A DNA stretch of 64,000 nucleotides from Opitutus terrae PB90-1 (GTDB taxonomy: Bacteria > Verrucomicrobiota > Verrucomicrobiia > Opitutales > Opitutaceae), in contig NC_010571.1 of assembly GCF_000019965.1 (NCBI RefSeq), forward strand, positions 2,489,001 through 2,553,000, in the 5' to 3' direction. How positions within the stretch are numbered: the first letter of the stretch is position 1; each line of letters opens with the position of its first letter. The position numbers and the translations under genes are program-made. Below, one piece after another: positions 1-64,000 of this stretch. Below the pieces are notes generated by a model. It searched no databases. It was given only the letters and a program-made list of their open reading frames with translations, and was not told where the DNA came from.

Positions 1-2227
1 GCTGTTCGACGTGCTCTTCGGCTACGAAGACGCGCCGCTGCCGGTGTTGGACCTCGGCGGCGGCGGGACGGCGCATCAGGTCGACGCGAATCTCGGGCTG
101 GGGAAGTACGACCTGAACCTGGCGCTGCAAGCCGAACGCGACGGCGGCATGACCGGTGCGCTGGTGTACAACGCGGACCTCCACGACGCCGGGTTCATCG
201 AGCAGATGATGCGGCACTACACGCGGATCGTCGCCGCGCTGGTCGCCGAGCCGGAGCGGCGGATCGACGAGATCGTGTTGCTCGATGCGCAGGAGGAACG
301 GCAGCAGCTCGAAGCCTGGAATGCCACGGACGCGCACGCGCCGCGCGAGCTGACGCTGCACGCGTTGTTCGCGGCGCAGGTGCGGCGGACGCCGGAACGG
401 ATCGCGATCAATTTTGGGGCGGAACAGCTGACGTATGCCGAGCTCGACGCGCGGGCGAATCGGGTCGCGCAGCGGCTGCGCCGGCTCGGCGTTGGACCGG
501 ATGCGCTGGTCGGGCTGTATTTCGAGCGCTCGATCGAGCTGATCGTCGCGATCCTCGGTGTGCTGAAATCCGGCGGTGGTTACCTGCCCTTTGATCCGAT
601 TTATCCGCCGGAGCGGATTGCCTTCATGCTGGCCGACGCGCAGCCGCGCGTGCTGCTGACGCAACCGGAGTGCCTCGAACGCGTGCAGCGCGTGATCGCG
701 ACGCTCGCGGCGGAAACCGGCGGTGGCGAGGTCGCGGCGGCGTTGACGGTCGTCGCGCTCGAGGATGGCGCGGCACTGCTGGCGGACGAGTCCGCAGCCG
801 CGCCGGAGGAGATCGCGCGACCCGAGCATCTGGCCTATTGCATCTACACCTCCGGCTCGACCGGCCGGCCGAAAGGCGCGCTGATCGAGCACCGACAGGT
901 GGTGCGGCTGCTCCTGAACGACCGGCTGCCGTTCGCGTTTGGCGCCGACGACGTGTGGACGCTCTTCCACTCGTGCTGCTTTGATTTTTCGGTGTGGGAG
1001 ATGTACGGCGCGCTGCTGTATGGCGGGCGGTTGGTGATCGTGCCGCGCGCGGTCGCCCAGGATCCGGCAGCCTTCGCGGAGCTGGTCGCACGCGAGCAGG
1101 TGACCGTGCTGAACCAGACCCCGACGTCGTTCTATCAATTCGCGCGCACGGTCCTGGCGCGGCGGGAGCAACTCGCGCTGCGGGTGGTGATCTTCGGCGG
1201 CGAGGCGCTCGCACCCCTGCACCTCCGCGAGTTCCGGGCTGCGTATCCGGCCGTCCGACTCGTCAACATGTACGGCATCACCGAAACCACGGTGCACGTG
1301 ACCGTCGAGGACGTGAGCGACGTGGACATCGCGGCGAATCGCAGCACCATCGGCCGGCCGATCCCGACGACGACGACGAATCTGCTCGACGGGCAGCTCC
1401 AACTCGTGCCGGTCGGCGTGCCCGGGGAAATCTGCGTGGGCGGCGAGGGCGTGGGTCGCGGTTACCTCAAGCGCGACGAGCTGACGCGCGCACGATTTGT
1501 GGTGAACCCCTACCGTTCGGCCGAACGGCTCTACCGCTCGGGGGACCTCGCGAAGCAATTGCCGGACGGGCGGATGATCTATCTCGGCCGGATCGATGAT
1601 CAGGTGCAGATCCGGGGCTTCCGCGTCGAGCTGGGCGAGATCAAGACGCGGCTGCTGCAACATCCCGCCGTGTCCGAGGTGGAGCTGATCGCGCGGCCGG
1701 GGGCGTCGGGCGCGCTGGAGCTTGTCAGCTACTACGTGCCCCGCACCGAGGTCGCGACGACCGAGCTGCGAAGGCATCTCGTCGCCACGCTACCGGACTA
1801 CATGGTGCCCTCGGCGTTTGTGCCTTTGCCGGCACTTCCGCTTACGTCCAACGGCAAGGTGGACCGTCGCGCGCTGCCCGAGCCCGCGGCGCTCGGGGAC
1901 GGTGCCGCGGCGGACTACGTGGCGCCCCGCACGCCGACGGAGGAGAACGTCGCCGCGATGTTTGCCGAGGTGTTGCGGCAGGAGCGCGTCGGCGCGAACG
2001 GCCATTTCTTCGAGCTCGGCGGTCATTCGCTGCTCGCGACCCAGCTGATGTCGCGGGTGCGCGAACGTTTCGGGCTCGAGCTGCCGCTGCGGCACGTGTT
2101 CGAGTCGCCGACGGTGGCGGCGCTGGCGGCGGTGATCGACGCGCAGGTCAAGGCCGCACCGAGCGCGTCCGCGCCGGCGAGCATTCCGCGCGCGGCGCGG
2201 CGAACCCTAACGAAGGGACCGGAGTGA
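1..2227 (+). CDS. Nonribosomal peptide synthetase, 3' part: (C end)-A(Thr)-T
   Basis: The gene is open at the left edge; the first whole codon is at base 2. It shows the last ~95 residues of a condensation domain, a complete adenylation domain (P-loop motif YTSGSTGRPKG near residue 282 of the visible part) and a thiolation domain whose phosphopantetheine serine is in FFELGGHSLLA (serine ~676). Pocket residues read by alignment to GrsA give DFWNIGMVHK, the established threonine code, so this module should load L-Thr. There is no epimerase or thioesterase, so the chain passes to the next protein. The stop overlaps the next gene start in GTGA (2224-2227). The protein starts outside the window, so earlier modules and the starter unit are unseen. 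Confidence 0.95.
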   Translation, partial: LFDVLFGYEDAPLPVLDLGGGGTAHQVDANLGLGKYDLNLALQAERDGGMTGALVYNADLHDAGFIEQMMRHYTRIVAALVAEPERRIDEIVLLDAQEERQQLEAWNATDAHAPRELTLHALFAAQVRRTPERIAINFGAEQLTYAELDARANRVAQRLRRLGVGPDALVGLYFERSIELIVAILGVLKSGGGYLPFDPIYPPERIAFMLADAQPRVLLTQPECLERVQRVIATLAAETGGGEVAAALTVVALEDGAALLADESAAAPEEIARPEHLAYCIYTSGSTGRPKGALIEHRQVVRLLLNDRLPFAFGADDVWTLFHSCCFDFSVWEMYGALLYGGRLVIVPRAVAQDPAAFAELVAREQVTVLNQTPTSFYQFARTVLARREQLALRVVIFGGEALAPLHLREFRAAYPAVRLVNMYGITETTVHVTVEDVSDVDIAANRSTIGRPIPTTTTNLLDGQLQLVPVGVPGEICVGGEGVGRGYLKRDELTRARFVVNPYRSAERLYRSGDLAKQLPDGRMIYLGRIDDQVQIRGFRVELGEIKTRLLQHPAVSEVELIARPGASGALELVSYYVPRTEVATTELRRHLVATLPDYMVPSAFVPLPALPLTSNGKVDRRALPEPAALGDGAAADYVAPRTPTEENVAAMFAEVLRQERVGANGHFFELGGHSLLATQLMSRVRERFGLELPLRHVFESPTVAALAAVIDAQVKAAPSASAPASIPRAARRTLTKGPE

Positions 2228-5200
2228 GCACCGTGGACACAGCGCTCGTGACTGCACCCGCGTCGTTTGCCCAGCGACGACTCTGGTTCCTCGACCGGTT
2301 TGAACCGGGCACCGCGGTCTACAACATTCCGCTCGCCGTTTGGCTGAGCGGGAAGCTCGACCGGGCGGCGGTGCAGCGGGCGCTGGAGGCGATCGCCGCG
2401 CGGCATGAAACGCTGCGGACCACTTTTCTGGCGGAGGAGGGCGAGGTGATGCAGGCGATTCACGCTTTGATTCCGTTGCCGTGGCGGATCGAACCCGTGG
2501 CGGACGAGCCGGCGCTCGCGGCGGCGATGGCGGTGGAAGCGCGGCGCTCCTTTGACCTCGTGGCGGGACCGTTGTGGCGCGCGGTGCTGTTTGCGTGCGC
2601 GGAGGAGGATCACGTGCTGCTGCTGACGCTGCATCACATCGTCTCGGACGGCTGGTCGCTGGGCGTGCTGGTGCGGGAGTTCTCGCAACTGTACTCGGCG
2701 TTCGCCGCCGGTTCCGACGCGGCGTTGCCCGAGCTGGAGATCCAGTATGCCGACTTTGCGGCCTGGCAGCGCGAGCAGGGAGCGGGCGAGCCGGCGCAGC
2801 GACAAATCGCCTTTTGGCGCCGCGTGCTCGCGGGTGCGCCGACCGCGCCGCTGCTGCTGACCGATCGGCCGCGGCCGGCGGTGATGACGACGGCGGGACG
2901 CACGCACCGCTTCGAGCTCGCGCCGGCGCTGACGCGGGAGCTGCACGAACTGGCGCGGCACGCGGGCGCGTCGTTGTTCGCGGTGCTGTTGAGCGGATTC
3001 GCCGTGTTGCTGCGGCGGTGGAGCGGAAGCGAGGACCTGGTGATTGGCACGCCGGTGGCGAATCGCACTCGCCGCGAGATCGAGCCGCTGATCGGATTTT
3101 TTGTGAACACGCTCCCGCTGCGGATCGACGCCGCCGGGGAGCCGACCGGCTGGGCGCTGGTGGAGCGGGTGAGCGCGCTGACGCTCGAGGCGCTGGCGCA
3201 TCAGGACGTGCCGTTCGAGCAACTCGTGCAGGAGCTGCAGCCGGACCGGGCGCTGGGACACACGCCGCTGTTCCAGGTGCTGTTCGTGCTCCAGAACGCG
3301 CCGGTGGGCGCGCTGCGGCTGCCGGGGCTCGCCGCGGCGCCGGTGGAAGTGGACACCGGCACAGCCAAGTTTGACCTCACGCTCGCGCTCGAGGAGAGCG
3401 GCGGGCGCTTGATCGGCCGGCTGGAGTATAACTGCGACCTGTTCGAGGACGCGACGGCGGCGCGGATCGCGGCGCAGTATGAATTCTTGTTGAGCGAACT
3501 CGTCCGTGCGCCCGGCGCGTCCATCGACGCGCTGCGGCTGCAGGATGCGAAGGCGGACGCGGGGCTGCTGCAGCGCTGGAATGCCACGGCGCGGCCGTAC
3601 CCGGAGCGCAGCCTCGCGGGCCTTTTTGCGGAGCAGGCGGCCCGCACGCCGGACGCGACGGCGGTCCGGTTCGGCGGAGCCCGGCTGAGCTATGCGGAAC
3701 TCGATGCGCGGGCGAACCGGCTCGCGCACGTCTTGCGGGCGCGGGGCGTCGGACCCGACCAGCCGGTCGCGCTTTGTCTCGAGCGCTCGCTGGAACTCGT
3801 CGTGGCGCTGGTGGCGATCGTGAAGGCGGGCGGCGCGTACGTCGGGCTCGATCCGGAGTATCCGGCGGCGCGGCTCGCGCTGATGCTGGCGGATGCCGGC
3901 GTGCGCGTGCTCGTCACGCAGGAGGCGCTGGCGGACCAGCTCACGAGCGCGATCGCCGCGAGTGGCGCGACGACCATTTCCCCGGTGATCCTGGAACGCG
4001 CGGCCGCGGAACTGGCCGCCGCGCCCGGGACGGATCCGGGCGTGCGGGTGACGCCGGATCATCTCGCGTACATTAGCTACACCTCGGGTTCGACGGGCCG
4101 GCCGAAGGGCGTGGCGATTCCGCAGCGCGGCGTGGTCCGGCTGGTGAAGAACACGGATTTCGCGGAGTTCGGGCCGAAGGAGGTGTTCCTGCAGCTGGCG
4201 CCGGTGGCGTTCGACGCGTCGACGCTGGAGCTGTGGGCGCCGCTGCTCAACGGCGGCACGCTGGTGGTGATGGCGCCGGGCACGCCGACGCTCGAGGCGC
4301 TCGGGGCGACGATTCGCACGGAGCGGATCACGACGCTCTGGCTGACGGCGGGGCTGTTCCACCTGATGGTCGATGAGCGGCTCGACGATCTGCGTGGGGT
4401 GCGGCAGTTGCTGGCGGGCGGCGACGTGCTGTCGGTGGCACACGTCCGGAAGTTTCTGCGCGAGGTGCCGGCGTGCCGGCTGATCAATGGCTACGGGCCG
4501 ACGGAGAACACGACGTTCACGTGCTGCGCCACGTTGCGCGAATCCGACCTCGCCGGCGGTTCGGTGCCGATCGGTCGGCCGATCGCCAACACGCGCGTAT
4601 ATGTGCTGGACGCGGCGCTGCGGCCGGTGCCGATCGGCATGCCCGGCGAGCTGTTTGCGGGCGGCGACGGACTCGCGCGCGGCTACGTCGGGCGGAACGA
4701 GCTCATGGCGGAGAAGTTCGTCGCCGATCCGTTCTCGTCGGATCCGCGCGCGCGGCTCTACCGCACGGGCGATCGGGTGCGCTGGCGGAACGATGGCACG
4801 CTCGAGTTTCTCGGCCGGCAGGATCAGCAGGTGAAGATTCGCGGCTACCGCGTCGAGCCGGCGGAAGCCGAGGCGGCGCTCACGGCCGAGCCAGGCGTGC
4901 GTGCCGCAGTGGTGGTCGTGCGCGAGCACGCCGGCCACAAGCGGCTGATCGGCTACGCGGTCGCGGACGGTACCAGTGGCGACACGCTGCGAACGCGGCT
5001 CCAGGCGCGGCTGCCGGAGTATCTGGTGCCGGCGGTCGTCGTGACGCTGGAGGCGCTGCCGCTGACGCCCAATGGCAAGGTCGACCGCGCGGCGTTGCCC
5101 GAGCCGGACACGAGCGCGGTGCAAACGACGGACGCGCCGCGGACACCGGCGGAGGAAGTGATGACGCTGCTGTGGGCGCGCGTGCTCGGCGTCGAGCGCG

Positions 5201-8200
5201 TGGGCGTAGAGGACAATTTTTTCGCGATCGGCGGGCATTCGCTGCTCGCGACGCAGCTGGTCACGCGGATTCGCGAAGCGTTTGGCGTGGAGCTGCCATT
5301 GCGTGCGGTCTTCGAAGCGCCGACGGTGCGCGCGCTGGCGCAGCGGATGACGGCGGGCGGCCAGGCCGGCGGTGCGGTGCCGCCGGCGCTGCGGTGCGTC
5401 GAGCGGGGTCGCGACTTGCCGCTGTCGTTCGCGCAGGAGCGGCTCTGGTTCCTCAACCAGCTCGAGCCGGGCAATCCGTTCTACAACATGCCGGCGGCGC
5501 TGCGGCTGCAGGGCCGGTTCGACGTGCCCGCGGCGGCGGGTGTGCTGCAGGAGCTCACGCGACGGCACGAGTCGCTGCGCACGACGTTTGCCGCGGTGGA
5601 AGGCCAGCCGGTGCAGGTGATCGCGGCGAGTGCGCAGGTGCCGCTGCCGGTGATCGACCTCGCGGCACTCCCCGCGGCGGAGCGCGCGGACGCGGCGCGG
5701 CGTTGGACCGCGGAGGAGGCGCGGCGGCCGTTCGACCTGGCGCGCGGGCCATTGCTGCGGGCCGCGCTGCTGCGGCTCGCGGACGACGAACACATCCTGC
5801 TGCTGACGATGCATCACATCGTCTCGGACGGCTGGTCGATGGGCGTGTTGACCCGCGAGTTGGGCGAACTGTATGCGGCGGCCACCGAGGGGCGCGCGTC
5901 ACCGCTGCCGGAGCTGTCGATCCAGTACGTGGATTTTGCCGTGTGGCAGCGCGGCTGGTTGCGCGGCGCAGTGCTGGCGACGCAGCTCGACTATTGGAAA
6001 CAGCAACTCGCGGGTGCGCCGCCGGTGTTGAAGTTGCCGACCGACCGCCCGCGGCCGGCGGTGCAGAGCTTCCGCGGCGGCAGCCACGCTTTCCGGCTCG
6101 ATGGCGAGATCACCGCCCAGCTCCAGGCGCTGAGCCGGCGCGCCGGCACCACGCTGTTCATGACGCTGGAGGCGGCGTTCGCGGTCCTGTTGTCCCGATA
6201 CAGCGACCAGCCAGACATCGTGGTCGGCACGCCGATCGCGAACCGGCATCGGGCAGAGATCGAGCCGCTGATCGGGTTCTTCGTGAACACGCTCGTGCTG
6301 CGGAACGATCTCACCGGCGAGCCGAGTTTTCTGGAGCTGCTCGGCCGGGTCCGGCGCGCGGCGCTGGACGCGTATGCGCACCAGGATCTGCCGTTCGAGC
6401 GACTCGTCGACGAACTGCAGCCCGAGCGTGACCTGAGTCGGAATCCGATTTTCCAGGTCATGTTCGCGCTGCACAACACGCCGCACCGTGAGCGCGTGCT
6501 GCCGGGCCTGACGATCACCGATCTCGCGGCAGAGCGGATCTCCGCGCAGTTCGACCTCGTGCTCGATGTCTGGGAAACATCGGACGGACTGAAGGCGGTG
6601 CTCGAGTATGCGACCGACCTGTTCGATCCCGGCACGATCGAGCGGATGGCGGGCCACTGGCGGACGCTGCTGGCGGCGGCGGTGGCCGCGCCCGAGACGA
6701 GTGTTGCGCAGCTGCCGCTGCTCACGGCCGCGGAGCGAAGCCAGCTGCTCGACGCGTTCAACGCGGCGCAAATCGATTATCCCGACGATCGCACGATCCA
6801 GCAGCTGTTCGCCGCGCAGGTCGCGGCGACGCCAGAGCGCGTGGCGGTGGTGCACCGCGAGCGACGATTGACGTACGCCGAGCTCGACGCGCTTGCGAAC
6901 CGGATTGCGGTTCGGCTGCGCTGCGCCGGCGTGCAGCGCGGCGATTTTGTCGCGATACTTGACGAGCGCGGCGTCGAATTTCTCGCCGCGATGCTGGCGA
7001 TCCTTAAAGCCGGGGCGGCGTTCATCCCGATCGATCCCGGCTATCCGGAGGAACGCGTGCGGCACATGGTTCACGACAGCGCGGTGCCGGTGCTTATCAC
7101 GCGCCGCAGCGTGTGGCAGCGGCACGGCGCGGAGCGGCTGCGACCGGCCAGCCTGCGCGAGGTGTTGCTGCTGGACGAAGTCGACAACGCGTGCGCCGAA
7201 TCTTCGGGCGCAACCGCGGCGCCGGTGGCCGGTGCGCCGGGCGATGCCGCGTACATGTTGTACACGTCGGGCTCCACCGGCGCGCCGAAGGGTGCGATCG
7301 TGCGGCACAACGGCGCGATCAATCACATTTTTGGGCAGTTCCGCGAACTGGAGTTCACGCCGGGCACGGCCTTCCTGCAAAGCGCGCCGTCATCGTCGGA
7401 TATTTCGGTTTGGCAATTCCTCGCGCCGCTGCTGATCGGCGGCCGGACGGTGATCGCGGATTTCGAAACCGTGTGTGACGCGGCGCAGCTTTTCCGGCTG
7501 GTGCGCGACGAGGGGATCACGCTGATCGAACTCGTGCCGGTGGTGCTAAAGGAGTTTCTCGACCACGCCGCCACGCTGCCGGCGCCGCGACGTGCGCTGC
7601 CGGCGCTGGCGTATGCGATGGTGACCGGCGAGGCGGTGTCGGTCGCGCTGGTGAACCAATGGTTCCAGCTGTATCCGGCGATCCGATTGGCCAACGCCTA
7701 CGGTCCGACCGAAGCGGCGGACGACATTTGCCAGGCGATGTTGAGTGGCCCGCTGCCGGTGGACGCGCCGACGGTGCCGATCGGACGGCCGTTGCCGAAC
7801 CTGACGCTCTACGTGCTCGACCGGCATCGCCAGCTCGTGCCCGTCGGCGTGCCGGGCGAGATCGCCGTGTCGGGGGTGGGCGTCGGCGCCGGGTACTGGC
7901 GGAACGAGGAGAAGACCCGCGCGGCGTTCGTGACGAATCCTTACGACGACGCCGGCCGGCGCGGCGCGGTGATCTACCGAACGGGCGATCTCGGCCGCTG
8001 GCGGCCGGATGGCACGCTGGAAATGCTGGGCCGCTTCGACCAGCAGGTGAAGCTGCGCGGCTTCCGGATCGAGTTGGGCGAGATTGAGAGCATGCTCGCG
8101 CGGCATCCCGCCGTGGGCGAGGCGGTGGTGCTGATCCGCGAAGACCAGCCAGGTGAGAAGCGGCTCGCCGCCTACGCCACGCTGAACGCGTCCGCGGAGG

Positions 8201-11200
8201 AGCTGCAGGCGAAAGCGTCCGGTCTGGCCGCCGAGCAGGTGCAGCTCTGGCAGGATCTGCACGAGGACAGCTACGCGGAAACGCGGGCGCTGGCGGACGA
8301 ACCGACCGCGAACGTGATCGGCTGGGACAGCAACTATACGGGGCAGCCGCTCTCCGACGCCGAGATGCGCGAGTACATCACGCATACGGTGGAGCGCGTC
8401 CGCGCGCTGCGGCCGCGGCGCGTGCTCGAGATCGGCTGCGGTACCGGCTTGCTGCTGGCCCCGCTGGCGCCGCACGTGGAGCACTATCTGGCGGCCGATC
8501 TTTCCCGCGTGGCGATTACGCGGCTGCAGCAACAGCTGGCGGGCCGGCCGGAATTCGCCCACGTTGAGCTGCGCGCGCAGCGGGCGGACGACTTTTCGGC
8601 GATTGCTCCGGCGAGCGTCGACGTGGTGATGCTCTGCTCGGTCGTGCAGTATTTCCCCGGGGTCGACTATCTGCTCAAGGTGATCGAAGGCGCGCTGCGG
8701 GTGCTGCGCCCGGGCGGCGCGATCTTCTTCGGCGACGTGCGCGTCCGCGCGCTCCTGCCGGCGTTCCACGCGTCGGTGCAGTTGTTCAAGGCGCCGGACA
8801 CGCTGACGGCCGCGGGGCTGCGGCGGCGCGTGCGGGCGGCTCTGCAGCGCGAACAGGAAATGGCGCTCGCGCCGGAGTTCTTCGTCGCGCTGCGTCACCG
8901 GTACCCGCAGATCAGCCGCCTCGAGGTGCGGCCGAAGCGCGGGCGAATTCAGAACGAAATGACGCGGTTCCGCTGCGATGTGACCGTGCATGTGGGCGGC
9001 AGCGGCGAGCCGACGCCGCAGTTCGCCTGGGAAAACTGGCCACGGCAGCCGATCTCGTGCGAGGACTTGCGCCGCCGGCTCGCGACCGGGGAAGAAGCGG
9101 TCGCGTTGCGCAACGTGGCGAATCCGCGCGTGCAGCGCGAACGCTACACGCTCTCCTGGCTGGATACCGCCCGCGCCGACGAACGCGTGGCGGATTTTCG
9201 CGCGGCGCTGGCGGCGGCCCCCGCGGCGGGCATTGATCCGGACGAGCTGAGCGCGTTGGGCGAAGAGCTGGGCTACGCGGTGGACACGGCGCTGGCCATG
9301 GACGGTGACGATGGTCGTTACGACGTGGTGTTCCGGAAACTTGACCCCGACGGCCGGCCGCTGCCGGCGCTTGATCTGACGCCCGTCGATCGCGCCGTGA
9401 AGCCCTGGGCGAGCTACGCCAACAATCCGCTGCACGAGAAGCTCGCGCGCGGGCTCGTGCCGCAGCTCCGGACGTTTCTGCGCGAACGGCTGCCAAGCTA
9501 CATGGTGCCGGCGGATTTTGTCGTGCTCGACGCGTTGCCGCAGCTGCCGAACGGCAAGGTTGACCGCCGCGCGTTGCCCGCGCCCGAGACGGCGGAGCTG
9601 GCGGAAGCGGATCACGTGGCGCCGCGCAATGCCACCGAGGCGCAGCTGGCGGCGATCTGGGGCGCGGTGCTCGGGCTCGGCCGCGTGAGCGTGACGGCCA
9701 ACTTTTTCGAACTCGGCGGGCACAGCCTGAAGGCCACGCAGGTCGTGAGCCGGATCTGCCGCGAGTTCGGCTGCGAGGTGGCGCTGCGCGAGCTGTTTAA
9801 CCAGCCGACGATCGCGGAGTTCGCCGCGACTCTCGAGACGGCGCGCCGCGCCCGGCACGAGCCGATTCCGCGCGTCGCCGACGCGGCGGACTATCCGCTC
9901 TCGCACGCGCAGCTGCGGCTGTGGGTGCTGGCCCAGCTGGAAGGGGCGCTCACAGCCTACAACATGCCGGCCGCGGTGCTGCTCGAAGGCGCGGTGGATC
10001 GCGCGGCGCTCGAGCAGGCCTTCGCGCAGCTGGTGCAGCGGCACGAGTCGCTGCGCACGACCTTCGTGCTCATCGACGGCGCGCCGCGGCAACGCGTGCA
10101 CCCGGCGCCGCTCGGCGAGCTGGAGTTCGCCGATGTCTCGGGCGGGCGCGAGCCGGAGGCGCAGGCGCGCGAACTGGCGCTGGCGCACGCGCGGCGGCCG
10201 TTCGATCTCGAGCGCGGGCCGCTGGTGCGGATCGCGTTGGTGCGGATTGCGCCCGACCGCCACGCGCTGCTGTTCAACATGCACCACATCGTGTCGGACG
10301 ACTGGAGCACGGGCGTGCTGGTGAACGAATTCATCCGGCGGCACGACGCGCTCGTGGCCGGCGAGGAGCCGGCGCTCGCGCCGCTGCGCGTGCATTACCG
10401 CGACTACGCGGGGTGGCAGAACGCGCGGCTGGCGGCGGACGGGATGGCGGAGCATCGCGCGTATTGGCGAGAGAAATTCGCTGGCACGCTGCCGGTGCTG
10501 CAGCTGCCGACCGACCGGCCGCGGCCGGCGGTGAAGAGCTACGTTGGCCGGACGCGGTCGTTCGCGCTTTCGCCGGAGCTGACGCGGGCGCTGCACGACC
10601 TCGCGCAGCGCGAACAGGCCACGTTGTTCATGGCGCTCACCGCGGCGGTCGACGTGTTGTTGCACCGCTATTCGGGACAGCGGGATCTGATCGTCGGCAG
10701 TCCGATCGCCGGCCGGACGCATCCCGACCTCGAGGACCAGATCGGGTTTTACATCAACACGCTCCCGTTGCGCGCGACGATCGATCCGGCGGCGGCGTTC
10801 ACCACGCTGCTGGCGCAGGTGCGGCAGACCGCGACGGAGGCGTATGAGCACCAGGCGTATCCCTTCGACCGGCTGGTCGACGATCTCGCGCTGGAACGCG
10901 ATGTCACGCGCACGCCGTTGTTCGACGTGGTCGTGGTGATGCAGAACGTGGATCCGTATGCGCTGGCGTTGAACGGCGTGAGCGTGCGGCCGTTCGTGGA
11001 CGATTTCGGCGGGAGCAAGTTTGACCTGCAGTTCAACTTCGAGGAACGCGAGGCGACGCTGCGAGGCTCCGTCGTGTTCAACACCGACCTGTTCGAGGAA
11101 GAGCGGATCGCGCGGATGATCGCGCATCTGACCACGCTGCTCGAGAGCATCGCGGCAGATCCTGGCTGCGCGGTGGGGCGGCTGGAGCTGCTGGGCGGGG

Positions 11201-13143
11201 CGGAGCGGCGGCAGGTGGTGGAGGAGTTCCAAGGTGCGGCGGGCGAGTGGGCGTCGGGCCGGACGCTGGTGAGCTGGTTCGAGGCGCAGGTGGCGCAAAC
11301 GCCGGACGCGATCGCGGTGAGCCGCGAAGGGGTGGCGTTGAGTTATGCGGAATTGAACGCGCGGGCGAACCGGCTGGCGTGGCGGCTGCGGCGCGCGGGC
11401 GTGGAACCGGAGGCGCGGGTGGGGATGTATTTCGAGCGAACGGTGGAACTGGTCGTGGGGATCGTGGCGATCCTGAAAGCGGGCGGAGCGTATGTGCCGT
11501 TCGATCCGGTGTATCCGGCGGAGCGGATCGGGTTCATGCTGCGGGACGCGGCGCCGCGCGTGCTGTTGACGCAGCAGAAGCACGAGGCGTTTTGTCGCGG
11601 GCTGGTGGCGGACGGAACGGAGCTGGTGTGTGCGGACGATCCGTCGCTCGTCGGCGAGCGGACGGAGAACCTGGGCCTGGAGGTGCGGCCGGAGCAAGCG
11701 GCGTATGTGATCTACACGTCGGGCTCGACGGGGCAGCCGAAAGGCTGCGTGGTGGAGCATCGGCAGGTGGTGCGGTTGTTCGAGGCGACGCAGGCGTGGT
11801 ATCGGTTCGGGCGGGAGGACGTGTGGACGCTGTTCCACTCGTATGCGTTCGATTTTTCGGTGTGGGAACTGTGGGGCGCGCTGTTGTATGGCGGACGGTT
11901 GGTGGTGGTGCCGTTCGAGACGAGCCGGTCGCCGGAGGCGTTTTTGGAGTTGTTGCGACAGGAGAAGGTGACGGTGTTGAACCAGACGCCGTCGGCGTTC
12001 CGCGGATTGATGGCGGCCGACGAGAGTGCCAGGCCGGCGCCGCTTTCACTGCGGTACGTGATCTTTGGTGGCGAGGCGCTGGAGCCGGCGAGCCTGGCGC
12101 CGTGGTGGGAGCGGCACGGCGACGAGCAGCCGCAGCTGGTGAACATGTACGGGATCACGGAGACGACGGTGCACGTGACCTACCGGCCGCTGCGGCGGGC
12201 GGATGGGGCGAACGGCAGTGTGATCGGGCGGCCGATTCCGGACCTGCGGTTGTATGTGCTCGATGCGTTCCAGCAGCCGGTGCCGATCGGAGTGGTGGGC
12301 GAAATCTACGTGGGCGGTGCGGGCGTGGCGCGGGGTTATCTGAACCGGCCGGAGCTGACGGCGGAGCGGTTCGTGCCGGACCGGCTGGACGGCCGGCCGG
12401 GGGCGACGCTGTATCGCTCGGGTGACCTGGCGCGGTGGCGCGCGGATGGAGAGCTGGAGTATCTGGGCCGGGCGGATCACCAGGTGAAGATCCGCGGGTT
12501 CCGGATCGAGCTGGGCGAGATCGAGGCGGCGCTGGCATCGCATCCGGCGGTGCGCTCCGCGCTCGTGCTGCTGCGCGAGGAGCGCGGCGGTGACCGACGG
12601 CTGGCCGGGTATGTGGTGTTGCGGGAGACGAACGCGACGAACGTGACCGAGCTGCGTGAACACGTTCGGACGCGCGTGCCGGAGTACATGGTGCCCGCCG
12701 GGCTGGCGATTCTCGAAAAATTCCCGCTGACGCCCAACGGCAAGATCGATCGCGCGGCACTGCCCGCCCCGGAGACCACGCCCGGTGCGGCGAACGCGGG
12801 CGCTCCAGTGCAGGATGAACTCGAGGCGACCATCGCGCGGATCTGGCGGGAGGCGCTCGGGGTCGGCCAGGTCGGGCGCGACGACAGCTTCTTCGACATC
12901 GGCGGGCATTCGCTGCTCGTGGTGCAGGTGCACAAGCAGCTGCGCGAGACGCTCGGCGTGGAGCTCTCGGTGATCGATTTGTTCAAACATGCAACGATTC
13001 GCGCGCTGGCGGCGCATCTGCGAGCGAGCCGAACGTCCGAGCCGGACGCCGCGGCGACGACCGGGATCGACGCGGCCCGCGAACGGGCGCGCCAGCAAAA
13101 GGCCGCGCGTCAGCGCCGGCGACCGGGAGGAGGCACGTCATGA
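2224..13143 (+). CDS. Nonribosomal peptide synthetase, three modules: C-A-T, C-A(nMT)-T, C-A(Thr)-T
   Basis: The start is GTG in a 4-base overlap with the previous stop. Order in 3639 residues: C (10-430); A1 (core near 618, code DALWLGGTFK, related to valine-type pockets); T (Ser ~1006); C (HHIVSDG near 1197); A2 (core near 1680, code DIWEMTADDK) with an inserted methyltransferase between motifs a8 and a9 (SAM motif VLEIGCGTG near 2067); T (Ser ~2501); C (HHIVSDD near 2686, Gly of the motif replaced by Asp); A3 (core near 3164, code DFWNIGMVHK, threonine); T (Ser ~3563). Insertion at a8-a9 is the usual place for backbone N-methyltransferases, so residue two is probably N-methylated. The A2 pocket is acidic (Glu278, Asp330, Asp331), which suggests a basic substrate; I recall similar codes for diaminobutyrate but cannot check. 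A3 is nearly identical to the adenylation domain in the gene at 20633. Confidence 0.95.
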   Translation: MSTVDTALVTAPASFAQRRLWFLDRFEPGTAVYNIPLAVWLSGKLDRAAVQRALEAIAARHETLRTTFLAEEGEVMQAIHALIPLPWRIEPVADEPALAAAMAVEARRSFDLVAGPLWRAVLFACAEEDHVLLLTLHHIVSDGWSLGVLVREFSQLYSAFAAGSDAALPELEIQYADFAAWQREQGAGEPAQRQIAFWRRVLAGAPTAPLLLTDRPRPAVMTTAGRTHRFELAPALTRELHELARHAGASLFAVLLSGFAVLLRRWSGSEDLVIGTPVANRTRREIEPLIGFFVNTLPLRIDAAGEPTGWALVERVSALTLEALAHQDVPFEQLVQELQPDRALGHTPLFQVLFVLQNAPVGALRLPGLAAAPVEVDTGTAKFDLTLALEESGGRLIGRLEYNCDLFEDATAARIAAQYEFLLSELVRAPGASIDALRLQDAKADAGLLQRWNATARPYPERSLAGLFAEQAARTPDATAVRFGGARLSYAELDARANRLAHVLRARGVGPDQPVALCLERSLELVVALVAIVKAGGAYVGLDPEYPAARLALMLADAGVRVLVTQEALADQLTSAIAASGATTISPVILERAAAELAAAPGTDPGVRVTPDHLAYISYTSGSTGRPKGVAIPQRGVVRLVKNTDFAEFGPKEVFLQLAPVAFDASTLELWAPLLNGGTLVVMAPGTPTLEALGATIRTERITTLWLTAGLFHLMVDERLDDLRGVRQLLAGGDVLSVAHVRKFLREVPACRLINGYGPTENTTFTCCATLRESDLAGGSVPIGRPIANTRVYVLDAALRPVPIGMPGELFAGGDGLARGYVGRNELMAEKFVADPFSSDPRARLYRTGDRVRWRNDGTLEFLGRQDQQVKIRGYRVEPAEAEAALTAEPGVRAAVVVVREHAGHKRLIGYAVADGTSGDTLRTRLQARLPEYLVPAVVVTLEALPLTPNGKVDRAALPEPDTSAVQTTDAPRTPAEEVMTLLWARVLGVERVGVEDNFFAIGGHSLLATQLVTRIREAFGVELPLRAVFEAPTVRALAQRMTAGGQAGGAVPPALRCVERGRDLPLSFAQERLWFLNQLEPGNPFYNMPAALRLQGRFDVPAAAGVLQELTRRHESLRTTFAAVEGQPVQVIAASAQVPLPVIDLAALPAAERADAARRWTAEEARRPFDLARGPLLRAALLRLADDEHILLLTMHHIVSDGWSMGVLTRELGELYAAATEGRASPLPELSIQYVDFAVWQRGWLRGAVLATQLDYWKQQLAGAPPVLKLPTDRPRPAVQSFRGGSHAFRLDGEITAQLQALSRRAGTTLFMTLEAAFAVLLSRYSDQPDIVVGTPIANRHRAEIEPLIGFFVNTLVLRNDLTGEPSFLELLGRVRRAALDAYAHQDLPFERLVDELQPERDLSRNPIFQVMFALHNTPHRERVLPGLTITDLAAERISAQFDLVLDVWETSDGLKAVLEYATDLFDPGTIERMAGHWRTLLAAAVAAPETSVAQLPLLTAAERSQLLDAFNAAQIDYPDDRTIQQLFAAQVAATPERVAVVHRERRLTYAELDALANRIAVRLRCAGVQRGDFVAILDERGVEFLAAMLAILKAGAAFIPIDPGYPEERVRHMVHDSAVPVLITRRSVWQRHGAERLRPASLREVLLLDEVDNACAESSGATAAPVAGAPGDAAYMLYTSGSTGAPKGAIVRHNGAINHIFGQFRELEFTPGTAFLQSAPSSSDISVWQFLAPLLIGGRTVIADFETVCDAAQLFRLVRDEGITLIELVPVVLKEFLDHAATLPAPRRALPALAYAMVTGEAVSVALVNQWFQLYPAIRLANAYGPTEAADDICQAMLSGPLPVDAPTVPIGRPLPNLTLYVLDRHRQLVPVGVPGEIAVSGVGVGAGYWRNEEKTRAAFVTNPYDDAGRRGAVIYRTGDLGRWRPDGTLEMLGRFDQQVKLRGFRIELGEIESMLARHPAVGEAVVLIREDQPGEKRLAAYATLNASAEELQAKASGLAAEQVQLWQDLHEDSYAETRALADEPTANVIGWDSNYTGQPLSDAEMREYITHTVERVRALRPRRVLEIGCGTGLLLAPLAPHVEHYLAADLSRVAITRLQQQLAGRPEFAHVELRAQRADDFSAIAPASVDVVMLCSVVQYFPGVDYLLKVIEGALRVLRPGGAIFFGDVRVRALLPAFHASVQLFKAPDTLTAAGLRRRVRAALQREQEMALAPEFFVALRHRYPQISRLEVRPKRGRIQNEMTRFRCDVTVHVGGSGEPTPQFAWENWPRQPISCEDLRRRLATGEEAVALRNVANPRVQRERYTLSWLDTARADERVADFRAALAAAPAAGIDPDELSALGEELGYAVDTALAMDGDDGRYDVVFRKLDPDGRPLPALDLTPVDRAVKPWASYANNPLHEKLARGLVPQLRTFLRERLPSYMVPADFVVLDALPQLPNGKVDRRALPAPETAELAEADHVAPRNATEAQLAAIWGAVLGLGRVSVTANFFELGGHSLKATQVVSRICREFGCEVALRELFNQPTIAEFAATLETARRARHEPIPRVADAADYPLSHAQLRLWVLAQLEGALTAYNMPAAVLLEGAVDRAALEQAFAQLVQRHESLRTTFVLIDGAPRQRVHPAPLGELEFADVSGGREPEAQARELALAHARRPFDLERGPLVRIALVRIAPDRHALLFNMHHIVSDDWSTGVLVNEFIRRHDALVAGEEPALAPLRVHYRDYAGWQNARLAADGMAEHRAYWREKFAGTLPVLQLPTDRPRPAVKSYVGRTRSFALSPELTRALHDLAQREQATLFMALTAAVDVLLHRYSGQRDLIVGSPIAGRTHPDLEDQIGFYINTLPLRATIDPAAAFTTLLAQVRQTATEAYEHQAYPFDRLVDDLALERDVTRTPLFDVVVVMQNVDPYALALNGVSVRPFVDDFGGSKFDLQFNFEEREATLRGSVVFNTDLFEEERIARMIAHLTTLLESIAADPGCAVGRLELLGGAERRQVVEEFQGAAGEWASGRTLVSWFEAQVAQTPDAIAVSREGVALSYAELNARANRLAWRLRRAGVEPEARVGMYFERTVELVVGIVAILKAGGAYVPFDPVYPAERIGFMLRDAAPRVLLTQQKHEAFCRGLVADGTELVCADDPSLVGERTENLGLEVRPEQAAYVIYTSGSTGQPKGCVVEHRQVVRLFEATQAWYRFGREDVWTLFHSYAFDFSVWELWGALLYGGRLVVVPFETSRSPEAFLELLRQEKVTVLNQTPSAFRGLMAADESARPAPLSLRYVIFGGEALEPASLAPWWERHGDEQPQLVNMYGITETTVHVTYRPLRRADGANGSVIGRPIPDLRLYVLDAFQQPVPIGVVGEIYVGGAGVARGYLNRPELTAERFVPDRLDGRPGATLYRSGDLARWRADGELEYLGRADHQVKIRGFRIELGEIEAALASHPAVRSALVLLREERGGDRRLAGYVVLRETNATNVTELREHVRTRVPEYMVPAGLAILEKFPLTPNGKIDRAALPAPETTPGAANAGAPVQDELEATIARIWREALGVGQVGRDDSFFDIGGHSLLVVQVHKQLRETLGVELSVIDLFKHATIRALAAHLRASRTSEPDAAATTGIDAARERARQQKAARQRRRPGGGTS
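11170..12589 (+). repeat. Copy 1 of a 1420-base near-identical adenylation-domain duplication
   Basis: This segment aligns without gaps to 22124-23543 at a constant offset of 10954. It runs from the end of a C domain through most of a threonine A domain, including the whole substrate pocket. The translated copies differ at about fourteen positions by eye, and many long stretches are identical at base level. Flanking sequence diverges at once on both sides. Confidence 0.93.
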
Positions 13144-16100
13144 AGCACGACGAGACGGTGGAACTGGACGGCATTGCGATCATCGGACTGGCGGTGCGTT
13201 TTCCCGGCGCGGACTCGGTCGAGCAATTCTGGGCGAACCTGCGCGCCGGCAAGGAATCGGTGTCATTCTTCAGCGACGACGAACTGCGGGCGGCGGGCGT
13301 CGATCCCGCGACCCTCGCGCAGCCGGGTTACGTGAAGGCCAACGGTGTGCTGCGCGATGCGGACAAATTCGACGCGAGCTTTTTCGGCATTTCGCCGCGC
13401 GAGGCGGAGGCGATGGATCCGCAGCACCGGGTGTTTCTCGAATTGGCGTGGGAGGCGTTGGAGCGGGCCGGCTACGACCCGGCGCGAACGCCGGGGCGAG
13501 TTGGCGTGTTTGCCGGCGCGGGGCTCAGCACGTATTTGTTGAAAAACCTTGCGCCGAATCGCGCGCTGGTCGACTCGGCGGGCGAACTGCCGCTGCTGTT
13601 GGGCAACAACAAGGACTTCGTGCCCACGCGCGTGTCCTACAAACTCGACCTGCGCGGCCCGAGCGTGAACGTGAACTCCGCCTGTTCGACCTCGCTCGTG
13701 GCGACGCACCTCGCGGGTCAGAGCCTGCTCGACTATCACTGCGACCTCGCGCTGGCCGGCGGCGTGTCGATTCAGGTGCCGCAGGTGCAGGGCTATCGGC
13801 ACACCGAGGGCGCGATCGGTTCGCCGGACGGACATTGCCGGGCGTTTGATGCGCAGGCGCGCGGGACGGTGAGCGGCAACGGCGCGGGCATCGTCGTGTT
13901 GAAGCGGCTCGCCGAGGCGCTGGCGGATGGCGACACCATCCACGCGGTGATTCGCGGTTCGGCGGTGAACAACGACGGCGCCGACAAGGTTGGCTTCACC
14001 GCACCGAGCATCAGCGGACAGAGTCAGGTGATCGCGGAGGCACTTGAAGTTGCCGGAGTGAGTCCGGCGGAGATTTCGTACGTCGAGGCCCATGGGACCG
14101 GCACCGAGTTGGGCGATCCGATCGAAATGGCGGCACTCACGCAGGTGTTCGGCACCGGGCACGACCGCGCGGCGAAGTGCGCGTTGGGTTCGGTGAAGAC
14201 GAACCTCGGGCACCTCGACGAGGCGGCGGGGGCGGCCGGGTTGGCGAAGACGGTGCTCGCGCTGGCGCATCGCGAGCTGCCGCCGAGCCTGCATTTCTCC
14301 ACGCCCAATCCAAAGATCGATTTCGCGGCGAGCGCGTTTGCGGTCAACGCGCAGCTCACACCGTGGCGCACCGCGCCGGGCGTGCCGCGGCGCGCCGGTG
14401 TGAGTTCGTTCGGACTCGGCGGCACGAACGCGCACGTCGTGCTTGAGGAGGCGCCGGCGCTGCGGCCGACCACGCCTGGTCGATCGCAGCAGCTACTCGT
14501 GCTGTCGGCCAAAACCGAACGCGCACGGAACGACGCGGCGCAGAATCTGGCGCGCCACTTGGAACTGAATCCGGACGCGGACCTCGCGGATGTCAGCTTC
14601 ACGCTGGCGCAGGGCCGGCAGCCATTTGCGCACCGGCGGACGATCGTGGCGCGGGACGCGGCCGAAGCGGTGCGCGCGTTGCGGGCTGAACCGTCGGCGC
14701 GGACCTCGCCGGCGAGCGACGTGGCGCCGGAGGTGGTGTTCCTGTTTTCCGGCCAGGGTTCGCAATATCCGCGAATGCTGGCGGGCCTGTATGCGACGGA
14801 ACCGGTGATCCGCCGCGAGATCGACCGCGGCGCGGAGTGGCTGCGGCCGCACCTGGGCTTCAACCTGCGCGAACTGCTGGCGTCGTCGGACGCGGCCGCG
14901 GCGGCGCGGCTGCGGCAGACGGCGGTCGCGCAGCCGGTGCTATTTCTGGCGGACTACGCGCTGGCGCAGCTGTGGCGCAGCTGGGGGATCGAACCGGCCG
15001 CACTCGTCGGACACAGCCTCGGCGAATATGTCGCGGCGTGCGTGGCCGGCGTGTTTTCTTTCGAGGACGCGCTGGGCCTCGTGGCGGCGCGCGGCGCGTT
15101 GATGCAGGCGCAGCCGCCAGGCGGGATGCTGGCGGTGGGGCTCGGTGAAGAGCCGGCGGCGGCGGTCGCAGCGGCGCATGGGCTGGTCATCGCGGCGGTG
15201 AATGCGGGCAACGCCTGCGTGCTCTCGGGCCCGCTCGCCGCGATTGAGGAGACCGCGCGCGAGTTGGCCGCGCGGGACATCGCCGCCACGCGGCTCGAGA
15301 CCTCGCACGCGTTTCATTCGCCGATGATGGAGCCGGTCCTCGCGCCGCTGGCGGCGAAGGTCCGCGCGGTGGAGCGCCACGCACCGCGAATTCCGGTGGC
15401 GTCCAACGTCACGGGGCGGTGGCTTACGGCGGAGGAAGCGCGCGATCCGGAGTACTGGGCGCGGCAGGTGCGGGCGCCGGTGCGGTTCGCGGACAACGTT
15501 ACGCTCGTGCGGGAGCGACCGGGGCGGATCCTGCTCGAGGTCGGGCCGGGCCGCGCGCTCGCGTCGATGGCGCAACGCGTGGCGAAGGATACGCGGGTGC
15601 TGACCTCGCTGCGCACGGCGGCGCAGAGCGTCGACGATCTGGCACACCTGCTCACCACCGCGGGCCGGCTGTGGGAGGCGGGCGTCGAGATGGATTGGAC
15701 GAAGTTTTTCGCCGGGCAGGTCCGGCGGCGGGTCGTGCTGCCGACGTATCCGTTCCAGCGCCAGCGATATTGGATCGAGCCGCCGAAGCCGGCCACAAGC
15801 ACGCCGCGCGACACGGTCGTTACAGCGGAGGCGGCGCCGGCGTCCGAGCCGACGCACGCGATGCTGGCGAGCGGATTGTCCGAACTGCTCGCCGCGGAGA
15901 CGCGGGCGGCGAGCCGGGCTGATTGCGTGGAGGCGCCGACCTACGCGAGCTTCGCGCGCGCGCTGGAAACGTGGTGCGGCGAGGTGTTGTATCACTACGT
16001 CACGGCTGGGCGGACGATCGCTGCGGGAGAGCGGGAGAGTGCGGCGGCGCTCCGGCAACGCCATCGGGTCCTGCCGGCGTTCACGAAGGCGTTCGACTCT

Positions 16101-19100
16101 TTCCTGCACGCTTTGGCAGCGGACGGGTATCTCCGCCACGAGGGGGATGACGTGGTGTGGTTGCGCGCGTCGGCGACGGTTCCCTCCGTCGCGCGCGGCC
16201 GCGAAGCGCTGCTGGCGCGGTTTGCGGAGTTTCGCGGAATCGTCCGACTGGTCGATCACTGCACGGCGCACTATGCGGCGGCCCTGTCCGGCGAAATCCA
16301 GGCGATCACGGTGCTGTATCCCGACGGCAGCTCCGAGTTGCTCGAATCAACCGCGCGCGACGCGGTGCGGCACACGAACAAGGACGTTTACATCGAGACG
16401 TTGAAGGCGGCGATCGACCAGCGGCTGGCGGCGGCGGGCGGCCGGCGCGTGCGGATCCTGGAGGTGGGCGTGGGCGACGGGCTGCTGGCCGGCCGGATTG
16501 CGCCGGGCCTGCAGGGGCGGAACGTCGAGTATGTCGCCACGGACCTGAGCCGGGCGTTCGTGGCCAAGGCCGAGCGAGCGGCAGTGGCGGCAGGGCTGGA
16601 CTTCGTGAGGTTCGGCGTGCTGGACATTTCGTGCGATCCGGTCGCGCAAGGGTTCGCCGCGGGTGCGTTCGATCTGGTGATCTGCCTCGACGTGGTGCAC
16701 GCGACGCCGCGGCTGGCGGAGACGCTGGGGCATTTGCGCACGCTGCTCGCGCCCGGCGGCTGGCTGGGGGTCATCGAAAAAGTCCGCGCCGAGCGCTGGG
16801 TGGATCTGGTCTGGGGGCTGGCGGAAGGCTGGTGGTATTTTGCCGATGCCGACCTGCGGCAGCACGGGCCGCTGCTGCCGGCCGAGCGGTGGGAAGCGCT
16901 GCTTCGGCGCGGGGGATTTGCGGACGTGGCGGTGTTGCCGCAGACCGCGCAAGCGCGCGCGACGAGCGATTATGCGCTGCTGCTGGCGGAAGCGCCACGC
17001 GCGCCGCGGGCGGCAGGTGCGGATCCAGCTGGCCAGACGAGAGCCGCGGAACTTTCGAAATGGTTCTACGCGCCGGGCTGGAAGCCGGTGCCGGCGCCTG
17101 CGCCCGAGGAAGCGCATCGCGGCGCGCGCGTGCTCGTGCTGCTCGACGACGGCGGTCTGGGCCAGGCGTTGGCTGAGTGGCTGCAGCGGAACGGCGCGGT
17201 GGTGACGACGGCCCCGGCTGCGGCGGTGCGGACGATCGAAAACTGGCGGGTGCTGCTCGCGGGCCTTGGCGGAGCACCGACGCGGATCGTGCATCTCGGC
17301 GCGGCGACACGCGACGAACGAACGGTACGCGCAAAGCAGTTCGTTCACGATCTCGCCCAGCTCGCGGGCGCGCTGGTGGGCGGCACGGACCCGTGCACGC
17401 TCACGCTCGTCACCCGGCGGGGATGCGCGGTGCAGGCGGACGAGGCGGTCCATCCCACGAAGGCGCTGCTCGTCGGGCCGCTGCGCGTGATTCCGCTCGA
17501 GTGTCCGCACGTGGCCGTGCGGCTGGTTGATGTGGACACCGGCGACGCGCCGGCGCTGGACGCACTGACGAGCGAGGTGGAGAGCGAGCCGCGGGCGGCG
17601 CTGGTCGCGTGGCGGAACGGGCAGCGCTGGATAGAGACGCTGGAAAGGCGGCCGCTCGCGGAGGCAGTTGGTGCGAACCAAGGGCTGCGGGAGCGCGGCG
17701 TCTATTTGATCACGGGTGGATTTGGTTCGATGGGCCGGGCGTTCGCGCGCGAGCTGGCGCAATCGGTGCGTGCGCGGCTGGTGCTCGTCGGCCGGCACGT
17801 AGACGGAGAGCAACAGCGGCGGGTGCTGGCGGAAATAGTGGCGGCGGGAGGCGAGGCGATCGCGGTGCAGGCCGACGTGTCCAACGCGGTCCAGGTGGCG
17901 CACGCGGTGAAGACCGCGCGCGAGCACTTCGGCGCGGTGCACGGGGTGTTTCATACCGCGGGCGTGTATGATCAGGGCGTGATGTGGGAACGGTCGCCGA
18001 GCGCGATCGACGCCACGCTCGCGCCAAAAGTGGACGGCACGCTGGCGCTGTCCGAGGCGCTGGCGGGCGAGCGGCTCGATCTTTTCGTGGTCTGTTCATC
18101 GCTTGCCTCGCTGCGACCGGTCGCGGGACAGGTGGATTACGCCGCGGCCAACGCGTTTCTCGATGCTTGGGCGGGGGAACACGCCCGGCGGACCCGCACC
18201 CGGACGATCTCGATCGCGTGGGGAATGTGGCAGGAGTTGGGGATGATGGAGCATGCAAGCATTGCGCCGGCGCAGCAGCAGGCGGTGCGCGACGAAATCG
18301 CGCGCGAGGGCTGGGCGCAGGCGGGCATCGCCGCGTGGCGTCGAGTTCTGGCGCATGCGCCGAGTGGCGTGGTGATCGTTTCGCCGCAGCCGCTGCGCGC
18401 GCCCGGCTGGCTCGGTCATCCGCTGCTGCGGGAGCGTTGCGACGAGCAAGGCCGCACCGACTATGTGGCTCATCTCGATCCGCGGCGGCACTGGGTGGCC
18501 GACGAACACCGGCTCGACGGTCGGGCGGTGCTGCCGGGCACGGCGTACCTCGAGCTGGCGCACGCGGCCTTTGTGGAGCACACCGGCGCCACGGCCGTCG
18601 AGTTGAGCGAGGTCTATTTCCTCAGCCCATTGGTGCTCGAGCGTGACGAGCCGCGCGAGGTGCGCGTGGTGTTGCACGGCGACACGTTTGTGGTGATCAG
18701 CCGGATTGGTCCGGACGAGTGGATCGAGCACGCGCGTGGGGAAGTGCGCATCGCGACCGGCGCGGCGGCGGAGGCCGTGGCCCGGGCCGAGCCGCTCACG
18801 GCGTGTCCGGTGCCCGACGACGCGGTGCGGTTCGGACCGCGCTGGCGAAACCTGCAGGAGCTGGCGTTTGGCGAGCGGAGCGGAACGGCAACGCTCGCGC
18901 TAGCGTCGGAGTTTGCGAACGACGTTGGCGGTTATCGGCTGCATCCGGCGCTGCTCGATATGGCGACCGGTTTCATCACGCTGCGCCATCCGCTGCCGGA
19001 CAGCCTGCCTTTCGGCTATCGGCGTGTCATCGTCCGCGGACCGCTGCCGGCACGACTGCGCAGTCACGTCCGCGTGGTTGACCGAGGCGAGACTACGCTG

Positions 19101-20636
19101 GAGCTCGCGGCGACGTTGACGGACGAGGCCGGGCAGACGCGCGTGGAGATTGAGGGCTATCAACTGCGGCGGACCGCCGTGGCCCGCGCGGAGCCGGCGG
19201 CGGACAACGTGCGGCTGGCGATCGGCGGCGGGCAGGGGCTCGCCGAATCGCTGCAGCTCGTGCGCGCGGCGCGCCGTGCGCCGGCGGCGGAGGAGATTGA
19301 GATCCAAGTCGAGGCGGCCGGGCTGAATTTCATCGAGGTGCTGTATGCGCTCGGACTGCTGCCGGTGGCGCCGGAACTGGAGGAGGCCTTTGGACTGGAG
19401 TGCGCTGGTCGGATCGTGCGCGTGGGCTCGGGCGTCAGCGGGTGGGCGCCTGGCGACGAGGTGATCGGCTATGCGAACGGCTGCTTCGCCCAGTATGTGG
19501 CGGCTCCGGTTCGGGCGATTGCGCGCCGGCCGGCTGGGGTGAGCGCGGTGGAAGCCGCTACGCTGCCGGCGGCGTTTGCGACCGCGCATCATGCGCTGGT
19601 GACGCAGGGGCGGCTCGCGCGCGGCGAGCGCGTGCTGATCCATGCGGCGGCGGGCGGCGTGGGCCAGGCCGCGGTGCAGATCGCGCGACACGTGGGAGCG
19701 GAGATTTTCGCGACGGCCGGCTCGCCGGCAAAGCGCGCGGCGCTGCGCGCGATGGGCGTGGAGCACGTGATGGACTCACGCACGCTCGCATTCGCCGACG
19801 ACGTGCGGGCGGCGACAGGTGGCCGCGGCGTGGACGTGGTGCTCAACTCGCTCGGCGGCGAGTTCCTGCGCGCGAGCTTGGAACTCGTCGCGCCGCACGG
19901 ACGGTTCCTGGAACTCGGCAAACGCGACCTCCTTCGCGGCGGCGCGCTCGAGCTGAAGCCGTTCGCACGGATCATCTCTTTCATCGTGATCGACGTGGGG
20001 CCCGACCTGCCGGGGTTCCCCGCGCTGTGGCGCGAGGTCGCCGAGCATTTCGAGCGTGGCATCTATCGACCGCTGCCGGTGACAGCGTTTCGGCTGAGCG
20101 AGCCGCAGCATGCGTTCGAGTTCATGGCGGCGGCGAAGCACATCGGGAAGATTGTGCTGACGGTGGACGCGCCCGAGATGCGTGCGCGCGCGATGTCCCA
20201 ACGGAGGCCGTCGCGCGGACGGAGCCTCGCGGCAATCCTGGGTGTGAGTGAATCCGCTGCGGAAATGCCGCCGCCGACCGCCGTCGTGGTCGAGCCCTCT
20301 CGCGGGCACGAGCGGCCGGAGCTGGCGACCGCGTACGTCGAGCCGGCGGATGAGACCGAGCGGAAGATCGCGGCGGTGTGGTCGGAGTTGCTCGGCGTCG
20401 CGCGCGTGGGGACACAGGACAACTTCTTCGAACTGCATGGCGACTCGCTGCTGGCGGCGCAGGTGGTGGCCCGGCTGCACGTCGCCGTGGGCGTGAAGCT
20501 GCCGTTGAGCGCGCTCTTTGATGCACCGACGGTGGCCGGACTGGCGACGCGCGTGCGCGGCTCCGCGGCGGCACCGCAGGTGACGAGGACGGCGGGCAAG
20601 CCGCTCGTGGGCGCGCAGGAGGAGGGCGAGATATGA
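13140..20636 (+). CDS. Type I polyketide synthase module KS-AT-cMT-KR-DH-ER-T
   Basis: The ATG overlaps the preceding stop in ATGA. KS (~10-435) has Cys182 in SACSTSL, His318 in HGTGTE and His358 in KTNLGH. AT has the nucleophile Ser626 in GHSLGEY and HAFH at 723-726, the malonyl-CoA signature. A C-methyltransferase follows (SAM motif ILEVGVGDG near 1106), then a KR with the NADPH motif GGFGSMG (~1525) and catalytic Tyr1667 in DYAAAN. Next is a DH with HxxxGxxxxP at His1790 and Asp1940 in HPALLD, then an ER with AAAGGVGQAA (~2169), and last a carrier domain (Ser2436 in HGDSLLA). All reductive sites look intact, so one alpha-methylated, fully reduced C2 unit is expected. If it extends a threonyl carbonyl, that gives a 4-amino-5-hydroxy-2-methylhexanoyl unit (inference). 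The domain order differs from the usual DH-cMT-ER-KR. Confidence 0.95.
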   Translation: MKHDETVELDGIAIIGLAVRFPGADSVEQFWANLRAGKESVSFFSDDELRAAGVDPATLAQPGYVKANGVLRDADKFDASFFGISPREAEAMDPQHRVFLELAWEALERAGYDPARTPGRVGVFAGAGLSTYLLKNLAPNRALVDSAGELPLLLGNNKDFVPTRVSYKLDLRGPSVNVNSACSTSLVATHLAGQSLLDYHCDLALAGGVSIQVPQVQGYRHTEGAIGSPDGHCRAFDAQARGTVSGNGAGIVVLKRLAEALADGDTIHAVIRGSAVNNDGADKVGFTAPSISGQSQVIAEALEVAGVSPAEISYVEAHGTGTELGDPIEMAALTQVFGTGHDRAAKCALGSVKTNLGHLDEAAGAAGLAKTVLALAHRELPPSLHFSTPNPKIDFAASAFAVNAQLTPWRTAPGVPRRAGVSSFGLGGTNAHVVLEEAPALRPTTPGRSQQLLVLSAKTERARNDAAQNLARHLELNPDADLADVSFTLAQGRQPFAHRRTIVARDAAEAVRALRAEPSARTSPASDVAPEVVFLFSGQGSQYPRMLAGLYATEPVIRREIDRGAEWLRPHLGFNLRELLASSDAAAAARLRQTAVAQPVLFLADYALAQLWRSWGIEPAALVGHSLGEYVAACVAGVFSFEDALGLVAARGALMQAQPPGGMLAVGLGEEPAAAVAAAHGLVIAAVNAGNACVLSGPLAAIEETARELAARDIAATRLETSHAFHSPMMEPVLAPLAAKVRAVERHAPRIPVASNVTGRWLTAEEARDPEYWARQVRAPVRFADNVTLVRERPGRILLEVGPGRALASMAQRVAKDTRVLTSLRTAAQSVDDLAHLLTTAGRLWEAGVEMDWTKFFAGQVRRRVVLPTYPFQRQRYWIEPPKPATSTPRDTVVTAEAAPASEPTHAMLASGLSELLAAETRAASRADCVEAPTYASFARALETWCGEVLYHYVTAGRTIAAGERESAAALRQRHRVLPAFTKAFDSFLHALAADGYLRHEGDDVVWLRASATVPSVARGREALLARFAEFRGIVRLVDHCTAHYAAALSGEIQAITVLYPDGSSELLESTARDAVRHTNKDVYIETLKAAIDQRLAAAGGRRVRILEVGVGDGLLAGRIAPGLQGRNVEYVATDLSRAFVAKAERAAVAAGLDFVRFGVLDISCDPVAQGFAAGAFDLVICLDVVHATPRLAETLGHLRTLLAPGGWLGVIEKVRAERWVDLVWGLAEGWWYFADADLRQHGPLLPAERWEALLRRGGFADVAVLPQTAQARATSDYALLLAEAPRAPRAAGADPAGQTRAAELSKWFYAPGWKPVPAPAPEEAHRGARVLVLLDDGGLGQALAEWLQRNGAVVTTAPAAAVRTIENWRVLLAGLGGAPTRIVHLGAATRDERTVRAKQFVHDLAQLAGALVGGTDPCTLTLVTRRGCAVQADEAVHPTKALLVGPLRVIPLECPHVAVRLVDVDTGDAPALDALTSEVESEPRAALVAWRNGQRWIETLERRPLAEAVGANQGLRERGVYLITGGFGSMGRAFARELAQSVRARLVLVGRHVDGEQQRRVLAEIVAAGGEAIAVQADVSNAVQVAHAVKTAREHFGAVHGVFHTAGVYDQGVMWERSPSAIDATLAPKVDGTLALSEALAGERLDLFVVCSSLASLRPVAGQVDYAAANAFLDAWAGEHARRTRTRTISIAWGMWQELGMMEHASIAPAQQQAVRDEIAREGWAQAGIAAWRRVLAHAPSGVVIVSPQPLRAPGWLGHPLLRERCDEQGRTDYVAHLDPRRHWVADEHRLDGRAVLPGTAYLELAHAAFVEHTGATAVELSEVYFLSPLVLERDEPREVRVVLHGDTFVVISRIGPDEWIEHARGEVRIATGAAAEAVARAEPLTACPVPDDAVRFGPRWRNLQELAFGERSGTATLALASEFANDVGGYRLHPALLDMATGFITLRHPLPDSLPFGYRRVIVRGPLPARLRSHVRVVDRGETTLELAATLTDEAGQTRVEIEGYQLRRTAVARAEPAADNVRLAIGGGQGLAESLQLVRAARRAPAAEEIEIQVEAAGLNFIEVLYALGLLPVAPELEEAFGLECAGRIVRVGSGVSGWAPGDEVIGYANGCFAQYVAAPVRAIARRPAGVSAVEAATLPAAFATAHHALVTQGRLARGERVLIHAAAGGVGQAAVQIARHVGAEIFATAGSPAKRAALRAMGVEHVMDSRTLAFADDVRAATGGRGVDVVLNSLGGEFLRASLELVAPHGRFLELGKRDLLRGGALELKPFARIISFIVIDVGPDLPGFPALWREVAEHFERGIYRPLPVTAFRLSEPQHAFEFMAAAKHIGKIVLTVDAPEMRARAMSQRRPSRGRSLAAILGVSESAAEMPPPTAVVVEPSRGHERPELATAYVEPADETERKIAAVWSELLGVARVGTQDNFFELHGDSLLAAQVVARLHVAVGVKLPLSALFDAPTVAGLATRVRGSAAAPQVTRTAGKPLVGAQEEGEI

Positions 20637-23600
20637 GCGCGCCGGCGTTGCTCGAAGAGCTGGCACGACTCCGCGTGGAGCTGTGGGTCGAGGACGGCAC
20701 GCGGCTGCGTTATCGCGCGCCGGTCGGCGCGCTGACGCCCGAGTACCTCGCGCGACTGAAGCAACACAAGGCCGAGATCATCGCCGCGCTGGCCGCGCAC
20801 GCGAGCGAGCCGGAACGAATTCCGCGGCTGCCGGACGCGCCGAGCTATGCGCTCTCGCAAGCGCAGTGGCGGCTCTGGGTGCTGACGCAGCTGGAGAACG
20901 CGGCGGCGGCATACCGTATCCCGCTGCATTTCGAGCTGCTCGGGCCGGTGCGGCGAGAGGTAGTCGAGCGCGTGTTCATGACGCTGGTGGCGCGGCACGA
21001 GGCGCTGCGCACAAGTTTCACGCTGGTCGACGGCGAGCCGCGGCAGGTGGTGCATCCGCGCCTGGAGCTGGCGATCGGATTCGCCGACCTGAGCGCCGCG
21101 GCCGATCCGGTCGGCGAGGCGCGCGCGCGCGGGCGGGCGCAGACGGTGCGGCCATTCGATCTCACGCGGGATCCGCTGTTGCGCGTGGAACTGCTGCGAC
21201 TCGCGCCGGAGCGGCACGTCGTGCTGTTCACGCTGCACCACATCATCGCCGACGGCACGAGCGTCGGCGTGCTGGTGCGCGAGTTTTCGGAACTGTATGC
21301 GGCGTTTGCGGCGGGACGGGAGAATCCGCTGCCGCCGCTGCGGATCCACTATCGCGATTACGCGGCGTGGCAGAACACGCAGTTGCGCGCCGGAGGGTTG
21401 GAACCGCAGCGGCGGTATTGGCACGATCGGCTCGGCGGTGAGTTGCCGGTGCTGGACTTGCCTACCGACCGGCCGCGGCCGGCGGCGCCGACGTTCCGCG
21501 GCGGTGAGCTGCCCTTCACGTTGACGCGGACGCAACTGGATGCATTGCGGGCGCTCGCGCAGCGGCATCAGGCGTCGCTTTTCATGGTGTTGACCGCGCT
21601 GGTGAAGGTGCTGCTGCACCGCCACACCGGGCAGAACGACATCATCGTCGGTAGTCCGATTGCGGGGCGCACGGATCCCGAGCTGGAGCCGCAGGTGGGA
21701 TTCTATGTGAACACGCTCGCGCTGCGCGACCGGGTCGAGCCGGGGCAGACCTTCGCGGAGCTGCTGCGTGCGGTGCGACAAACCACGCTCGAGGCATTCG
21801 ATCACTCGCTCTATCCGTTCGATTTCCTGGTGAATGAACTGCCGCTGAAACGCGACCTGAGCCGTTCGCCGATCTTGGATGTGATGGTGGTGCTGCAAAA
21901 CCAGGACGAGCGGGCGCGGCCGATGAACGGAGTGACGCTGCGGTCGTTTCTGGAGCCGTCGGACACGGCGAAGCTGGACCTGACGTTCTTGTTCAAGGCG
22001 TTCGACGACCGGCTGCAGGGGGCGATCGAATACAACTGCGATCTTTACGGGGCGGATCGGATCGAGCGGATGGCGGCACAGTTCGCCGTGCTGGCAGACG
22101 CCGTGCTCGCCGATCCAGGCACGGCGGTGGGGCGGCTGGAACTGCTGAGCGGGGCGGAGCGGCGGCAGGTGGTGGCGGAGTTCCAGGGTGCGGCGGGCGA
22201 GTGGGCGTCGGGCCGGACGCTGGTGAGCTGGTTCGAGGCGCAGGTGGCGCAAACGCCGGACGCGATCGCGGTGAGCGGCGAAGGCGCGGCGTTGAGTTAT
22301 GGGGAGTTGAACGCGCGAGCGAACCGGCTGGCATGGCGGCTGCGGCGGGCGGGCGTGGGGCCGGAGGCGCGGGTGGGGATGTATTTCGAGCGAACGGTGG
22401 ACCTGGTCGTGGGGATCGTGGCGATCCTGAAGGCGGGGGGAGCGTATGTGCCGTTCGATCCGGTGTACCCGGCGGAGCGGATCGGGTTCATGCTGCGGGA
22501 CGCAGCGCCGCGGGTGTTGTTGACGCAGCAGAAGCACGAGGCGTTCTGCCGCGGGCTGGTGGCGGACGGGACGGAGCTGGTGTGTGCGGACGATCGGTCG
22601 CTCGTCGGCGAGCGGACGGACAACCTCCGCGTGGACGTACGGCCGGAGCAGGCGGCGTATGTGATCTACACGTCGGGCTCGACGGGGCAGCCGAAAGGCT
22701 GCGTGGTGGAGCATCGGCAGGTGGTGCGGTTGTTCGAGGCGACGCAGGCGTGGTATCGGTTCGGACGAGAGGACGTGTGGACGCTGTTCCACTCGTATGC
22801 GTTCGATTTTTCGGTGTGGGAACTGTGGGGCGCGCTGCTGTATGGCGGACGGTTGGTGGTGGTGCCGTTCGAGACGAGCCGGTCGCCGGAAGCGTTTTTG
22901 GAGTTGTTGCGACAGGAGAAGGTGACGGTGTTGAACCAGACGCCGTCGGCGTTCCGCGGATTGATGGCGGCCGACGAGAGTGCCAGGCCGGCGCCGCTTT
23001 CACTGCGGTACGTGATCTTTGGCGGTGAGGCGTTGGAGCCGGCGAGCCTGGCGCCGTGGTGGGAGCGGCACGGCGACGAGCAGCCGCAGCTGGTGAACAT
23101 GTACGGGATCACGGAGACGACGGTGCACGTGACCTACCGGCCGCTGCGGCGGGCGGATGGGGAGAACGGCAGTGTGATCGGCCGGCCGATTCCGGACCTG
23201 CGGTTGTATGTGCTGGACGCGTTCCAGCAGCCGGTGCCGATCGGCGTGGTCGGGGAAATCTACGTGGGCGGAGCGGGCGTGGCGCGCGGGTACTTGAACC
23301 GGCCGGAGCTGACGGCGGAGCGGTTCGTGCCGGACCGGCTGGGCGGCCGGCCGGGGGCGACGCTGTATCGCTCGGGTGACCTGGCGCGGTGGCGCGCGGA
23401 TGGAGAGCTAGAGTATCTGGGCCGGGCGGATCACCAGGTGAAGATCCGCGGGTTCCGGATCGAGCTGGGCGAGATCGAGGCGGCGCTGGCATCGCATCCA
23501 GCGGTGCGCTCCGCGCTCGTGCTGCTGCGCGAGGAGCGCGGCGACAAATCGCTCGCGGCCTACGTCGTGTGGCGCGGCGAGCCGGTCGCGCCGGCGGTGC

Positions 23601-24046
23601 TCCGGGCGCATGTCGGCGAGCGCGTGCCGGAATACATGGTGCCCGCGGACATCGTCGGGCTGGCGGCGTTTCCGCTGACGCCGAACGGGAAGGTGGACCG
23701 GCGGGCGTTGCCGGCGCCGGATGCTGCGGCGCGCGTGACCGCGAAGGCGTTTGTCGTGCCGAAGACTCCAGCGGAGATCGCCGTCGCGGCGATCTGGGCC
23801 GAGGTGCTCGGCGTGGCGCGGGTGGGCGCGGAGGACAATTTCTTCGAGCTGGGCGGGCACAGCTTGAAGGCCACGCAAGTCGTGGCGCGACTGCGCGCGT
23901 CCTACGGAGACGTGGTGACGATCGCTGACGTGTTCCGCTGTCCGACGGTGGCGAGCCTGGCCGCGCGCGTGGCCGCCGCGCCGCGAACGGCTCCGGCGCC
24001 GATTGCGCCGGCGACGGCCGAGGAACTGGAGATGCTGAATGAGTGA
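20633..24046 (+). CDS. Nonribosomal peptide synthetase: TubC-type docking-C-A(Thr)-T
   Basis: The start overlaps the PKS stop in ATGA. The first ~50 residues match a TubC-type N-terminal docking domain (LLEELARLRVELWVEDGTRL, then LKQHKAEIIAAL), as expected where a peptide synthetase takes a chain from a PKS. A C domain follows (HHIIADG near 202), which should accept the polyketide-extended intermediate. The A domain has its core near 680 and the pocket code DFWNIGMVHK (threonine). The carrier serine is ~1077 in FFELGGHSLKA. Bases 22124-23543, covering the end of the C domain and most of the A domain, are almost identical to 11170-12589 in the second synthetase, with about fourteen residue differences, so one copy is a recent duplicate or has been converted by the other. 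Confidence 0.95.
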   Translation: MSAPALLEELARLRVELWVEDGTRLRYRAPVGALTPEYLARLKQHKAEIIAALAAHASEPERIPRLPDAPSYALSQAQWRLWVLTQLENAAAAYRIPLHFELLGPVRREVVERVFMTLVARHEALRTSFTLVDGEPRQVVHPRLELAIGFADLSAAADPVGEARARGRAQTVRPFDLTRDPLLRVELLRLAPERHVVLFTLHHIIADGTSVGVLVREFSELYAAFAAGRENPLPPLRIHYRDYAAWQNTQLRAGGLEPQRRYWHDRLGGELPVLDLPTDRPRPAAPTFRGGELPFTLTRTQLDALRALAQRHQASLFMVLTALVKVLLHRHTGQNDIIVGSPIAGRTDPELEPQVGFYVNTLALRDRVEPGQTFAELLRAVRQTTLEAFDHSLYPFDFLVNELPLKRDLSRSPILDVMVVLQNQDERARPMNGVTLRSFLEPSDTAKLDLTFLFKAFDDRLQGAIEYNCDLYGADRIERMAAQFAVLADAVLADPGTAVGRLELLSGAERRQVVAEFQGAAGEWASGRTLVSWFEAQVAQTPDAIAVSGEGAALSYGELNARANRLAWRLRRAGVGPEARVGMYFERTVDLVVGIVAILKAGGAYVPFDPVYPAERIGFMLRDAAPRVLLTQQKHEAFCRGLVADGTELVCADDRSLVGERTDNLRVDVRPEQAAYVIYTSGSTGQPKGCVVEHRQVVRLFEATQAWYRFGREDVWTLFHSYAFDFSVWELWGALLYGGRLVVVPFETSRSPEAFLELLRQEKVTVLNQTPSAFRGLMAADESARPAPLSLRYVIFGGEALEPASLAPWWERHGDEQPQLVNMYGITETTVHVTYRPLRRADGENGSVIGRPIPDLRLYVLDAFQQPVPIGVVGEIYVGGAGVARGYLNRPELTAERFVPDRLGGRPGATLYRSGDLARWRADGELEYLGRADHQVKIRGFRIELGEIEAALASHPAVRSALVLLREERGDKSLAAYVVWRGEPVAPAVLRAHVGERVPEYMVPADIVGLAAFPLTPNGKVDRRALPAPDAAARVTAKAFVVPKTPAEIAVAAIWAEVLGVARVGAEDNFFELGGHSLKATQVVARLRASYGDVVTIADVFRCPTVASLAARVAAAPRTAPAPIAPATAEELEMLNE
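22124..23543 (+). repeat. Copy 2 of the 1420-base adenylation-domain duplication
   Basis: Partner of 11170-12589, same strand, no insertions or deletions. It lies in the single-module synthetase after the PKS. Divergence resumes just after the a8 motif region (GDRRLAGY against DKSLAAY), so the unit swapped or duplicated is nearly a whole A domain core. Confidence 0.93.
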
Positions 24047-27000
24047 CGGACCGACAATCGCCGAACTGAAGGAGCGCGCCCGGGCGGGCGACGCCGGTGC
24101 GCTGCAGGCGTTGCGCGGCCGTGGCTTCTTCGCCGGCAAATCCGGGGACACTCAGAGCTGGCCGGTGTCGGCGGCGCAGCGCCGGCTGTGGGTGATTGAT
24201 CGGATGATGCCCGGGCTGCCGGTCTACAATATCGCGACGGCGCTGCAGCTCGACGGGGCGCTCGATGTGGACTCGCTGCGGCGGGCGGTGCACGCGTTGA
24301 TCGAGCGGCACGAAGCGCTGCGCACGACCTTCACCGAAGTGGACGGAGAACCGCGGCAGCTGATCGGCGCGGTGGACCCGGCGGTGTGGCGCGAACTCGA
24401 TCTCAGCGGCGCAACGGATCCCCTCGCGGAAGCGCGAGTGCGGGCGGCCGACGAGGCGGCGCAGCCGTTTGATCTGGGACGCGGTCCGCTGTTTCGCTGC
24501 ACGCTCGTGCGGCTGGCGACCGAGCGGCACCTGCTGCTTTGCACGCTACACCACATCGTCAGCGACGCCTGGTCCGCGGAGATCATGCAACGCGAGCTGG
24601 CGGCGCTGTATGGGGCGTTTGCGGGAGGTGCAGCAAACCCCCTTCCTCCGCTGCCGCGGCAGTATCGCGATTTCGCGCGCTGGCAGAACGAACAGCTGGC
24701 CGGTCCCGCGGGGGAGCGCGCGCGAGCGGCCTGGCTGCGTCAACTGGGCGGCGAGCGCACGACGCTCGCGTTGCCCACCGATTTCGTGCGACCGGCGGTG
24801 CAGAACGCCGCGGGCCGGACGTTCCGGTTCGCGCTGGGCCGCGACACATCACGAGCCCTGGCGGAGCTGGGCCGGGCGCATGGTGCCACGACGTTCATGA
24901 CGCTGGTGGCGCTGCTGAAACTTCTGCTGGCCCGCTACACGGGGCAGGAAGACATCAGCGTGGGCAGCCCGGTGGCCGGACGCGAGCGGGTGGAGTGGGA
25001 GGGAATGATCGGGTTCTTCGTGAACACGCTCGTGCTGCGGGATCGCGTGGCGCGCGACGACACGTTCGTGACGCTGCTCGCGCGGGTGCGTGAAACCTGC
25101 CTCCACGCGTATGAGCACCAGGCGTATCCATTTGACCGGTTGGTGGACGACCTGAAGCTCGAGCGCGATTTCAGCCGGTCGCCGCTGTTCGACGTGTCGG
25201 TGCAGCTGCTCACCGGCGGCGCACGCGGCGGGACGGTGGCCGGACTGCGGCTGACCGAGTTTGATCACGGATTCTCGCCGGCAAAGTGCGACCTGAGTTT
25301 CGATTTCACGGACACGGGCGTCGAGCTGGTTTGTTCGCTGACCTATCACGCGGAGTTGTTCGCGGAAGCGCGGATTCGCCGGCTGGCGGACCATCTGCGG
25401 CAACTCGCGATCGCCATCGTGGCGGATCCGTCGTGCCGGCTCGGCGAATACGAGCTGCTCGCGCCAGAGGAGCGTCGGCGGCTGCTGGTGGCGTTCAATC
25501 CGACACCGGTCGCGGCGCCGATGGACACGCTGCCCGCGGCGTTTGAGCGCGTGGCTGCGCGACAACCGGCGGCGGCGGCCCTCCGGCACGGCGGTACCGT
25601 GCTCAGCTATGCGGAACTCGACGCCGGCGCGAATCGGATCGCGCAGCGGCTGCGCGCGCGGGGCGTGGCGCGTGAGGCGATCGTGGCCGTGATGCTCGAG
25701 CGCGGGTGCGCATGGACCGAGGCGCTACTCGGCGTGATGAAGGCCGGCGCCATTTATCTGCCGATCGATCCGGCGCTGCCGCCGGGCCGCGTGACGACGA
25801 TGCTGCGCGATAGCGGGGCGGTGCTCGTCATCACGTCGCCCGATCTGCAGGTGCGTCTGCCGGACGGGCTGGAGGTTCTCCTCGTGGAGCGCGCGGACGA
25901 GTCCACGATGGTTGACGGAGCGCGCGCGTCGGCCAATGCGCCCGCGCCGGCGGACGGCGCGTATCTGATCTACACGTCGGGCTCGACCGGGGAACCCAAA
26001 GGGGTGCTGGTCGAGCACCGCGGCCTGGTGAACACGATCCGGGACCAAATCGCGCAGCTGGGTTTGTCCGCGGCCGACCGGGTGCTCCAGTTCGCGAGCA
26101 CCTCCTTCGATGCCTCGCTGTTCGAGGTGTGGAACGCCTGGCTGAGCGGCGCGACGCTCGTGATCGCGCCGGAAGCGGCGCGGAGCGACGCAGCGGCGTT
26201 TCGCGCGTTGCTGCGCGAAGCGGCGGTGACGATGGCTGTGCTGCCGCCGTCATTCCTGCGCAGTTTGGATCGGGCCGAGCTCTCGCTGCGAATTCTGTTC
26301 ACCGCGGGCGAAGCGGCCGATCCGGAGGACGCGAGACACTATGCGGCGCGGCTTACCTATGTGAATGGCTACGGGCCGACGGAGGCATCGATCTGCAGCA
26401 CGATTCACGTGGTGCAGCCGGGCGACGCGATGCCTTTTGGCGTGCCGATTGGGCGTCCGATCGGAGGAACGCGAGCCTACGTGCTCGACGCGGCGGGTCA
26501 GTTGGCGCCCATCGGCGTGATCGGTGAACTGTGGGTGGCGGGAGCGGGCGTGGCGCGCGGCTACTGGCGCCGGCCGGAGCTGACCGCCGAGCGGTTCGCG
26601 CCGGATCCGTTTTTCCCGGGCGGTCGGATGTACCGCACCGGCGATCGGTGCCGCTGGCGCGAGGACGGCGCGCTGGAGTTTTTCGGGCGAACGGATGCGC
26701 AGATCAAGCTGCGCGGTTTTCGGATCGAGCTCGGCGAGATCGAGGCGGCGTTGCGCGGCTGCGCGGGAGTGCGGGAGGCGGCGGTGACGCTGCGGATCGA
26801 CGGCGGAACCGCGCCGCGACTCGTCGGCTACGTGGTGCCCGTCGAGGGCTCAGGCTTCGACGAGCCGGCGGTGCGCGAACAGCTTCGGCAGCGACTGCCG
26901 GACTACATGGTGCCGGCGGCGTTCGTGACGCTGGCGGCGATGCCGCTTTCGACGGCGGGCAAGATCGACCGGCGCGCGCTGCCGCCACCGACGGCGGTGC

Positions 27001-27368
27001 ACGCGGATTACGTGGCGCCGCGCGACGACGTCGAGCGCGTGGTGACCAGTGTGTTGAGCGAAGTCTTACGCGCGGAGCGGCTCGGCGTGCACGACGGGTT
27101 TTTCCAGCACGGCGGCAATTCGCTGCTGGCGATCCAGGCGATCTCGCGGCTGCGCGACACGTTCCGGCGCGAGCTGCCGATCACCGACTTTTTTGCGCAG
27201 CCGACGCCGGAAGGCGTGGCGGCGGCGCTCCGGCGTGACCTGGCGCAGCGCGAACACGTGGAGAAAGTCGCGCGGCTGATCCTGCGGCTCGCGGCGATGT
27301 CACCGGAGGAGAAGCAGCAGTTGCTCGCGCAGCGGCGGGGCGCGGGGGCAGGCGGAGGTGCGGCGTGA
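24039..27368 (+). CDS. Nonribosomal peptide synthetase, one module C-A-T
   Basis: The ATG lies 8 bases inside the previous gene. A ~35-residue N-terminal segment (PTIAELKERARAGDAGALQA) of unknown role precedes the C domain, perhaps a docking helix. The C motif reads HHIVSDA near 171: the catalytic histidine is kept but the usual glycine is alanine. The A domain core is near 645. Alignment to GrsA gives the code DAFVFAGICK, which shares positions 330-331 with phenylalanine/tyrosine pockets. A hydrophobic or aromatic substrate is my guess, with low certainty. The carrier domain has Ser ~1028 in FFQHGGNSLLA and is followed by the helical tail (MSPEEKQQLLAQRR) common at C-termini of such proteins. 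Its stop overlaps the next start in GTGA. Confidence 0.93.
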   Translation: MSDGPTIAELKERARAGDAGALQALRGRGFFAGKSGDTQSWPVSAAQRRLWVIDRMMPGLPVYNIATALQLDGALDVDSLRRAVHALIERHEALRTTFTEVDGEPRQLIGAVDPAVWRELDLSGATDPLAEARVRAADEAAQPFDLGRGPLFRCTLVRLATERHLLLCTLHHIVSDAWSAEIMQRELAALYGAFAGGAANPLPPLPRQYRDFARWQNEQLAGPAGERARAAWLRQLGGERTTLALPTDFVRPAVQNAAGRTFRFALGRDTSRALAELGRAHGATTFMTLVALLKLLLARYTGQEDISVGSPVAGRERVEWEGMIGFFVNTLVLRDRVARDDTFVTLLARVRETCLHAYEHQAYPFDRLVDDLKLERDFSRSPLFDVSVQLLTGGARGGTVAGLRLTEFDHGFSPAKCDLSFDFTDTGVELVCSLTYHAELFAEARIRRLADHLRQLAIAIVADPSCRLGEYELLAPEERRRLLVAFNPTPVAAPMDTLPAAFERVAARQPAAAALRHGGTVLSYAELDAGANRIAQRLRARGVAREAIVAVMLERGCAWTEALLGVMKAGAIYLPIDPALPPGRVTTMLRDSGAVLVITSPDLQVRLPDGLEVLLVERADESTMVDGARASANAPAPADGAYLIYTSGSTGEPKGVLVEHRGLVNTIRDQIAQLGLSAADRVLQFASTSFDASLFEVWNAWLSGATLVIAPEAARSDAAAFRALLREAAVTMAVLPPSFLRSLDRAELSLRILFTAGEAADPEDARHYAARLTYVNGYGPTEASICSTIHVVQPGDAMPFGVPIGRPIGGTRAYVLDAAGQLAPIGVIGELWVAGAGVARGYWRRPELTAERFAPDPFFPGGRMYRTGDRCRWREDGALEFFGRTDAQIKLRGFRIELGEIEAALRGCAGVREAAVTLRIDGGTAPRLVGYVVPVEGSGFDEPAVREQLRQRLPDYMVPAAFVTLAAMPLSTAGKIDRRALPPPTAVHADYVAPRDDVERVVTSVLSEVLRAERLGVHDGFFQHGGNSLLAIQAISRLRDTFRRELPITDFFAQPTPEGVAAALRRDLAQREHVEKVARLILRLAAMSPEEKQQLLAQRRGAGAGGGAA

Positions 27369-30300
27369 TTCGGCCGGACGACCAGGACGCGGAGTTGCTG
27401 GACCTGCTGCTGGACACGGCAGGCGTGCCGACGGTGCCCCGGCTGGTTCGACGGCCGGAGGGCACCGCGCCGGTGTTGTCCGCGGCGCAGCAACGGATGT
27501 GGTTCCTGCAGCAGTTTGATCCGGCGAGCCCGGCCTACAATCTGGTGACGGCGGTGCGCTGGCACGGAGCGCTCGAGGTGGCGTGGCTCGAGGCGGCGGT
27601 CAACGACGTGGTGCAGCGGCACGAAGTGCTGCGGACGGCGTTCGCGAGCGAGGACGGCCGCGCGGTCGCGCGATTCTTCGCTGACGCCAGGGTGACGGTG
27701 CGCTGCGTCACGGGCGATCCGGCGAGTGTGCAGACCGAGGAAGCGGGCCGCCCGTTTGAGTTGTCGGTCGCGCCCTTGCTTCGGCTGGCCGTGGCGCGGA
27801 GCAGCGCGGCCGAGCACGTCGTGGTGCTCACGATGCATCACATCGTGGCGGACGGCTGGTCGATGGACGTGCTGGTGCGCGAGATCGGCACGGCGTATCG
27901 GGCGCGCGCCGAAGGCCGGCCGCCGACGTGGCCGGAACTGCCGGTGCAGTATGCGGACTTCGCGGCGTGGCAGCACGCCTCGCTGGAGTCGGGCGTGCGC
28001 GCCACGCAACTGGCCTATTGGCGGCGGCAGTTGGCAAATCCGCCGACGCTGGCGCTGCCGACGGACCGGCCCCGACCGGCGCGGCCGGATTTCGCCGGCG
28101 CGGTCCACGGGTTCACGCTGCCGACGGACGTGGTGGCGGGCGTGCGGCGGCTCGCGCAGACGGAGGATGCCACGCTGTTCATGGTGCTGCTGGCCGGATT
28201 CCAGGCGCTGCTGCACCGGTTGACGGGGCAGGACGATCTGGTGGTCGGCGCGCCGGTGGCGAACCGGACCCGCAGCGAACTCGAGCCGCTGATCGGATTT
28301 TTCGTCAACACGCTCGTGCTCCGCGCCGACCTGGTGAACGCCGCCACGTTCCGTCAGCTCGTGCAGCAGGTGAAGCGGACGGCGATCGACGCGTATGCGC
28401 ACCAGGACCTGCCGTTCGAGGAACTCGTGCACGAGCTGCAGCCGGAACGGCACCTGAGCCAGAACCCGCTCTTTCAGGTGATGTTCTCCGTGCAGGCGGC
28501 GGCGCGCGAAGTCCTCGCGCTGCCCGGCGTCGCGATCGAGGCGCTCAAGTCCGACGCGCGCACGGCGAAGTTCGACCTGCTGCTTGGTTTCGAGGAGGCG
28601 GCTGACGCGATCCACGGCGGCATCGAGTATCGAACCACGCTGTTCGACGCGGCGACGATCGAGCGATGGGCGCTGTGCCTCGTCACGTTGCTGCGCGCGG
28701 CGGTGCAGGCGCCCGACGCGCCGCTGCGCACGTTGCCGTTGCTGCCGGACTCCGAGCGACGCCGGCTCCTGGTGGAGTGGAATCCCGCTGGACGCGACTA
28801 TCCCGAGCGGAGTCTGGCGGCGCTGTTTGCGGAACAAGTGGCGACGTCGCCGGACGCGACGGCGCTGACGTGCGCGGGCACGCGGCTCACGTATGCCGAG
28901 CTCGACGCGCGGTCGAATCGGCTGGCGCACGTGTTCGTGGGCGCAGGGATCGGGCCGGACGTGTGTGTGGCCGTGTGCCTCGAACGCTCCGTCGAGCTGA
29001 TCGTGGCGTTGCTCGGGATCGTGAAGGCCGGTGGCGCCTACGCGGCGCTCGAGCCGGATTATCCGGAGGAGCGGCTGCAGTGGATGCTGGCGGATTTGGC
29101 GGCGCCGCTCGTGATCACGTCTGAGCCGTGGGGCGCGAAGCTACAGCGCGTCGCCGGCACGATGGCGAGACCGCCAACGGTTTTAGCGTTCGAACGCGAG
29201 CGCGAGCGGATCGCGGCGCATCCGGCCACGGCGCCGGCGGTCGCGGCGACGATCGACGATCTCGCGTATGTGAGCTACACGTCCGGCTCGACGGGCCGGC
29301 CAAAAGGCGTGGCGGTGCCGCAACGCGGCGTGGTCCGGCTGGTGCGCGGAGCGGATTACGCGCGGTTCGGTGCGGACGAGGTGTTCCTGCAATTCGCGCC
29401 GGTGGCGTTCGACGCGTCGACGCTCGAGATCTGGGGCCCGCTGCTCAACGGTGCGCGACTCGTCGTGATGCCCGCCGGCCGGCCGTCGCTCGAGGAGCTG
29501 GGCCGCGTGGTGCGCGAGGAACGCGTGACTACACTGTGGCTCACCGCGGGACTGTTCCGCGCGATGGTGGAGGAACGGCTGGCGGATTTGCGCGGGGTGA
29601 AACAGCTGCTGGCGGGCGGCGACGTGTTGCCGATCGCGGCGGTGGAGCGCGTGCTGCGCGAACTGCCAGGATGCCGGTTGATCAACGGCTATGGGCCGAC
29701 AGAGAACACGACGTTCACGTGTTGTCACACGGTCGTCGCGGCCGACCTCGCGGGTGGATCCGTGCCGATTGGCCGGCCGATCGCAGCCACGACGGTGCAG
29801 GTGCTCGACGCGGCGCTACAGCTGGTGCCGGTCGGCGTGCCCGGCGAGCTGTTCACCGGCGGCGACGGGTTGGCCCGTGGGTATGTCGGCCAGCCGGCGC
29901 TGACGGCGGAGAAGTTTCTGCCGAATCCGTTCGGCGCTGGCCGGCTGTATCGGACCGGAGATCGCGTGCGGTGGCGGGCGGATGGCACGCTCGAATTCCT
30001 GGGCCGGTTTGACGAGCAGGTGAAGGTGCGCGGGTTCCGGATTGAGCCGGGCGAGGTGGAGGCGGCGTTGTGCGCGGAGCGTGGCGTCGCGGCGGCGGCG
30101 GTGGTGGTGCGCGCGGACGCCGGCGCGAAACAACTCGTCGGCTATGTGGTGGCGGAAAGCGACGGAGAGTCGCTGCGCGAGCGGCTGAAGGCGCGGCTGC
30201 CCGACTACCTGGTGCCGGCGGTGATCGTGCGACTGGAAGCGTTGCCGCTCACGGCGAACGGCAAGATCGATCGTGCCGCGCTGCCGGCGCCGGGCGCGCG

Positions 30301-33300
30301 ACTCGGCGCGAGCCAAGGCTACCTGGCGCCCCGGAACGAGCCGGAGCGCGACCTGGCTGCCGTGTGGAGCAGTGTGCTGGGCCGAACGCAGGTGGGCGTG
30401 CACGACAACTATTTCGCGCTCGGCGGCGATTCGATTGGTGCAATCCAGGTCGTGAGCCGGTTGAAGCGCGCGGGCTGGCAGGTGGACGTGCGCGATCTGT
30501 TCCAATTTCCGATCCTCGCCGAGCTGGCGCTCCGGCTGCGCCGCGGAGCGGATGGCGGCGTGGAGGAAGGTCCAATCGAAGGGCCGGTGGGACCCACGCC
30601 GGCGCAGGCGTGGTTTTTGGCGCAGCCTGTGGCCGATCGACACCATTTCAACCAGGCGGTGCTGCTCCGGCCGCGGAGCGACTTACGCACGGATGCGCTG
30701 ACCGCGGCGGTCACCGCGCTCTGGCGGCAGCATGATGCGCTCCGGACCGTGCTGCGCGAGGACGTGCTGCAAATCCTCCCGGCGGACACGCCGCCGCGCG
30801 TGATCGAGCTCGCGGTGCCGGACGAGCCGGCGCGGTGCGCCCACACCGAATCGATCCATCGGTCGTTTGATCTCGAACGTGGACCGCTGTTTGTCGCGGT
30901 GCTGTATCGAAGCGTCGGCGGCGACCGGCTGCTGCTGGCGGCGCACCATCTCGTGATCGATGGCGTGTCGTGGCGGATCCTCTTGGAAGACCTGGAGCGC
31001 GCGCTGCGGCAGCACGCGGCGGGTCAGCCGATCGATCTCGGGCCGCGGACGACCTCGATCCGGCGGTGGACGGAGGCCGCGCAGGCGCGGCCGAGCGAAC
31101 CGGCGGAGGCGTGGGTGTTATCTGAACCGGTGAGCTGGCGGCCGGCGCGGACGGAGGAGCCGAACGTCTTCGGCGCCACGCGCACACTCAGCGTGAGGTT
31201 GGAGGAGGAGTTGACGGGCGCGTTGCTCACCCGGGCGGGCACGGCGTATGGAACGCGGACCGACGAACTCCTGCTGCTCGCGCTCGCGCGGGCGTTGCGG
31301 CGCTGGCACGGTGGCGAACGCACGCGCGTGCTGCTCGAAGGCCACGGTCGCGATCCCGAGACCGGGCTGCCGGCGATCGAGCGCACGGTAGGATGGTTCA
31401 CCTGCCTTTATCCGGTGACGATTGGCGTCGAAGGCGAGGATCTCGGGGCGCAGCTCAAACGATTGAAGGAGGCGCTGCGCGCGGTGCCAGCCAAGGGCAT
31501 CGGCTATGGCATTGCGCGATATCTGCAACGCTCGGTCGCCCTGGCGAACGATCCGCCGCCGCCGGTGAGCTTCAACTATCTCGGTCAGTTCGGCGACGAA
31601 GCTGGCGGAAGGCTGCAGCTGGCGGACGAATCGAGCGGCGCGCCGATCGGCGCGCGCGTGGTGCGGAGCTGCGAGCTCGACGCGACGGCGATCACGGTGC
31701 GCGGACGCATGGAGCTGACGCTGACCTACGGCGCGTTGCGGCAGCCCTCGGCCGAGATGGAGCGCGTGTTGTCCGACTGGCGCGAAGAGATCGCGACGGT
31801 GGTGGCGCACTGCGTGGCGCAGACCCGGCCGGAGAAGACGCCGGCGGATTTCACCTCGCCCGGGCTGACGCTCGCGGGATACGAGGCGCTGTTGCGCGCG
31901 CGAAACTGGACGGCGGCGGACGTCGAGGACGTGTGCCGGCTCTCGCCGATGCAGTCGGGGCTGTTGTTTCAGTCGCTGCTCGAGACGGATTCGGACGCGT
32001 ATTTCGTTCAGATGGCGTATCGGTTGCGCGGCGCGATCGACGCGGGGCGACTCGAAGCGGCCTGGCAGGCGGTGGGCCGGCGGCATGCGATCCTGCGCGC
32101 GAACATCGTGCATCAAGACCTCGACGAGCCGCGGCTGATCGTCTGGCGGGAGCGGCGGGCGGAGGTGGCGACGACTGACCTGCGCGGGCTCGACGCGGCC
32201 GAGCAACGAAAGCGAATCGCGGCGGCGCGGGCGGCGGATCTGGCGCGCGGGTTTGATCTCGAGCGTGATCCGCTCTGGCGCGTGACGCTGTTCCGGACGG
32301 CCGATGATGCGGTCGAGCTCGTGTGGAGTTATCACCACGTGCTGCTCGACGGCTGGAGCCTGGGGCTCGTGCAGCGCGATTTGCTGGCGGCGTACGCGAC
32401 CGCGGAGCAAGCGCGCGAGCAGCCCGCGCCGGCTGCCTTTCGCGACTACGTGCGCTGGCTCGCGCGGCGCGATCCGGAAGCCTCGCGCGGATTCTGGAAA
32501 ACCTATCTGGCGGATTTCGAGCAAGCGACCGGCTTGCCCGTGCTTGGAGCGAGGACCGCGGCGGCCGGCTACGTGGCGGCGAGTCATCCGCTCGCACTGG
32601 GCGGTGAACTGAGCCGTGGACTGCGCGCGCTCGCGACGGCGCGAGGCGTGACCCTGAACACGATGCTGCAAGCGGCGTGGGGGATCGTGTTGGCGCGCTA
32701 CAACCGGACCGGCGACGTGGTGTTTGGCGCGATCGTGTCGGGCCGGCCGGCGGATCTGCCCGGGGTCGAGGAAATGGTCGGGCCGTTCATCTGCGCGGTG
32801 CCAGTGCGCGTCCGGGCGGAACCGACGGCGCGGCTGCCCGAGCTGCTGCGGCGGTTGCAGGACGCGGCGCTGGCAAGCGAGGCGCACCACCACCTGCCGA
32901 TCGCCGAGATCCAGACGCTCACGCCACTCGGCCGACAGCTGTTCGATCACCTGCTGGTGTTTGAAAATTATCCGGTGGATCGCGGGCTCGCCGGTGCCGG
33001 CGAGGCGGGATGGCGGGTGGAGGCGGTGGAGGCACACGACCGCACGCACTATGACCTCGACGTGACGGTCGCACCCGACGAGGAGCTGACAATCACGTTT
33101 GGTTTCAACCGCAACGTGTACCCGCCCGAGCAGGTGGCGCGCGTGGCGGAGCATCTGCGGCGCGTGCTGCAGCAGATGGTGGCGGCGCCCGAAGCGCAGG
33201 TTGCAGACTATGACCTGGCGACGGCGGAGGAGACGCGACTGGTGCTGGAGACCTTCAATGCCACTGCGGTGCCGTGGCCGCGGGAGCAGACGCTGGTCGA

Positions 33301-36300
33301 CTTGCTCGACGAAGCGGCGCGTCGCTGGCCCGAGCGAACCGCGGTGGTTTTCGGGGAGGAGGCGCTGAGCTATCACGAGCTCCACGCGCGGGCCGACCGG
33401 CTCGCGGCGGCGCTCCGCGCGCGCGGCGTCGGGCCGGAGGTCTTGGTGGGGCTACTGATCGAGCGCTCGGCGGAGATGATCGTCGGGGTGCTCGGGGTGT
33501 TGAAAGCGGGCGGGGCCTACCTGCCGCTCGACCCGGCGTATCCGTCGGATCGGCTGGCGTTCATGATCGAGGACGCGAAACCGCGCGTGATTGTCACCCA
33601 GCGGGCGCTCGCGGAGCGCGTGCCGCGGACCGCGGCGGGTGCGGAGCGGTTGTTGATCGACGGCGAACTCGACGTGGGGGCGGCAGCGACCGGCGGCGAG
33701 CAAGCCGCGACGCTGCGGCCGGAGCATCTCGCGTATCTGATCTACACGTCGGGTTCGACGGGAAAGCCGAAAGGCGTCGCCGTGGAGCATCGGTCGCTGG
33801 TCAACGCCGCGATGGCGTGGCGGGTCGGCTACGGATTGCCGGCGATGGACGTGCGGCTGCTGCAGCTGGCGAGCCTGTCCTTCGATGTGTTTGCCGGCGA
33901 CCTGATCCGCACGCTCACCAACGGCGGGATGATGGTGGTGTGCGACGCCGAGACGCGGCTCGATCCGGCCGCGCTGTGCGAACTGTTGGTGCGGCACCGG
34001 ATCACGTTCTTCGAATCGACGCCGGGACTGATTCTCCCGCTGATGGAGCACGTGCGGCTGCAGGGGGTGAAGTTGCCGGACCTGCGGATCCTGGTGTTGG
34101 GCTCCGATACGCTCGCGATCGGCGAGTATCGGCGGCTGCTCGCGGACTTTGGCGCGGCGATGCGGATCGTGAACAGCTACGGCGTGACGGAGGCGACGAT
34201 CGACACGAGCTTTTTTGAGTCGCGACCGGGCGCACCGGAGCTCGAAGAGCTGGGCGAGGGCTCGACCCCGATCGGCCGGCCGATGGCGAACCAGGAGCTC
34301 CATGTGCTGGACGCGCGGTTGCGACCGTGTCCGCCGGGGGTGGTGGGCGAGCTGTTCATCGGCGGCGCAGGCGTGGCGCGGGGTTATCACGCGCGACCGG
34401 AGCTGAACGCGGAGCGGTTCGTTTGCTGCGAGTTGGGGGGCGAGCCGCGCCGGCTGTATCGTACCGGCGATCTGGCGCGTTGGCGGGCGGATGGGAATGT
34501 TGATTTCCTCGGCCGGGGCGACTGGCAGGCGAAGGTGCGCGGGTTCCGGGTGGAACCGGGCGAAGTCGAGGCGGTGCTGCGGCGGCACGCCAACGTACGC
34601 GACGTGGTGGTGGGCGTGCGCGTGGTGGGCGGGGCGAACGCGCTGGTGGCGTACGTCGTGGCGGCCGAGTGGACGCCGGCGGAGTGGCGGGCGCACGTAC
34701 TGGCTGAGCTGCCCGACTATATGGTGCCCGCGTATTGGGTGAAGCTGGAGCGGCTGCCGTTGTCGCCCAACGGCAAGATCGACCGGCGCGCGCTGCCGGC
34801 GCCGGGCGCGGAGGCGGCCGTGCGCGGCACGGCGTTCGTGGCGCCGCGCACGCCGGTGGAGGAGCAACTCGCGGCGATCTGGCGCGAGGTACTGCAGGTC
34901 GAGCGCGTGGGGGTGGAGGATGATTTCTTCGAGCTGGGCGGGCACAGCCTCAAGGCGATGCAGGTGGCCACGCGCGTGCAGCAGGCGTTCGGCGTGCGGC
35001 CGGCGCTGCGGGCGTTTTTCGCGGCGCCAACGATCGCGGCGCTGGCGCAGACGGTTGGGGCAACCGCGACGGGCGCGGCGCAGGTGATGGCGATTCCGCG
35101 CGCCGAGCCACGCGCGGACTACGAACTCTCGTTTGCGCAGCAACGGCTCTGGCTGCTGCACCAGCTCGGCGGCGCGTCGGCGTACAACATGCCGGAGGCG
35201 TATATGCTCAACACCCGGCTCGATGCGGACGCGCTCGAGCGGGCGTTCCAGCAGTTGGTGGCGCGACACGAGGCGCTGCGGACCGCGTTCGTGGTGGTGA
35301 ATGGCGAGCCCCGGCAGCGGATTCATGCGCAAGTGCCGTTTGCGCTGCGCCGCATCGATCTGTCCCGCGAGCCGGCGCCGGACGAGCGGGCGCGCGAATT
35401 GGCCGACCGCGAAGCCGCTGCGCCGTTCGATCTCACCCAGCCGCCGCTGCTGCGGGCCACGCTGGTGACGCTGGGGGCGGAGCGCTGCGCGTTCCTGTTC
35501 ACGATGCATCACATCGTGGGCGACGGCTGGTCGGGGAACGTCCTGTATCGCGAGCTGTTCGCGCTGTATGCGGCGTGCCGGGCCGGCGCGCCGGATCCGC
35601 TGCCGCCGCTGCGGATTCACTACAAGGATTTCGCGGTGTGGCAAAAGACGCAGCGGTTCGACGCGGACGAGGCGTACTGGCTCACGGCGCTCCGCGGCGC
35701 GCCGGCCGCGCTGATGCTGCCGTATGACTTTCCGCCGCGCGCCGAGCGCGATTTCCGCGGCGACGTGGTGCGCGGCGCGATCGCGCCGGCGCAGCTGGTC
35801 GGACTGCAGCGGCTCGCGCGCGAGCGGCGGACCACCGTGGCGAATGTCGTGCTCGCGGTCTTCAAGCTGGTGCTGTTCCAGATCACGAAGCAGGAGGACT
35901 TCTGCGTGGGCGTCAGCATCGCCAACCGGCAGCACGCCGATCTCGAGAACCTGATCGGGTTCTTCGTGAACATCCTGCCGGTGCGCGCGCGATTGAACGA
36001 GGCGATGGAGTTCGACGAACTGCTGGCGCAGGTGAGCGCGGCCGCCACTGCGGCATTCGAGCATCAGGAGTATCCCTTCGACCTGCTCGTGCAGAAACTG
36101 AACCCGTTGCGCGCGAGCAACCGGCAGCCGCTGCTCAACGTGATCTACGGTTACCAGAACTTCAGCGACGTGCATGTCGCGGTTGGTGGCGCCGCGACGG
36201 CGGGGGCTGCGGGTGAACCGGCGCTGGATGTCACGCCGCTGGCGCACGCGTTCCGGACGTCGAAGTTCGACCTCACATTGTTCGTCGGCGAGGAAGCCGG

Positions 36301-36421
36301 CGGGCTGGCGTTGACGCTCGAGTATGACACCGGGCTGTTCCGCGCGGAGACGGCCCGCCGTTACGTAGAGCTACTGGAGCGGTTTGCCGGAATGGTCGCG
36401 GACGCGGCGACCGATGAATGA
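27365..36421 (+). CDS. Nonribosomal peptide synthetase C-A-T-E-C-A(Orn/Dab)-T-C
   Basis: The start is GTG in a 4-base overlap. Order in 3018 residues: C (HHIVADG ~158); A (core ~638, code DALWLGGTFK, same as the first A domain of the gene at 2224, valine-like); T (Ser ~1023, LGGDS type); epimerase (HHLVIDG ~1194, then EGHGR, RTVGWFT and FNYLGQF); C (YHHVLLDGWS ~1657), which resembles DCL domains that follow epimerases; A (core ~2127, code DVGEVGSIDK, one residue from the ornithine code DVGEIGSIDK and close to diaminobutyrate codes); T (Ser ~2528); and a final C (HHIVGDG ~2715) that ends the protein. The last C domain has no A domain here, and its partner is the next protein, so one module is split over two proteins. 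The product should contain a D-configured aliphatic residue followed by Orn or Dab. Confidence 0.95.
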   Translation: MIRPDDQDAELLDLLLDTAGVPTVPRLVRRPEGTAPVLSAAQQRMWFLQQFDPASPAYNLVTAVRWHGALEVAWLEAAVNDVVQRHEVLRTAFASEDGRAVARFFADARVTVRCVTGDPASVQTEEAGRPFELSVAPLLRLAVARSSAAEHVVVLTMHHIVADGWSMDVLVREIGTAYRARAEGRPPTWPELPVQYADFAAWQHASLESGVRATQLAYWRRQLANPPTLALPTDRPRPARPDFAGAVHGFTLPTDVVAGVRRLAQTEDATLFMVLLAGFQALLHRLTGQDDLVVGAPVANRTRSELEPLIGFFVNTLVLRADLVNAATFRQLVQQVKRTAIDAYAHQDLPFEELVHELQPERHLSQNPLFQVMFSVQAAAREVLALPGVAIEALKSDARTAKFDLLLGFEEAADAIHGGIEYRTTLFDAATIERWALCLVTLLRAAVQAPDAPLRTLPLLPDSERRRLLVEWNPAGRDYPERSLAALFAEQVATSPDATALTCAGTRLTYAELDARSNRLAHVFVGAGIGPDVCVAVCLERSVELIVALLGIVKAGGAYAALEPDYPEERLQWMLADLAAPLVITSEPWGAKLQRVAGTMARPPTVLAFERERERIAAHPATAPAVAATIDDLAYVSYTSGSTGRPKGVAVPQRGVVRLVRGADYARFGADEVFLQFAPVAFDASTLEIWGPLLNGARLVVMPAGRPSLEELGRVVREERVTTLWLTAGLFRAMVEERLADLRGVKQLLAGGDVLPIAAVERVLRELPGCRLINGYGPTENTTFTCCHTVVAADLAGGSVPIGRPIAATTVQVLDAALQLVPVGVPGELFTGGDGLARGYVGQPALTAEKFLPNPFGAGRLYRTGDRVRWRADGTLEFLGRFDEQVKVRGFRIEPGEVEAALCAERGVAAAAVVVRADAGAKQLVGYVVAESDGESLRERLKARLPDYLVPAVIVRLEALPLTANGKIDRAALPAPGARLGASQGYLAPRNEPERDLAAVWSSVLGRTQVGVHDNYFALGGDSIGAIQVVSRLKRAGWQVDVRDLFQFPILAELALRLRRGADGGVEEGPIEGPVGPTPAQAWFLAQPVADRHHFNQAVLLRPRSDLRTDALTAAVTALWRQHDALRTVLREDVLQILPADTPPRVIELAVPDEPARCAHTESIHRSFDLERGPLFVAVLYRSVGGDRLLLAAHHLVIDGVSWRILLEDLERALRQHAAGQPIDLGPRTTSIRRWTEAAQARPSEPAEAWVLSEPVSWRPARTEEPNVFGATRTLSVRLEEELTGALLTRAGTAYGTRTDELLLLALARALRRWHGGERTRVLLEGHGRDPETGLPAIERTVGWFTCLYPVTIGVEGEDLGAQLKRLKEALRAVPAKGIGYGIARYLQRSVALANDPPPPVSFNYLGQFGDEAGGRLQLADESSGAPIGARVVRSCELDATAITVRGRMELTLTYGALRQPSAEMERVLSDWREEIATVVAHCVAQTRPEKTPADFTSPGLTLAGYEALLRARNWTAADVEDVCRLSPMQSGLLFQSLLETDSDAYFVQMAYRLRGAIDAGRLEAAWQAVGRRHAILRANIVHQDLDEPRLIVWRERRAEVATTDLRGLDAAEQRKRIAAARAADLARGFDLERDPLWRVTLFRTADDAVELVWSYHHVLLDGWSLGLVQRDLLAAYATAEQAREQPAPAAFRDYVRWLARRDPEASRGFWKTYLADFEQATGLPVLGARTAAAGYVAASHPLALGGELSRGLRALATARGVTLNTMLQAAWGIVLARYNRTGDVVFGAIVSGRPADLPGVEEMVGPFICAVPVRVRAEPTARLPELLRRLQDAALASEAHHHLPIAEIQTLTPLGRQLFDHLLVFENYPVDRGLAGAGEAGWRVEAVEAHDRTHYDLDVTVAPDEELTITFGFNRNVYPPEQVARVAEHLRRVLQQMVAAPEAQVADYDLATAEETRLVLETFNATAVPWPREQTLVDLLDEAARRWPERTAVVFGEEALSYHELHARADRLAAALRARGVGPEVLVGLLIERSAEMIVGVLGVLKAGGAYLPLDPAYPSDRLAFMIEDAKPRVIVTQRALAERVPRTAAGAERLLIDGELDVGAAATGGEQAATLRPEHLAYLIYTSGSTGKPKGVAVEHRSLVNAAMAWRVGYGLPAMDVRLLQLASLSFDVFAGDLIRTLTNGGMMVVCDAETRLDPAALCELLVRHRITFFESTPGLILPLMEHVRLQGVKLPDLRILVLGSDTLAIGEYRRLLADFGAAMRIVNSYGVTEATIDTSFFESRPGAPELEELGEGSTPIGRPMANQELHVLDARLRPCPPGVVGELFIGGAGVARGYHARPELNAERFVCCELGGEPRRLYRTGDLARWRADGNVDFLGRGDWQAKVRGFRVEPGEVEAVLRRHANVRDVVVGVRVVGGANALVAYVVAAEWTPAEWRAHVLAELPDYMVPAYWVKLERLPLSPNGKIDRRALPAPGAEAAVRGTAFVAPRTPVEEQLAAIWREVLQVERVGVEDDFFELGGHSLKAMQVATRVQQAFGVRPALRAFFAAPTIAALAQTVGATATGAAQVMAIPRAEPRADYELSFAQQRLWLLHQLGGASAYNMPEAYMLNTRLDADALERAFQQLVARHEALRTAFVVVNGEPRQRIHAQVPFALRRIDLSREPAPDERARELADREAAAPFDLTQPPLLRATLVTLGAERCAFLFTMHHIVGDGWSGNVLYRELFALYAACRAGAPDPLPPLRIHYKDFAVWQKTQRFDADEAYWLTALRGAPAALMLPYDFPPRAERDFRGDVVRGAIAPAQLVGLQRLARERRTTVANVVLAVFKLVLFQITKQEDFCVGVSIANRQHADLENLIGFFVNILPVRARLNEAMEFDELLAQVSAAATAAFEHQEYPFDLLVQKLNPLRASNRQPLLNVIYGYQNFSDVHVAVGGAATAGAAGEPALDVTPLAHAFRTSKFDLTLFVGEEAGGLALTLEYDTGLFRAETARRYVELLERFAGMVADAATDE

Positions 36422-36433
36422 GCGATTTTGCGC

Positions 36434-39400
36434 ATGAAACTCGGCCAATTCTCCATTGTCGGCGACGGTGATGCGCAGCGTGCGCTGCGGGACCAAGTCG
36501 CGGGCTTCAACCGCACCGCGACGGCGTATCCGCGCGACAGCACGGTGCACGCGGAGTTTGCCGCGCAGGCGGCGCGGACGCCGGACGCGGTCGCGGTTTT
36601 CGCGGGCGAGCGGAGCTATACCTACGCGCAGGTGGCGGCGCGGGCGAACCAGCTCGCGCGGCTGTTCGTCGAGCGTGGACTGACGTCCGAGGGGTTTGTC
36701 GGGGTGATGCTCGAGGATGTTTATGGTCTGGTGACGACGCTGCTGGGAGTGCTGGAGGCCGGCGGCGCGTACCTGCCGCTGGACGCCGACACGCCGGCAG
36801 CGCGGCTGGAGTACATGCTGCGGGAAACGAAGGCGCGATTTCTCGTCGGCGGCCGGGCGGATATCCGGCTGTTGAACCGGCTGCACTGGAGCTGTCCGGA
36901 TCTGACGGTGCTGCTGTGCGTCGACAGCGAGGACGTGCAGGCCGAGATCGAGCCGACGGGCGAGTTGATGCGAGAAGAGGTGTGGGATTTCGTGGGCAAG
37001 GAACTGGTCGACGAGATCTCGGGCGGCGGCTGGAAAAGCAGTTACACCGGCGAGTGGCTGAGTCGCGAGGTGATGGCGGCGTACGGCGAAAACGTCCGGC
37101 GGAAAGTCGCGTCGCATGTGACGGCGGACTCACGCGTACTGGAGATCGGGTGTTCGTCGGGCATCAGTCTGTTCGGGCTCGCGCCGCAGGCCGGGTTCTA
37201 CCTCGGCACGGACCTGTCGGGGGAGATTTTGCGCTGGACCCGCGGCGAGGTGGAGCGGCGCGGACTGAAGCAGGTCCGGCTGGAACACCTGCCGGCGCAC
37301 GCCGTCGCGCGGGCGGGCGAGCGCGGGTTCGACGTGGTGGTGATGAACAGCGTGCTGCAATGCTTCAGCGGTCACAACTACCTGCGGACCGTGTTGCGGC
37401 AGGCGATCGATCTGATGGCCGACGAAGGGGTGGTTTTTCTCGGTCACATCTGGGACGAGGAGCGGCGGCTGGAGTTCATCCGCGATCTGGCGGAGTTCCA
37501 GCGCACGAACGCGGGGAAAAATTTTCGCACGCACCTCGACCGGTCGGAGGATCTATTCGTCGCGCGCGAGTTCTGGAACGATCTGCAGGCAGAATGGCCG
37601 GAGATCGAGCGCATCGAGTATTCGGCGCTGCTCGGTGAGGTGGAGAGCGAGCTGACGCGGTTCGGCTACGATGCGATGCTGCACATCCGCAAGCGGTCGA
37701 CCGCGGGCGGCGCGGCGGCGAAAGAGCGACCGGCGCGCCGGCGTCACCAGCTGGATCGGCGGGCGATCGCGGACCAGTTGCCGGCGCCGGTGCCGGAGCG
37801 CAGCGGGCCGGCGCGGCTGGCTTATGCGATCTACACCTCCGGCACAACGGGGAAACCCAAGGGCGTGCTGGTTGAACACCGGCCGATCCTGAGGCTGGTG
37901 CGGAACACCAACTACCTCACGCTGCGGCCGGACGATCGGATCCTGATGACGGGCGCGCTTTCGTTTGATGCGTCGACGTTCGAAATCTGGGGCGCGCTGC
38001 TCAACGGGGCCGCGCTCTGCCGGCCGGGCGAGCGCGACATGCTCGACAGCGCGGTCATGAAGGCGTTGATCCGCCGGCACGGCGTGACCGTGATGTTTTT
38101 GACCACGGGACTGTTCAACCAGCTGGCGGAGGCGGATGTGTCGCTGTTCGCGGGGCTGCGCTGCCTGCTGACGGGCGGCGAACGGATGTCCACGCACCAC
38201 GTGAACGCGGTGCGTGCGGCGCACCCGGCGCTGGCGTTGAGCAACGTTTACGGGCCGACGGAGAACACGACGTTCTCGACGCATTTCCCGATCACGCGGG
38301 AGTTCACGGACGACGTGCCGATCGGTTATCCGATCGCGAACACGACGGCCTATCTCCTCGATGCGCAACGGGCGCCGGTGCCTCCGGGCGTGGTGGGCGA
38401 ACTCTATGTCGGTGGTGACGGGCTCGCGCGCGGCTATCTGGGCGATGAGGCGTTGACGCGGGAAAAGTTCGTTTCGCATCCCTTCGCGCCCGGGGAGCGG
38501 CTGTATCGGACCGGCGACCTCGGCCGTTGGCGCGACGACGGCGCGGTGGAATTCTGCGGGCGCAAGGATCTGCAGGTGAAGATCCGTGGGTTCCGGATCG
38601 AACTCGGCGAGATCGAGAGCCGGCTGCAGCAGCTTGGCACGGTGAAGGAGGCAGTCGTCGTGGCGCGTGATTTCGGCGACGGCACGCTGACGCTGGTGGC
38701 GTATCTGCGGGGCACGGCGGAGCTGGACCTGGAGGCCGTGCGCGCCGAGTTGGTGCGGCAGCTGCCCGAGTACATGATTCCCGCGCACTTTGTCGCGCTG
38801 GAGGCGTTTCCGCTGACGAGCAACGGCAAGGTGGACCGTCGAGCGCTGCCGCTGCCAGACCGCGGCGCGGCGGCGCAGCGGGCAATCGTGCCGCCGAGTA
38901 ACGAGGTGGAACGGGAGTTGACGGCGCTGTGGACGGGAGTGCTGGGCCGGTCGGACTTCGGCGTGACGGACAACTTCTTCGCGTCGGGCGGACACAGTCT
39001 GAAGGTGATGAAGCTCGTGTCCGGCATGCGCCAGAAGTTCGGGGTCGAGCTGCCGCTGGCCGCCGTGTTCAAGGCGACCACGATTCGCGAGCAGGCGCGG
39101 GTGGTGCTGGACGCTGCGCGTTTCGGCGTGGAGGGCATCGACGAGCCGCGGGTAAAGCTGAACGACGCCACGGGCGCGCCGGTGTTCGTGTTTCCGCCGG
39201 GCACGGGCGACGCGCTGGGCTACCTCCAACTGGCCGAGCAACTGCGGCCCTACGCGGTGTACGGGTTCAACTTCATCGCGGCGGAAACGCGGATCGCCGA
39301 CTATGCGACACTCGTGCAGGAGGTCGATCCGGCCGGACCTCACGTGCTGATGGGGTATTCGGCGGGCGGCAATCTCGCGTATCACGTCGCGGCCGAGCTG

Positions 39401-39847
39401 GAACGCCGGGGGGCGCGCGTCGCCGGCGTGGTGATGGTGGATTCCGGCCGCTTGCTGCGGCCGATGACGATTCCGGCGGGCGAGGTCGAGCGGGTGACCG
39501 CGGAGTTCCTCGGGCACGAGAGCGTGCGTGACCACGTGGCCACGCCGGTGCTGCGCGAGAAGGCGACGCGGCTGATCGCGTGCTATTTCGACTATCTGGC
39601 CCGCGCCCTGGACGAAGCCGTGATCACCGCGGATATCTACGGACTGGTTTCAGCCGAACCGGGAGAACATTATGACGCAGAGGGGCGGCTGTTCGTCAGC
39701 CGCCGCGGCTGGAACGAGGCGACGCGGGGCCGCTACGTCGAAGTGGTGGGCGAGGGCACCCACAACGTGATGCTTGCGCCACCGCATCTGGGACCGAACG
39801 CGGCGCAGCTGCGGACGACGCTGGAAAGATTGCGATCGAGCGGGTGA
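36434..39847 (+). CDS. Terminal nonribosomal peptide synthetase A(MT insert a2-a3)-T-TE
   Basis: I chose ATG 36434, 12 bases after the previous stop; an in-frame TTG at 36428 is possible. The protein begins directly with an A domain, the partner of the C domain that ends the previous protein. The A domain starts normally (motifs a1-a2, to ~110), is then interrupted by a ~300-residue methyltransferase (GGGWKSSYTGE, SAM motif VLEIGCSSG ~236), and resumes with a3 (YTSGTTGKPKG ~466). The code is DAFFLGVTFK, similar to isoleucine-type pockets (tentative). The carrier serine is ~855. The C-terminal thioesterase has Ser976 in GYSAGG and His1110 in GEGTHN, so this is the release step, by cyclisation or hydrolysis. 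The site of methylation cannot be told from sequence. Confidence 0.94.
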   Translation: MKLGQFSIVGDGDAQRALRDQVAGFNRTATAYPRDSTVHAEFAAQAARTPDAVAVFAGERSYTYAQVAARANQLARLFVERGLTSEGFVGVMLEDVYGLVTTLLGVLEAGGAYLPLDADTPAARLEYMLRETKARFLVGGRADIRLLNRLHWSCPDLTVLLCVDSEDVQAEIEPTGELMREEVWDFVGKELVDEISGGGWKSSYTGEWLSREVMAAYGENVRRKVASHVTADSRVLEIGCSSGISLFGLAPQAGFYLGTDLSGEILRWTRGEVERRGLKQVRLEHLPAHAVARAGERGFDVVVMNSVLQCFSGHNYLRTVLRQAIDLMADEGVVFLGHIWDEERRLEFIRDLAEFQRTNAGKNFRTHLDRSEDLFVAREFWNDLQAEWPEIERIEYSALLGEVESELTRFGYDAMLHIRKRSTAGGAAAKERPARRRHQLDRRAIADQLPAPVPERSGPARLAYAIYTSGTTGKPKGVLVEHRPILRLVRNTNYLTLRPDDRILMTGALSFDASTFEIWGALLNGAALCRPGERDMLDSAVMKALIRRHGVTVMFLTTGLFNQLAEADVSLFAGLRCLLTGGERMSTHHVNAVRAAHPALALSNVYGPTENTTFSTHFPITREFTDDVPIGYPIANTTAYLLDAQRAPVPPGVVGELYVGGDGLARGYLGDEALTREKFVSHPFAPGERLYRTGDLGRWRDDGAVEFCGRKDLQVKIRGFRIELGEIESRLQQLGTVKEAVVVARDFGDGTLTLVAYLRGTAELDLEAVRAELVRQLPEYMIPAHFVALEAFPLTSNGKVDRRALPLPDRGAAAQRAIVPPSNEVERELTALWTGVLGRSDFGVTDNFFASGGHSLKVMKLVSGMRQKFGVELPLAAVFKATTIREQARVVLDAARFGVEGIDEPRVKLNDATGAPVFVFPPGTGDALGYLQLAEQLRPYAVYGFNFIAAETRIADYATLVQEVDPAGPHVLMGYSAGGNLAYHVAAELERRGARVAGVVMVDSGRLLRPMTIPAGEVERVTAEFLGHESVRDHVATPVLREKATRLIACYFDYLARALDEAVITADIYGLVSAEPGEHYDAEGRLFVSRRGWNEATRGRYVEVVGEGTHNVMLAPPHLGPNAAQLRTTLERLRSSG

Positions 39848-39866
39848 GCCGGGCCGTGAGTTGAGA

Positions 39867-39897
39867 CGTAGGGGCGCAGACTTGCTGCGCCCCTACG
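39867..39897. repeat. Dispersed intergenic hairpin, 13-bp perfect stem
   Basis: The arms cgtaggggcgcag (39867-39879) and ctgcgcccctacg (39885-39897) enclose the loop acttg. Bases 39868-39892 recur exactly, in inverse orientation, at 56184-56208. It lies 20 bases after the thioesterase gene and may act as a transcript end. There is no T-run, so a classic terminator is not shown. Confidence 0.8.
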
Positions 39898-39981
39898 GGC
39901 ATCCGGATTGGCGCCGCGTCGCCGCCGACGTGTGTTCGATTTTTTTCGACGGCTGGGAGAAACTCCCCAAGCTCGCAACCG

Positions 39982-41271
39982 ATGAATGTCTTCCAGCGAC
40001 GTGAATCCGAGGTGCGATCGTATATCCGCTCGTTTCCCGTGCTGTTCGAGAAGGGCCGGGGCGCGCAGCTGTTCGATCGTGAGGGTCGCAGCTACCTCGA
40101 TTTTTTCGCCGGCGCCGGGGCGCTGAACTACGGGCATAATCCCGAGCCGATGAAGCAGGCGCTGATCCGTTATCTGGAGACGGACGGAGTAACGCACAGC
40201 CTCGACATGGCGACCGAGGCCAAGCGGCGGTTTCTCGCGCTGTTCGAGGAGATCATCCTGAAACCGCGTGGACTGGACTACAAGGTGCAGTTCACCGGGC
40301 CGACCGGCGCGAACGGCGTCGAGGCGGCGTTGAAGCTCGCGCGCCGCGTGAAGCAGCGGCGGAACGTGGTGGCGTTCACCAATGCGTATCACGGACTCAG
40401 CCTCGGCGCGCTCGCGGCCACCGCCAACGAGCACTATCGCCACGAAGCCTGGGTGCAGCGGCAGGATGTTTCGTTCGTGCCGTATGATGGCTACCTCGGG
40501 CCGGACGTGGACACCGCGGCGGTGCTGCGCAAGCTGCTGGACGATGGCAGCAGCGGCGTGGATCTGCCGGCGGCGGTGATCCTGGAGACCGTGCAGGCAG
40601 AGGGCGGGGTGAACGTCGCCTCGCATCGCTGGTTGCAGGAAGTGGCGCGGATCTGCCGCGAACGCGACGTGCTGCTGATCGTCGACGACATCCAGGTCGG
40701 CTGCGGCCGGACCGGGACGTTTTTCAGTTTCGAACGCGCGGGATTCACGCCGGACATCGTGGTGCTGTCGAAGTCGATCAGCGGCTATGGGCTGCCAATG
40801 TCGCTCGTGCTGATCCGGCCCGATATTGATCAATGGCAGCCGGGTGAACACACGGGAACGTTTCGCGGCAACAATCTCGCATTCGTGGCGGCGGCGGAAG
40901 CGCTCAGTTTCTGGGCGACGGCGGAGTTCGCGGAGACGGTGAGTGCGCGGGGCCGCCGGCTCGGCGCGTCGTTGCAGGATCTGATCGGCGATTTTCCGGC
41001 GCAGCTGACGCGGGTGCGCGGCGTGGGGATGATCTGGGGCCTGGAGTTCAAGCAGTCGGCGGTATGCCAGGCGGTGGCCCGTGAAGCGTTCGCGCGACGG
41101 CTGGTGATCGAAACCTGCGGATCAGAGCGCAACGTGCTGAAGTTTTTGCCGCCGTTGATCACCGACGAGACGATGCTGGCGGCGGGCGTGGAGATCGTGC
41201 GCGAGTCGATCCGCCAGGTCGTGGAGTATGCCGGCACGAGCGTCAGCCAGAATGCGGCGGGGGAAGGGTGA
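39982..41271 (+). CDS. ectB: Diaminobutyrate--2-oxoglutarate aminotransferase (EctB type)
   Basis: This is a PLP class III aminotransferase of 429 residues that should make L-2,4-diaminobutyrate from aspartate semialdehyde, with glutamate as amino donor. It shows the EctB hallmarks: ESEVRSYIRSFP at the N-terminus, LDFFAGAGALNYGHN, VQFTGPTGANGVEAALKLAR, the cofactor region LLIVDDIQVGCGRTG, the lysine motif VVLSKSISGYGLP, and GEHTGTFRGNNLAF. Neither ectA nor ectC is beside it, so ectoine synthesis is not indicated locally. It lies 134 bases after the thioesterase gene on the same strand. With an Orn/Dab-type pocket in the synthetase and a second acidic pocket, the natural reading is precursor supply for the peptide. 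No clear ribosome binding site is seen before the ATG. Confidence 0.9.
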   Translation: MNVFQRRESEVRSYIRSFPVLFEKGRGAQLFDREGRSYLDFFAGAGALNYGHNPEPMKQALIRYLETDGVTHSLDMATEAKRRFLALFEEIILKPRGLDYKVQFTGPTGANGVEAALKLARRVKQRRNVVAFTNAYHGLSLGALAATANEHYRHEAWVQRQDVSFVPYDGYLGPDVDTAAVLRKLLDDGSSGVDLPAAVILETVQAEGGVNVASHRWLQEVARICRERDVLLIVDDIQVGCGRTGTFFSFERAGFTPDIVVLSKSISGYGLPMSLVLIRPDIDQWQPGEHTGTFRGNNLAFVAAAEALSFWATAEFAETVSARGRRLGASLQDLIGDFPAQLTRVRGVGMIWGLEFKQSAVCQAVAREAFARRLVIETCGSERNVLKFLPPLITDETMLAAGVEIVRESIRQVVEYAGTSVSQNAAGEG

Positions 41272-41293
41272 GGGGTCGCGGCGAGCCGGCTGA

Positions 41294-41347
41294 TGTAGCC
41301 GGGCTCGTTGAGCCCGGGCTGGGCCGGGGTCAGCGACCCCGGCTACA
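41294..41347. repeat. REP/BIME-like double palindrome, left of the transposase
   Basis: Two hairpins stand side by side: gggctc/gagccc (41301-41315) and ccggggtc/gaccccgg (41324-41342). The unit is bounded by tgtagcc and ggctaca, which are themselves inverted. The right half (41324-41347) recurs exactly at 41925-41948 on the other side of the transposase gene. It also lies just after the aminotransferase stop. Confidence 0.88.
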
Positions 41348-41419
41348 TGGCGCCCCGCTGCATTGAGCCTTCGCCACAATCTTTCTCGCGGGGTGCACCG
41401 ATGCGCCCAGAATGGCACC

Positions 41420-41884
41420 GTGACAGTGCATCGGCACCTGCAGCGGCTGCATCTCGTTTGGGAAAAGCAGCCAGTGTATTTTGTCACGACATGTGTCACC
41501 GCGCGCCGATCTCTCCTGAGTACGTCAGAGGTCGCAGGCATCCTGCGTGAAGAGTGGGAGCACCTGCGTGGGCGCCATGGCTGGGCCGTCGGTCGGTATG
41601 TGATCATGCCTGATCACGTGCATTTCTTCATCGCACCAGAATCGACGAGCGCGAAACCGTTGGCGATGGCGGTCGGCAAATGGAAGGAATGGACGGCAAA
41701 GCGCATCCTGAAGAAGCTGCGTCTGCCGCCGCCGCTTTGGCAGCCGGAGTTCTTCGATCATTTGCTGCGTTCTCGCGAATCGCGCAGCGAAAAATGGGAG
41801 TATGTGCGGCAGAATCCGGTTCGGGCAGGACTGGTGAGAATGCCTGAAGAATGGTCGTTCGCAGGATTCGTGGATTTCGAGTGA
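41420..41884 (+). CDS. REP-associated tyrosine transposase (RAYT, Y1/IS200-like)
   Basis: A protein of about 154 residues of the Y1 transposase family. It shows the entry strand PVYFVTTCVTARRSLL, the metal-binding HUH motif in MPDHVHFF, and the late tyrosine motif EKWEYVRQNPVRAGLV that carries the nucleophile. Such single-copy, chromosome-resident enzymes are thought to mobilise REP palindromes. Here matching palindromes flank the gene on both sides (41294-41347 and 41925-41948), with a related one at 42949. The start is uncertain: the frame is open from TTG 41363, and GTG 41420 and 41426 are alternatives, none with a good ribosome binding site. All catalytic residues seem present and no frameshift is seen. 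Confidence 0.88.
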   Translation: MTVHRHLQRLHLVWEKQPVYFVTTCVTARRSLLSTSEVAGILREEWEHLRGRHGWAVGRYVIMPDHVHFFIAPESTSAKPLAMAVGKWKEWTAKRILKKLRLPPPLWQPEFFDHLLRSRESRSEKWEYVRQNPVRAGLVRMPEEWSFAGFVDFE

Positions 41885-41924
41885 GGCGTCTGGGCTGCGG
41901 CCTGCGTGTCGAGTACAGATCTGG

Positions 41925-41948
41925 CCGGGGTCAGCGACCCCGGCTACA
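41925..41948. repeat. REP palindrome, right of the transposase
   Basis: Exact 24-base copy of 41324-41347: stem ccggggtc/gaccccgg followed by ctaca, in the same orientation. It lies 40 bases after the transposase stop and upstream of the decarboxylase gene. Confidence 0.88.
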
Positions 41949-41988
41949 CCGCCCTCGTCGCGGCGAATCGGCTGAATCGACTTTGCGT

Positions 41989-41995
41989 GGAGAGG
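41989..41995 (+). promoter_or_regulatory. Ribosome binding site favouring GTG 42001
   Basis: The ggagagg stretch stands at a normal distance before GTG 42001. That start is therefore preferred over ATG 42022 for the decarboxylase. Confidence 0.5.
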
Positions 41996-42000
41996 GTTTT

Positions 42001-42942
42001 GTGCAATCGTTCGTGTCCTCCATGCCAGCCGAGCCGATCCGATTCTATCATCGCTACCACCAACGAATCGAAACCGAGAAGGTGTTCGGCGAGGGTTGGC
42101 TGCGGTTCGCCTACGAGAATCCGGCCGGACGCTTCTTCGTGTGGCTGTTGGCACGGCGGAAGTTTTTCTCGTGGTGGTACGGCCGGAAGATGAACCAAAA
42201 GGTCAGCGCGCTGCGGATCCTGCCGTTCATCACCGCCTACGACATCGATGTCGATGAATTCGCCAAGTCGGCCTTCGACTACAAGACGTTCAACGAATTC
42301 TTCTACCGGGCGCTGAAGCCGGAGGCGCGGCCCATCGCGCCGGGCGAGCGCGCCGCCATTCTGCCGGCGGATGGCCGGCACCTGGTGTTTCCGAATGTCG
42401 AGACGACGGCTGGCTACTACGTGAAGGGCGAGCACTTCACACTCGCGGAGTTGTTCGCCGAGGATCGGCTGCCGGAGGCGGAGCGCGAACTCGCGCGGAC
42501 GTTCGCCGGCGGCGGGATGCTGATCTCGCGACTGTGTCCGGTGGACTCCCACCGATTCCATTTCCCCGTGGACGGGACGCCGGGCGAATGGCGGCTGATC
42601 AACGGCTGGCTCTACTCGGTGAGCCCGGTGGCGCTGCGACACAACCTGCACTACCTGGTGCAGAACAAGCGCGTCGTCACGCTCATCGACTCGCCGGTGT
42701 TCGGCCGCGTGGCGCAGATCGAGGTCGGCGCGACGAACGTCGGCAGCATCCGGCAAACATTTGTGCCGCACCGAGCGGTGGTGAAGGGAGCCGAAAAGGG
42801 GTTTTTCGCCTTCGGCGGCTCGTGCGTGATCACTGTTTTCCAGCGCGGCCGGATCGAGTTCGCGCAGGACATGATCGCGCAGAGCGCGCAGCACGTGGAG
42901 ACCTACGCGCGAATGGGCGACGTGCTCGGAACCGCGCTGTAG
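42001..42942 (+). CDS. psd: Phosphatidylserine decarboxylase proenzyme
   Basis: This inner-membrane enzyme makes phosphatidylethanolamine from phosphatidylserine. The ~313-residue proenzyme shows FNEFFYRALKPEARPI, ILPADGRHLVFP, the catalytic-pair segment PVDSHRFHFPVDG, and the self-cleavage site FGGSCV with Ser274, which would become the pyruvoyl group after cleavage between Gly and Ser. The downstream chain would be ~40 residues, typical for the family. GTG 42001 has a ggag-type binding site; ATG 42022 is the alternative. An upstream in-frame extension to 41851 overlaps the transposase and the REP element and is not credible. It lies between REP-like palindromes and has no partner gene beside it. 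Confidence 0.93.
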   Translation: MQSFVSSMPAEPIRFYHRYHQRIETEKVFGEGWLRFAYENPAGRFFVWLLARRKFFSWWYGRKMNQKVSALRILPFITAYDIDVDEFAKSAFDYKTFNEFFYRALKPEARPIAPGERAAILPADGRHLVFPNVETTAGYYVKGEHFTLAELFAEDRLPEAERELARTFAGGGMLISRLCPVDSHRFHFPVDGTPGEWRLINGWLYSVSPVALRHNLHYLVQNKRVVTLIDSPVFGRVAQIEVGATNVGSIRQTFVPHRAVVKGAEKGFFAFGGSCVITVFQRGRIEFAQDMIAQSAQHVETYARMGDVLGTAL

Positions 42943-42948
42943 TCTAAT

Positions 42949-42980
42949 GTAGCCGAGCTCGGTGAGCCCGGTGACCGGGG
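42949..42980. repeat. Third, diverged REP-like palindrome
   Basis: It begins tgtagccgagctcggtgagc, close to the left half of the element at 41294 (tgtagccgggctcgttgagc), and stands seven bases after the decarboxylase stop. With the copies at 41294 and 41925 it shows local spread of the family. Confidence 0.7.
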
Positions 42981-43138
42981 CGACATCAAACCGACGCGAC
43001 CAGGCGTCGCGTCCACTTCGCAATCCGAAGCATGCGTCAGATTTCCGCCCGTCAAGCCGGTCGTATGACGGTTTCGCGACCAAGGATTTCCGGTCCGCCG
43101 TTTGCGAAGTGGGCCGGCGGAGACAACGTGACGGCGAC

Positions 43139-44014
43139 ATGAATCCGAAGTTTTCCGCCTATGCACATCCCGAGGTGCTGGTCGATGGCGACTGGCTGCA
43201 GGGGCATTTGCACGATCCGGGGATCCGGATCGTCGAGAGCAACGAGGACTTGTTGCTCTACGATACGGGACACATTCCCGGCGCGGTGCACATCGATTGG
43301 CGCGGCGACCTGCAGGACAACACCCAGCGCGACTACGTGTCGCCGGAGCGTTTCGCTGAAGTGTGCTCGCGCAACGGCATCACGCCGGACACGACGGTGG
43401 TGTTTTACGGGGACAAATCGAATTGGTGGGCGGCGTATGCGTTGTGGGCGTTCCGGCTGTTCGGGCACACCAAGGTCAAACTGCTCGACGGCGGCAGCGT
43501 GAAATGGAAGGCCGAGGGCCGACCGATCACCCGGGATAAGCCGAACGTGACACCGACGAACTATCCGGTACCGCCGAAACGGCACGACGACGTGATCCGA
43601 GCATTTTACACCGACGCGCTGGAGCATTCGCGCGGGCGCAAGCCGCTGATCGACGTGCGTTCGCCGGGCGAATACCGCGGCGAGATCACGCACATGCCTG
43701 AGTATCCGCAGGAAGGTGTGCTGCGCGGCGGGCACGTGCCGGGCGCGCGCAGCGTGCCGTGGGGCACGGCAGTGAACAGCGACGGCACGTTCAAGACCTT
43801 CGACGAGTTGAAGAAGATCTACACCGAGCAGCTCGGGTTGAAGAAGAACGACGACATCATCGCGTACTGCCGGATCGGCGAGCGCTCGAGTCACACTTGG
43901 TTCGTGTTGAGCTACCTGCTCGGCTACGAGCGCGTGCGCAATTACGACGGATCGTGGACGGAGTGGGGCAACATGGTCCGCTCGCCGATCGCCAAGGGCG
44001 AGCAGCCGGGATGA
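43139..44014 (+). CDS. Thiosulfate/3-mercaptopyruvate sulfurtransferase, two rhodanese domains
   Basis: A 291-residue tandem rhodanese. The N-terminal domain (~15-140) has the structural [13 protein letters not shown] segment but no catalytic cysteine. The C-terminal domain (~160-285) has [13 protein letters not shown] and the active-site loop [13 protein letters not shown] with Cys244. The CRxGxR loop is of the thiosulfate:cyanide (CysA/SseA-like) type. It takes sulfane sulfur as a persulfide and passes it to an acceptor. ATG 43139 is chosen because the alignable N-terminus ([11 protein letters not shown]) begins right after it; the upstream in-frame extension has no family similarity. A SufE gene follows on the same strand after a 175-base spacer, so a role in sulfur supply is plausible. 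Confidence 0.92.
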
Positions 44015-44018
44015 ACGA

Positions 44019-44188
44019 ATTTTCGATTTTGGATTCGCGATTTTTGATTTCTAGCCAGACCGGCCGGTGCGACAGCGAGCGGTGCCGAAGGAGAGTGTCG
44101 CAATGCGCTAGGGATGCCGCCGATCGTTCGAAAAGGTCGACGGCGCCTTCTCGCAGAATCGAAAATCCAAAATCAACATTCGAAAATC
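44019..44188. repeat. A/T-rich inverted repeat fragments between rhodanese and sufE
   Basis: The left part (44019-44050) is built from tttcgattttggattc and related words; the right part (44154-44188) has gaatcgaaaatccaaaatc, the reverse-complement style. About 100 GC-rich bases lie between. The same vocabulary appears inside the exporter gene at 49801-49830. It looks like a mobile or amplified intergenic repeat, not a gene. Confidence 0.6.
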
Positions 44189-44189
44189 T

Positions 44190-44645
44190 GTGAGCTATCC
44201 GCCCAATCTGACGGAGATCGTCGAGTTTTTCGAACACCTCAGCGACGAGGAGAAACGCGAGAACCTGATCGCCTACGCCGACGGCGCGGCGCACTGCGCG
44301 CCGAAGACGGGCGAGACGTTTGATCTCGAGGACACGCGTAAAGACGAGGAGTGCACCGACACGGTGGGCGTGTTCCTCAATGTCGAGCAGCCGGCGCGCG
44401 CGGCGCATTTTCGGATTACGCTCGGCCCGCACGTGCAGACTCTGACGCGAGCGATGACGGCGATTCTCTGCAAGGGACTCGATGGCGCGACGCCGGAGCA
44501 GGTTCTCGACGTGCCGCAGGATTTCGTGCCGAAGATCGTCGGCGGCCAGCTCGTGCGATTGCGGAGTCAGACGGTGTATTACATCCTGACGCGGATGAAG
44601 AGCGCGGCGAAGGTGTGGCTGAATCGTGAGCGTGGCAGGCAGTAA
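44190..44645 (+). CDS. sufE: SufE-like sulfur acceptor protein
   Basis: A 151-residue SufE/CsdE family protein. SufE accepts a persulfide from a cysteine desulfurase and hands it to the Fe-S scaffold. The family shape is visible: N-terminal helix region LTEIVEFFEHLSDEEKRENL, the reactive loop DEECTDTVGVFL with Cys55, and a C-terminal region with GLDGATPEQVL. The start is GTG 44190, right after the A/T-rich repeat. No sufS or sufBCD lies in the window; the upstream rhodanese is the only sulfur-related neighbour. The cysteine context (EECTD) differs from the more common GCQS form but the position matches. Confidence 0.85.
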   Translation: MSYPPNLTEIVEFFEHLSDEEKRENLIAYADGAAHCAPKTGETFDLEDTRKDEECTDTVGVFLNVEQPARAAHFRITLGPHVQTLTRAMTAILCKGLDGATPEQVLDVPQDFVPKIVGGQLVRLRSQTVYYILTRMKSAAKVWLNRERGRQ

Positions 44646-44808
44646 ACAGAAGACGGTAAGCAGTAAACGGACCTAGGCCGTAAGCCAAGCTGGAGCCGTG
44701 TCTTCGTGGTTTGAGCCGGGAAGGACAGGACGTGAGGGCGGCGTCGCTCCAGCTTTCGCTTGCCTCGGCGGATCGGAAATCGGCAATCTGCCCTCAGCAC
44801 TCCTCGTC

Positions 44809-44892
44809 GCTCGGGTGGTGGAATGGCAGACACGAAGGTCTTAGAAGCCTTTGCCGTAAGGCGTGCAGGTTCAAGTCCTGTCCCGAGCACCA
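44809..44892 (+). tRNA. tRNA-Leu (anticodon UAG)
   Basis: The acceptor arms GCTCGGG and CCCGAGC pair fully, followed by A and an encoded CCA (44890-44892). The anticodon stem AAGGT/GCCTT holds the loop CTTAGAA, so the anticodon TAG is at 44842-44844. A long variable arm (GCC GTAA GGC) and T arm with TTCAAGT are present, as in class II leucine tRNAs. Confidence 0.95.
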
Positions 44893-45023
44893 TCCTTCAT
44901 CCCGCGGCCGCGGGACTACGGCTGGCAGGCCATCCAGCGAGCTTCGCTGCCCAATCCGGTGCGGGCCGACGCATCCCGCTTTTCCACTGGCAGGGCACGG
45001 AGATCCGCACACAGTGCGTTCGC

Positions 45024-45404
45024 ATGATCAAGAAACTCCTCCATACCCGGATGCGCGTGAACGATCTCGAGCGCACCGTGAAGTTTTACCAGGACGTGCT
45101 TGGGCTGAAGGTGGTGCGCCGGCACACCTCGCCGCGCGGGGCACAGCTCGTGTTCGTCGCGACGCCGAACAGCGACGAGGAGATCGAGCTCACGTATCTG
45201 CCGAACAGCCCGAGCGTGCAGGTGCAGCCGGACCTGATGCACTTGGCGTTCGAGGTCGACGATCTGGAAAAATTTGCCGCGGAGCTGAAGCAGCAGGGTT
45301 ATCCGCTGAGCGACGGACCGACGCGGACGGACAGCGGCGCGGTGATCGCCTTCATCGACGCGCCCGAAGGCTACGAGATCGAGTTGATCCAGAAGGCGCC
45401 GTAG
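45024..45404 (+). CDS. gloA: Glyoxalase I / lactoylglutathione lyase (VOC family)
   Basis: A protein of 126 residues that should isomerise the methylglyoxal-glutathione hemithioacetal. The four metal ligands of the E. coli-type enzyme have counterparts: His7 (LLHTR), Glu55 (IELTY), His73 (LMHLAFEV) and Glu120 (YEIELIQ). The paired beta-alpha-beta-beta-beta layout of the VOC fold fits the length. ATG 45024 is chosen because the family begins with MxxLLHT at this point; the frame is open further upstream through the tRNA, which cannot be coding. It stands alone, convergent with the glycosylase gene. Other VOC enzymes share this fold, so the exact thiol cofactor is not proven. Confidence 0.85.
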   Translation: MIKKLLHTRMRVNDLERTVKFYQDVLGLKVVRRHTSPRGAQLVFVATPNSDEEIELTYLPNSPSVQVQPDLMHLAFEVDDLEKFAAELKQQGYPLSDGPTRTDSGAVIAFIDAPEGYEIELIQKAP

Positions 45405-45435
45405 CCGGCGTTCGCCGCGCGGTTTTCCCGCGAGC

Positions 45436-46455
45436 TCAGACCGGCGGACGCGCGGCGGCGCGCTCGTAAGCGAACAGGTATTGCTGCGCGAGTCCGGCGA
45501 GCGGACCGAAATGCACGCGGCCGAACTGCGCGATTTGCGCGGGTTTCCAGCCCTGCAGCCCGTAGCGCGCCGCCATCGTCTTGATGATCCACACGTCGAC
45601 GGGGAACGCTTCCAGCCGGCCGGCGCCGAACAGGAGAACGCAGTCGGCGACCTTTTCGCCCACGCCAGGCAGCGAGCAGAGCCGGTCCTTGGCCGCGGCG
45701 TAGGGGAGAGCTTCGGTTTCGGCGAGCCAGCCCGGGTGCGCCGCCAGGAACTGCGCGGTTTGGTGAATGTAACGAGCGCGAAAACCCAGCAAGCACGCGC
45801 GCAGCTCGGCTTCGGAAACCGCCGCGAGCTCGGGCCAGGTGGGAAGGCGGTGGAACGGAGTCGAGGGTTGAGGATTGAGCGTTGAGGGATCTCCCAGGGC
45901 AGCCGCACGGTTCGCGAGGGAAGATCGGTCAGCAGTGGTCGGCAAAACTGGTGCACCGTGACGGTCGGCGAGGAGTGCGACCATCTGTTTGATCTGCACG
46001 ATCTGCTTCGTCGCGCTGCACAGGAAGCCGAGGAGGGTTTCGCCGAAAGGCTGCCGGAGAATCCGCAAGCCCGGGAAAGTCTCGAGACAACGGGCGAGGT
46101 GCGCGTCACTCCGCCACGGCAGCGTATCGGCAAGCGTGCGGCTGTCGCGTGCGAGATCGAGATAGGCGACCAACGCCGGTCCCACGTGTGCCGTGAGCGA
46201 GGACGGAGAAGACCACGCCAGCTGGCCTTCGGCGGTGAGCGCGATCCGGACGACGCCATCGCCGAATTGACCTAGCCAAGTGACGTCTGACGTGCGCTGC
46301 CAACGAAACGCCTGGCCGCCGTCGAGAATCTCCGCGAGCACGCGCGGCGAAAAGGTCTCAGCGCTGGGCAGGCGCTGCCATTCGGACCAGCCTGAGGCCG
46401 GCGCCTCGGGGATCAACGAGCGCGATGCGGGCGGAGTCATGCGGGCGATCGTCAA
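45436..46455 (-). CDS. OGG1-like 8-oxoguanine DNA glycosylase/AP lyase
   Basis: A 339-residue HhH-GPD base-excision enzyme of the OGG1 branch, not the MutM fold. The N-terminal domain shows LAEILDGGQAFRWQ, the OGG1-type opening. The hairpin and active site read LPGVGEKVADCVLLF with Lys268, followed 19 residues later by Asp287 in FPVDVW, the same spacing as Lys249/Asp268 in human OGG1. It should excise oxidised guanine and nick the strand. A short low-complexity insert (DPSTLNPQPSTP, bases ~45860-45889) interrupts a loop and looks like a repeat fragment read in frame. A second ATG at 46440 is an alternative start. Its 3' end faces the glyoxalase gene. Confidence 0.9.
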   Translation of the reverse strand: MTIARMTPPASRSLIPEAPASGWSEWQRLPSAETFSPRVLAEILDGGQAFRWQRTSDVTWLGQFGDGVVRIALTAEGQLAWSSPSSLTAHVGPALVAYLDLARDSRTLADTLPWRSDAHLARCLETFPGLRILRQPFGETLLGFLCSATKQIVQIKQMVALLADRHGAPVLPTTADRSSLANRAAALGDPSTLNPQPSTPFHRLPTWPELAAVSEAELRACLLGFRARYIHQTAQFLAAHPGWLAETEALPYAAAKDRLCSLPGVGEKVADCVLLFGAGRLEAFPVDVWIIKTMAARYGLQGWKPAQIAQFGRVHFGPLAGLAQQYLFAYERAAARPPV

Positions 46456-46498
46456 TCGACGAGGAACGCCGGCCGAAAAGGCGACATCGCTCTCGGCG

Positions 46499-46981
46499 CT
46501 ATTTCGCCGGCTTTTCCCACAAGAAGCTCTGGGCGCTGGCGAGACGCGCGCCGTCCGCGGCCTTGAGCTCCAGCTTCCAAGCCACGGGATGCGCGCTGCT
46601 GTCGGGCCATGCCGGGCCGGTCAGCCCCAGTTGGTAAACCGTGCCGCGATCGGGCAGATCGACGGGAAACTGGTAGGTCTTCGGATCCGGCGAGTCGGGG
46701 GTGATCACCTGCAGCGTGAACTGCGCGTTGGCGCGGGCGCCGCCGCTGTTGGCCACGCGCACCAGAAAATAGAAACCGGCGCGGGCGTCGGGGTGCGTGC
46801 GCAGGACGACGTGGCTGCCGTGGTGTTCGCGGCCGGTGAAGTATTCGGAGATGGTTTCGAACGACTCGGCGTTGCGCCAGCCCGGCCACACGCGAACGAA
46901 CTCGACGTCTGCGGACCGACAGATCGAAACGACGAAGCACGCGAGGCAGGCAAACGTGAGTGGCAGACGGCGAAGGCGCAT
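46499..46981 (-). CDS. Small secreted protein of unknown function
   Basis: A 160-residue protein with a signal peptide: positive MRLRRLP, hydrophobic core TFACLACFVVSIC, and a cleavage region near CRSADV (~23). The rest is a single beta-rich domain with EFVRVWPGWRNAESFETISEYFTG and a C-terminal SFLWEKPAK. I do not recognise a family. It is probably periplasmic or outer-membrane associated. It ends 44 bases before the glycosylase start region on the same strand and may be cotranscribed with it. Confidence 0.75.
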   Translation of the reverse strand: MRLRRLPLTFACLACFVVSICRSADVEFVRVWPGWRNAESFETISEYFTGREHHGSHVVLRTHPDARAGFYFLVRVANSGGARANAQFTLQVITPDSPDPKTYQFPVDLPDRGTVYQLGLTGPAWPDSSAHPVAWKLELKAADGARLASAQSFLWEKPAK

Positions 46982-47088
46982 GGCGGCACGATGGCAGAGT
47001 CGGCGAACGCGACAAGTGTTTCACAACGTCATGCCGTCGCTGCCCGGCACCCTCCCGTGTCAGCTACCAGCTAGGGCGGGCCGGAGGG

Positions 47089-47114
47089 CAATTTTCACGT
47101 ATTACGTGAAATTG
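47089..47114. repeat. Imperfect palindrome related to the one at 47195
   Basis: Near-perfect inverted repeat with core ttttcacgtattacgtgaaa. It has the same core as the perfect palindrome 80 bases downstream, with one base uneven between the arms. Confidence 0.75.
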
Positions 47115-47194
47115 ATTCGGAGCGTGGTTGCCGAAGGAGCTGGCGGCGAGCGCACGGAGTTCGAGGAAATTTCGCCTGAGTCGAAGACGGGGTG

Positions 47195-47229
47195 GTAGCC
47201 ATTTTCACGTAATACGTGAAAATGGCTAC
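47195..47229. repeat. Perfect 35-base palindrome (17-bp arms)
   Basis: The arms gtagccattttcacgta and tacgtgaaaatggctac pair perfectly around one central base. It lies 40 bases beyond the stop of the minus-strand peptide-binding gene and upstream of the small secreted gene. It could end the first transcript, bind a dimeric regulator before the second, or be a mobile palindrome. Confidence 0.85.
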
Positions 47230-47269
47230 GCGGCGCTAGAGAACGGAATCGCTTGGCTGGCCGGGGCCG

Positions 47270-48901
47270 TCAGTAGGCGGGCGCGGCCGGCTCGAGCCGG
47301 ACGAACTGGTAGCGATGGAAGCCGAGCAGGGCGGGCTCCCAGTTCTTCACCGCCGGATTGATCAGATAGGTGCGGGCACCGAAGAACAGCGGCGTGATGG
47401 GCGCCTGCGCCAGCAGCCGCGCTTCGGCCCGCTGGAAAAGCGCGAATCGAGCGTTGGAATCCGTGAGGCGCGAAGCCTCCTGCAGCCACCGGTCGTACTC
47501 CGCGTCCGCCCAGCCGGTCCAGTTGTTGCCGCCACCACCGGCGAACAGGTCGAGGAACGTGGCGGGATCGGCGAAGTCGCCGACCCACGCCGAGAAGACG
47601 ATCGTGTAGGCGAGCGACTGCTGATTTTGCAGCCACGTCTTTTGCTCGAACGGCGCGAGGCTCACGCGCACGCCGATCTGCCCGAGCATCGACTGGATTG
47701 CTTCGGCCACCTTGGGCTGCGTGTCATCGTTGCGAAACTGAAACTCCAGCACGGGCAGCCCTTCGCCGTTGGGAAATCCGGCGTCGGCCAGGAGCGCGCG
47801 GGCTTTCGCGAGGTCGAAGCCGACGCGCGCCTCGGCCGTGTAGCCCGCGCAGCCGGGCGGCGTGAAGTGCGGGGCCGCGAGTCGCGAGCCGCGCAGCACG
47901 GCGCGCGCAAGGGCTTCACGATCGATCGCCAGTGCGATCGCCTGACGCACCTCGGGCCGGTCGAGCGGGGGACGCGTGACGTTGAAGCGCAAGAAGAATG
48001 TCTGCAGGAACGGATCGAGCCGGAGCTGTTCGGGCGCGGTCTCGCGATAGCGGGCGATCTTCTCGATCGGCACGCCATAGGTGATGTGCACCTGTCCCGT
48101 GCGGAACCCGCGCTCCTCGACGTCGGGATTTTCCGTGGGGAGGAAAACGATCTTCTCGAGCGTGTTCGCCGCAGCGCCCCAGTAGTGTGCGTTTTTGGAA
48201 ACGACGATCCGGGCGTTGGGCAACCACTCGGCGAGCGTGAACGCGCCGTTGCCGACGAGGTTGCCCGGCCGGGTCCAGGCGGTGCTCCGTTGATCGATCC
48301 GGCCAAATTTTTCAATCGTCGCCCGGTGCACCGGGAACCACACGGGATTGGCGGCAAGCGCAAGCAGGTAGGGTGTCGGCCGTTCGAGCGTGAGTCGCAG
48401 CGTGTGGTCGTCGACGACGGTGACACCCACGTCGGCGAACGGCTTTACATCGCCGCGGTTGAAGGCTTGGGCGCCGCGAATCGGCCAGAGCAGGTAGGAA
48501 TATTCGGACGCGAGCCCGGGCGAGAGGATGCGCTCGAACGAGTAGGCGAAGTCGCGCGCGGTTACCGCGTCGCCGTTGGACCAGCGTGCCGCGGGCCGCA
48601 GGTGGAAGGTGTAGGTGCGACCGTCGTCGGAAACGTCCCAGCGTTCCGCGACCCCGGGGACCGCGCGGGAGGTTTTCTCGTCGAGTGCGGTGAGTCCCTC
48701 GAACAGCGCGAGGATCACGTTCTGATCCGTGTAGGTGATTGACGTGTGCGGATCGAGATCGGTGGGCTCGGCGAGATTGCCGAGGAGCAGGGTGTGCTCG
48801 CGCGTGGCCACCTCGACTGGTGGCTCGCGCCGCGCGCAGGAGCCGGCGAGCAGGGCGGCGCAGAGAACAGAAACGAGCCGCGGGAAACACCAGAAGCGCA
48901 T
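47270..48901 (-). CDS. Peptide-binding lipoprotein, OppA/DppA family (SBP_bac_5)
   Basis: A 543-residue extracytoplasmic binding protein for peptides. ATG 48901 is chosen because it opens a lipoprotein signal: MRFWCFPRLVSVLCAALLAG followed by SC, with Cys22 the likely lipidated residue. Family motifs are seen: LAEPTDLDPHTSITYTDQNV, LTYTFHLRP-like YTFHLRPAARWSNGD, and VRQAIALAIDREAL in the second half. No dppBCDF-type permease or ATPase lies next to it. Instead it follows the exporter pair by 98 bases on the same strand, so it may be the last gene of that operon. An orphan binding protein may serve a distant permease. A longer upstream in-frame extension exists but lacks signal character. Confidence 0.9.
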   Translation of the reverse strand: MRFWCFPRLVSVLCAALLAGSCARREPPVEVATREHTLLLGNLAEPTDLDPHTSITYTDQNVILALFEGLTALDEKTSRAVPGVAERWDVSDDGRTYTFHLRPAARWSNGDAVTARDFAYSFERILSPGLASEYSYLLWPIRGAQAFNRGDVKPFADVGVTVVDDHTLRLTLERPTPYLLALAANPVWFPVHRATIEKFGRIDQRSTAWTRPGNLVGNGAFTLAEWLPNARIVVSKNAHYWGAAANTLEKIVFLPTENPDVEERGFRTGQVHITYGVPIEKIARYRETAPEQLRLDPFLQTFFLRFNVTRPPLDRPEVRQAIALAIDREALARAVLRGSRLAAPHFTPPGCAGYTAEARVGFDLAKARALLADAGFPNGEGLPVLEFQFRNDDTQPKVAEAIQSMLGQIGVRVSLAPFEQKTWLQNQQSLAYTIVFSAWVGDFADPATFLDLFAGGGGNNWTGWADAEYDRWLQEASRLTDSNARFALFQRAEARLLAQAPITPLFFGARTYLINPAVKNWEPALLGFHRYQFVRLEPAAPAY

Positions 48902-48999
48902 GGCGCAGAAGAAAGCCGGAGAGCCCTCCAGCGCCAGCCGGAAGCGGCGGCGGCAACACGTGGAGCTTGCCGTGCCGGCAGGCGCCATCTTGGCCGCGG

Positions 49000-50889
49000 T
49001 CACCGGTCGGCGGACGCGAGCACGGCCGCTTCGCGCTCGTGGTGAAACTGGCCGGTGTAGAGCTGGTAGTAGTGGCCGCGCTGCCGCAGCAATTCGTCAT
49101 GCGTGCCTGCTTCCGCGATGCGGCCGTGATCGATGACGAGAATGCGCGAGGCGCGGCGGATCGTGCTCAGCCGGTGCGCGATCACGAAGGCGATGCGGCC
49201 GGCGAACATCGTTTCCAGTCCGCGCTGGATGAGTCGCTCGGTCTCGGTATCGATCGAGGACGTGGCTTCGTCCATCACGAACACCTGCGGGTTGGCGAGC
49301 AGGGCGCGGGCGAAGGACACCAGCTGGCGCTGGCCGGTCGAAAGCCGGTTGCCGCCTTCGCCGACGGGCGTGTCGTAGCCGTGATCGAGCCGGCGGATGA
49401 ATTCGTCCGCATTCACGAGCCGGGCGGCGGCCTCCACCTCGGCGTCGGTGGCGTCGAGTCGGCCGTAGCGGATGTTGTCGCGGATCGTGCCTTGGAACAG
49501 GTGCGGTGTCTGCAGAACGACGCCGAACTGTGACTGATACCAGGTAAGCGGACGTTCGCGGTAGTCGCGACCGTTGACGAGAATTTGCCCGGAGCTGGGC
49601 TCGTAGAACCGGCACAGCAGCGACACGAGCGTGCTCTTGCCTCCGCCTGACGCGCCGACGAGCGCAACGGTGTCGCCGCGTTGCACCCGCAGATGGAAGT
49701 CGCGCAGCACCGTCGGTCCGGTCGCGTAGCGGAAGCTCACGGCGCGGAACTCGATTCGGTCGATTGCTCCGGGAAGTCCGTCAGGCGCGAGCGGGGAGAT
49801 TTTCGATTTTCGAATTTCGAATTTCGATTGAGCGGCGGAGTCGGAGGCGTGCGCAACCGCGGCGAGGACGACGGGGGTGTCTTTGATCGCGGGTTCGGCG
49901 GCGAGCAGTCCGAGCACGCGTTCGCCGGCAGCTTGCGCGCTCTGCAGCTCGGCCAGTTTCAAGGCGAGCTGGTTGATGGGGTGGAAGAACTGGATCGCGA
50001 AGTTGATGAACGCGACGAGCGTGCCGAGGCTGAGCTCCGCGTTCTCCACCAAATAGCCGCCGCGCCACAAGGCCAGGCCGGCGCCGAGCGTGCCGAGCGT
50101 CGTCACCAGCGGAAAGTAGAGGGCGTTCTGGCGTGCGTTGAGCACCGCCGCGCTGAACATGCCGGTCGAGAGGTGCTGGAATTCCGCGAGATTGGCCTGC
50201 TCGCGCACGAGCGACTTCGTCGTGCGGACGCCCTGAATCGATTCGTTGAACGCGGCGGTGATCTGCGAATTGACGCGACGAACCTCGCGGGCGCTCAGGA
50301 GCATCTTGCGTTGAAAGTAGACCGAGATCAGCGCGAGCAGCGGAACGACGGCGAGCACGAGCAGCCCGAGCCGCCAGTTCATCAGCAGCAGACTGATCGC
50401 CACCAGCACGAGGTAGCTGAGGCCCCAGGTGAAATCCAGGGATCCCCATGCGAGGACGTTGGCGAGCCGGTTGCAATCGGCGGTGAGACGCGCGATGAGC
50501 CAGCCCGCTGGGCGCGTGTCGAAAAAGGCCAGCTCCATGGACAGCAGCCGGTCGAAGCAGTCGCGGCGGATGTCGTGCGCGAGCCGGTGGGCGATATTGC
50601 CGGCGGTCTCGATCAGCACCCACACGGCGACCGCGAACGCGAGGGTGAGACCGAAGCTTGCGGCAATGTAGAGCGTGAACGGCGCATCGGCACCGTCACG
50701 CGCCACGCCGTCGATCACCCAGCGGGTGATTTGGACGTAGGTGGCGTCGCAGACCGCGATGCCGACGGCCGAAATCAGAAGCGGCACGAGGTAACGCTTC
50801 AGGTGCAACGCGCGGCGGAAGATCTTCCACCACAGGCCGGCGTCGAGGCGGGCCCGGAACTCATCTTCCTGGTGAAAAGCGGCGGGCAT
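49000..50889 (-). CDS. ABC exporter half-transporter with consensus ATPase site
   Basis: A 629-residue fused membrane/ATPase protein of the type I exporter (MdlB/YheH) kind. About six membrane helices occupy residues 30-330. The ATPase domain has Walker A GASGGGKST, the Q-loop in VVLQTPHLF, signature LSTGQRQ, Walker B VFVMDEATSSID with the catalytic Glu, and the H-loop AHRLST. It starts two bases after the stop of the upstream half-transporter, so the two probably form one heterodimer. Between the membrane and ATPase parts, residues SKFEIRKSKIS are encoded by an A/T-rich repeat (49801-49830) also found in intergenic DNA. The substrate is unknown; drugs or lipids are typical for the family. 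Confidence 0.93.
   Translation of the reverse strand: MPAAFHQEDEFRARLDAGLWWKIFRRALHLKRYLVPLLISAVGIAVCDATYVQITRWVIDGVARDGADAPFTLYIAASFGLTLAFAVAVWVLIETAGNIAHRLAHDIRRDCFDRLLSMELAFFDTRPAGWLIARLTADCNRLANVLAWGSLDFTWGLSYLVLVAISLLLMNWRLGLLVLAVVPLLALISVYFQRKMLLSAREVRRVNSQITAAFNESIQGVRTTKSLVREQANLAEFQHLSTGMFSAAVLNARQNALYFPLVTTLGTLGAGLALWRGGYLVENAELSLGTLVAFINFAIQFFHPINQLALKLAELQSAQAAGERVLGLLAAEPAIKDTPVVLAAVAHASDSAAQSKFEIRKSKISPLAPDGLPGAIDRIEFRAVSFRYATGPTVLRDFHLRVQRGDTVALVGASGGGKSTLVSLLCRFYEPSSGQILVNGRDYRERPLTWYQSQFGVVLQTPHLFQGTIRDNIRYGRLDATDAEVEAAARLVNADEFIRRLDHGYDTPVGEGGNRLSTGQRQLVSFARALLANPQVFVMDEATSSIDTETERLIQRGLETMFAGRIAFVIAHRLSTIRRASRILVIDHGRIAEAGTHDELLRQRGHYYQLYTGQFHHEREAAVLASADR
49801..49830. repeat. 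A/T-rich repeat inserted in frame inside the exporter gene
   Basis: Tandem words tttcgaatttcgaatttcga in an otherwise GC-rich gene. They encode KFEIRKSKI in the linker between membrane and ATPase domains, where extra residues are tolerated. The vocabulary matches 44019-44188. Confidence 0.7.
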
Positions 50890-50891
50890 GG

Positions 50892-52742
50892 TCAGGCGGA
50901 CTTGAGGTCGTGGTTGAGCTCGGCGGCGATGCTGGTCTGGATTTCCCAGAGCCGCTGGTAGAGACCAGGCTGCCCCGCGAGCTCCGCGTGTGTGCCGGAC
51001 TGGATGATCCGGCCGTGGTCGAGCACGAGAATCCGATCGGCGTGCGCGAGTGTGGCGAGCCGGTGAGCGATCACCAGCGTCGTGGCGGAACCGCGGCGCT
51101 GCTGCAGCGCGTGGAGAATCGCCGCCTCGTTCGCCGCATCCACCGCGCTCAAGGCATCGTCGAGGATGAGCAGCGGCGGACGCTTGAGCACGGCGCGGGC
51201 GATGGCCAGGCGCTGCCGCTGGCCACCGGACAAGGTGAGGCCGCGTTCGCCGACGAGGGTGGCATAACCCTCCTCGAATGTGAGGATTGTTTCGTGGATG
51301 CCAGCCATCCGCGCGGCGTCGTGGATGTCCGGGTCAGCGGCGTCGTTGTGGCCGAGCCGGAGGTTTTCGCGGAGCGTTTTGGAAAAAAGAAACGGCTCCT
51401 GCATCACGACGCCGATCTGGCCGCGCACCCACGAGCGCGGCAGCGCCGAGAGCTCGTGGCCGTCGAGTCGGATCGAGCCCTCCGTGTAGTCGTAGAGCCG
51501 CAGCAGCAGGTGCATGAGCGTGCTCTTGCCGGCGCCAGAGGGGCCGAGGATGGCGAGCGTCTCGCCGGCGGCGACATCGAACGAGAGTCCGTTGAGCGCG
51601 CCGGCGCCTTCGGCGGTGGGCGCACCGCCCGCGTGGGCGAAGTGCAGATCGCGCACGGCGATCGTGCCGCGCAGCCGTTCGGGGAGCAGGGCGAGGCGGA
51701 ACGAGGGCGCGGGGTCGCGCTCGCGCGCGACTGCGAGGATCTCGCGAATGCGCGAAAGCGCGACCGAGGTTTTGCCGAGGTCGGTAAGGATCCGACCGAT
51801 CTCGCGTACCGGCCACAGCATCAAGCTGAGATACGCGAGGAAGCCATACAGCAGCCCGATGCTGAGCCGGCCTTGCGCCACCCAGTGTGCGCCGACGAGC
51901 AGCGCGAGCCCCAGCTGGCTGAGCGCGGCGAAGTCGCTGATCGACCAATACCACGACATCAGCCGCAGCATGCGGATGTTGCGATCACGGAAAAGCGCGT
52001 TGGGCGTGGCGAGTCGGTTGCGTTCGAACTCCTGCCGGGCGAACGCCCGCACGACGCGGATGCCGGTCAGGTTTTCCTGAATCACCGCGGTCAGCGCGCC
52101 CTCGGCTTCGTCGACTTCACGGAACACGTGCTGAATCTTGCGGAAGAAAACGTAGCCGTAGACGATCAGCGGGCCGACGAGCGCGAACGACACGAGCGTC
52201 ATCGGGACGTCCAGCGCGAGCATCAGCGGCAGCGCCGCCGCGGCGAGAACGGCCGCGTTGCCGATCTGCATCACCTGCGTGGCGAGAAACTGGCGCGTCG
52301 TCTCGACGTCGCTGGTGCAGCGCTGCACGAGATCGCCCGTGCCGGCCTGGTCGTGGTAGGTGGCGGGCAGGTGGTTAAGGTGATCGTAGAGGTCATCCTT
52401 GAGCTGGCGTGCAATCTGTTCGCTCGCGAGCGCGGCGAGCCAGCCTTTCACGTAACTGAACACCCCGGCCACCAAGGCGAGCGCCACCATCGCGACGGGT
52501 GCGAGCCAGAGGTGGGTACGAAGATGATCAGCACCGCCGAGTGCCTGCAGCAGCCAGGCGATCAGCCGCGGTGAAGAGGGCGCGGCAGCCGGGGTGCCGA
52601 TCGCGTGATCAATCGCCGCGGTGCCGACCAGGGGGACGCCGAACGTGATGACCGTGGCGAGGGTCAGGCAGATCAGCGCGAGGCTGTAGCGCAGCCGCTG
52701 GCCACGCATGATCGACCAGACGAGTTGGAGTTGAGAAAACAC
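50892..52742 (-). CDS. ABC exporter half-transporter with degenerate ATPase site
   Basis: A 616-residue partner of the next gene. The membrane domain (~15-330) includes the coupling-helix region GALTAVIQENLTGIRVVRAFA. The ATPase domain has Walker A GPSGAGKST, VVMQEPFLF, signature LSGGQRQ, and Walker B LLILDDALSAVD, in which the catalytic Glu is Asp. An Asp at this place is known from the degenerate site of heterodimeric exporters such as TM287/288 and BmrCD. This gene is first in the minus-strand set and is preceded by a terminator-bearing leader (52748-52909). It ends two bases before its partner starts. Confidence 0.93.
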   Translation of the reverse strand: MFSQLQLVWSIMRGQRLRYSLALICLTLATVITFGVPLVGTAAIDHAIGTPAAAPSSPRLIAWLLQALGGADHLRTHLWLAPVAMVALALVAGVFSYVKGWLAALASEQIARQLKDDLYDHLNHLPATYHDQAGTGDLVQRCTSDVETTRQFLATQVMQIGNAAVLAAAALPLMLALDVPMTLVSFALVGPLIVYGYVFFRKIQHVFREVDEAEGALTAVIQENLTGIRVVRAFARQEFERNRLATPNALFRDRNIRMLRLMSWYWSISDFAALSQLGLALLVGAHWVAQGRLSIGLLYGFLAYLSLMLWPVREIGRILTDLGKTSVALSRIREILAVARERDPAPSFRLALLPERLRGTIAVRDLHFAHAGGAPTAEGAGALNGLSFDVAAGETLAILGPSGAGKSTLMHLLLRLYDYTEGSIRLDGHELSALPRSWVRGQIGVVMQEPFLFSKTLRENLRLGHNDAADPDIHDAARMAGIHETILTFEEGYATLVGERGLTLSGGQRQRLAIARAVLKRPPLLILDDALSAVDAANEAAILHALQQRRGSATTLVIAHRLATLAHADRILVLDHGRIIQSGTHAELAGQPGLYQRLWEIQTSIAAELNHDLKSA

Positions 52743-52747
52743 AGATG

Positions 52748-52815
52748 AAATTCGGAACCAGACAGGACACGAAAAAACCCGCTCGGGTGGGAGCGGGCGG
52801 CGATCTTCCGAATTT
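52748..52815 (-). promoter_or_regulatory. Long-range stem enclosing the leader terminator
   Basis: The words aaattcggaa (52748-52757) and ttccgaattt (52806-52815) are perfect reverse complements of 10 bases. They bracket the terminator hairpin and end a few bases before the exporter start at 52742, so pairing could also affect ribosome access. It is part of a possible attenuator. Confidence 0.55.
52772..52797 (-). terminator. Intrinsic terminator in the leader of the ABC exporter genes
   Basis: Read on the minus strand, the stem cccgctc/gagcggg (52778-52784 with 52791-52797, loop of six) is followed by six T residues (52777-52772). It lies only 30 bases before the exporter start and no minus-strand gene ends upstream of it, so its likely role is conditional termination in the 5' leader. 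Confidence 0.75.
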
Positions 52816-52820
52816 GCGAG

Positions 52821-52840
52821 GCCCGCTCGGAGCGGCGGGC
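52821..52840 (-). promoter_or_regulatory. Upstream hairpin that can compete with the leader terminator
   Basis: The stem gcccgc/gcgggc (52821-52826 with 52835-52840) repeats the words of the terminator stem. In the minus-strand transcript its gagcggg word could pair with the first arm of the terminator, giving an antiterminator. The possible leader peptide ends just before it. Confidence 0.5.
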
Positions 52841-52852
52841 GAGTCAGCCGGT

Positions 52853-52909
52853 TCAGGAGCCCGGGAGGCCCACACGCGCGCGAAGAAGAGTGATGAAGAC
52901 GTTCGACAT
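52853..52909 (-). CDS. Possible leader peptide (18 residues) of the ABC exporter genes
   Basis: The short frame reads MSNVFITLLRARVGLPGS and stops 12 bases before the competing hairpin and about 55 bases before the terminator. Short hydrophobic/arginine-rich leaders in front of antibiotic-resistance and drug-exporter genes can couple ribosome stalling to antitermination; the B. subtilis bmrB-bmrCD system is a known case. I see no good ribosome binding site before this ATG, which weakens the call. The frame is also open upstream, but that part has no plausible coding character. Confidence 0.4.
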   Translation of the reverse strand: MSNVFITLLRARVGLPGS

Positions 52910-53228
52910 GGGGCGGTGGGTTGTGGTTGCGAGCAAGCCGCAGCGTGCGGCCGGTGGCAAGCCGGGAGTGGCGTGGTGGCGGGTGCGGCGGGTGGGACGA
53001 CCAGCACAGTGGCGTGCTTTAGGCGCGGCGATCTGATTCGAGATAATGCGCGCGCGGAAGAGCGGCGGCGATTCCGCCCAAACGCACGGGCGGGACGCCC
53101 GTGCCACACAGCAGGGCGCGGCGGTGAAGGCGCCGGAGTGCGGCAGACGGGCGCGGCAAGATTTTGCGGTGTTCCTGACGCGGTCGGTCTAATAAATCCT
53201 GCGCTCAGCCGTTTACCTTCCAGAACCC
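52910..53228. other. Intergenic region between divergent exporter and sigma-factor genes
   Basis: Beyond the leader elements of the exporter this stretch holds no gene I can support on either strand. It must contain the promoters of both divergent units. A taataa word at ~53190, 34 bases before the sigma-factor start, is a possible -10 element, without a convincing -35. Confidence 0.5.
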
Positions 53229-53768
53229 ATGTCCACCGACCTCACGACCGGACGGGATCAGCCACATGAACACGCTGGTTTTCTGGAACGCATCTTCGCG
53301 GAGCAGCAGGCGCCGCTCGTGCGCTACGCGACGCGGCTGCTCGGAGACGGCGAGCGCGCACGAGACGTGGTGCAGGACACGTTCGTCAAGCTCATGCAGC
53401 AGCGCGCGGCCGCGATCGACGGCCACGTGGTGGAGTGGCTGTTCACGGTGTGCCGGAACCGCGCGATGGACGTGCTGCGCAAGGAGGGGCGCATGAAACC
53501 GTTTGAGGTGGGCCAACTCGAGGAGACGAGCGCGCCCGGACCGCGGCCGGGGCGAGCGCTGGAGGAAGCGGAGACGCAGGCGATCGTGCTGCGGCTGATC
53601 GACGCGCTGCCGCCGAACCAGCAGGAGGTCATCCGGCTGAAATTCCAAAATGGTTTCAGCTACAAGGAAATCAGTCGGATCACGGCGCTGTCGGTCAGCA
53701 ACGTGGGTTTCCTGATTCACACGGCGATCGGGCGGCTCCGCACCGAGATGGCGGCGCAGCAACCGTAG
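53229..53768 (+). CDS. ECF-type RNA polymerase sigma factor
   Basis: A 179-residue sigma-70 family protein with only regions 2 and 4. Region 2 (~20-90) shows YATRLLGDGERARDVVQDTFVKL and WLFTVCRNRAMDVLRKE. Region 4 (~120-175) shows LRLIDALPPNQQEVIRLKFQNGFSYKEISRITALSVSNVGFLIH, the helix-turn-helix that reads -35 elements. Only 11 bases separate it from the next gene, whose N-terminus resembles an anti-sigma segment, so the two should be a sigma/regulator pair. The target genes cannot be named from the window. Confidence 0.93.
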   Translation: MSTDLTTGRDQPHEHAGFLERIFAEQQAPLVRYATRLLGDGERARDVVQDTFVKLMQQRAAAIDGHVVEWLFTVCRNRAMDVLRKEGRMKPFEVGQLEETSAPGPRPGRALEEAETQAIVLRLIDALPPNQQEVIRLKFQNGFSYKEISRITALSVSNVGFLIHTAIGRLRTEMAAQQP

Positions 53769-53772
53769 GAGG
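53767..53772 (+). promoter_or_regulatory. Perfect Shine-Dalgarno of the VWA gene
   Basis: AGGAGG overlaps the sigma-factor stop (TAG 53766-53768) and sits seven bases before ATG 53780. This supports coupled translation of the pair. Confidence 0.85.
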
Positions 53773-53779
53773 AAATGAC

Positions 53780-56158
53780 ATGAACGAATTTCGCATCACG
53801 ACAGACGACCCCCGGCTCACCGCTTACGCGCTGGGCGAACTCGAGGGAGAGGAACAGCAGCAGATCGACGCGGCAGTGCGGGCGGATCCGGCGCTGCAGG
53901 CGGAAGTGGCGGCGATTCGCGCGCTGGCCGGACACATGAACGAAGCGCTCGCGGCGGAGGCGTTGCCCGAGGTGGCGGAACAGCCTTCGCGCTTGCAGAC
54001 GGCTGCGATCATTCCCGGCCCCCCAGATCAGCTCGATGGCGGACGTTCGAGTGGGGAGCAAGCGAAGCAGCTGGGCACGCTGCTGCGGTTTTCGCGCTGG
54101 TATTTGGTCGGCGGCGGATTGGCGGCGGCGTGCCTGGTGCTGGTGTTGGCGCTGCACTCCGTGCCGCACGACACTGGCGTCGCGGCGCCTGTCGCGAAAC
54201 AACTTCAGGCCGCGGCCGATAGCGCGCTGACTGCAACGACATCCTTGACGGGACCGATGGCGCAGAAGCGTCGGGTGGAGGAACCGATCAATCTGCCGAT
54301 TTCCCCGCAGCAGGCGCCAGCGGATTTGGAGGCGTTCGCGGTGGTCGCAACGCCGCCCGCGCCGCCGGTTGCCGGTCAGCCGCTGCTGAAGCAAGTCGAG
54401 CGGCAGCCGAATCTGTCCAAAACGTCGAGTTTCGCTGCGCCGGAATCGACCGCCTTCGGTGCGCTTGCTCGCGCCGAACTGCGGGAGACGCAGCGGCAGG
54501 TCCGTCAAGCTCGCGCGCAAAAAAAAGATGCGGCGATGCAAGCGCTTCTGGTGGCGAACGAGGAGCCGGCGGCCTTGAGCTCGTTCCCGGGGCAGGCACC
54601 CGCGATGGACGGATATATTGCGAGCACAACCTTCGCCGGCATCGGCACGCGGGTGCGGGGGGATCATCGCCAGGCGATGAACACCGAGGCGTATCGTTTT
54701 CTGCGCGAGAGCGACTTCCTCTCCGCCCGCGAGCATCCGCTGTCGACGTTCGCAGCGGATGTCGACACGGCGAGCTACGCGAATGTGCGGCGGTTCCTGC
54801 GCGAAGGTCGGCTGCCGCCGGCGGACGCGGTGCGAATCGAGGAACTGGTGAACTATTTTCCGTATCGCTATGCGGCGCCGGGCAGAGTCCGCGACGAGGG
54901 CGTCGCGGCTCCAGGGGAGGCCCCCTTCGCGGCGGCGTTGGAGGTGGCAGCGGCGCCATGGGCGGCGCAGCACCGGCTGGTGCGGATTGGGCTGAAGGCG
55001 AAAGACGCGGCCGTGAGCGGGCGCGCGGCGGCGAATTTGGTGTTCCTGCTCGACGTGTCCGGTTCGATGGACCAGCCGAACAAGCTGCGGCTCGTGCAGG
55101 AATCGATGCGGCTGTTGCTCGGCCGGCTGCAGCCGGAGGATCGCGTCGCGATCGTGACCTACGCGGGAAATAGCGGGCTGGCGCTGCCGTCGACGCCGGT
55201 GGCGCGGCAGCGCGAAATCCTCGACGCGATCGACGAACTGAGAGCGGGCGGCTCGACCAACGGCGCGATGGGGCTCCAACTCGCCTACGACATCGCGAAG
55301 GCGAACTTCGTGGCGAACGGCGTGAACCGCGTGATCCTGTGCACCGACGGCGATTTCAATGTCGGCGTGACCAGCGAAGGCGAACTGGTGCGGCTGATCG
55401 AGGAGAAGGCGAAGTCCGGCGTGTTCCTGACCGTACTCGGCTTCGGCATGGGCAACCTCAAGGATGCGATGCTGCAGCAGATCGCCGACCGCGGAAACGG
55501 GAGCTATGGCTACATCGACACGCGGCGCGAAGCCGAGAAGCTGCTCGTGCAGCAGGTGAGCGGCACGCTCCTGACGGTGGCGAAGGACGTGAAGCTGCAG
55601 GTGGAATTCAACCCGGCGAAGGTGGCGCGCTACCGGCTGATCGGCTACGAGAAGCGGCTGCTCAACCAGGAGGACTTCGCCAACGACAAGATTGACGCGG
55701 GCGAGATCGGCGCGGGGCACACGGTGACGGCGCTGTATGAAATCATCCCGGTTGGCGCGAAGGACGCGGAGGTCACGGAAGAAACCGAGCCGGAGGATCG
55801 ACGCTACACCTACTCCAGCGCGGCGCCGTCCGCCGTGGAGAAGCGCACGCTGGCGCACGCGGACGAGCTGTTGACACTCAAAGTGCGCTACAAGCAGCCG
55901 ACGGCCCTGCTCAGCACCCGGCTCGAGTTTCCGCTGAAGGACGACGGAGGGAACTTTGCCCAGGCGAGCGAAGATTTCCGGTTTGCGAGTGCGGTGGCCG
56001 CGTTCGGGATGATCTTGCGCGACTCACCGTACAAAGGTGTGGCGACGCTCGACGACGTGATCGCGTGGGCCAATGCGGCCACGAGTGATGACCCCGGCGG
56101 CTACCGCGCGGAGTTCGTCGAACTGGTGAAACAGGCGAGGCTGCTCACGCAGCGGTAG
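53780..56158 (+). CDS. Membrane protein with anti-sigma-like N-terminus and von Willebrand A domain (YfbK-like)
   Basis: A 792-residue protein. Residues 1-65 (DPRLTAYALGELEGEEQQQI) look like the cytoplasmic part of anti-sigma factors but lack the zinc HxxxCxxC motif. One membrane helix (~105-128, WYLVGGGLAAACLVLVLAL) follows. A disordered Ala/Pro-rich segment leads to the YfbK-type region (FLSAREHPLSTFAADVDTAS, then RIEELVNYFPY) and a VWA domain with the metal site LLDVSGSMD (~419-428). The C-terminus carries the domain usual for YfbK proteins. The layout suggests that an extracytoplasmic VWA sensor controls the sigma factor encoded just upstream. This is inferred from the fusion and operon, not shown. 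Confidence 0.88.
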   Translation: MNEFRITTDDPRLTAYALGELEGEEQQQIDAAVRADPALQAEVAAIRALAGHMNEALAAEALPEVAEQPSRLQTAAIIPGPPDQLDGGRSSGEQAKQLGTLLRFSRWYLVGGGLAAACLVLVLALHSVPHDTGVAAPVAKQLQAAADSALTATTSLTGPMAQKRRVEEPINLPISPQQAPADLEAFAVVATPPAPPVAGQPLLKQVERQPNLSKTSSFAAPESTAFGALARAELRETQRQVRQARAQKKDAAMQALLVANEEPAALSSFPGQAPAMDGYIASTTFAGIGTRVRGDHRQAMNTEAYRFLRESDFLSAREHPLSTFAADVDTASYANVRRFLREGRLPPADAVRIEELVNYFPYRYAAPGRVRDEGVAAPGEAPFAAALEVAAAPWAAQHRLVRIGLKAKDAAVSGRAAANLVFLLDVSGSMDQPNKLRLVQESMRLLLGRLQPEDRVAIVTYAGNSGLALPSTPVARQREILDAIDELRAGGSTNGAMGLQLAYDIAKANFVANGVNRVILCTDGDFNVGVTSEGELVRLIEEKAKSGVFLTVLGFGMGNLKDAMLQQIADRGNGSYGYIDTRREAEKLLVQQVSGTLLTVAKDVKLQVEFNPAKVARYRLIGYEKRLLNQEDFANDKIDAGEIGAGHTVTALYEIIPVGAKDAEVTEETEPEDRRYTYSSAAPSAVEKRTLAHADELLTLKVRYKQPTALLSTRLEFPLKDDGGNFAQASEDFRFASAVAAFGMILRDSPYKGVATLDDVIAWANAATSDDPGGYRAEFVELVKQARLLTQR

Positions 56159-56183
56159 GCGCGAAGCCGTCCTGAAAAACAGA

Positions 56184-56208
56184 GGGCGCAGCAAGTCTGC
56201 GCCCCTAC
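56184..56208. repeat. Inverse copy of the dispersed hairpin at 39868
   Basis: The stem gggcgcag/ctgcgccc has the loop caagt. The 25 bases are the exact reverse complement of 39868-39892. It stands between two convergent genes and may end both transcripts. Confidence 0.8.
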
Positions 56209-56235
56209 AGGAACACGGGGAACGAACGGAGAAGG

Positions 56236-56448
56236 TCAGGCTTTCTTCTCTTCGGTCGCTTTCTTCTCGGCGCCGTCCTGCTTGCAGCAGGGCTTGTCGC
56301 ACTTGTCGCTGGCCTTCTTTTCTTCGCAGCAGGCTTTGTCAGCCTTCTCGCAGCAGGCCTTGTCCGGAGTATCGGATTTTTTCTCGTCCGCGGCGAACGC
56401 GAACGTGGTGGCGGCGAACAGGGCGAGGGGCAGGAGGAATTTCTTCAT
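56236..56448 (-). CDS. Small secreted Cys/Lys-rich peptide
   Basis: A 70-residue product. ATG 56448 opens a clear signal peptide (MKKFLLPLALFAATTFAFA, cleavage before ADEKK). The mature ~51 residues contain three CC pairs and a single Cys set in lysine/glutamate-rich spacers (KACCEKADKACCEEKK, then KCDKPCCKQD). The pattern suggests metal binding or a disulfide-rich envelope peptide; no family is recognised. The frame extends upstream but without signal character. It is convergent with the VWA gene across the dispersed hairpin. Confidence 0.75.
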   Translation of the reverse strand: MKKFLLPLALFAATTFAFAADEKKSDTPDKACCEKADKACCEEKKASDKCDKPCCKQDGAEKKATEEKKA

Positions 56449-56591
56449 GAGGAAGTTGGAGCGGCGGAGGCAAGCGGGTGGAGCGAAACGACGCAAGGCT
56501 GCAGCTGAAGCACGGCGGGCGCATCTCACTTTCTGCCCGCCCATGTCGAAAAAATGATGCGTCGCTGGGGGCTTTGCTGAGCAAAGACGTG

Positions 56592-56624
56592 GCGGAGGTC
56601 GGGAGACCCCGCCCTACAAACTTC
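56592..56624 (-). repeat. GC-rich palindrome downstream of the oxidoreductase gene
   Basis: The words ggcgg-ggtc and gacc-ccgcc form a bulged stem ending in the word gccctac that also occurs in the hairpin at 60456. It lies just after the oxidoreductase stop on its transcript and may be a transcript-end or repeat element. Confidence 0.4.
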
Positions 56625-56638
56625 GACGTGCAGTCGGG

Positions 56639-57814
56639 CTACGTCAGCCAGCGGGCTTCGGCCTGCGCGCGCAGGCAGAGCTCGGCGGCCTTGAACGCGT
56701 GCGCCTGCGTCATCGCCTTCTCGGTGCGGTTGAGGCAGTCGAGGATCAGCTCGCCGAAAAACCGGAAGCCCACCTGGCCGGCGACGTGCAGGTGCTGCTC
56801 GCCCTTTTCGTCGACCACGTAGACGTGATCGCCGGTTTTCTCGCGGCCGACCTCGATGTATTTGCGCAGCTCGATGTAGCCCTTCGTGCCAAGAATGATC
56901 GTGCGGCCATCGCCCCACACGCCGAGCCCCGCCGGCGTGAACCAGTCGACCCGGATGAAGTTGGTCGTGGCGTTGTCGCCGATCAACGACGCCTCGCCGA
57001 AGTCCTCGAAGGTGGGATATTCCTTGTGGGCGTAGTTCGCGATCGCGGCGTGGACCACGTTGGCGTCCTTCGCGCCGGTGTAAGTGAGAAATTGTTCGAA
57101 CTGGTGGCTGCCGATGTCGCAGAGGATGCCGCCAAATTTTTCGCGCTCGAAGAACCAGGCGGGCCGCGAGGGCGCGTTGAGCCGGTGGGGCCCGAGTCCG
57201 ATCACCTGCAGCACGCGACCGATCGCGCCTTGCTGCACCAGATCGGTGGCGAACATCGCGGATTCGTTGTGAATCCGCTCGCTGTAATAGACCATGTATT
57301 TGCGGCCGGTGCGCGCGACCACCGCCTTCGCCTGTTCGAGCTGGTCCAGCGTGGTGAACGGCGCCTTGTCGGTGAAGTAATCCTTGCCGGCTTCCATCAC
57401 GCGGCAGCCGAGCGGGCCGCGTTCGGACGTCACCGCGGCGGAGGCGACGAGCTGCACGGCGGGATCGGCGAGGATCTCATCGAGCGAACGCGCGACCTTC
57501 GCGTCGGGAAAACGCTCGTGCAACGCGGCGACCTTCTTGGCGTCGGGATCGTAGATCCATTTCAGCTGGGCACCCGCTTCGGTGAGCCCGTTGCACTGGC
57601 CGTGAATGTGGCCGTGGTCGAGGTGCGCGGCGGCGAAAATGAACTCGCCCGGCTTGACGACCGGGCGGGGCTTGCCCTGCGGAGCGTAGTTCATCCCGTC
57701 CGCGGCTTTGTTGGCGCTGGCAGCGGGCGCGGTGGCGGCAGAGGCGACGCGAGGAAGCATGGCAGAGGCGGCCACCGCGGCCGCGGTTTGGGAGATGAAG
57801 GCACGACGGTTCAT
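56639..57814 (-). CDS. Tat-exported Gfo/Idh/MocA-family oxidoreductase
   Basis: A 391-residue NAD(P)-dependent sugar-type dehydrogenase. ATG 57814 is chosen because it opens a twin-arginine signal (MNRRAFISQTAAAVAASAML), so the enzyme should be folded in the cytoplasm and exported. The N-terminal nucleotide-binding half runs to ~180 and contains the conserved proline-region analogue DYFTDKAPFTT and YYSERIHN. The second half carries GGILCDIGSHQFEQFL, the usual family segment with the catalytic-site histidine. Its substrate is unknown. Such Tat-exported members are frequent in Verrucomicrobia and Planctomycetes and are usually tied to carbohydrate breakdown. A longer reading from 57898 would bury the Tat motif. 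Confidence 0.9.
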   Translation of the reverse strand: MNRRAFISQTAAAVAASAMLPRVASAATAPAASANKAADGMNYAPQGKPRPVVKPGEFIFAAAHLDHGHIHGQCNGLTEAGAQLKWIYDPDAKKVAALHERFPDAKVARSLDEILADPAVQLVASAAVTSERGPLGCRVMEAGKDYFTDKAPFTTLDQLEQAKAVVARTGRKYMVYYSERIHNESAMFATDLVQQGAIGRVLQVIGLGPHRLNAPSRPAWFFEREKFGGILCDIGSHQFEQFLTYTGAKDANVVHAAIANYAHKEYPTFEDFGEASLIGDNATTNFIRVDWFTPAGLGVWGDGRTIILGTKGYIELRKYIEVGREKTGDHVYVVDEKGEQHLHVAGQVGFRFFGELILDCLNRTEKAMTQAHAFKAAELCLRAQAEARWLT

Positions 57815-58044
57815 GGGCGAAGGGGTGGCGTCAGCGAAGGGAAGAACAACAGGAAGGCAATGCCGGGCCGGTGCCAGCGAGACGGACTCCGCGGCCAAAG
57901 GTGACGTTGGCGTCGCCGGATGACGCGAGCGCGGGGGGCGTAGCGGAGCGGTTCACCGACGACGCGGCGGGGGAGCGGGCTCCGAAAAAGCTGCGGCGCG
58001 GGTCGAGCCCGCACCGCACTGTGCTGCCGGCGGAGGAGCGCGTC

Positions 58045-58638
58045 TTATCTCTTCTTCTTCGCCTGGGCGGCGGCGGCCATCTCGGACATTTGAGCCTGCA
58101 TCGATTGCAGCTTGCTCTGGAGATCAGAGACCTGCGCGCGGGCTTCCGCGAGTTGCTTCTCGGCTTCCGCGGTGCCGGAGCGGGCCTGTTCCCACTGCTG
58201 CTGCAGGCGCTCGCTGGCGGCGACGGCTTCGTCGGCCTTGCTTTGCAGGCGGGTCGAGCCGGAAACGGCTTCGGCCAGCTGGCGTTCGAGATCCGAGGAA
58301 CGCGACACGGCACGATCGAGCTTGGCCTTCAACTCGCTGGCGCCGGTCTTGGTCTCTTCGAGCTGGCTCTGGACGACGCCCGTTTTCGAGTTGGCGTCCT
58401 GGATCTGGCGGTCGAGGGCGGCCGATTTGTCCTGGGCTTCCTCGAGCTGCTGCTGCAGTTGAGCGACTTTGGCCTTGGATTCGTTCAACGCCGTCGAGGT
58501 CTGGCTCAGCCGCGTGTTGGTGTGGCTCAGCCGGGAGGCGAGGAAGATCAAGCCGATCGCGAGGACGACGATCAGGATGATGCCCACCAGCTTGGTGGTG
58601 GATTTCTTCGGGGAGTTCGAGGGAGTTGTATCATTCAT
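58045..58638 (-). CDS. Membrane-anchored coiled-coil protein
   Basis: A 197-residue protein. A short cytoplasmic N-terminus (MNDTTPSNSPKKSTTK) is followed by one membrane helix (LVGIILIVVLAIGLIFLA, ~17-34), then an almost unbroken coiled coil (~40-185) rich in Gln, Glu, Ala and Lys, ending in AQAKKKR. No catalytic domain is present. It probably projects into the periplasm as a spacer or scaffold. The specific role is unknown, and similarity to other coiled coils would be compositional. Confidence 0.8.
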   Translation of the reverse strand: MNDTTPSNSPKKSTTKLVGIILIVVLAIGLIFLASRLSHTNTRLSQTSTALNESKAKVAQLQQQLEEAQDKSAALDRQIQDANSKTGVVQSQLEETKTGASELKAKLDRAVSRSSDLERQLAEAVSGSTRLQSKADEAVAASERLQQQWEQARSGTAEAEKQLAEARAQVSDLQSKLQSMQAQMSEMAAAAQAKKKR

Positions 58639-58770
58639 GGCGAGGCGAAGTTAATCGTGATTGAGGGTGAAAGGTATAGGGCGGAACCTTGGCCGCGGGT
58701 CGGCGGAAATTTGAGGCAGGGTAGGGCGGCGCCAGTTAGCTGGCGACCGTGGAGCAGCATTGCGCTGCGC

Positions 58771-59823
58771 TCAAGCCGGAACTCCGGGCCGAACGGTGGT
58801 GCCCTCGCGCCAGGTGCCGGGCACGTGGACACACGACGGCACCTCGGGCGAGCCACGCTGATTGCGGTGGAGCTGCCCGATGAGAAGATCGATGGCTGCG
58901 GCGCCGACACGCGGGGCCTGCTCGTCGATGCCGGCGGTGCCGGCCGGGGCCGAGCCGGCCTCCAGCGCCACGAGCGCGAGTTCGTCGGGCACGCGGGCGT
59001 TCTGTTGCACGAGCGGCACGAAACAAGCGGCGTCGGTGACGATCAGGGCGTCCGGTCGCTCGCGCTCCTTCCAAGCCCGGAACAGCTCGGCGGTGAGCGA
59101 GGTGGCGACGTCGACGGAGAGGGGCTCGACGCGGTCGTGTGGCGGTCGCGTGTAGCTGCGCGCGAGGAAGCCGCCGAGATACGTGAGCGCGCTGCGCTGA
59201 CTTTGCTCGGTCGTGTGCACGAAGCCGATCCGTTGGTAGCCGCGGGCCGCCAGCGTGTCCCACGCCAGCAGCATGTTTTGGAAATGGTGGAAGCTCGAGC
59301 GCGAGAGCCGCGGATTCAGGACCGACCAGCCGATGGTCACCACCGCGAAATCGTCCCACGCGTCGAAGCGGCTCGGCTTGGTGCACGCCACCGGCGCGAG
59401 GATCACGCCGGGAATGCCGCGGGCGCGCAGAATCGCCGCGAGGCGCGCGGGCGAGAGGCCGGCATCGGCCAATTGGAAGTGCTGCACGAGAAAACCGTGC
59501 CGATCCGCCTGCGCGGCGATCCCGGCGTGAATCGAATCGAGCAGCGGCCGGCGATACCATTCGATCGGCCCCGAGTCCTCGCTGATCACCGCGAGCGCGG
59601 TGTCGTGTTTCACGGGATGCGCGGCGTGGACGTTCGCCATGAGCGCCGAGACCAGCGGATTGGCGCGATAGCCGAGCTGCAACGCGGCATCCTGCACGCG
59701 GCGGCGCGTCGCCGGCGCGATGTCCGGGTGGTCGCGCAGCGCCATCGAAACCGTCGAGCGCGCGAGTCGCAGGTGTCGCGCAAGGTCCGCCATCATAACG
59801 GGACGATCTGCGGAAGTGGTCAT
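58771..59823 (-). CDS. LacI-family transcriptional regulator
   Basis: A 350-residue regulator. ATG 59823 is chosen so that the helix-turn-helix (MADLARHLRLARSTVSMALRD followed by HPDIAPATRRRVQDAA) starts at residue ~14, the normal place. The hinge and sugar-binding core follow (LGYRANPLVSALMANVHAAH, ALAVISED, then GYQRIGFVHTT and DALIVTDAACFVP). It is divergent from the TonB-dependent receptor gene, separated by 849 bases that carry three identical 12-mers. A role in controlling that receptor, in response to a carbohydrate, is likely by position but not shown. The upstream in-frame extension to 60078 has no family similarity. Confidence 0.9.
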   Translation of the reverse strand: MTTSADRPVMMADLARHLRLARSTVSMALRDHPDIAPATRRRVQDAALQLGYRANPLVSALMANVHAAHPVKHDTALAVISEDSGPIEWYRRPLLDSIHAGIAAQADRHGFLVQHFQLADAGLSPARLAAILRARGIPGVILAPVACTKPSRFDAWDDFAVVTIGWSVLNPRLSRSSFHHFQNMLLAWDTLAARGYQRIGFVHTTEQSQRSALTYLGGFLARSYTRPPHDRVEPLSVDVATSLTAELFRAWKERERPDALIVTDAACFVPLVQQNARVPDELALVALEAGSAPAGTAGIDEQAPRVGAAAIDLLIGQLHRNQRGSPEVPSCVHVPGTWREGTTVRPGVPA

Positions 59824-59957
59824 CAGACCGGAAGCGAGGAGTGGAGCGGGGACACGACGTGGTGACGGCTTGTCCGCTTGGCGGCTGGTGGGTGGGGAGT
59901 CATCGCGGTTGAGCGTCGCACGACATAACACCGCGGCGGGCCGAACTACGTCCGATC

Positions 59958-59969
59958 TGAACGGTGTCA
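59958..59969. promoter_or_regulatory. Candidate operator, copy 1 (tgaacggtgtca)
   Basis: The 12-mer lies 135 bases upstream of the LacI gene start. Its outer three bases are symmetric (TGA/TCA), as in dimer sites, but the centre is not. Confidence 0.4.
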
Positions 59970-60260
59970 AATCGAGCCGCCGCGGTGAGGGTCTGCGCGG
60001 AAAATTGCGAGCGTTGGCCCGCCTCGCCGAGTGCCGCCAGCGAGCGTTCGCGCAGCAGCGAAGAAGCCACGGACGCACGGAACACGCGCGGGAGGCTGCG
60101 GAGTAAATTCAGGAGGACAGCGGGATTTCTGCGGGTGGCGGACGCGTTCGACCAGCGGTCGTTTCCTTCGGTGTCCGGTGAATCGCGGCCAAGGCGCGGC
60201 AGAGTTCAACTTGAGGCAGATACAGCGGGCACCCACGTGACACGTGCCGCCGTGAAATCC

Positions 60261-60272
60261 TGAACGGTGTCA
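60261..60272. promoter_or_regulatory. Candidate operator, copy 2 (tgaacggtgtca)
   Basis: Identical 12-mer in the same orientation, 303 bases from copy 1, near the middle of the gap. Confidence 0.4.
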
Positions 60273-60455
60273 GCTGCGTCGCCCTCGCGTGATGCGTGCG
60301 GGTGGCATGAGCTGGCCGCGGTGTATGGAGCTGCCGTTTGGTGTCTGTCTCGGCGGCTCGTCAGGTAGCTAGCGGCCAGCGGGGGTAAACGCTGGCCGCA
60401 CTGCTTGGGCGTCACGATATTCCGGGTTGGCGCGGGCGCAGCGTGGTAGGGTCAC

Positions 60456-60475
60456 GGGCGTCGCAAGCGACGCCC
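60456..60475. repeat. Hairpin with 9-bp perfect stem
   Basis: gggcgtcgc and gcgacgccc enclose two bases; outer words gtagg and ctac continue the symmetry. It resembles other short chromosomal palindromes in this window that end in gccctac. Confidence 0.7.
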
Positions 60476-60530
60476 TACGAAACGGACTGCAAACCCGGAA
60501 GAGTTTTCTTCGTCACCTCGTTGCGGGATT

Positions 60531-60542
60531 TGAACGGTGTCA
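60531..60542. promoter_or_regulatory. Candidate operator, copy 3 (tgaacggtgtca)
   Basis: Identical 12-mer, 131 bases before the receptor start, a position compatible with repression of that gene. Confidence 0.45.
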
Positions 60543-60672
60543 GGGTGCGCGTCGCTGTCATTGCCCCGTTGGCGGGGTTCAACTCCGGCAGGCGGTTATC
60601 CACGCGGACGCCTGAGAGTGACCGCGTCGCGTTGGGCACGCCGCCGCAATACCTGAAACGAGTCTGAACTCA

Positions 60673-63600
60673 ATGAACGGATACCAAGCAGTCCGAATTC
60701 CCCTCGCCGCCGTCGCGGCGATGATGGCAGCTACCGCTTCGTGGGGCCAAGTGGCGCCCGGAGCGACCCCGGAGTCTCCTCCGGATGACGAGGTGATTGT
60801 CCTTTCACCTTTCGAAGTCTCGGCCGAAGCCCAGAGCGGCTACGCGGCGGCGACGACGCTCGCGGGCAACCGCCTGAACACCGACCTGCGCGACATTGGC
60901 AACGCGGTGAGTGTGATCACGAGCCAGTTTCTGCAGGATGTCGGAGCGACGAACAACGAGACGTTGCTCCAATACACCACCGGCACGGAAGTGGGCGCGG
61001 CGTATGGCAACTTCGCCGGGCTCGGCGACGGGGCGAACCTGGACGAAAGCGGCGGTGGCGGCACCGCGACGCGGTTCATCAACCCGAGCTCCAACACCCG
61101 CGTGCGCGGGCTGACGTCGGCGGACAACACCCGCGATTTCTTCATCACGGACATCCCGTGGGAGGGCTACAATGTCGATCGCGTGGACATGCAGCGTGGC
61201 GCCAACAGCATCCTGTTCGGCCAGGGCAGTCCCGCCGGCATCATCAATACCGCTTCGAAGCAAGCGGGGTTCAAGGACTCGAACCAGGTAACCGCGCGCT
61301 ATGGCAGCTTCGGCAGCACGCGGGGCACGATTGATATCAACCGCGTGCTGATCAAGGGCGAGTTGGCGATCCGGTTCTCGGCGCTGTACAATGACGAGAA
61401 GTTCAAGCAGGAGCCGGCGTTCTCCCGCGACCGGCGTCTTTATGGGGCGCTGCGCTGGGAGCCGGCGTTCCTGAAGCGCGGCGGGGCGCGCACGATTCTG
61501 AAGGCCAATTACGAGGTGGGAAACGTCCGCAGCAATCGTCCGCGCGTGGTCCCGCCGATCGACAACATCACGCCGTGGTTCTACACCGGCACCTATGCCG
61601 GTCGCAATGCGACGAACGCCGACACCACCTACGCGGGCCTGAACCGCGAGACGTTCATTCCGTCGCAGCTGCAGGACGACAACACCGGCCGGCCGAACCA
61701 TGGCCAAATGCGCGCGACGTGGAACTTCGCACCGGTGAGCGGCAATCCCAATCCCTATTTCCAGCCCTGGCTGGGCAATTTCGGGCAGCAGTTCGGCGGA
61801 CCGCTGGCTTTCTTCGACGCGACCAGCAATGCGCCCGCCAGCTACCGGGTGTACGAGCCGACGTTCAACTTCGGCCTCAACTCGGCCGGCGCGATCGACC
61901 GCTCGGTCGGAGGCATGCCGTATCAACGGCCGACCAGCATTGCCCCGTATGACCAGTTTGCGCGCCAGGCGCGGCTGCCGTTCTACGAGTTTGGCATCTA
62001 CAAGCAACGTTCGCTGACGGACGCGACGGTGTTCGACTTCTACAACAACCTGCTCGACGGCCCGAACAAACGGGAGTGGCAGGATTTCAGGCACTACACG
62101 ATCAGTCTGGCGCAGACGTTCTTTGATGACCGCCTCGGCTTCGATATCTCGTACAACAAGGAGGACTACAAGAACGGCCAGCTCAGCCTGCTCTCCGCCG
62201 GACGCCAGGCGATCTACATCGATATCAACCGCGTCTATGGTGACGGTACGCCGGCGGGGCGAGACGGAGAGCCGTTCGCCGACGGTACGCCGAATCCCAA
62301 CGTCGGCCGGGCGTTTGTCTCGGACGACGGACAGGGCGGCAACAATTCCTATCACAGCACTTGGGAGAACGCCCGGTTGACGGCATTTGCGACGCATGAC
62401 TTCACCCGTGGCGGCAACCGCAACTGGGTGACGCGCGCCCTCGGCCAGCACACCCTCACGGCGCTGCTCGGGAAGGATCGGCAGACTACGGACAACCGCG
62501 GGTGGATCCAGTACGCGACCGACGACGTGTATCGCGAGTTCGTGAATCTCCCGGATGTGAACGCGAAGTTCAACAACGGCGCCTTCGTGCCGAGCACGGT
62601 GATTTATCTCGGGCCGTCGCTGATAAGTCGCAATTCCGCCTCCGGTGCTTTCCTGCCGCGCCCGCAGAACATCTCCACGCCGAGATCCGGCACGGTGCGC
62701 ACCTTCGACTCGCATTGGAATCGTTCCACTGTTCCCGGGAACGCGAACTACGTCGATCCGGCGGCGGCGTGGAACAACGAATACTACACCCCGAACAATC
62801 TGAGGGACGGTACCCCGGTGGGAGCCTACGTGTCGACGCAGTCGGAGAATCCGGGGAACTATGTCGGCTGGCGCGACGTGCCGATGCGGCTCTATCAGTC
62901 GGAGCAAGGCTACCGCGATTATCTGACGACGGCGGCCCGACTCACGAAGTCGACGGTCAGCTCAAAAGTGGCCGTGTGGCAGGCGAAATTCTGGGATAAT
63001 GCACTCGTCGGCACCTACGGCGTGCGCAAAGACGTCGCGAAGTCGTGGCAGCACTCGCAGGATCTCAACAGCGCCTCGAGCGACCGGTACGGACACCTGA
63101 ACCTCGGTTCGGATGTCTACCGGCTCAATGATGACTACGATACCCGGCTGGACATCACGTCACGCAGCTGGAGCGCCGTGGCCCACCTGACCCAGTTCAT
63201 CGGCGACCGCTCGCCCGTGCGCGTGAGCCTGTATTACAGCAAGTCGGAGAACTTCCAACCGGCGGCCAATCGCGTCGACGTCTACGGTGTGGCGATCGGT
63301 GCGCCCTCCGGCGAGACGACCGACAAGGGCATCCTGCTGGAAACGCGCGACGGCAAATATTCGTTCAAGATCAACAAGTATGAAACCAAGTCGCTCAACC
63401 AAACCAGCACGTCGCTCACCAACACCTGGTTCATCGGCGCTTCGCAGGTGTGGTCCGGCAACTGGGTGAACATCTTCGAATACGACATCCGGGATGGGAA
63501 TAACATCACCGGTCGCGATGCGAATCCGAGTCCGACCAACACCCGTTACAACTACGGTCAGGCTCCGGGCGAGACGCTGGAGGACGCGCAGGCGCGCGAA

Positions 63601-64000
63601 GCCCGCGTGATCGCCGCCTGGCGTACCTGGCAGCGCAGCGTGGATCCGCGCTTCTACGCGGCGTGGCAGATCAACCTGAACGACAACACCCGGGACATCA
63701 CCTCGACCAATCCCAACGGGTTCAGCGTCACGGAAGACAGCATTTCGAAAGGCTACGAGTTCGAATTCAGCGCGCTGCCGACCAAAAATTGGCGTGTGAC
63801 GCTGAACGCGACCAAGACCGAGGCAGTCCGCACCAACATCGGCGGCACGAACCTGACCGGTTTCATCAACGCTTATGAGACGGCGCTGCGGACGACGCCC
63901 GCTGGCGACCTGCGCATCTGGTGGGGTGGCGCGGGCAACGAGACGGCGTTGTTCCAATGGAACAACAATGTCGGCTCCGAGTACGCCCAGCGCCGCCTGC
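60673..64000 (+). CDS. TonB-dependent outer-membrane receptor, 5' part
   Basis: The frame is open from ATG 60673 to the right edge (1109 codons), so the C-terminus is missing. A signal peptide (~1-26, IPLAAVAAMMAATASWGQ) precedes the mature region with VIVLSPFEVSAEAQSGYAA, typical of Opitutaceae receptors. The plug domain follows: NAVSVITSQFLQDVGATN, TRVRGLTSADNTRDFFITD, and VDRVDMQRGANSILFGQGSP with AGIINTASK. The rest alternates aromatic-rich strands and loops, as in a 22-strand barrel, and is longer than classic siderophore receptors. Such receptors in this group probably take up glycans or oligosaccharides. The LacI regulator gene diverges from it, which fits a sugar-responsive uptake locus. 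Confidence 0.92.
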   Translation, partial: MNGYQAVRIPLAAVAAMMAATASWGQVAPGATPESPPDDEVIVLSPFEVSAEAQSGYAAATTLAGNRLNTDLRDIGNAVSVITSQFLQDVGATNNETLLQYTTGTEVGAAYGNFAGLGDGANLDESGGGGTATRFINPSSNTRVRGLTSADNTRDFFITDIPWEGYNVDRVDMQRGANSILFGQGSPAGIINTASKQAGFKDSNQVTARYGSFGSTRGTIDINRVLIKGELAIRFSALYNDEKFKQEPAFSRDRRLYGALRWEPAFLKRGGARTILKANYEVGNVRSNRPRVVPPIDNITPWFYTGTYAGRNATNADTTYAGLNRETFIPSQLQDDNTGRPNHGQMRATWNFAPVSGNPNPYFQPWLGNFGQQFGGPLAFFDATSNAPASYRVYEPTFNFGLNSAGAIDRSVGGMPYQRPTSIAPYDQFARQARLPFYEFGIYKQRSLTDATVFDFYNNLLDGPNKREWQDFRHYTISLAQTFFDDRLGFDISYNKEDYKNGQLSLLSAGRQAIYIDINRVYGDGTPAGRDGEPFADGTPNPNVGRAFVSDDGQGGNNSYHSTWENARLTAFATHDFTRGGNRNWVTRALGQHTLTALLGKDRQTTDNRGWIQYATDDVYREFVNLPDVNAKFNNGAFVPSTVIYLGPSLISRNSASGAFLPRPQNISTPRSGTVRTFDSHWNRSTVPGNANYVDPAAAWNNEYYTPNNLRDGTPVGAYVSTQSENPGNYVGWRDVPMRLYQSEQGYRDYLTTAARLTKSTVSSKVAVWQAKFWDNALVGTYGVRKDVAKSWQHSQDLNSASSDRYGHLNLGSDVYRLNDDYDTRLDITSRSWSAVAHLTQFIGDRSPVRVSLYYSKSENFQPAANRVDVYGVAIGAPSGETTDKGILLETRDGKYSFKINKYETKSLNQTSTSLTNTWFIGASQVWSGNWVNIFEYDIRDGNNITGRDANPSPTNTRYNYGQAPGETLEDAQAREARVIAAWRTWQRSVDPRFYAAWQINLNDNTRDITSTNPNGFSVTEDSISKGYEFEFSALPTKNWRVTLNATKTEAVRTNIGGTNLTGFINAYETALRTTPAGDLRIWWGGAGNETALFQWNNNVGSEYAQRRL

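What the first reader, a model, noticed from the sequence alone, without database searches (positions are those of the whole stretch)
36434..39847. Adenylation domain interrupted between a2 and a3 by a methyltransferase
The methyltransferase (SAM motif near residue 236) sits before the P-loop motif of the A domain, not at the common a8-a9 site. Insertions at a2-a3 are a minority class of interrupted A domains. The same pathway also has a standard a8-a9 insertion (gene at 2224), so both types can be compared in one line.
Basis: partly seen in the sequence, partly recalled or inferred. Interest (0 to 1): 0.65.

Follow-up and report, generated by a model that had tools for sequence, protein, structure and literature searches.

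The report
Peptide-building enzyme with a nested methyltransferase
A bacterial peptide-assembly enzyme carries a methyl-adding domain inserted at an uncommon place inside its amino-acid-loading domain; it very probably adds a methyl to the backbone nitrogen of the last amino acid, and it belongs to a scattered family whose methyl-adding parts appear to share one origin.

Summary
Gene 36434-39847 (1137 aa) is A(N)-M-A(C)-T-TE; the methyltransferase (M) splits the adenylation (A) domain between core motifs a2 and a3. The first ~157 residues are a true A-domain half. The A code is DAFFLGVTFK (Ile, in some products Val). M is a TioS-type backbone N-methyltransferase: PDB 5WMM is its best match by sequence and fold. 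An Ile/Val side chain offers no O, N or S, so I infer N-methyl-Ile/Val as last residue. The kind is known: thalassospiramide TtcC/TtmB are listed as a2-a3, N-methylating.

New here: the 20 a2-a3 M domains found (Opitutaceae, Chlorobium, Lewinella, Tistrella, Sandaracinus and others) form one clade apart from 41 a8-a9 M domains, while their A cores fall into five groups. The lineage's active site is altered: the middle glycine of the SAM loop, whose Gly-to-Ala change stops beauvericin N-methylation, is Ala/Ser in 19 of 20. Purifying selection and N-methyltyrosine in thalassospiramides argue that it is active.

The parts
36434..39847 (+). terminal NRPS module protein A(N)-M-A(C)-T-TE, 1137 aa, no C domain of its own
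36503..36943 (+). N-terminal half of the A domain (residues 24-170; a2 LEAGGAYLPLD at 36752-36784)
   Evidence: profile 3-149; structure
36956..37693 (+). inserted SAM-dependent methyltransferase (M), residues about 175-420, TioS-type backbone N-methyltransferase family
   Evidence: borders read from the model, approximate
37136..37162 (+). SAM motif I VLEIGCSSG (middle Gly of GxGxG replaced by Ser241)
37346..37366 (+). acceptor-site motif NSVLQCF (TioS NSVVQYF; Tyr636 replaced by Cys310)
37766..38881 (+). rest of the A domain, a3-a10 (residues 445-816), specificity code DAFFLGVTFK (last K assumed)
38915..39103 (+). thiolation (T/PCP) domain, Ser855
39179..39844 (+). thioesterase domain, Ser976 in GYSAGG (Pfam match covers residues 916-1004; the rest by position)
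35132..36418 (+). last condensation domain of the upstream protein (27365-36421), which should serve the A-M-A-T-TE protein in trans (limits approximate)
   Evidence: four Condensation stretches in that protein; place of the last one inferred from the T domain at residues 2500-2563
8290..8994 (+). comparison: standard a8-a9 M domain in gene 2224-13143 of the same pathway, A code DIWEMTADDK, 33% identical to the a2-a3 M over the matched stretch

Best explanation
The gene encodes the terminal module of a PKS/NRPS line. The A domain, split by M after the second core motif, folds around the insert and activates L-Ile (or Val). The aminoacyl group is loaded on Ser855 of the T domain. The M domain then methylates the alpha-nitrogen of the T-bound residue with SAM. 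The condensation domain at the end of the upstream protein joins the peptide to this N-methylated residue, and the TE releases the product. Shown: architecture, insertion site, predicted fold, code, homology, purifying selection. Inferred: activity, N-methylation, its timing (after loading, as reviewed for interrupted A domains), C domain in trans, product. The module is a new member of the thalassospiramide TtcC/TtmB kind of a2-a3 interrupted A domain.
For: Split A domain at a2-a3. M is closest to TioS A4-M4-A4 (5WMM) among PDB sequences (profile E 3.8e-39 over profile positions 29-269 of 275; next hit 2.8e-11) and by fold (M alone, Foldseek E 2.3e-18 against 1.8e-11 for the next; Z 21.1, rmsd 4.8, 247 aligned, next entry Z 19.0). 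TioS M4 N-methylates Val and, less, Ile (PMC6670151, passages). Code DAFFLGVTFK goes with Ile, in some products Val (PMC2533009 Table 1; PMC13122637; passages); two sister modules in other Opitutaceae read DAFWLGGTFK, Val type. Six of nine TioS substrate-contact residues are identical (Gly199, Trp200, Met214, Ser306, Gln309, Leu407). Homologue on Tistrella pTM1, 360 of 1023 aligned columns identical, insert included (found); TtcC/TtmB are listed as a2-a3, N-methylation (PMC11355689 Table 2, passages); the last thalassospiramide residue is N-methyltyrosine (PMC3705361, passages). dN/dS of M is 0.11-0.31 against 0.12-0.25 for the A core in the 8 pairs computed, lower than the A core in 5 and higher in 3.
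Against: The SAM loop is GCSSG, not GxGxG; a Gly-to-Ala change there abolished N-methylation in BEAS. TioS Trp543, Asp664 and Arg666 are Tyr217, His338 and Trp340 here. No product of this cluster is known. According to PMC5577590 (2017, passages) the thalassospiramide clusters had not been tied to their products by knock-out or heterologous expression, so that link is correlative; and calling the pTM1 protein TtmB is my inference from architecture. M can be under constraint for folding reasons alone, and the 8 pairs are not independent.
Confidence: 0.82

Rival explanations
1. The M domain has lost SAM-dependent activity and stays as a structural insert; the last residue is plain Ile/Val.
For: Middle Gly of the SAM loop is Ser241; a Gly-to-Ala change at this place kills BEAS. 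Three of nine TioS contact residues differ.
Against: An altered loop of the same kind (GCASG) sits in the Tistrella thalassospiramide-type module, whose product class has N-methyltyrosine. Ala or Ser is found in 19 of 20 members of one lineage, while Glu237, Gly239 and Gly243 are invariant in the 20. M is about as constrained as the A core.
Confidence: 0.1
2. The M domain methylates the side chain (O or S), as the a2-a3 M domains of TioN and MarQ do.
For: Two of the four a2-a3 examples in the review table are S-methylating (PMC11355689). TioS Gln635 is Glu in 12 of 20 a2-a3 M domains, the 12 of the Tistrella/Chlorobium group, but Gln here.
Against: The code here is Ile/Val, and the sisters read Val: no O, N or S in the side chain. 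M is of the TioS backbone type.
Confidence: 0.05
3. The insertion is a chance alignment or frame artefact, not a nested domain.
For: None found.
Against: One uninterrupted frame with the same layout in own, L014, G313 and Tistrella proteins; confident model with continuous A fold.
Confidence: 0.01

Closest known systems
Thalassospiramide terminal module TtcC / TtmB (A6-Mb-A6, a2-a3, N-methylation)
   Same: Same insertion site (PMC11355689 Table 2). The Tistrella pTM1 protein that I take for TtmB is a stand-alone A-M-A-T-TE protein behind a protein that ends in a C domain, with its M in the same clade and Ala in the SAM loop.
   Different: Code DAIDVGAVGK there (N-methyltyrosine in the product) against Ile/Val here; the A cores lie in different groups; 35% identity overall.
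TioS A4-M4-A4 (thiocoraline, PDB 5WMM), backbone N-methylation at a8-a9
   Same: Same methyltransferase family and fold; Val/Ile class substrate.
   Different: Insertion site a8-a9 there, a2-a3 here; SAM-loop Gly565 and Trp543, Tyr636, Asp664, Arg666 replaced.
TioN (thiocoraline) and MarQ (maremycin), A-Ms-A at a2-a3
   Same: Same insertion site (PMC11355689).
   Different: S-methylation there, for TioN of Cys. Whether their M domains belong to the same clade was not tested: no sequence at hand.
a8-a9 interrupted module in gene 2224 of the same pathway
   Same: Same methyltransferase family, 33% identical over the matched stretch.
   Different: Other insertion site, other clade, GCGTG loop and QY motif.

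Membership tests
interrupted A domain, a2-a3 type | A domain split between core motifs a2 and a3 by another enzyme domain | tested here: met
interrupted A domain, a2-a3 type | complete A domain outside the insert | tested here: met
   a2-a10 found as sequence; region before a2 inside the profile match 3-149
interrupted A domain, a2-a3 type | both adenylation and methylation activity | not testable with these tools
   needs protein assays
thalassospiramide TtcC/TtmB kind (A-Mb-A, a2-a3, N-methylating) | M domain in the same clade as the Tistrella a2-a3 M | tested here: met
   20 of 20 a2-a3 M in one clade, support 100/100, also on 219 core columns; rests on the pTM1 protein being TtmB (inferred)
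thalassospiramide TtcC/TtmB kind (A-Mb-A, a2-a3, N-methylating) | terminal A-M-A-T-TE protein, preceding protein ends in a C domain | tested here: met
   own; Tistrella and two others: (3 of 4 upstream ends scanned show C; in Chlorobium L019 none was seen)
thalassospiramide TtcC/TtmB kind (A-Mb-A, a2-a3, N-methylating) | N-methylated last residue in the product | not testable with these tools
   product unknown
TioS-type Mb N-methyltransferase | sequence and fold homology to the 5WMM M domain | tested here: met
TioS-type Mb N-methyltransferase | SAM loop GxGxG | tested here: not met
   GCSSG; middle Gly in 41 of 41 a8-a9 but 1 of 20 a2-a3 rows; so filed as homologous and working alike, not as a canonical a8-a9 Mb
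TioS-type Mb N-methyltransferase | nine substrate-contact residues of TioS M4 | tested here: inconclusive
   6 of 9 identical; list of residues from the Fig. 6 legend of PMC6670151
TioN/MarQ Ms (S-methylating, a2-a3) | side chain with a sulphur to methylate | tested here: not met
   code DAFFLGVTFK, Ile/Val
TioN/MarQ Ms (S-methylating, a2-a3) | M domain homologous to TioN M | not tested
   no TioN or MarQ sequence at hand

The most novel reading that the evidence does not exclude
All N-methylating a2-a3 inserts descend from one ancestral insertion of a TioS-type methyltransferase. The insert (with or without the A half before it) has since been coupled to at least five different A cores (Ile/Val, the Tistrella/Chlorobium type, Thr, the DIWELTADDK type and the DVLYLGGIVK type), and its active site was rebuilt so that it works without the middle glycine of the SAM loop. 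It would be a naturally portable N-methylation cassette with its own catalytic rules, and the a8-a9 residue rules would mispredict it as dead.
Probability: 0.5. Interest if true: 0.6.

Novelty: new member of a known kind. Interest (0 to 1): 0.42.

Why it matters
One pathway holds both insertion types of the same methyltransferase family, so site and active-site effects can be compared in one host. The family view gives a usable rule (a2-a3 inserts of this clade are probably backbone N-methyltransferases, whatever the A code), a warning (residue-based prediction would call the SAM loop dead), and natural examples of one insert lineage working with several A cores, which bears on NRPS engineering.

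Tried and rejected
Considered and rejected: side-chain methylation (Ile/Val code); dead M domain; chance split. Tried without result: Opitutaceae product literature (listing only: headed by palmerolide papers, with a genome announcement among the rest; none read); sandarazol papers (none of the 8 listed holds the word); the JBC thalassospiramide paper (not held); TioN/MarQ sequences (no route found). The tree of the A halves before the insert (111 columns) is weak: its best tree splits the a2-a3 halves (3 label changes, 2 forced by well-supported branches), yet holding them together is not rejected (p-AU 0.345, where the bootstrap had not settled and the two Sandaracinus halves were left out; with them gave 4 changes, 2 forced). 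So I cannot say whether the insert moved alone or with its N-half. A second, degenerate N-half before M in Sandaracinus (12.9 bits; best of 200 shuffles 8.6) would fit transfer with the N-half but is weak.

Limits of the survey: the search profile A2 was built from a2-a3 members only, so a8-a9 counts are lower bounds; actinobacteria, cyanobacteria and Bacillota were sampled only through plasmids, of which I fetched a few. In one search, 62 M rows were used (one, L029, fits neither class and was left out); three a8-a9 rows (L050, L055, L056) rest on the downstream flank alone. In one search, one a2-a3 A core (L017, cut by the contig end) is missing, so 19 of 20. In one search, of 16 genomes with a match, G169 fits no class, six have only short matches in small frames, and the second match of G313 was not fetched.
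Full report
What is there. The gene at 36434-39847 encodes 1137 residues. Pfam finds AMP-binding in two pieces, a methyltransferase between them, then AMP-binding_C, a carrier domain and a thioesterase; a genome search puts the two A pieces at profile 1-138 and 151-384 with about 800 bases between them. A profile made from seven uninterrupted A domains of the same window gives 3-149, then M, then 149-527. So the insert lies after a2 (residues 107-117) and before a3 (467-477) (motif names recalled). The AlphaFold model (14 sequences, pLDDT 83.8, pTM 0.80) keeps one A fold around the insert: GrsA 1amu aligns over residues 12..814 with 497 residues (Z 52.0, rmsd 9.5), 6oyf over 10..712 with rmsd 1.5 and 419 residues. 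Apart from the ends, the stretches under pLDDT 50 are 183-198 and 423-428, near the two joints.

Context. The window is part of a PKS/NRPS line that begins upstream of it (genome 2457901 onwards) with an AMP-ligase/PKS protein. A-domain codes in order (amino acids partly recalled): Ser type upstream; then Thr type (DFWNIGMVHK, Thr in PMC2533009 Table 1), Val type, DIWEMTADDK (with the a8-a9 M), Thr type; a PKS module with its own methyltransferase; Thr type, DAFVFAGICK, Val type, DVGEVGSIDK (the near code DVGEIGSIDK is read as ornithine in PMC3992020, passages), and last DAFFLGVTFK. The upstream protein 27365-36421 has four condensation-type stretches for two A domains; by position one should be an epimerase (inferred; its sequence holds HHLVIDGVSW) and the last one a C domain left without its own A. 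The terminal protein has no C domain. Its N-terminus MKLGQF is shared in form, M(K/R)(I/L)x(D/N/Q), by 15 of 20 a2-a3 proteins; the other 5 have their A domain within a longer frame (start codons not proven). Of four upstream proteins of relatives scanned, three end in a C domain (Opitutaceae L014, Telmatospirillum L016, Tistrella L012) and one does not show it (Chlorobium L019). A docking role of the peptide is inference.

What the methyltransferase is. With the a2-a3 M alignment, TioS A4-M4-A4 (5WMM) is by far the best solved relative (E 3.8e-39; next 2.8e-11), and the M model alone also finds it first (Z 21.1 against 19.0 for the next entry). The M of the a8-a9 module in the same pathway is 33% identical over the matched stretch. 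It is thus of the backbone N-methyltransferase family. The A code goes with Ile, in some cyanopeptolins Val (PMC2533009, PMC13122637, passages), and the two closest modules (L014 = G425, and G313) have the Val-type code DAFWLGGTFK. These side chains offer no heteroatom. N-methylation is therefore the best reading, though not shown.

Relatives. A scan of GTDB contigs with the M pair found seven loci, and all seven have M at a2-a3: Opitutaceae (65% in M), Lewinella, Telmatospirillum, an uncultured bacterium, Tistrella mobilis pTM1, Chlorobium, a soil proteobacterium; Sandaracinus pSa001 came from the plasmid collection. Samples of whole genomes, classed by flanking A-domain profile positions: Verrucomicrobiota, a2-a3 in 2 of 387 genomes, a8-a9 in 8 of 387 (E up to 1e-10); the phylum of the Lewinella genome, a2-a3 in 8 of 345, a8-a9 in 2 of 345 (E up to 1e-20); Pseudomonadota, a2-a3 in 2 of 398, a8-a9 in 8 of 398; the order of Tistrella, a2-a3 in 3 of 3. 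The search profile favours a2-a3. Both Opitutaceae relatives also have a second M match: in G425 25 kb away on the same contig and of a8-a9 type; in G313 at 643112, not fetched and so not classed.

One insert lineage, several A cores. In a tree of 62 M domains the 20 a2-a3 rows form one side of a branch (100/100; 100% of 200 bootstrap trees; as low in 0 of 500 shuffles), and so they do on 219 columns filled in at least 80% of the rows. In the tree of A cores (a3 to a8; 78 rows) the 19 a2-a3 cores lie in five groups, and well-supported branches force five changes of the label; holding them together costs 189 log-likelihood units (p-AU 1.2e-94). Own and its two sisters sit in a branch with Val-type A domains, the Lewinella one (L015) among Thr types, the Sandaracinus and G677 ones beside the DIWEMTADDK modules that have M at a8-a9, L047 beside a plain core of similar code; the fifth group, 12 cores of the Tistrella/Chlorobium type, has no such neighbour. 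For the A halves before the insert one clade is not rejected (p-AU 0.345), although the best tree splits them. So the insert persisted while the core behind it was exchanged, or it was moved repeatedly into the same site; the data do not separate the two. The Sandaracinus module has a normal N-half and then a weak second one before M, which would fit transfer of N-half plus M.

A reshaped active site. Mapped on TioS M4 (contact residues from the Fig. 6 legend of PMC6670151): the middle Gly of the SAM loop is Gly in 41 of 41 a8-a9 rows, and Ala (16) or Ser (3) in 19 of 20 a2-a3 rows; Tyr636 is Tyr in 35 of 41 and in 1 of 20; Gln635 is Gln in 41 of 41 and in 7 of 20; Asp664 is Asp in 40 of 41 and in 5 of 20; Arg666 is Arg in 30 of 41 and in 3 of 20; Trp543 is Trp in 34 of 41 and in 0 of 20. 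The one a2-a3 row with the a8-a9 Gly and Tyr is Sandaracinus, the first branch of the clade under the drawn midpoint root. In the fungal BEAS the Gly-to-Ala change at this place gives N-desmethylbeauvericins. Read naively, this would call the present M dead. Against that: thalassospiramides have N-methyltyrosine as last residue, added with the final two modules (PMC3705361, passages), TtcC/TtmB are listed as a2-a3 N-methylating (PMC11355689 Table 2), and the Tistrella module has GCASG. Its architecture (C domains, two full A domains, KS without a detected AT, KR, final C; then A-M-A-T-TE) fits the thalassospiramide line as described in PMC5577590 (passages), but I did not match accessions. dN/dS of the M insert (0.11-0.31) is like that of the A core (0.12-0.25) in the 8 pairs computed, lower in 5 and higher in 3 (for distant pairs synonymous sites are near saturation, and the pairs are not independent).

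What is known and what is new. a2-a3 insertion is known (TioN, MarQ, TtcC, TtmB; PMC11355689, PMC8949500, passages), as is the a8-a9 type. I saw these primary reports only through the reviews. Searches of the held open-licence library (listings, with passages of some of the papers) brought up no statement on a common origin of the a2-a3 M domains or on their SAM loop, and no example from Verrucomicrobiota; most subscription papers are not in that library. The window's gene is a new member of a known kind. The family-level result (one M lineage, several A cores, altered active site) is the part a specialist may find of use.

Noticed in passing
L025 (Sandaracinus amylolyticus pSa001), protein residues 2031-2304: Two A-domain N-halves in a row before the a2-a3 methyltransferase, the second weak and without a readable a2 motif (12.9 bits against a best of 8.6 in 200 shuffles).
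   Followed up: partly
window 39982-41271: EctB-like diaminobutyrate--2-oxoglutarate transaminase directly behind the terminal module gene; may supply diaminobutyrate for the DVGEVGSIDK module, whose code otherwise reads ornithine-like.
   Followed up: no
G430, G597, G601, G649, G657, G751 (L045, L060-L064): Six genomes in the phylum of the Lewinella genome have stand-alone A-M-A proteins of similar length (frames of 1181-1194 aa) with codes DGHDIGAVxK, in one group with the Tistrella thalassospiramide-type module. G430 is the Chlorobium record; that the other five are Chlorobi too is inferred from the trees.
   Followed up: partly
L029 (G169:C1:577848-578540): A TioS-like methyltransferase in a 9042-residue frame followed by the start of a new A domain, fitting neither a2-a3 nor a8-a9.
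   Followed up: no
window 47315-48742 and 50910-52574: Two frames of 475 and 554 aa without a Pfam or NCBIfam match at 1e-5; not shown to be genes.
   Followed up: no
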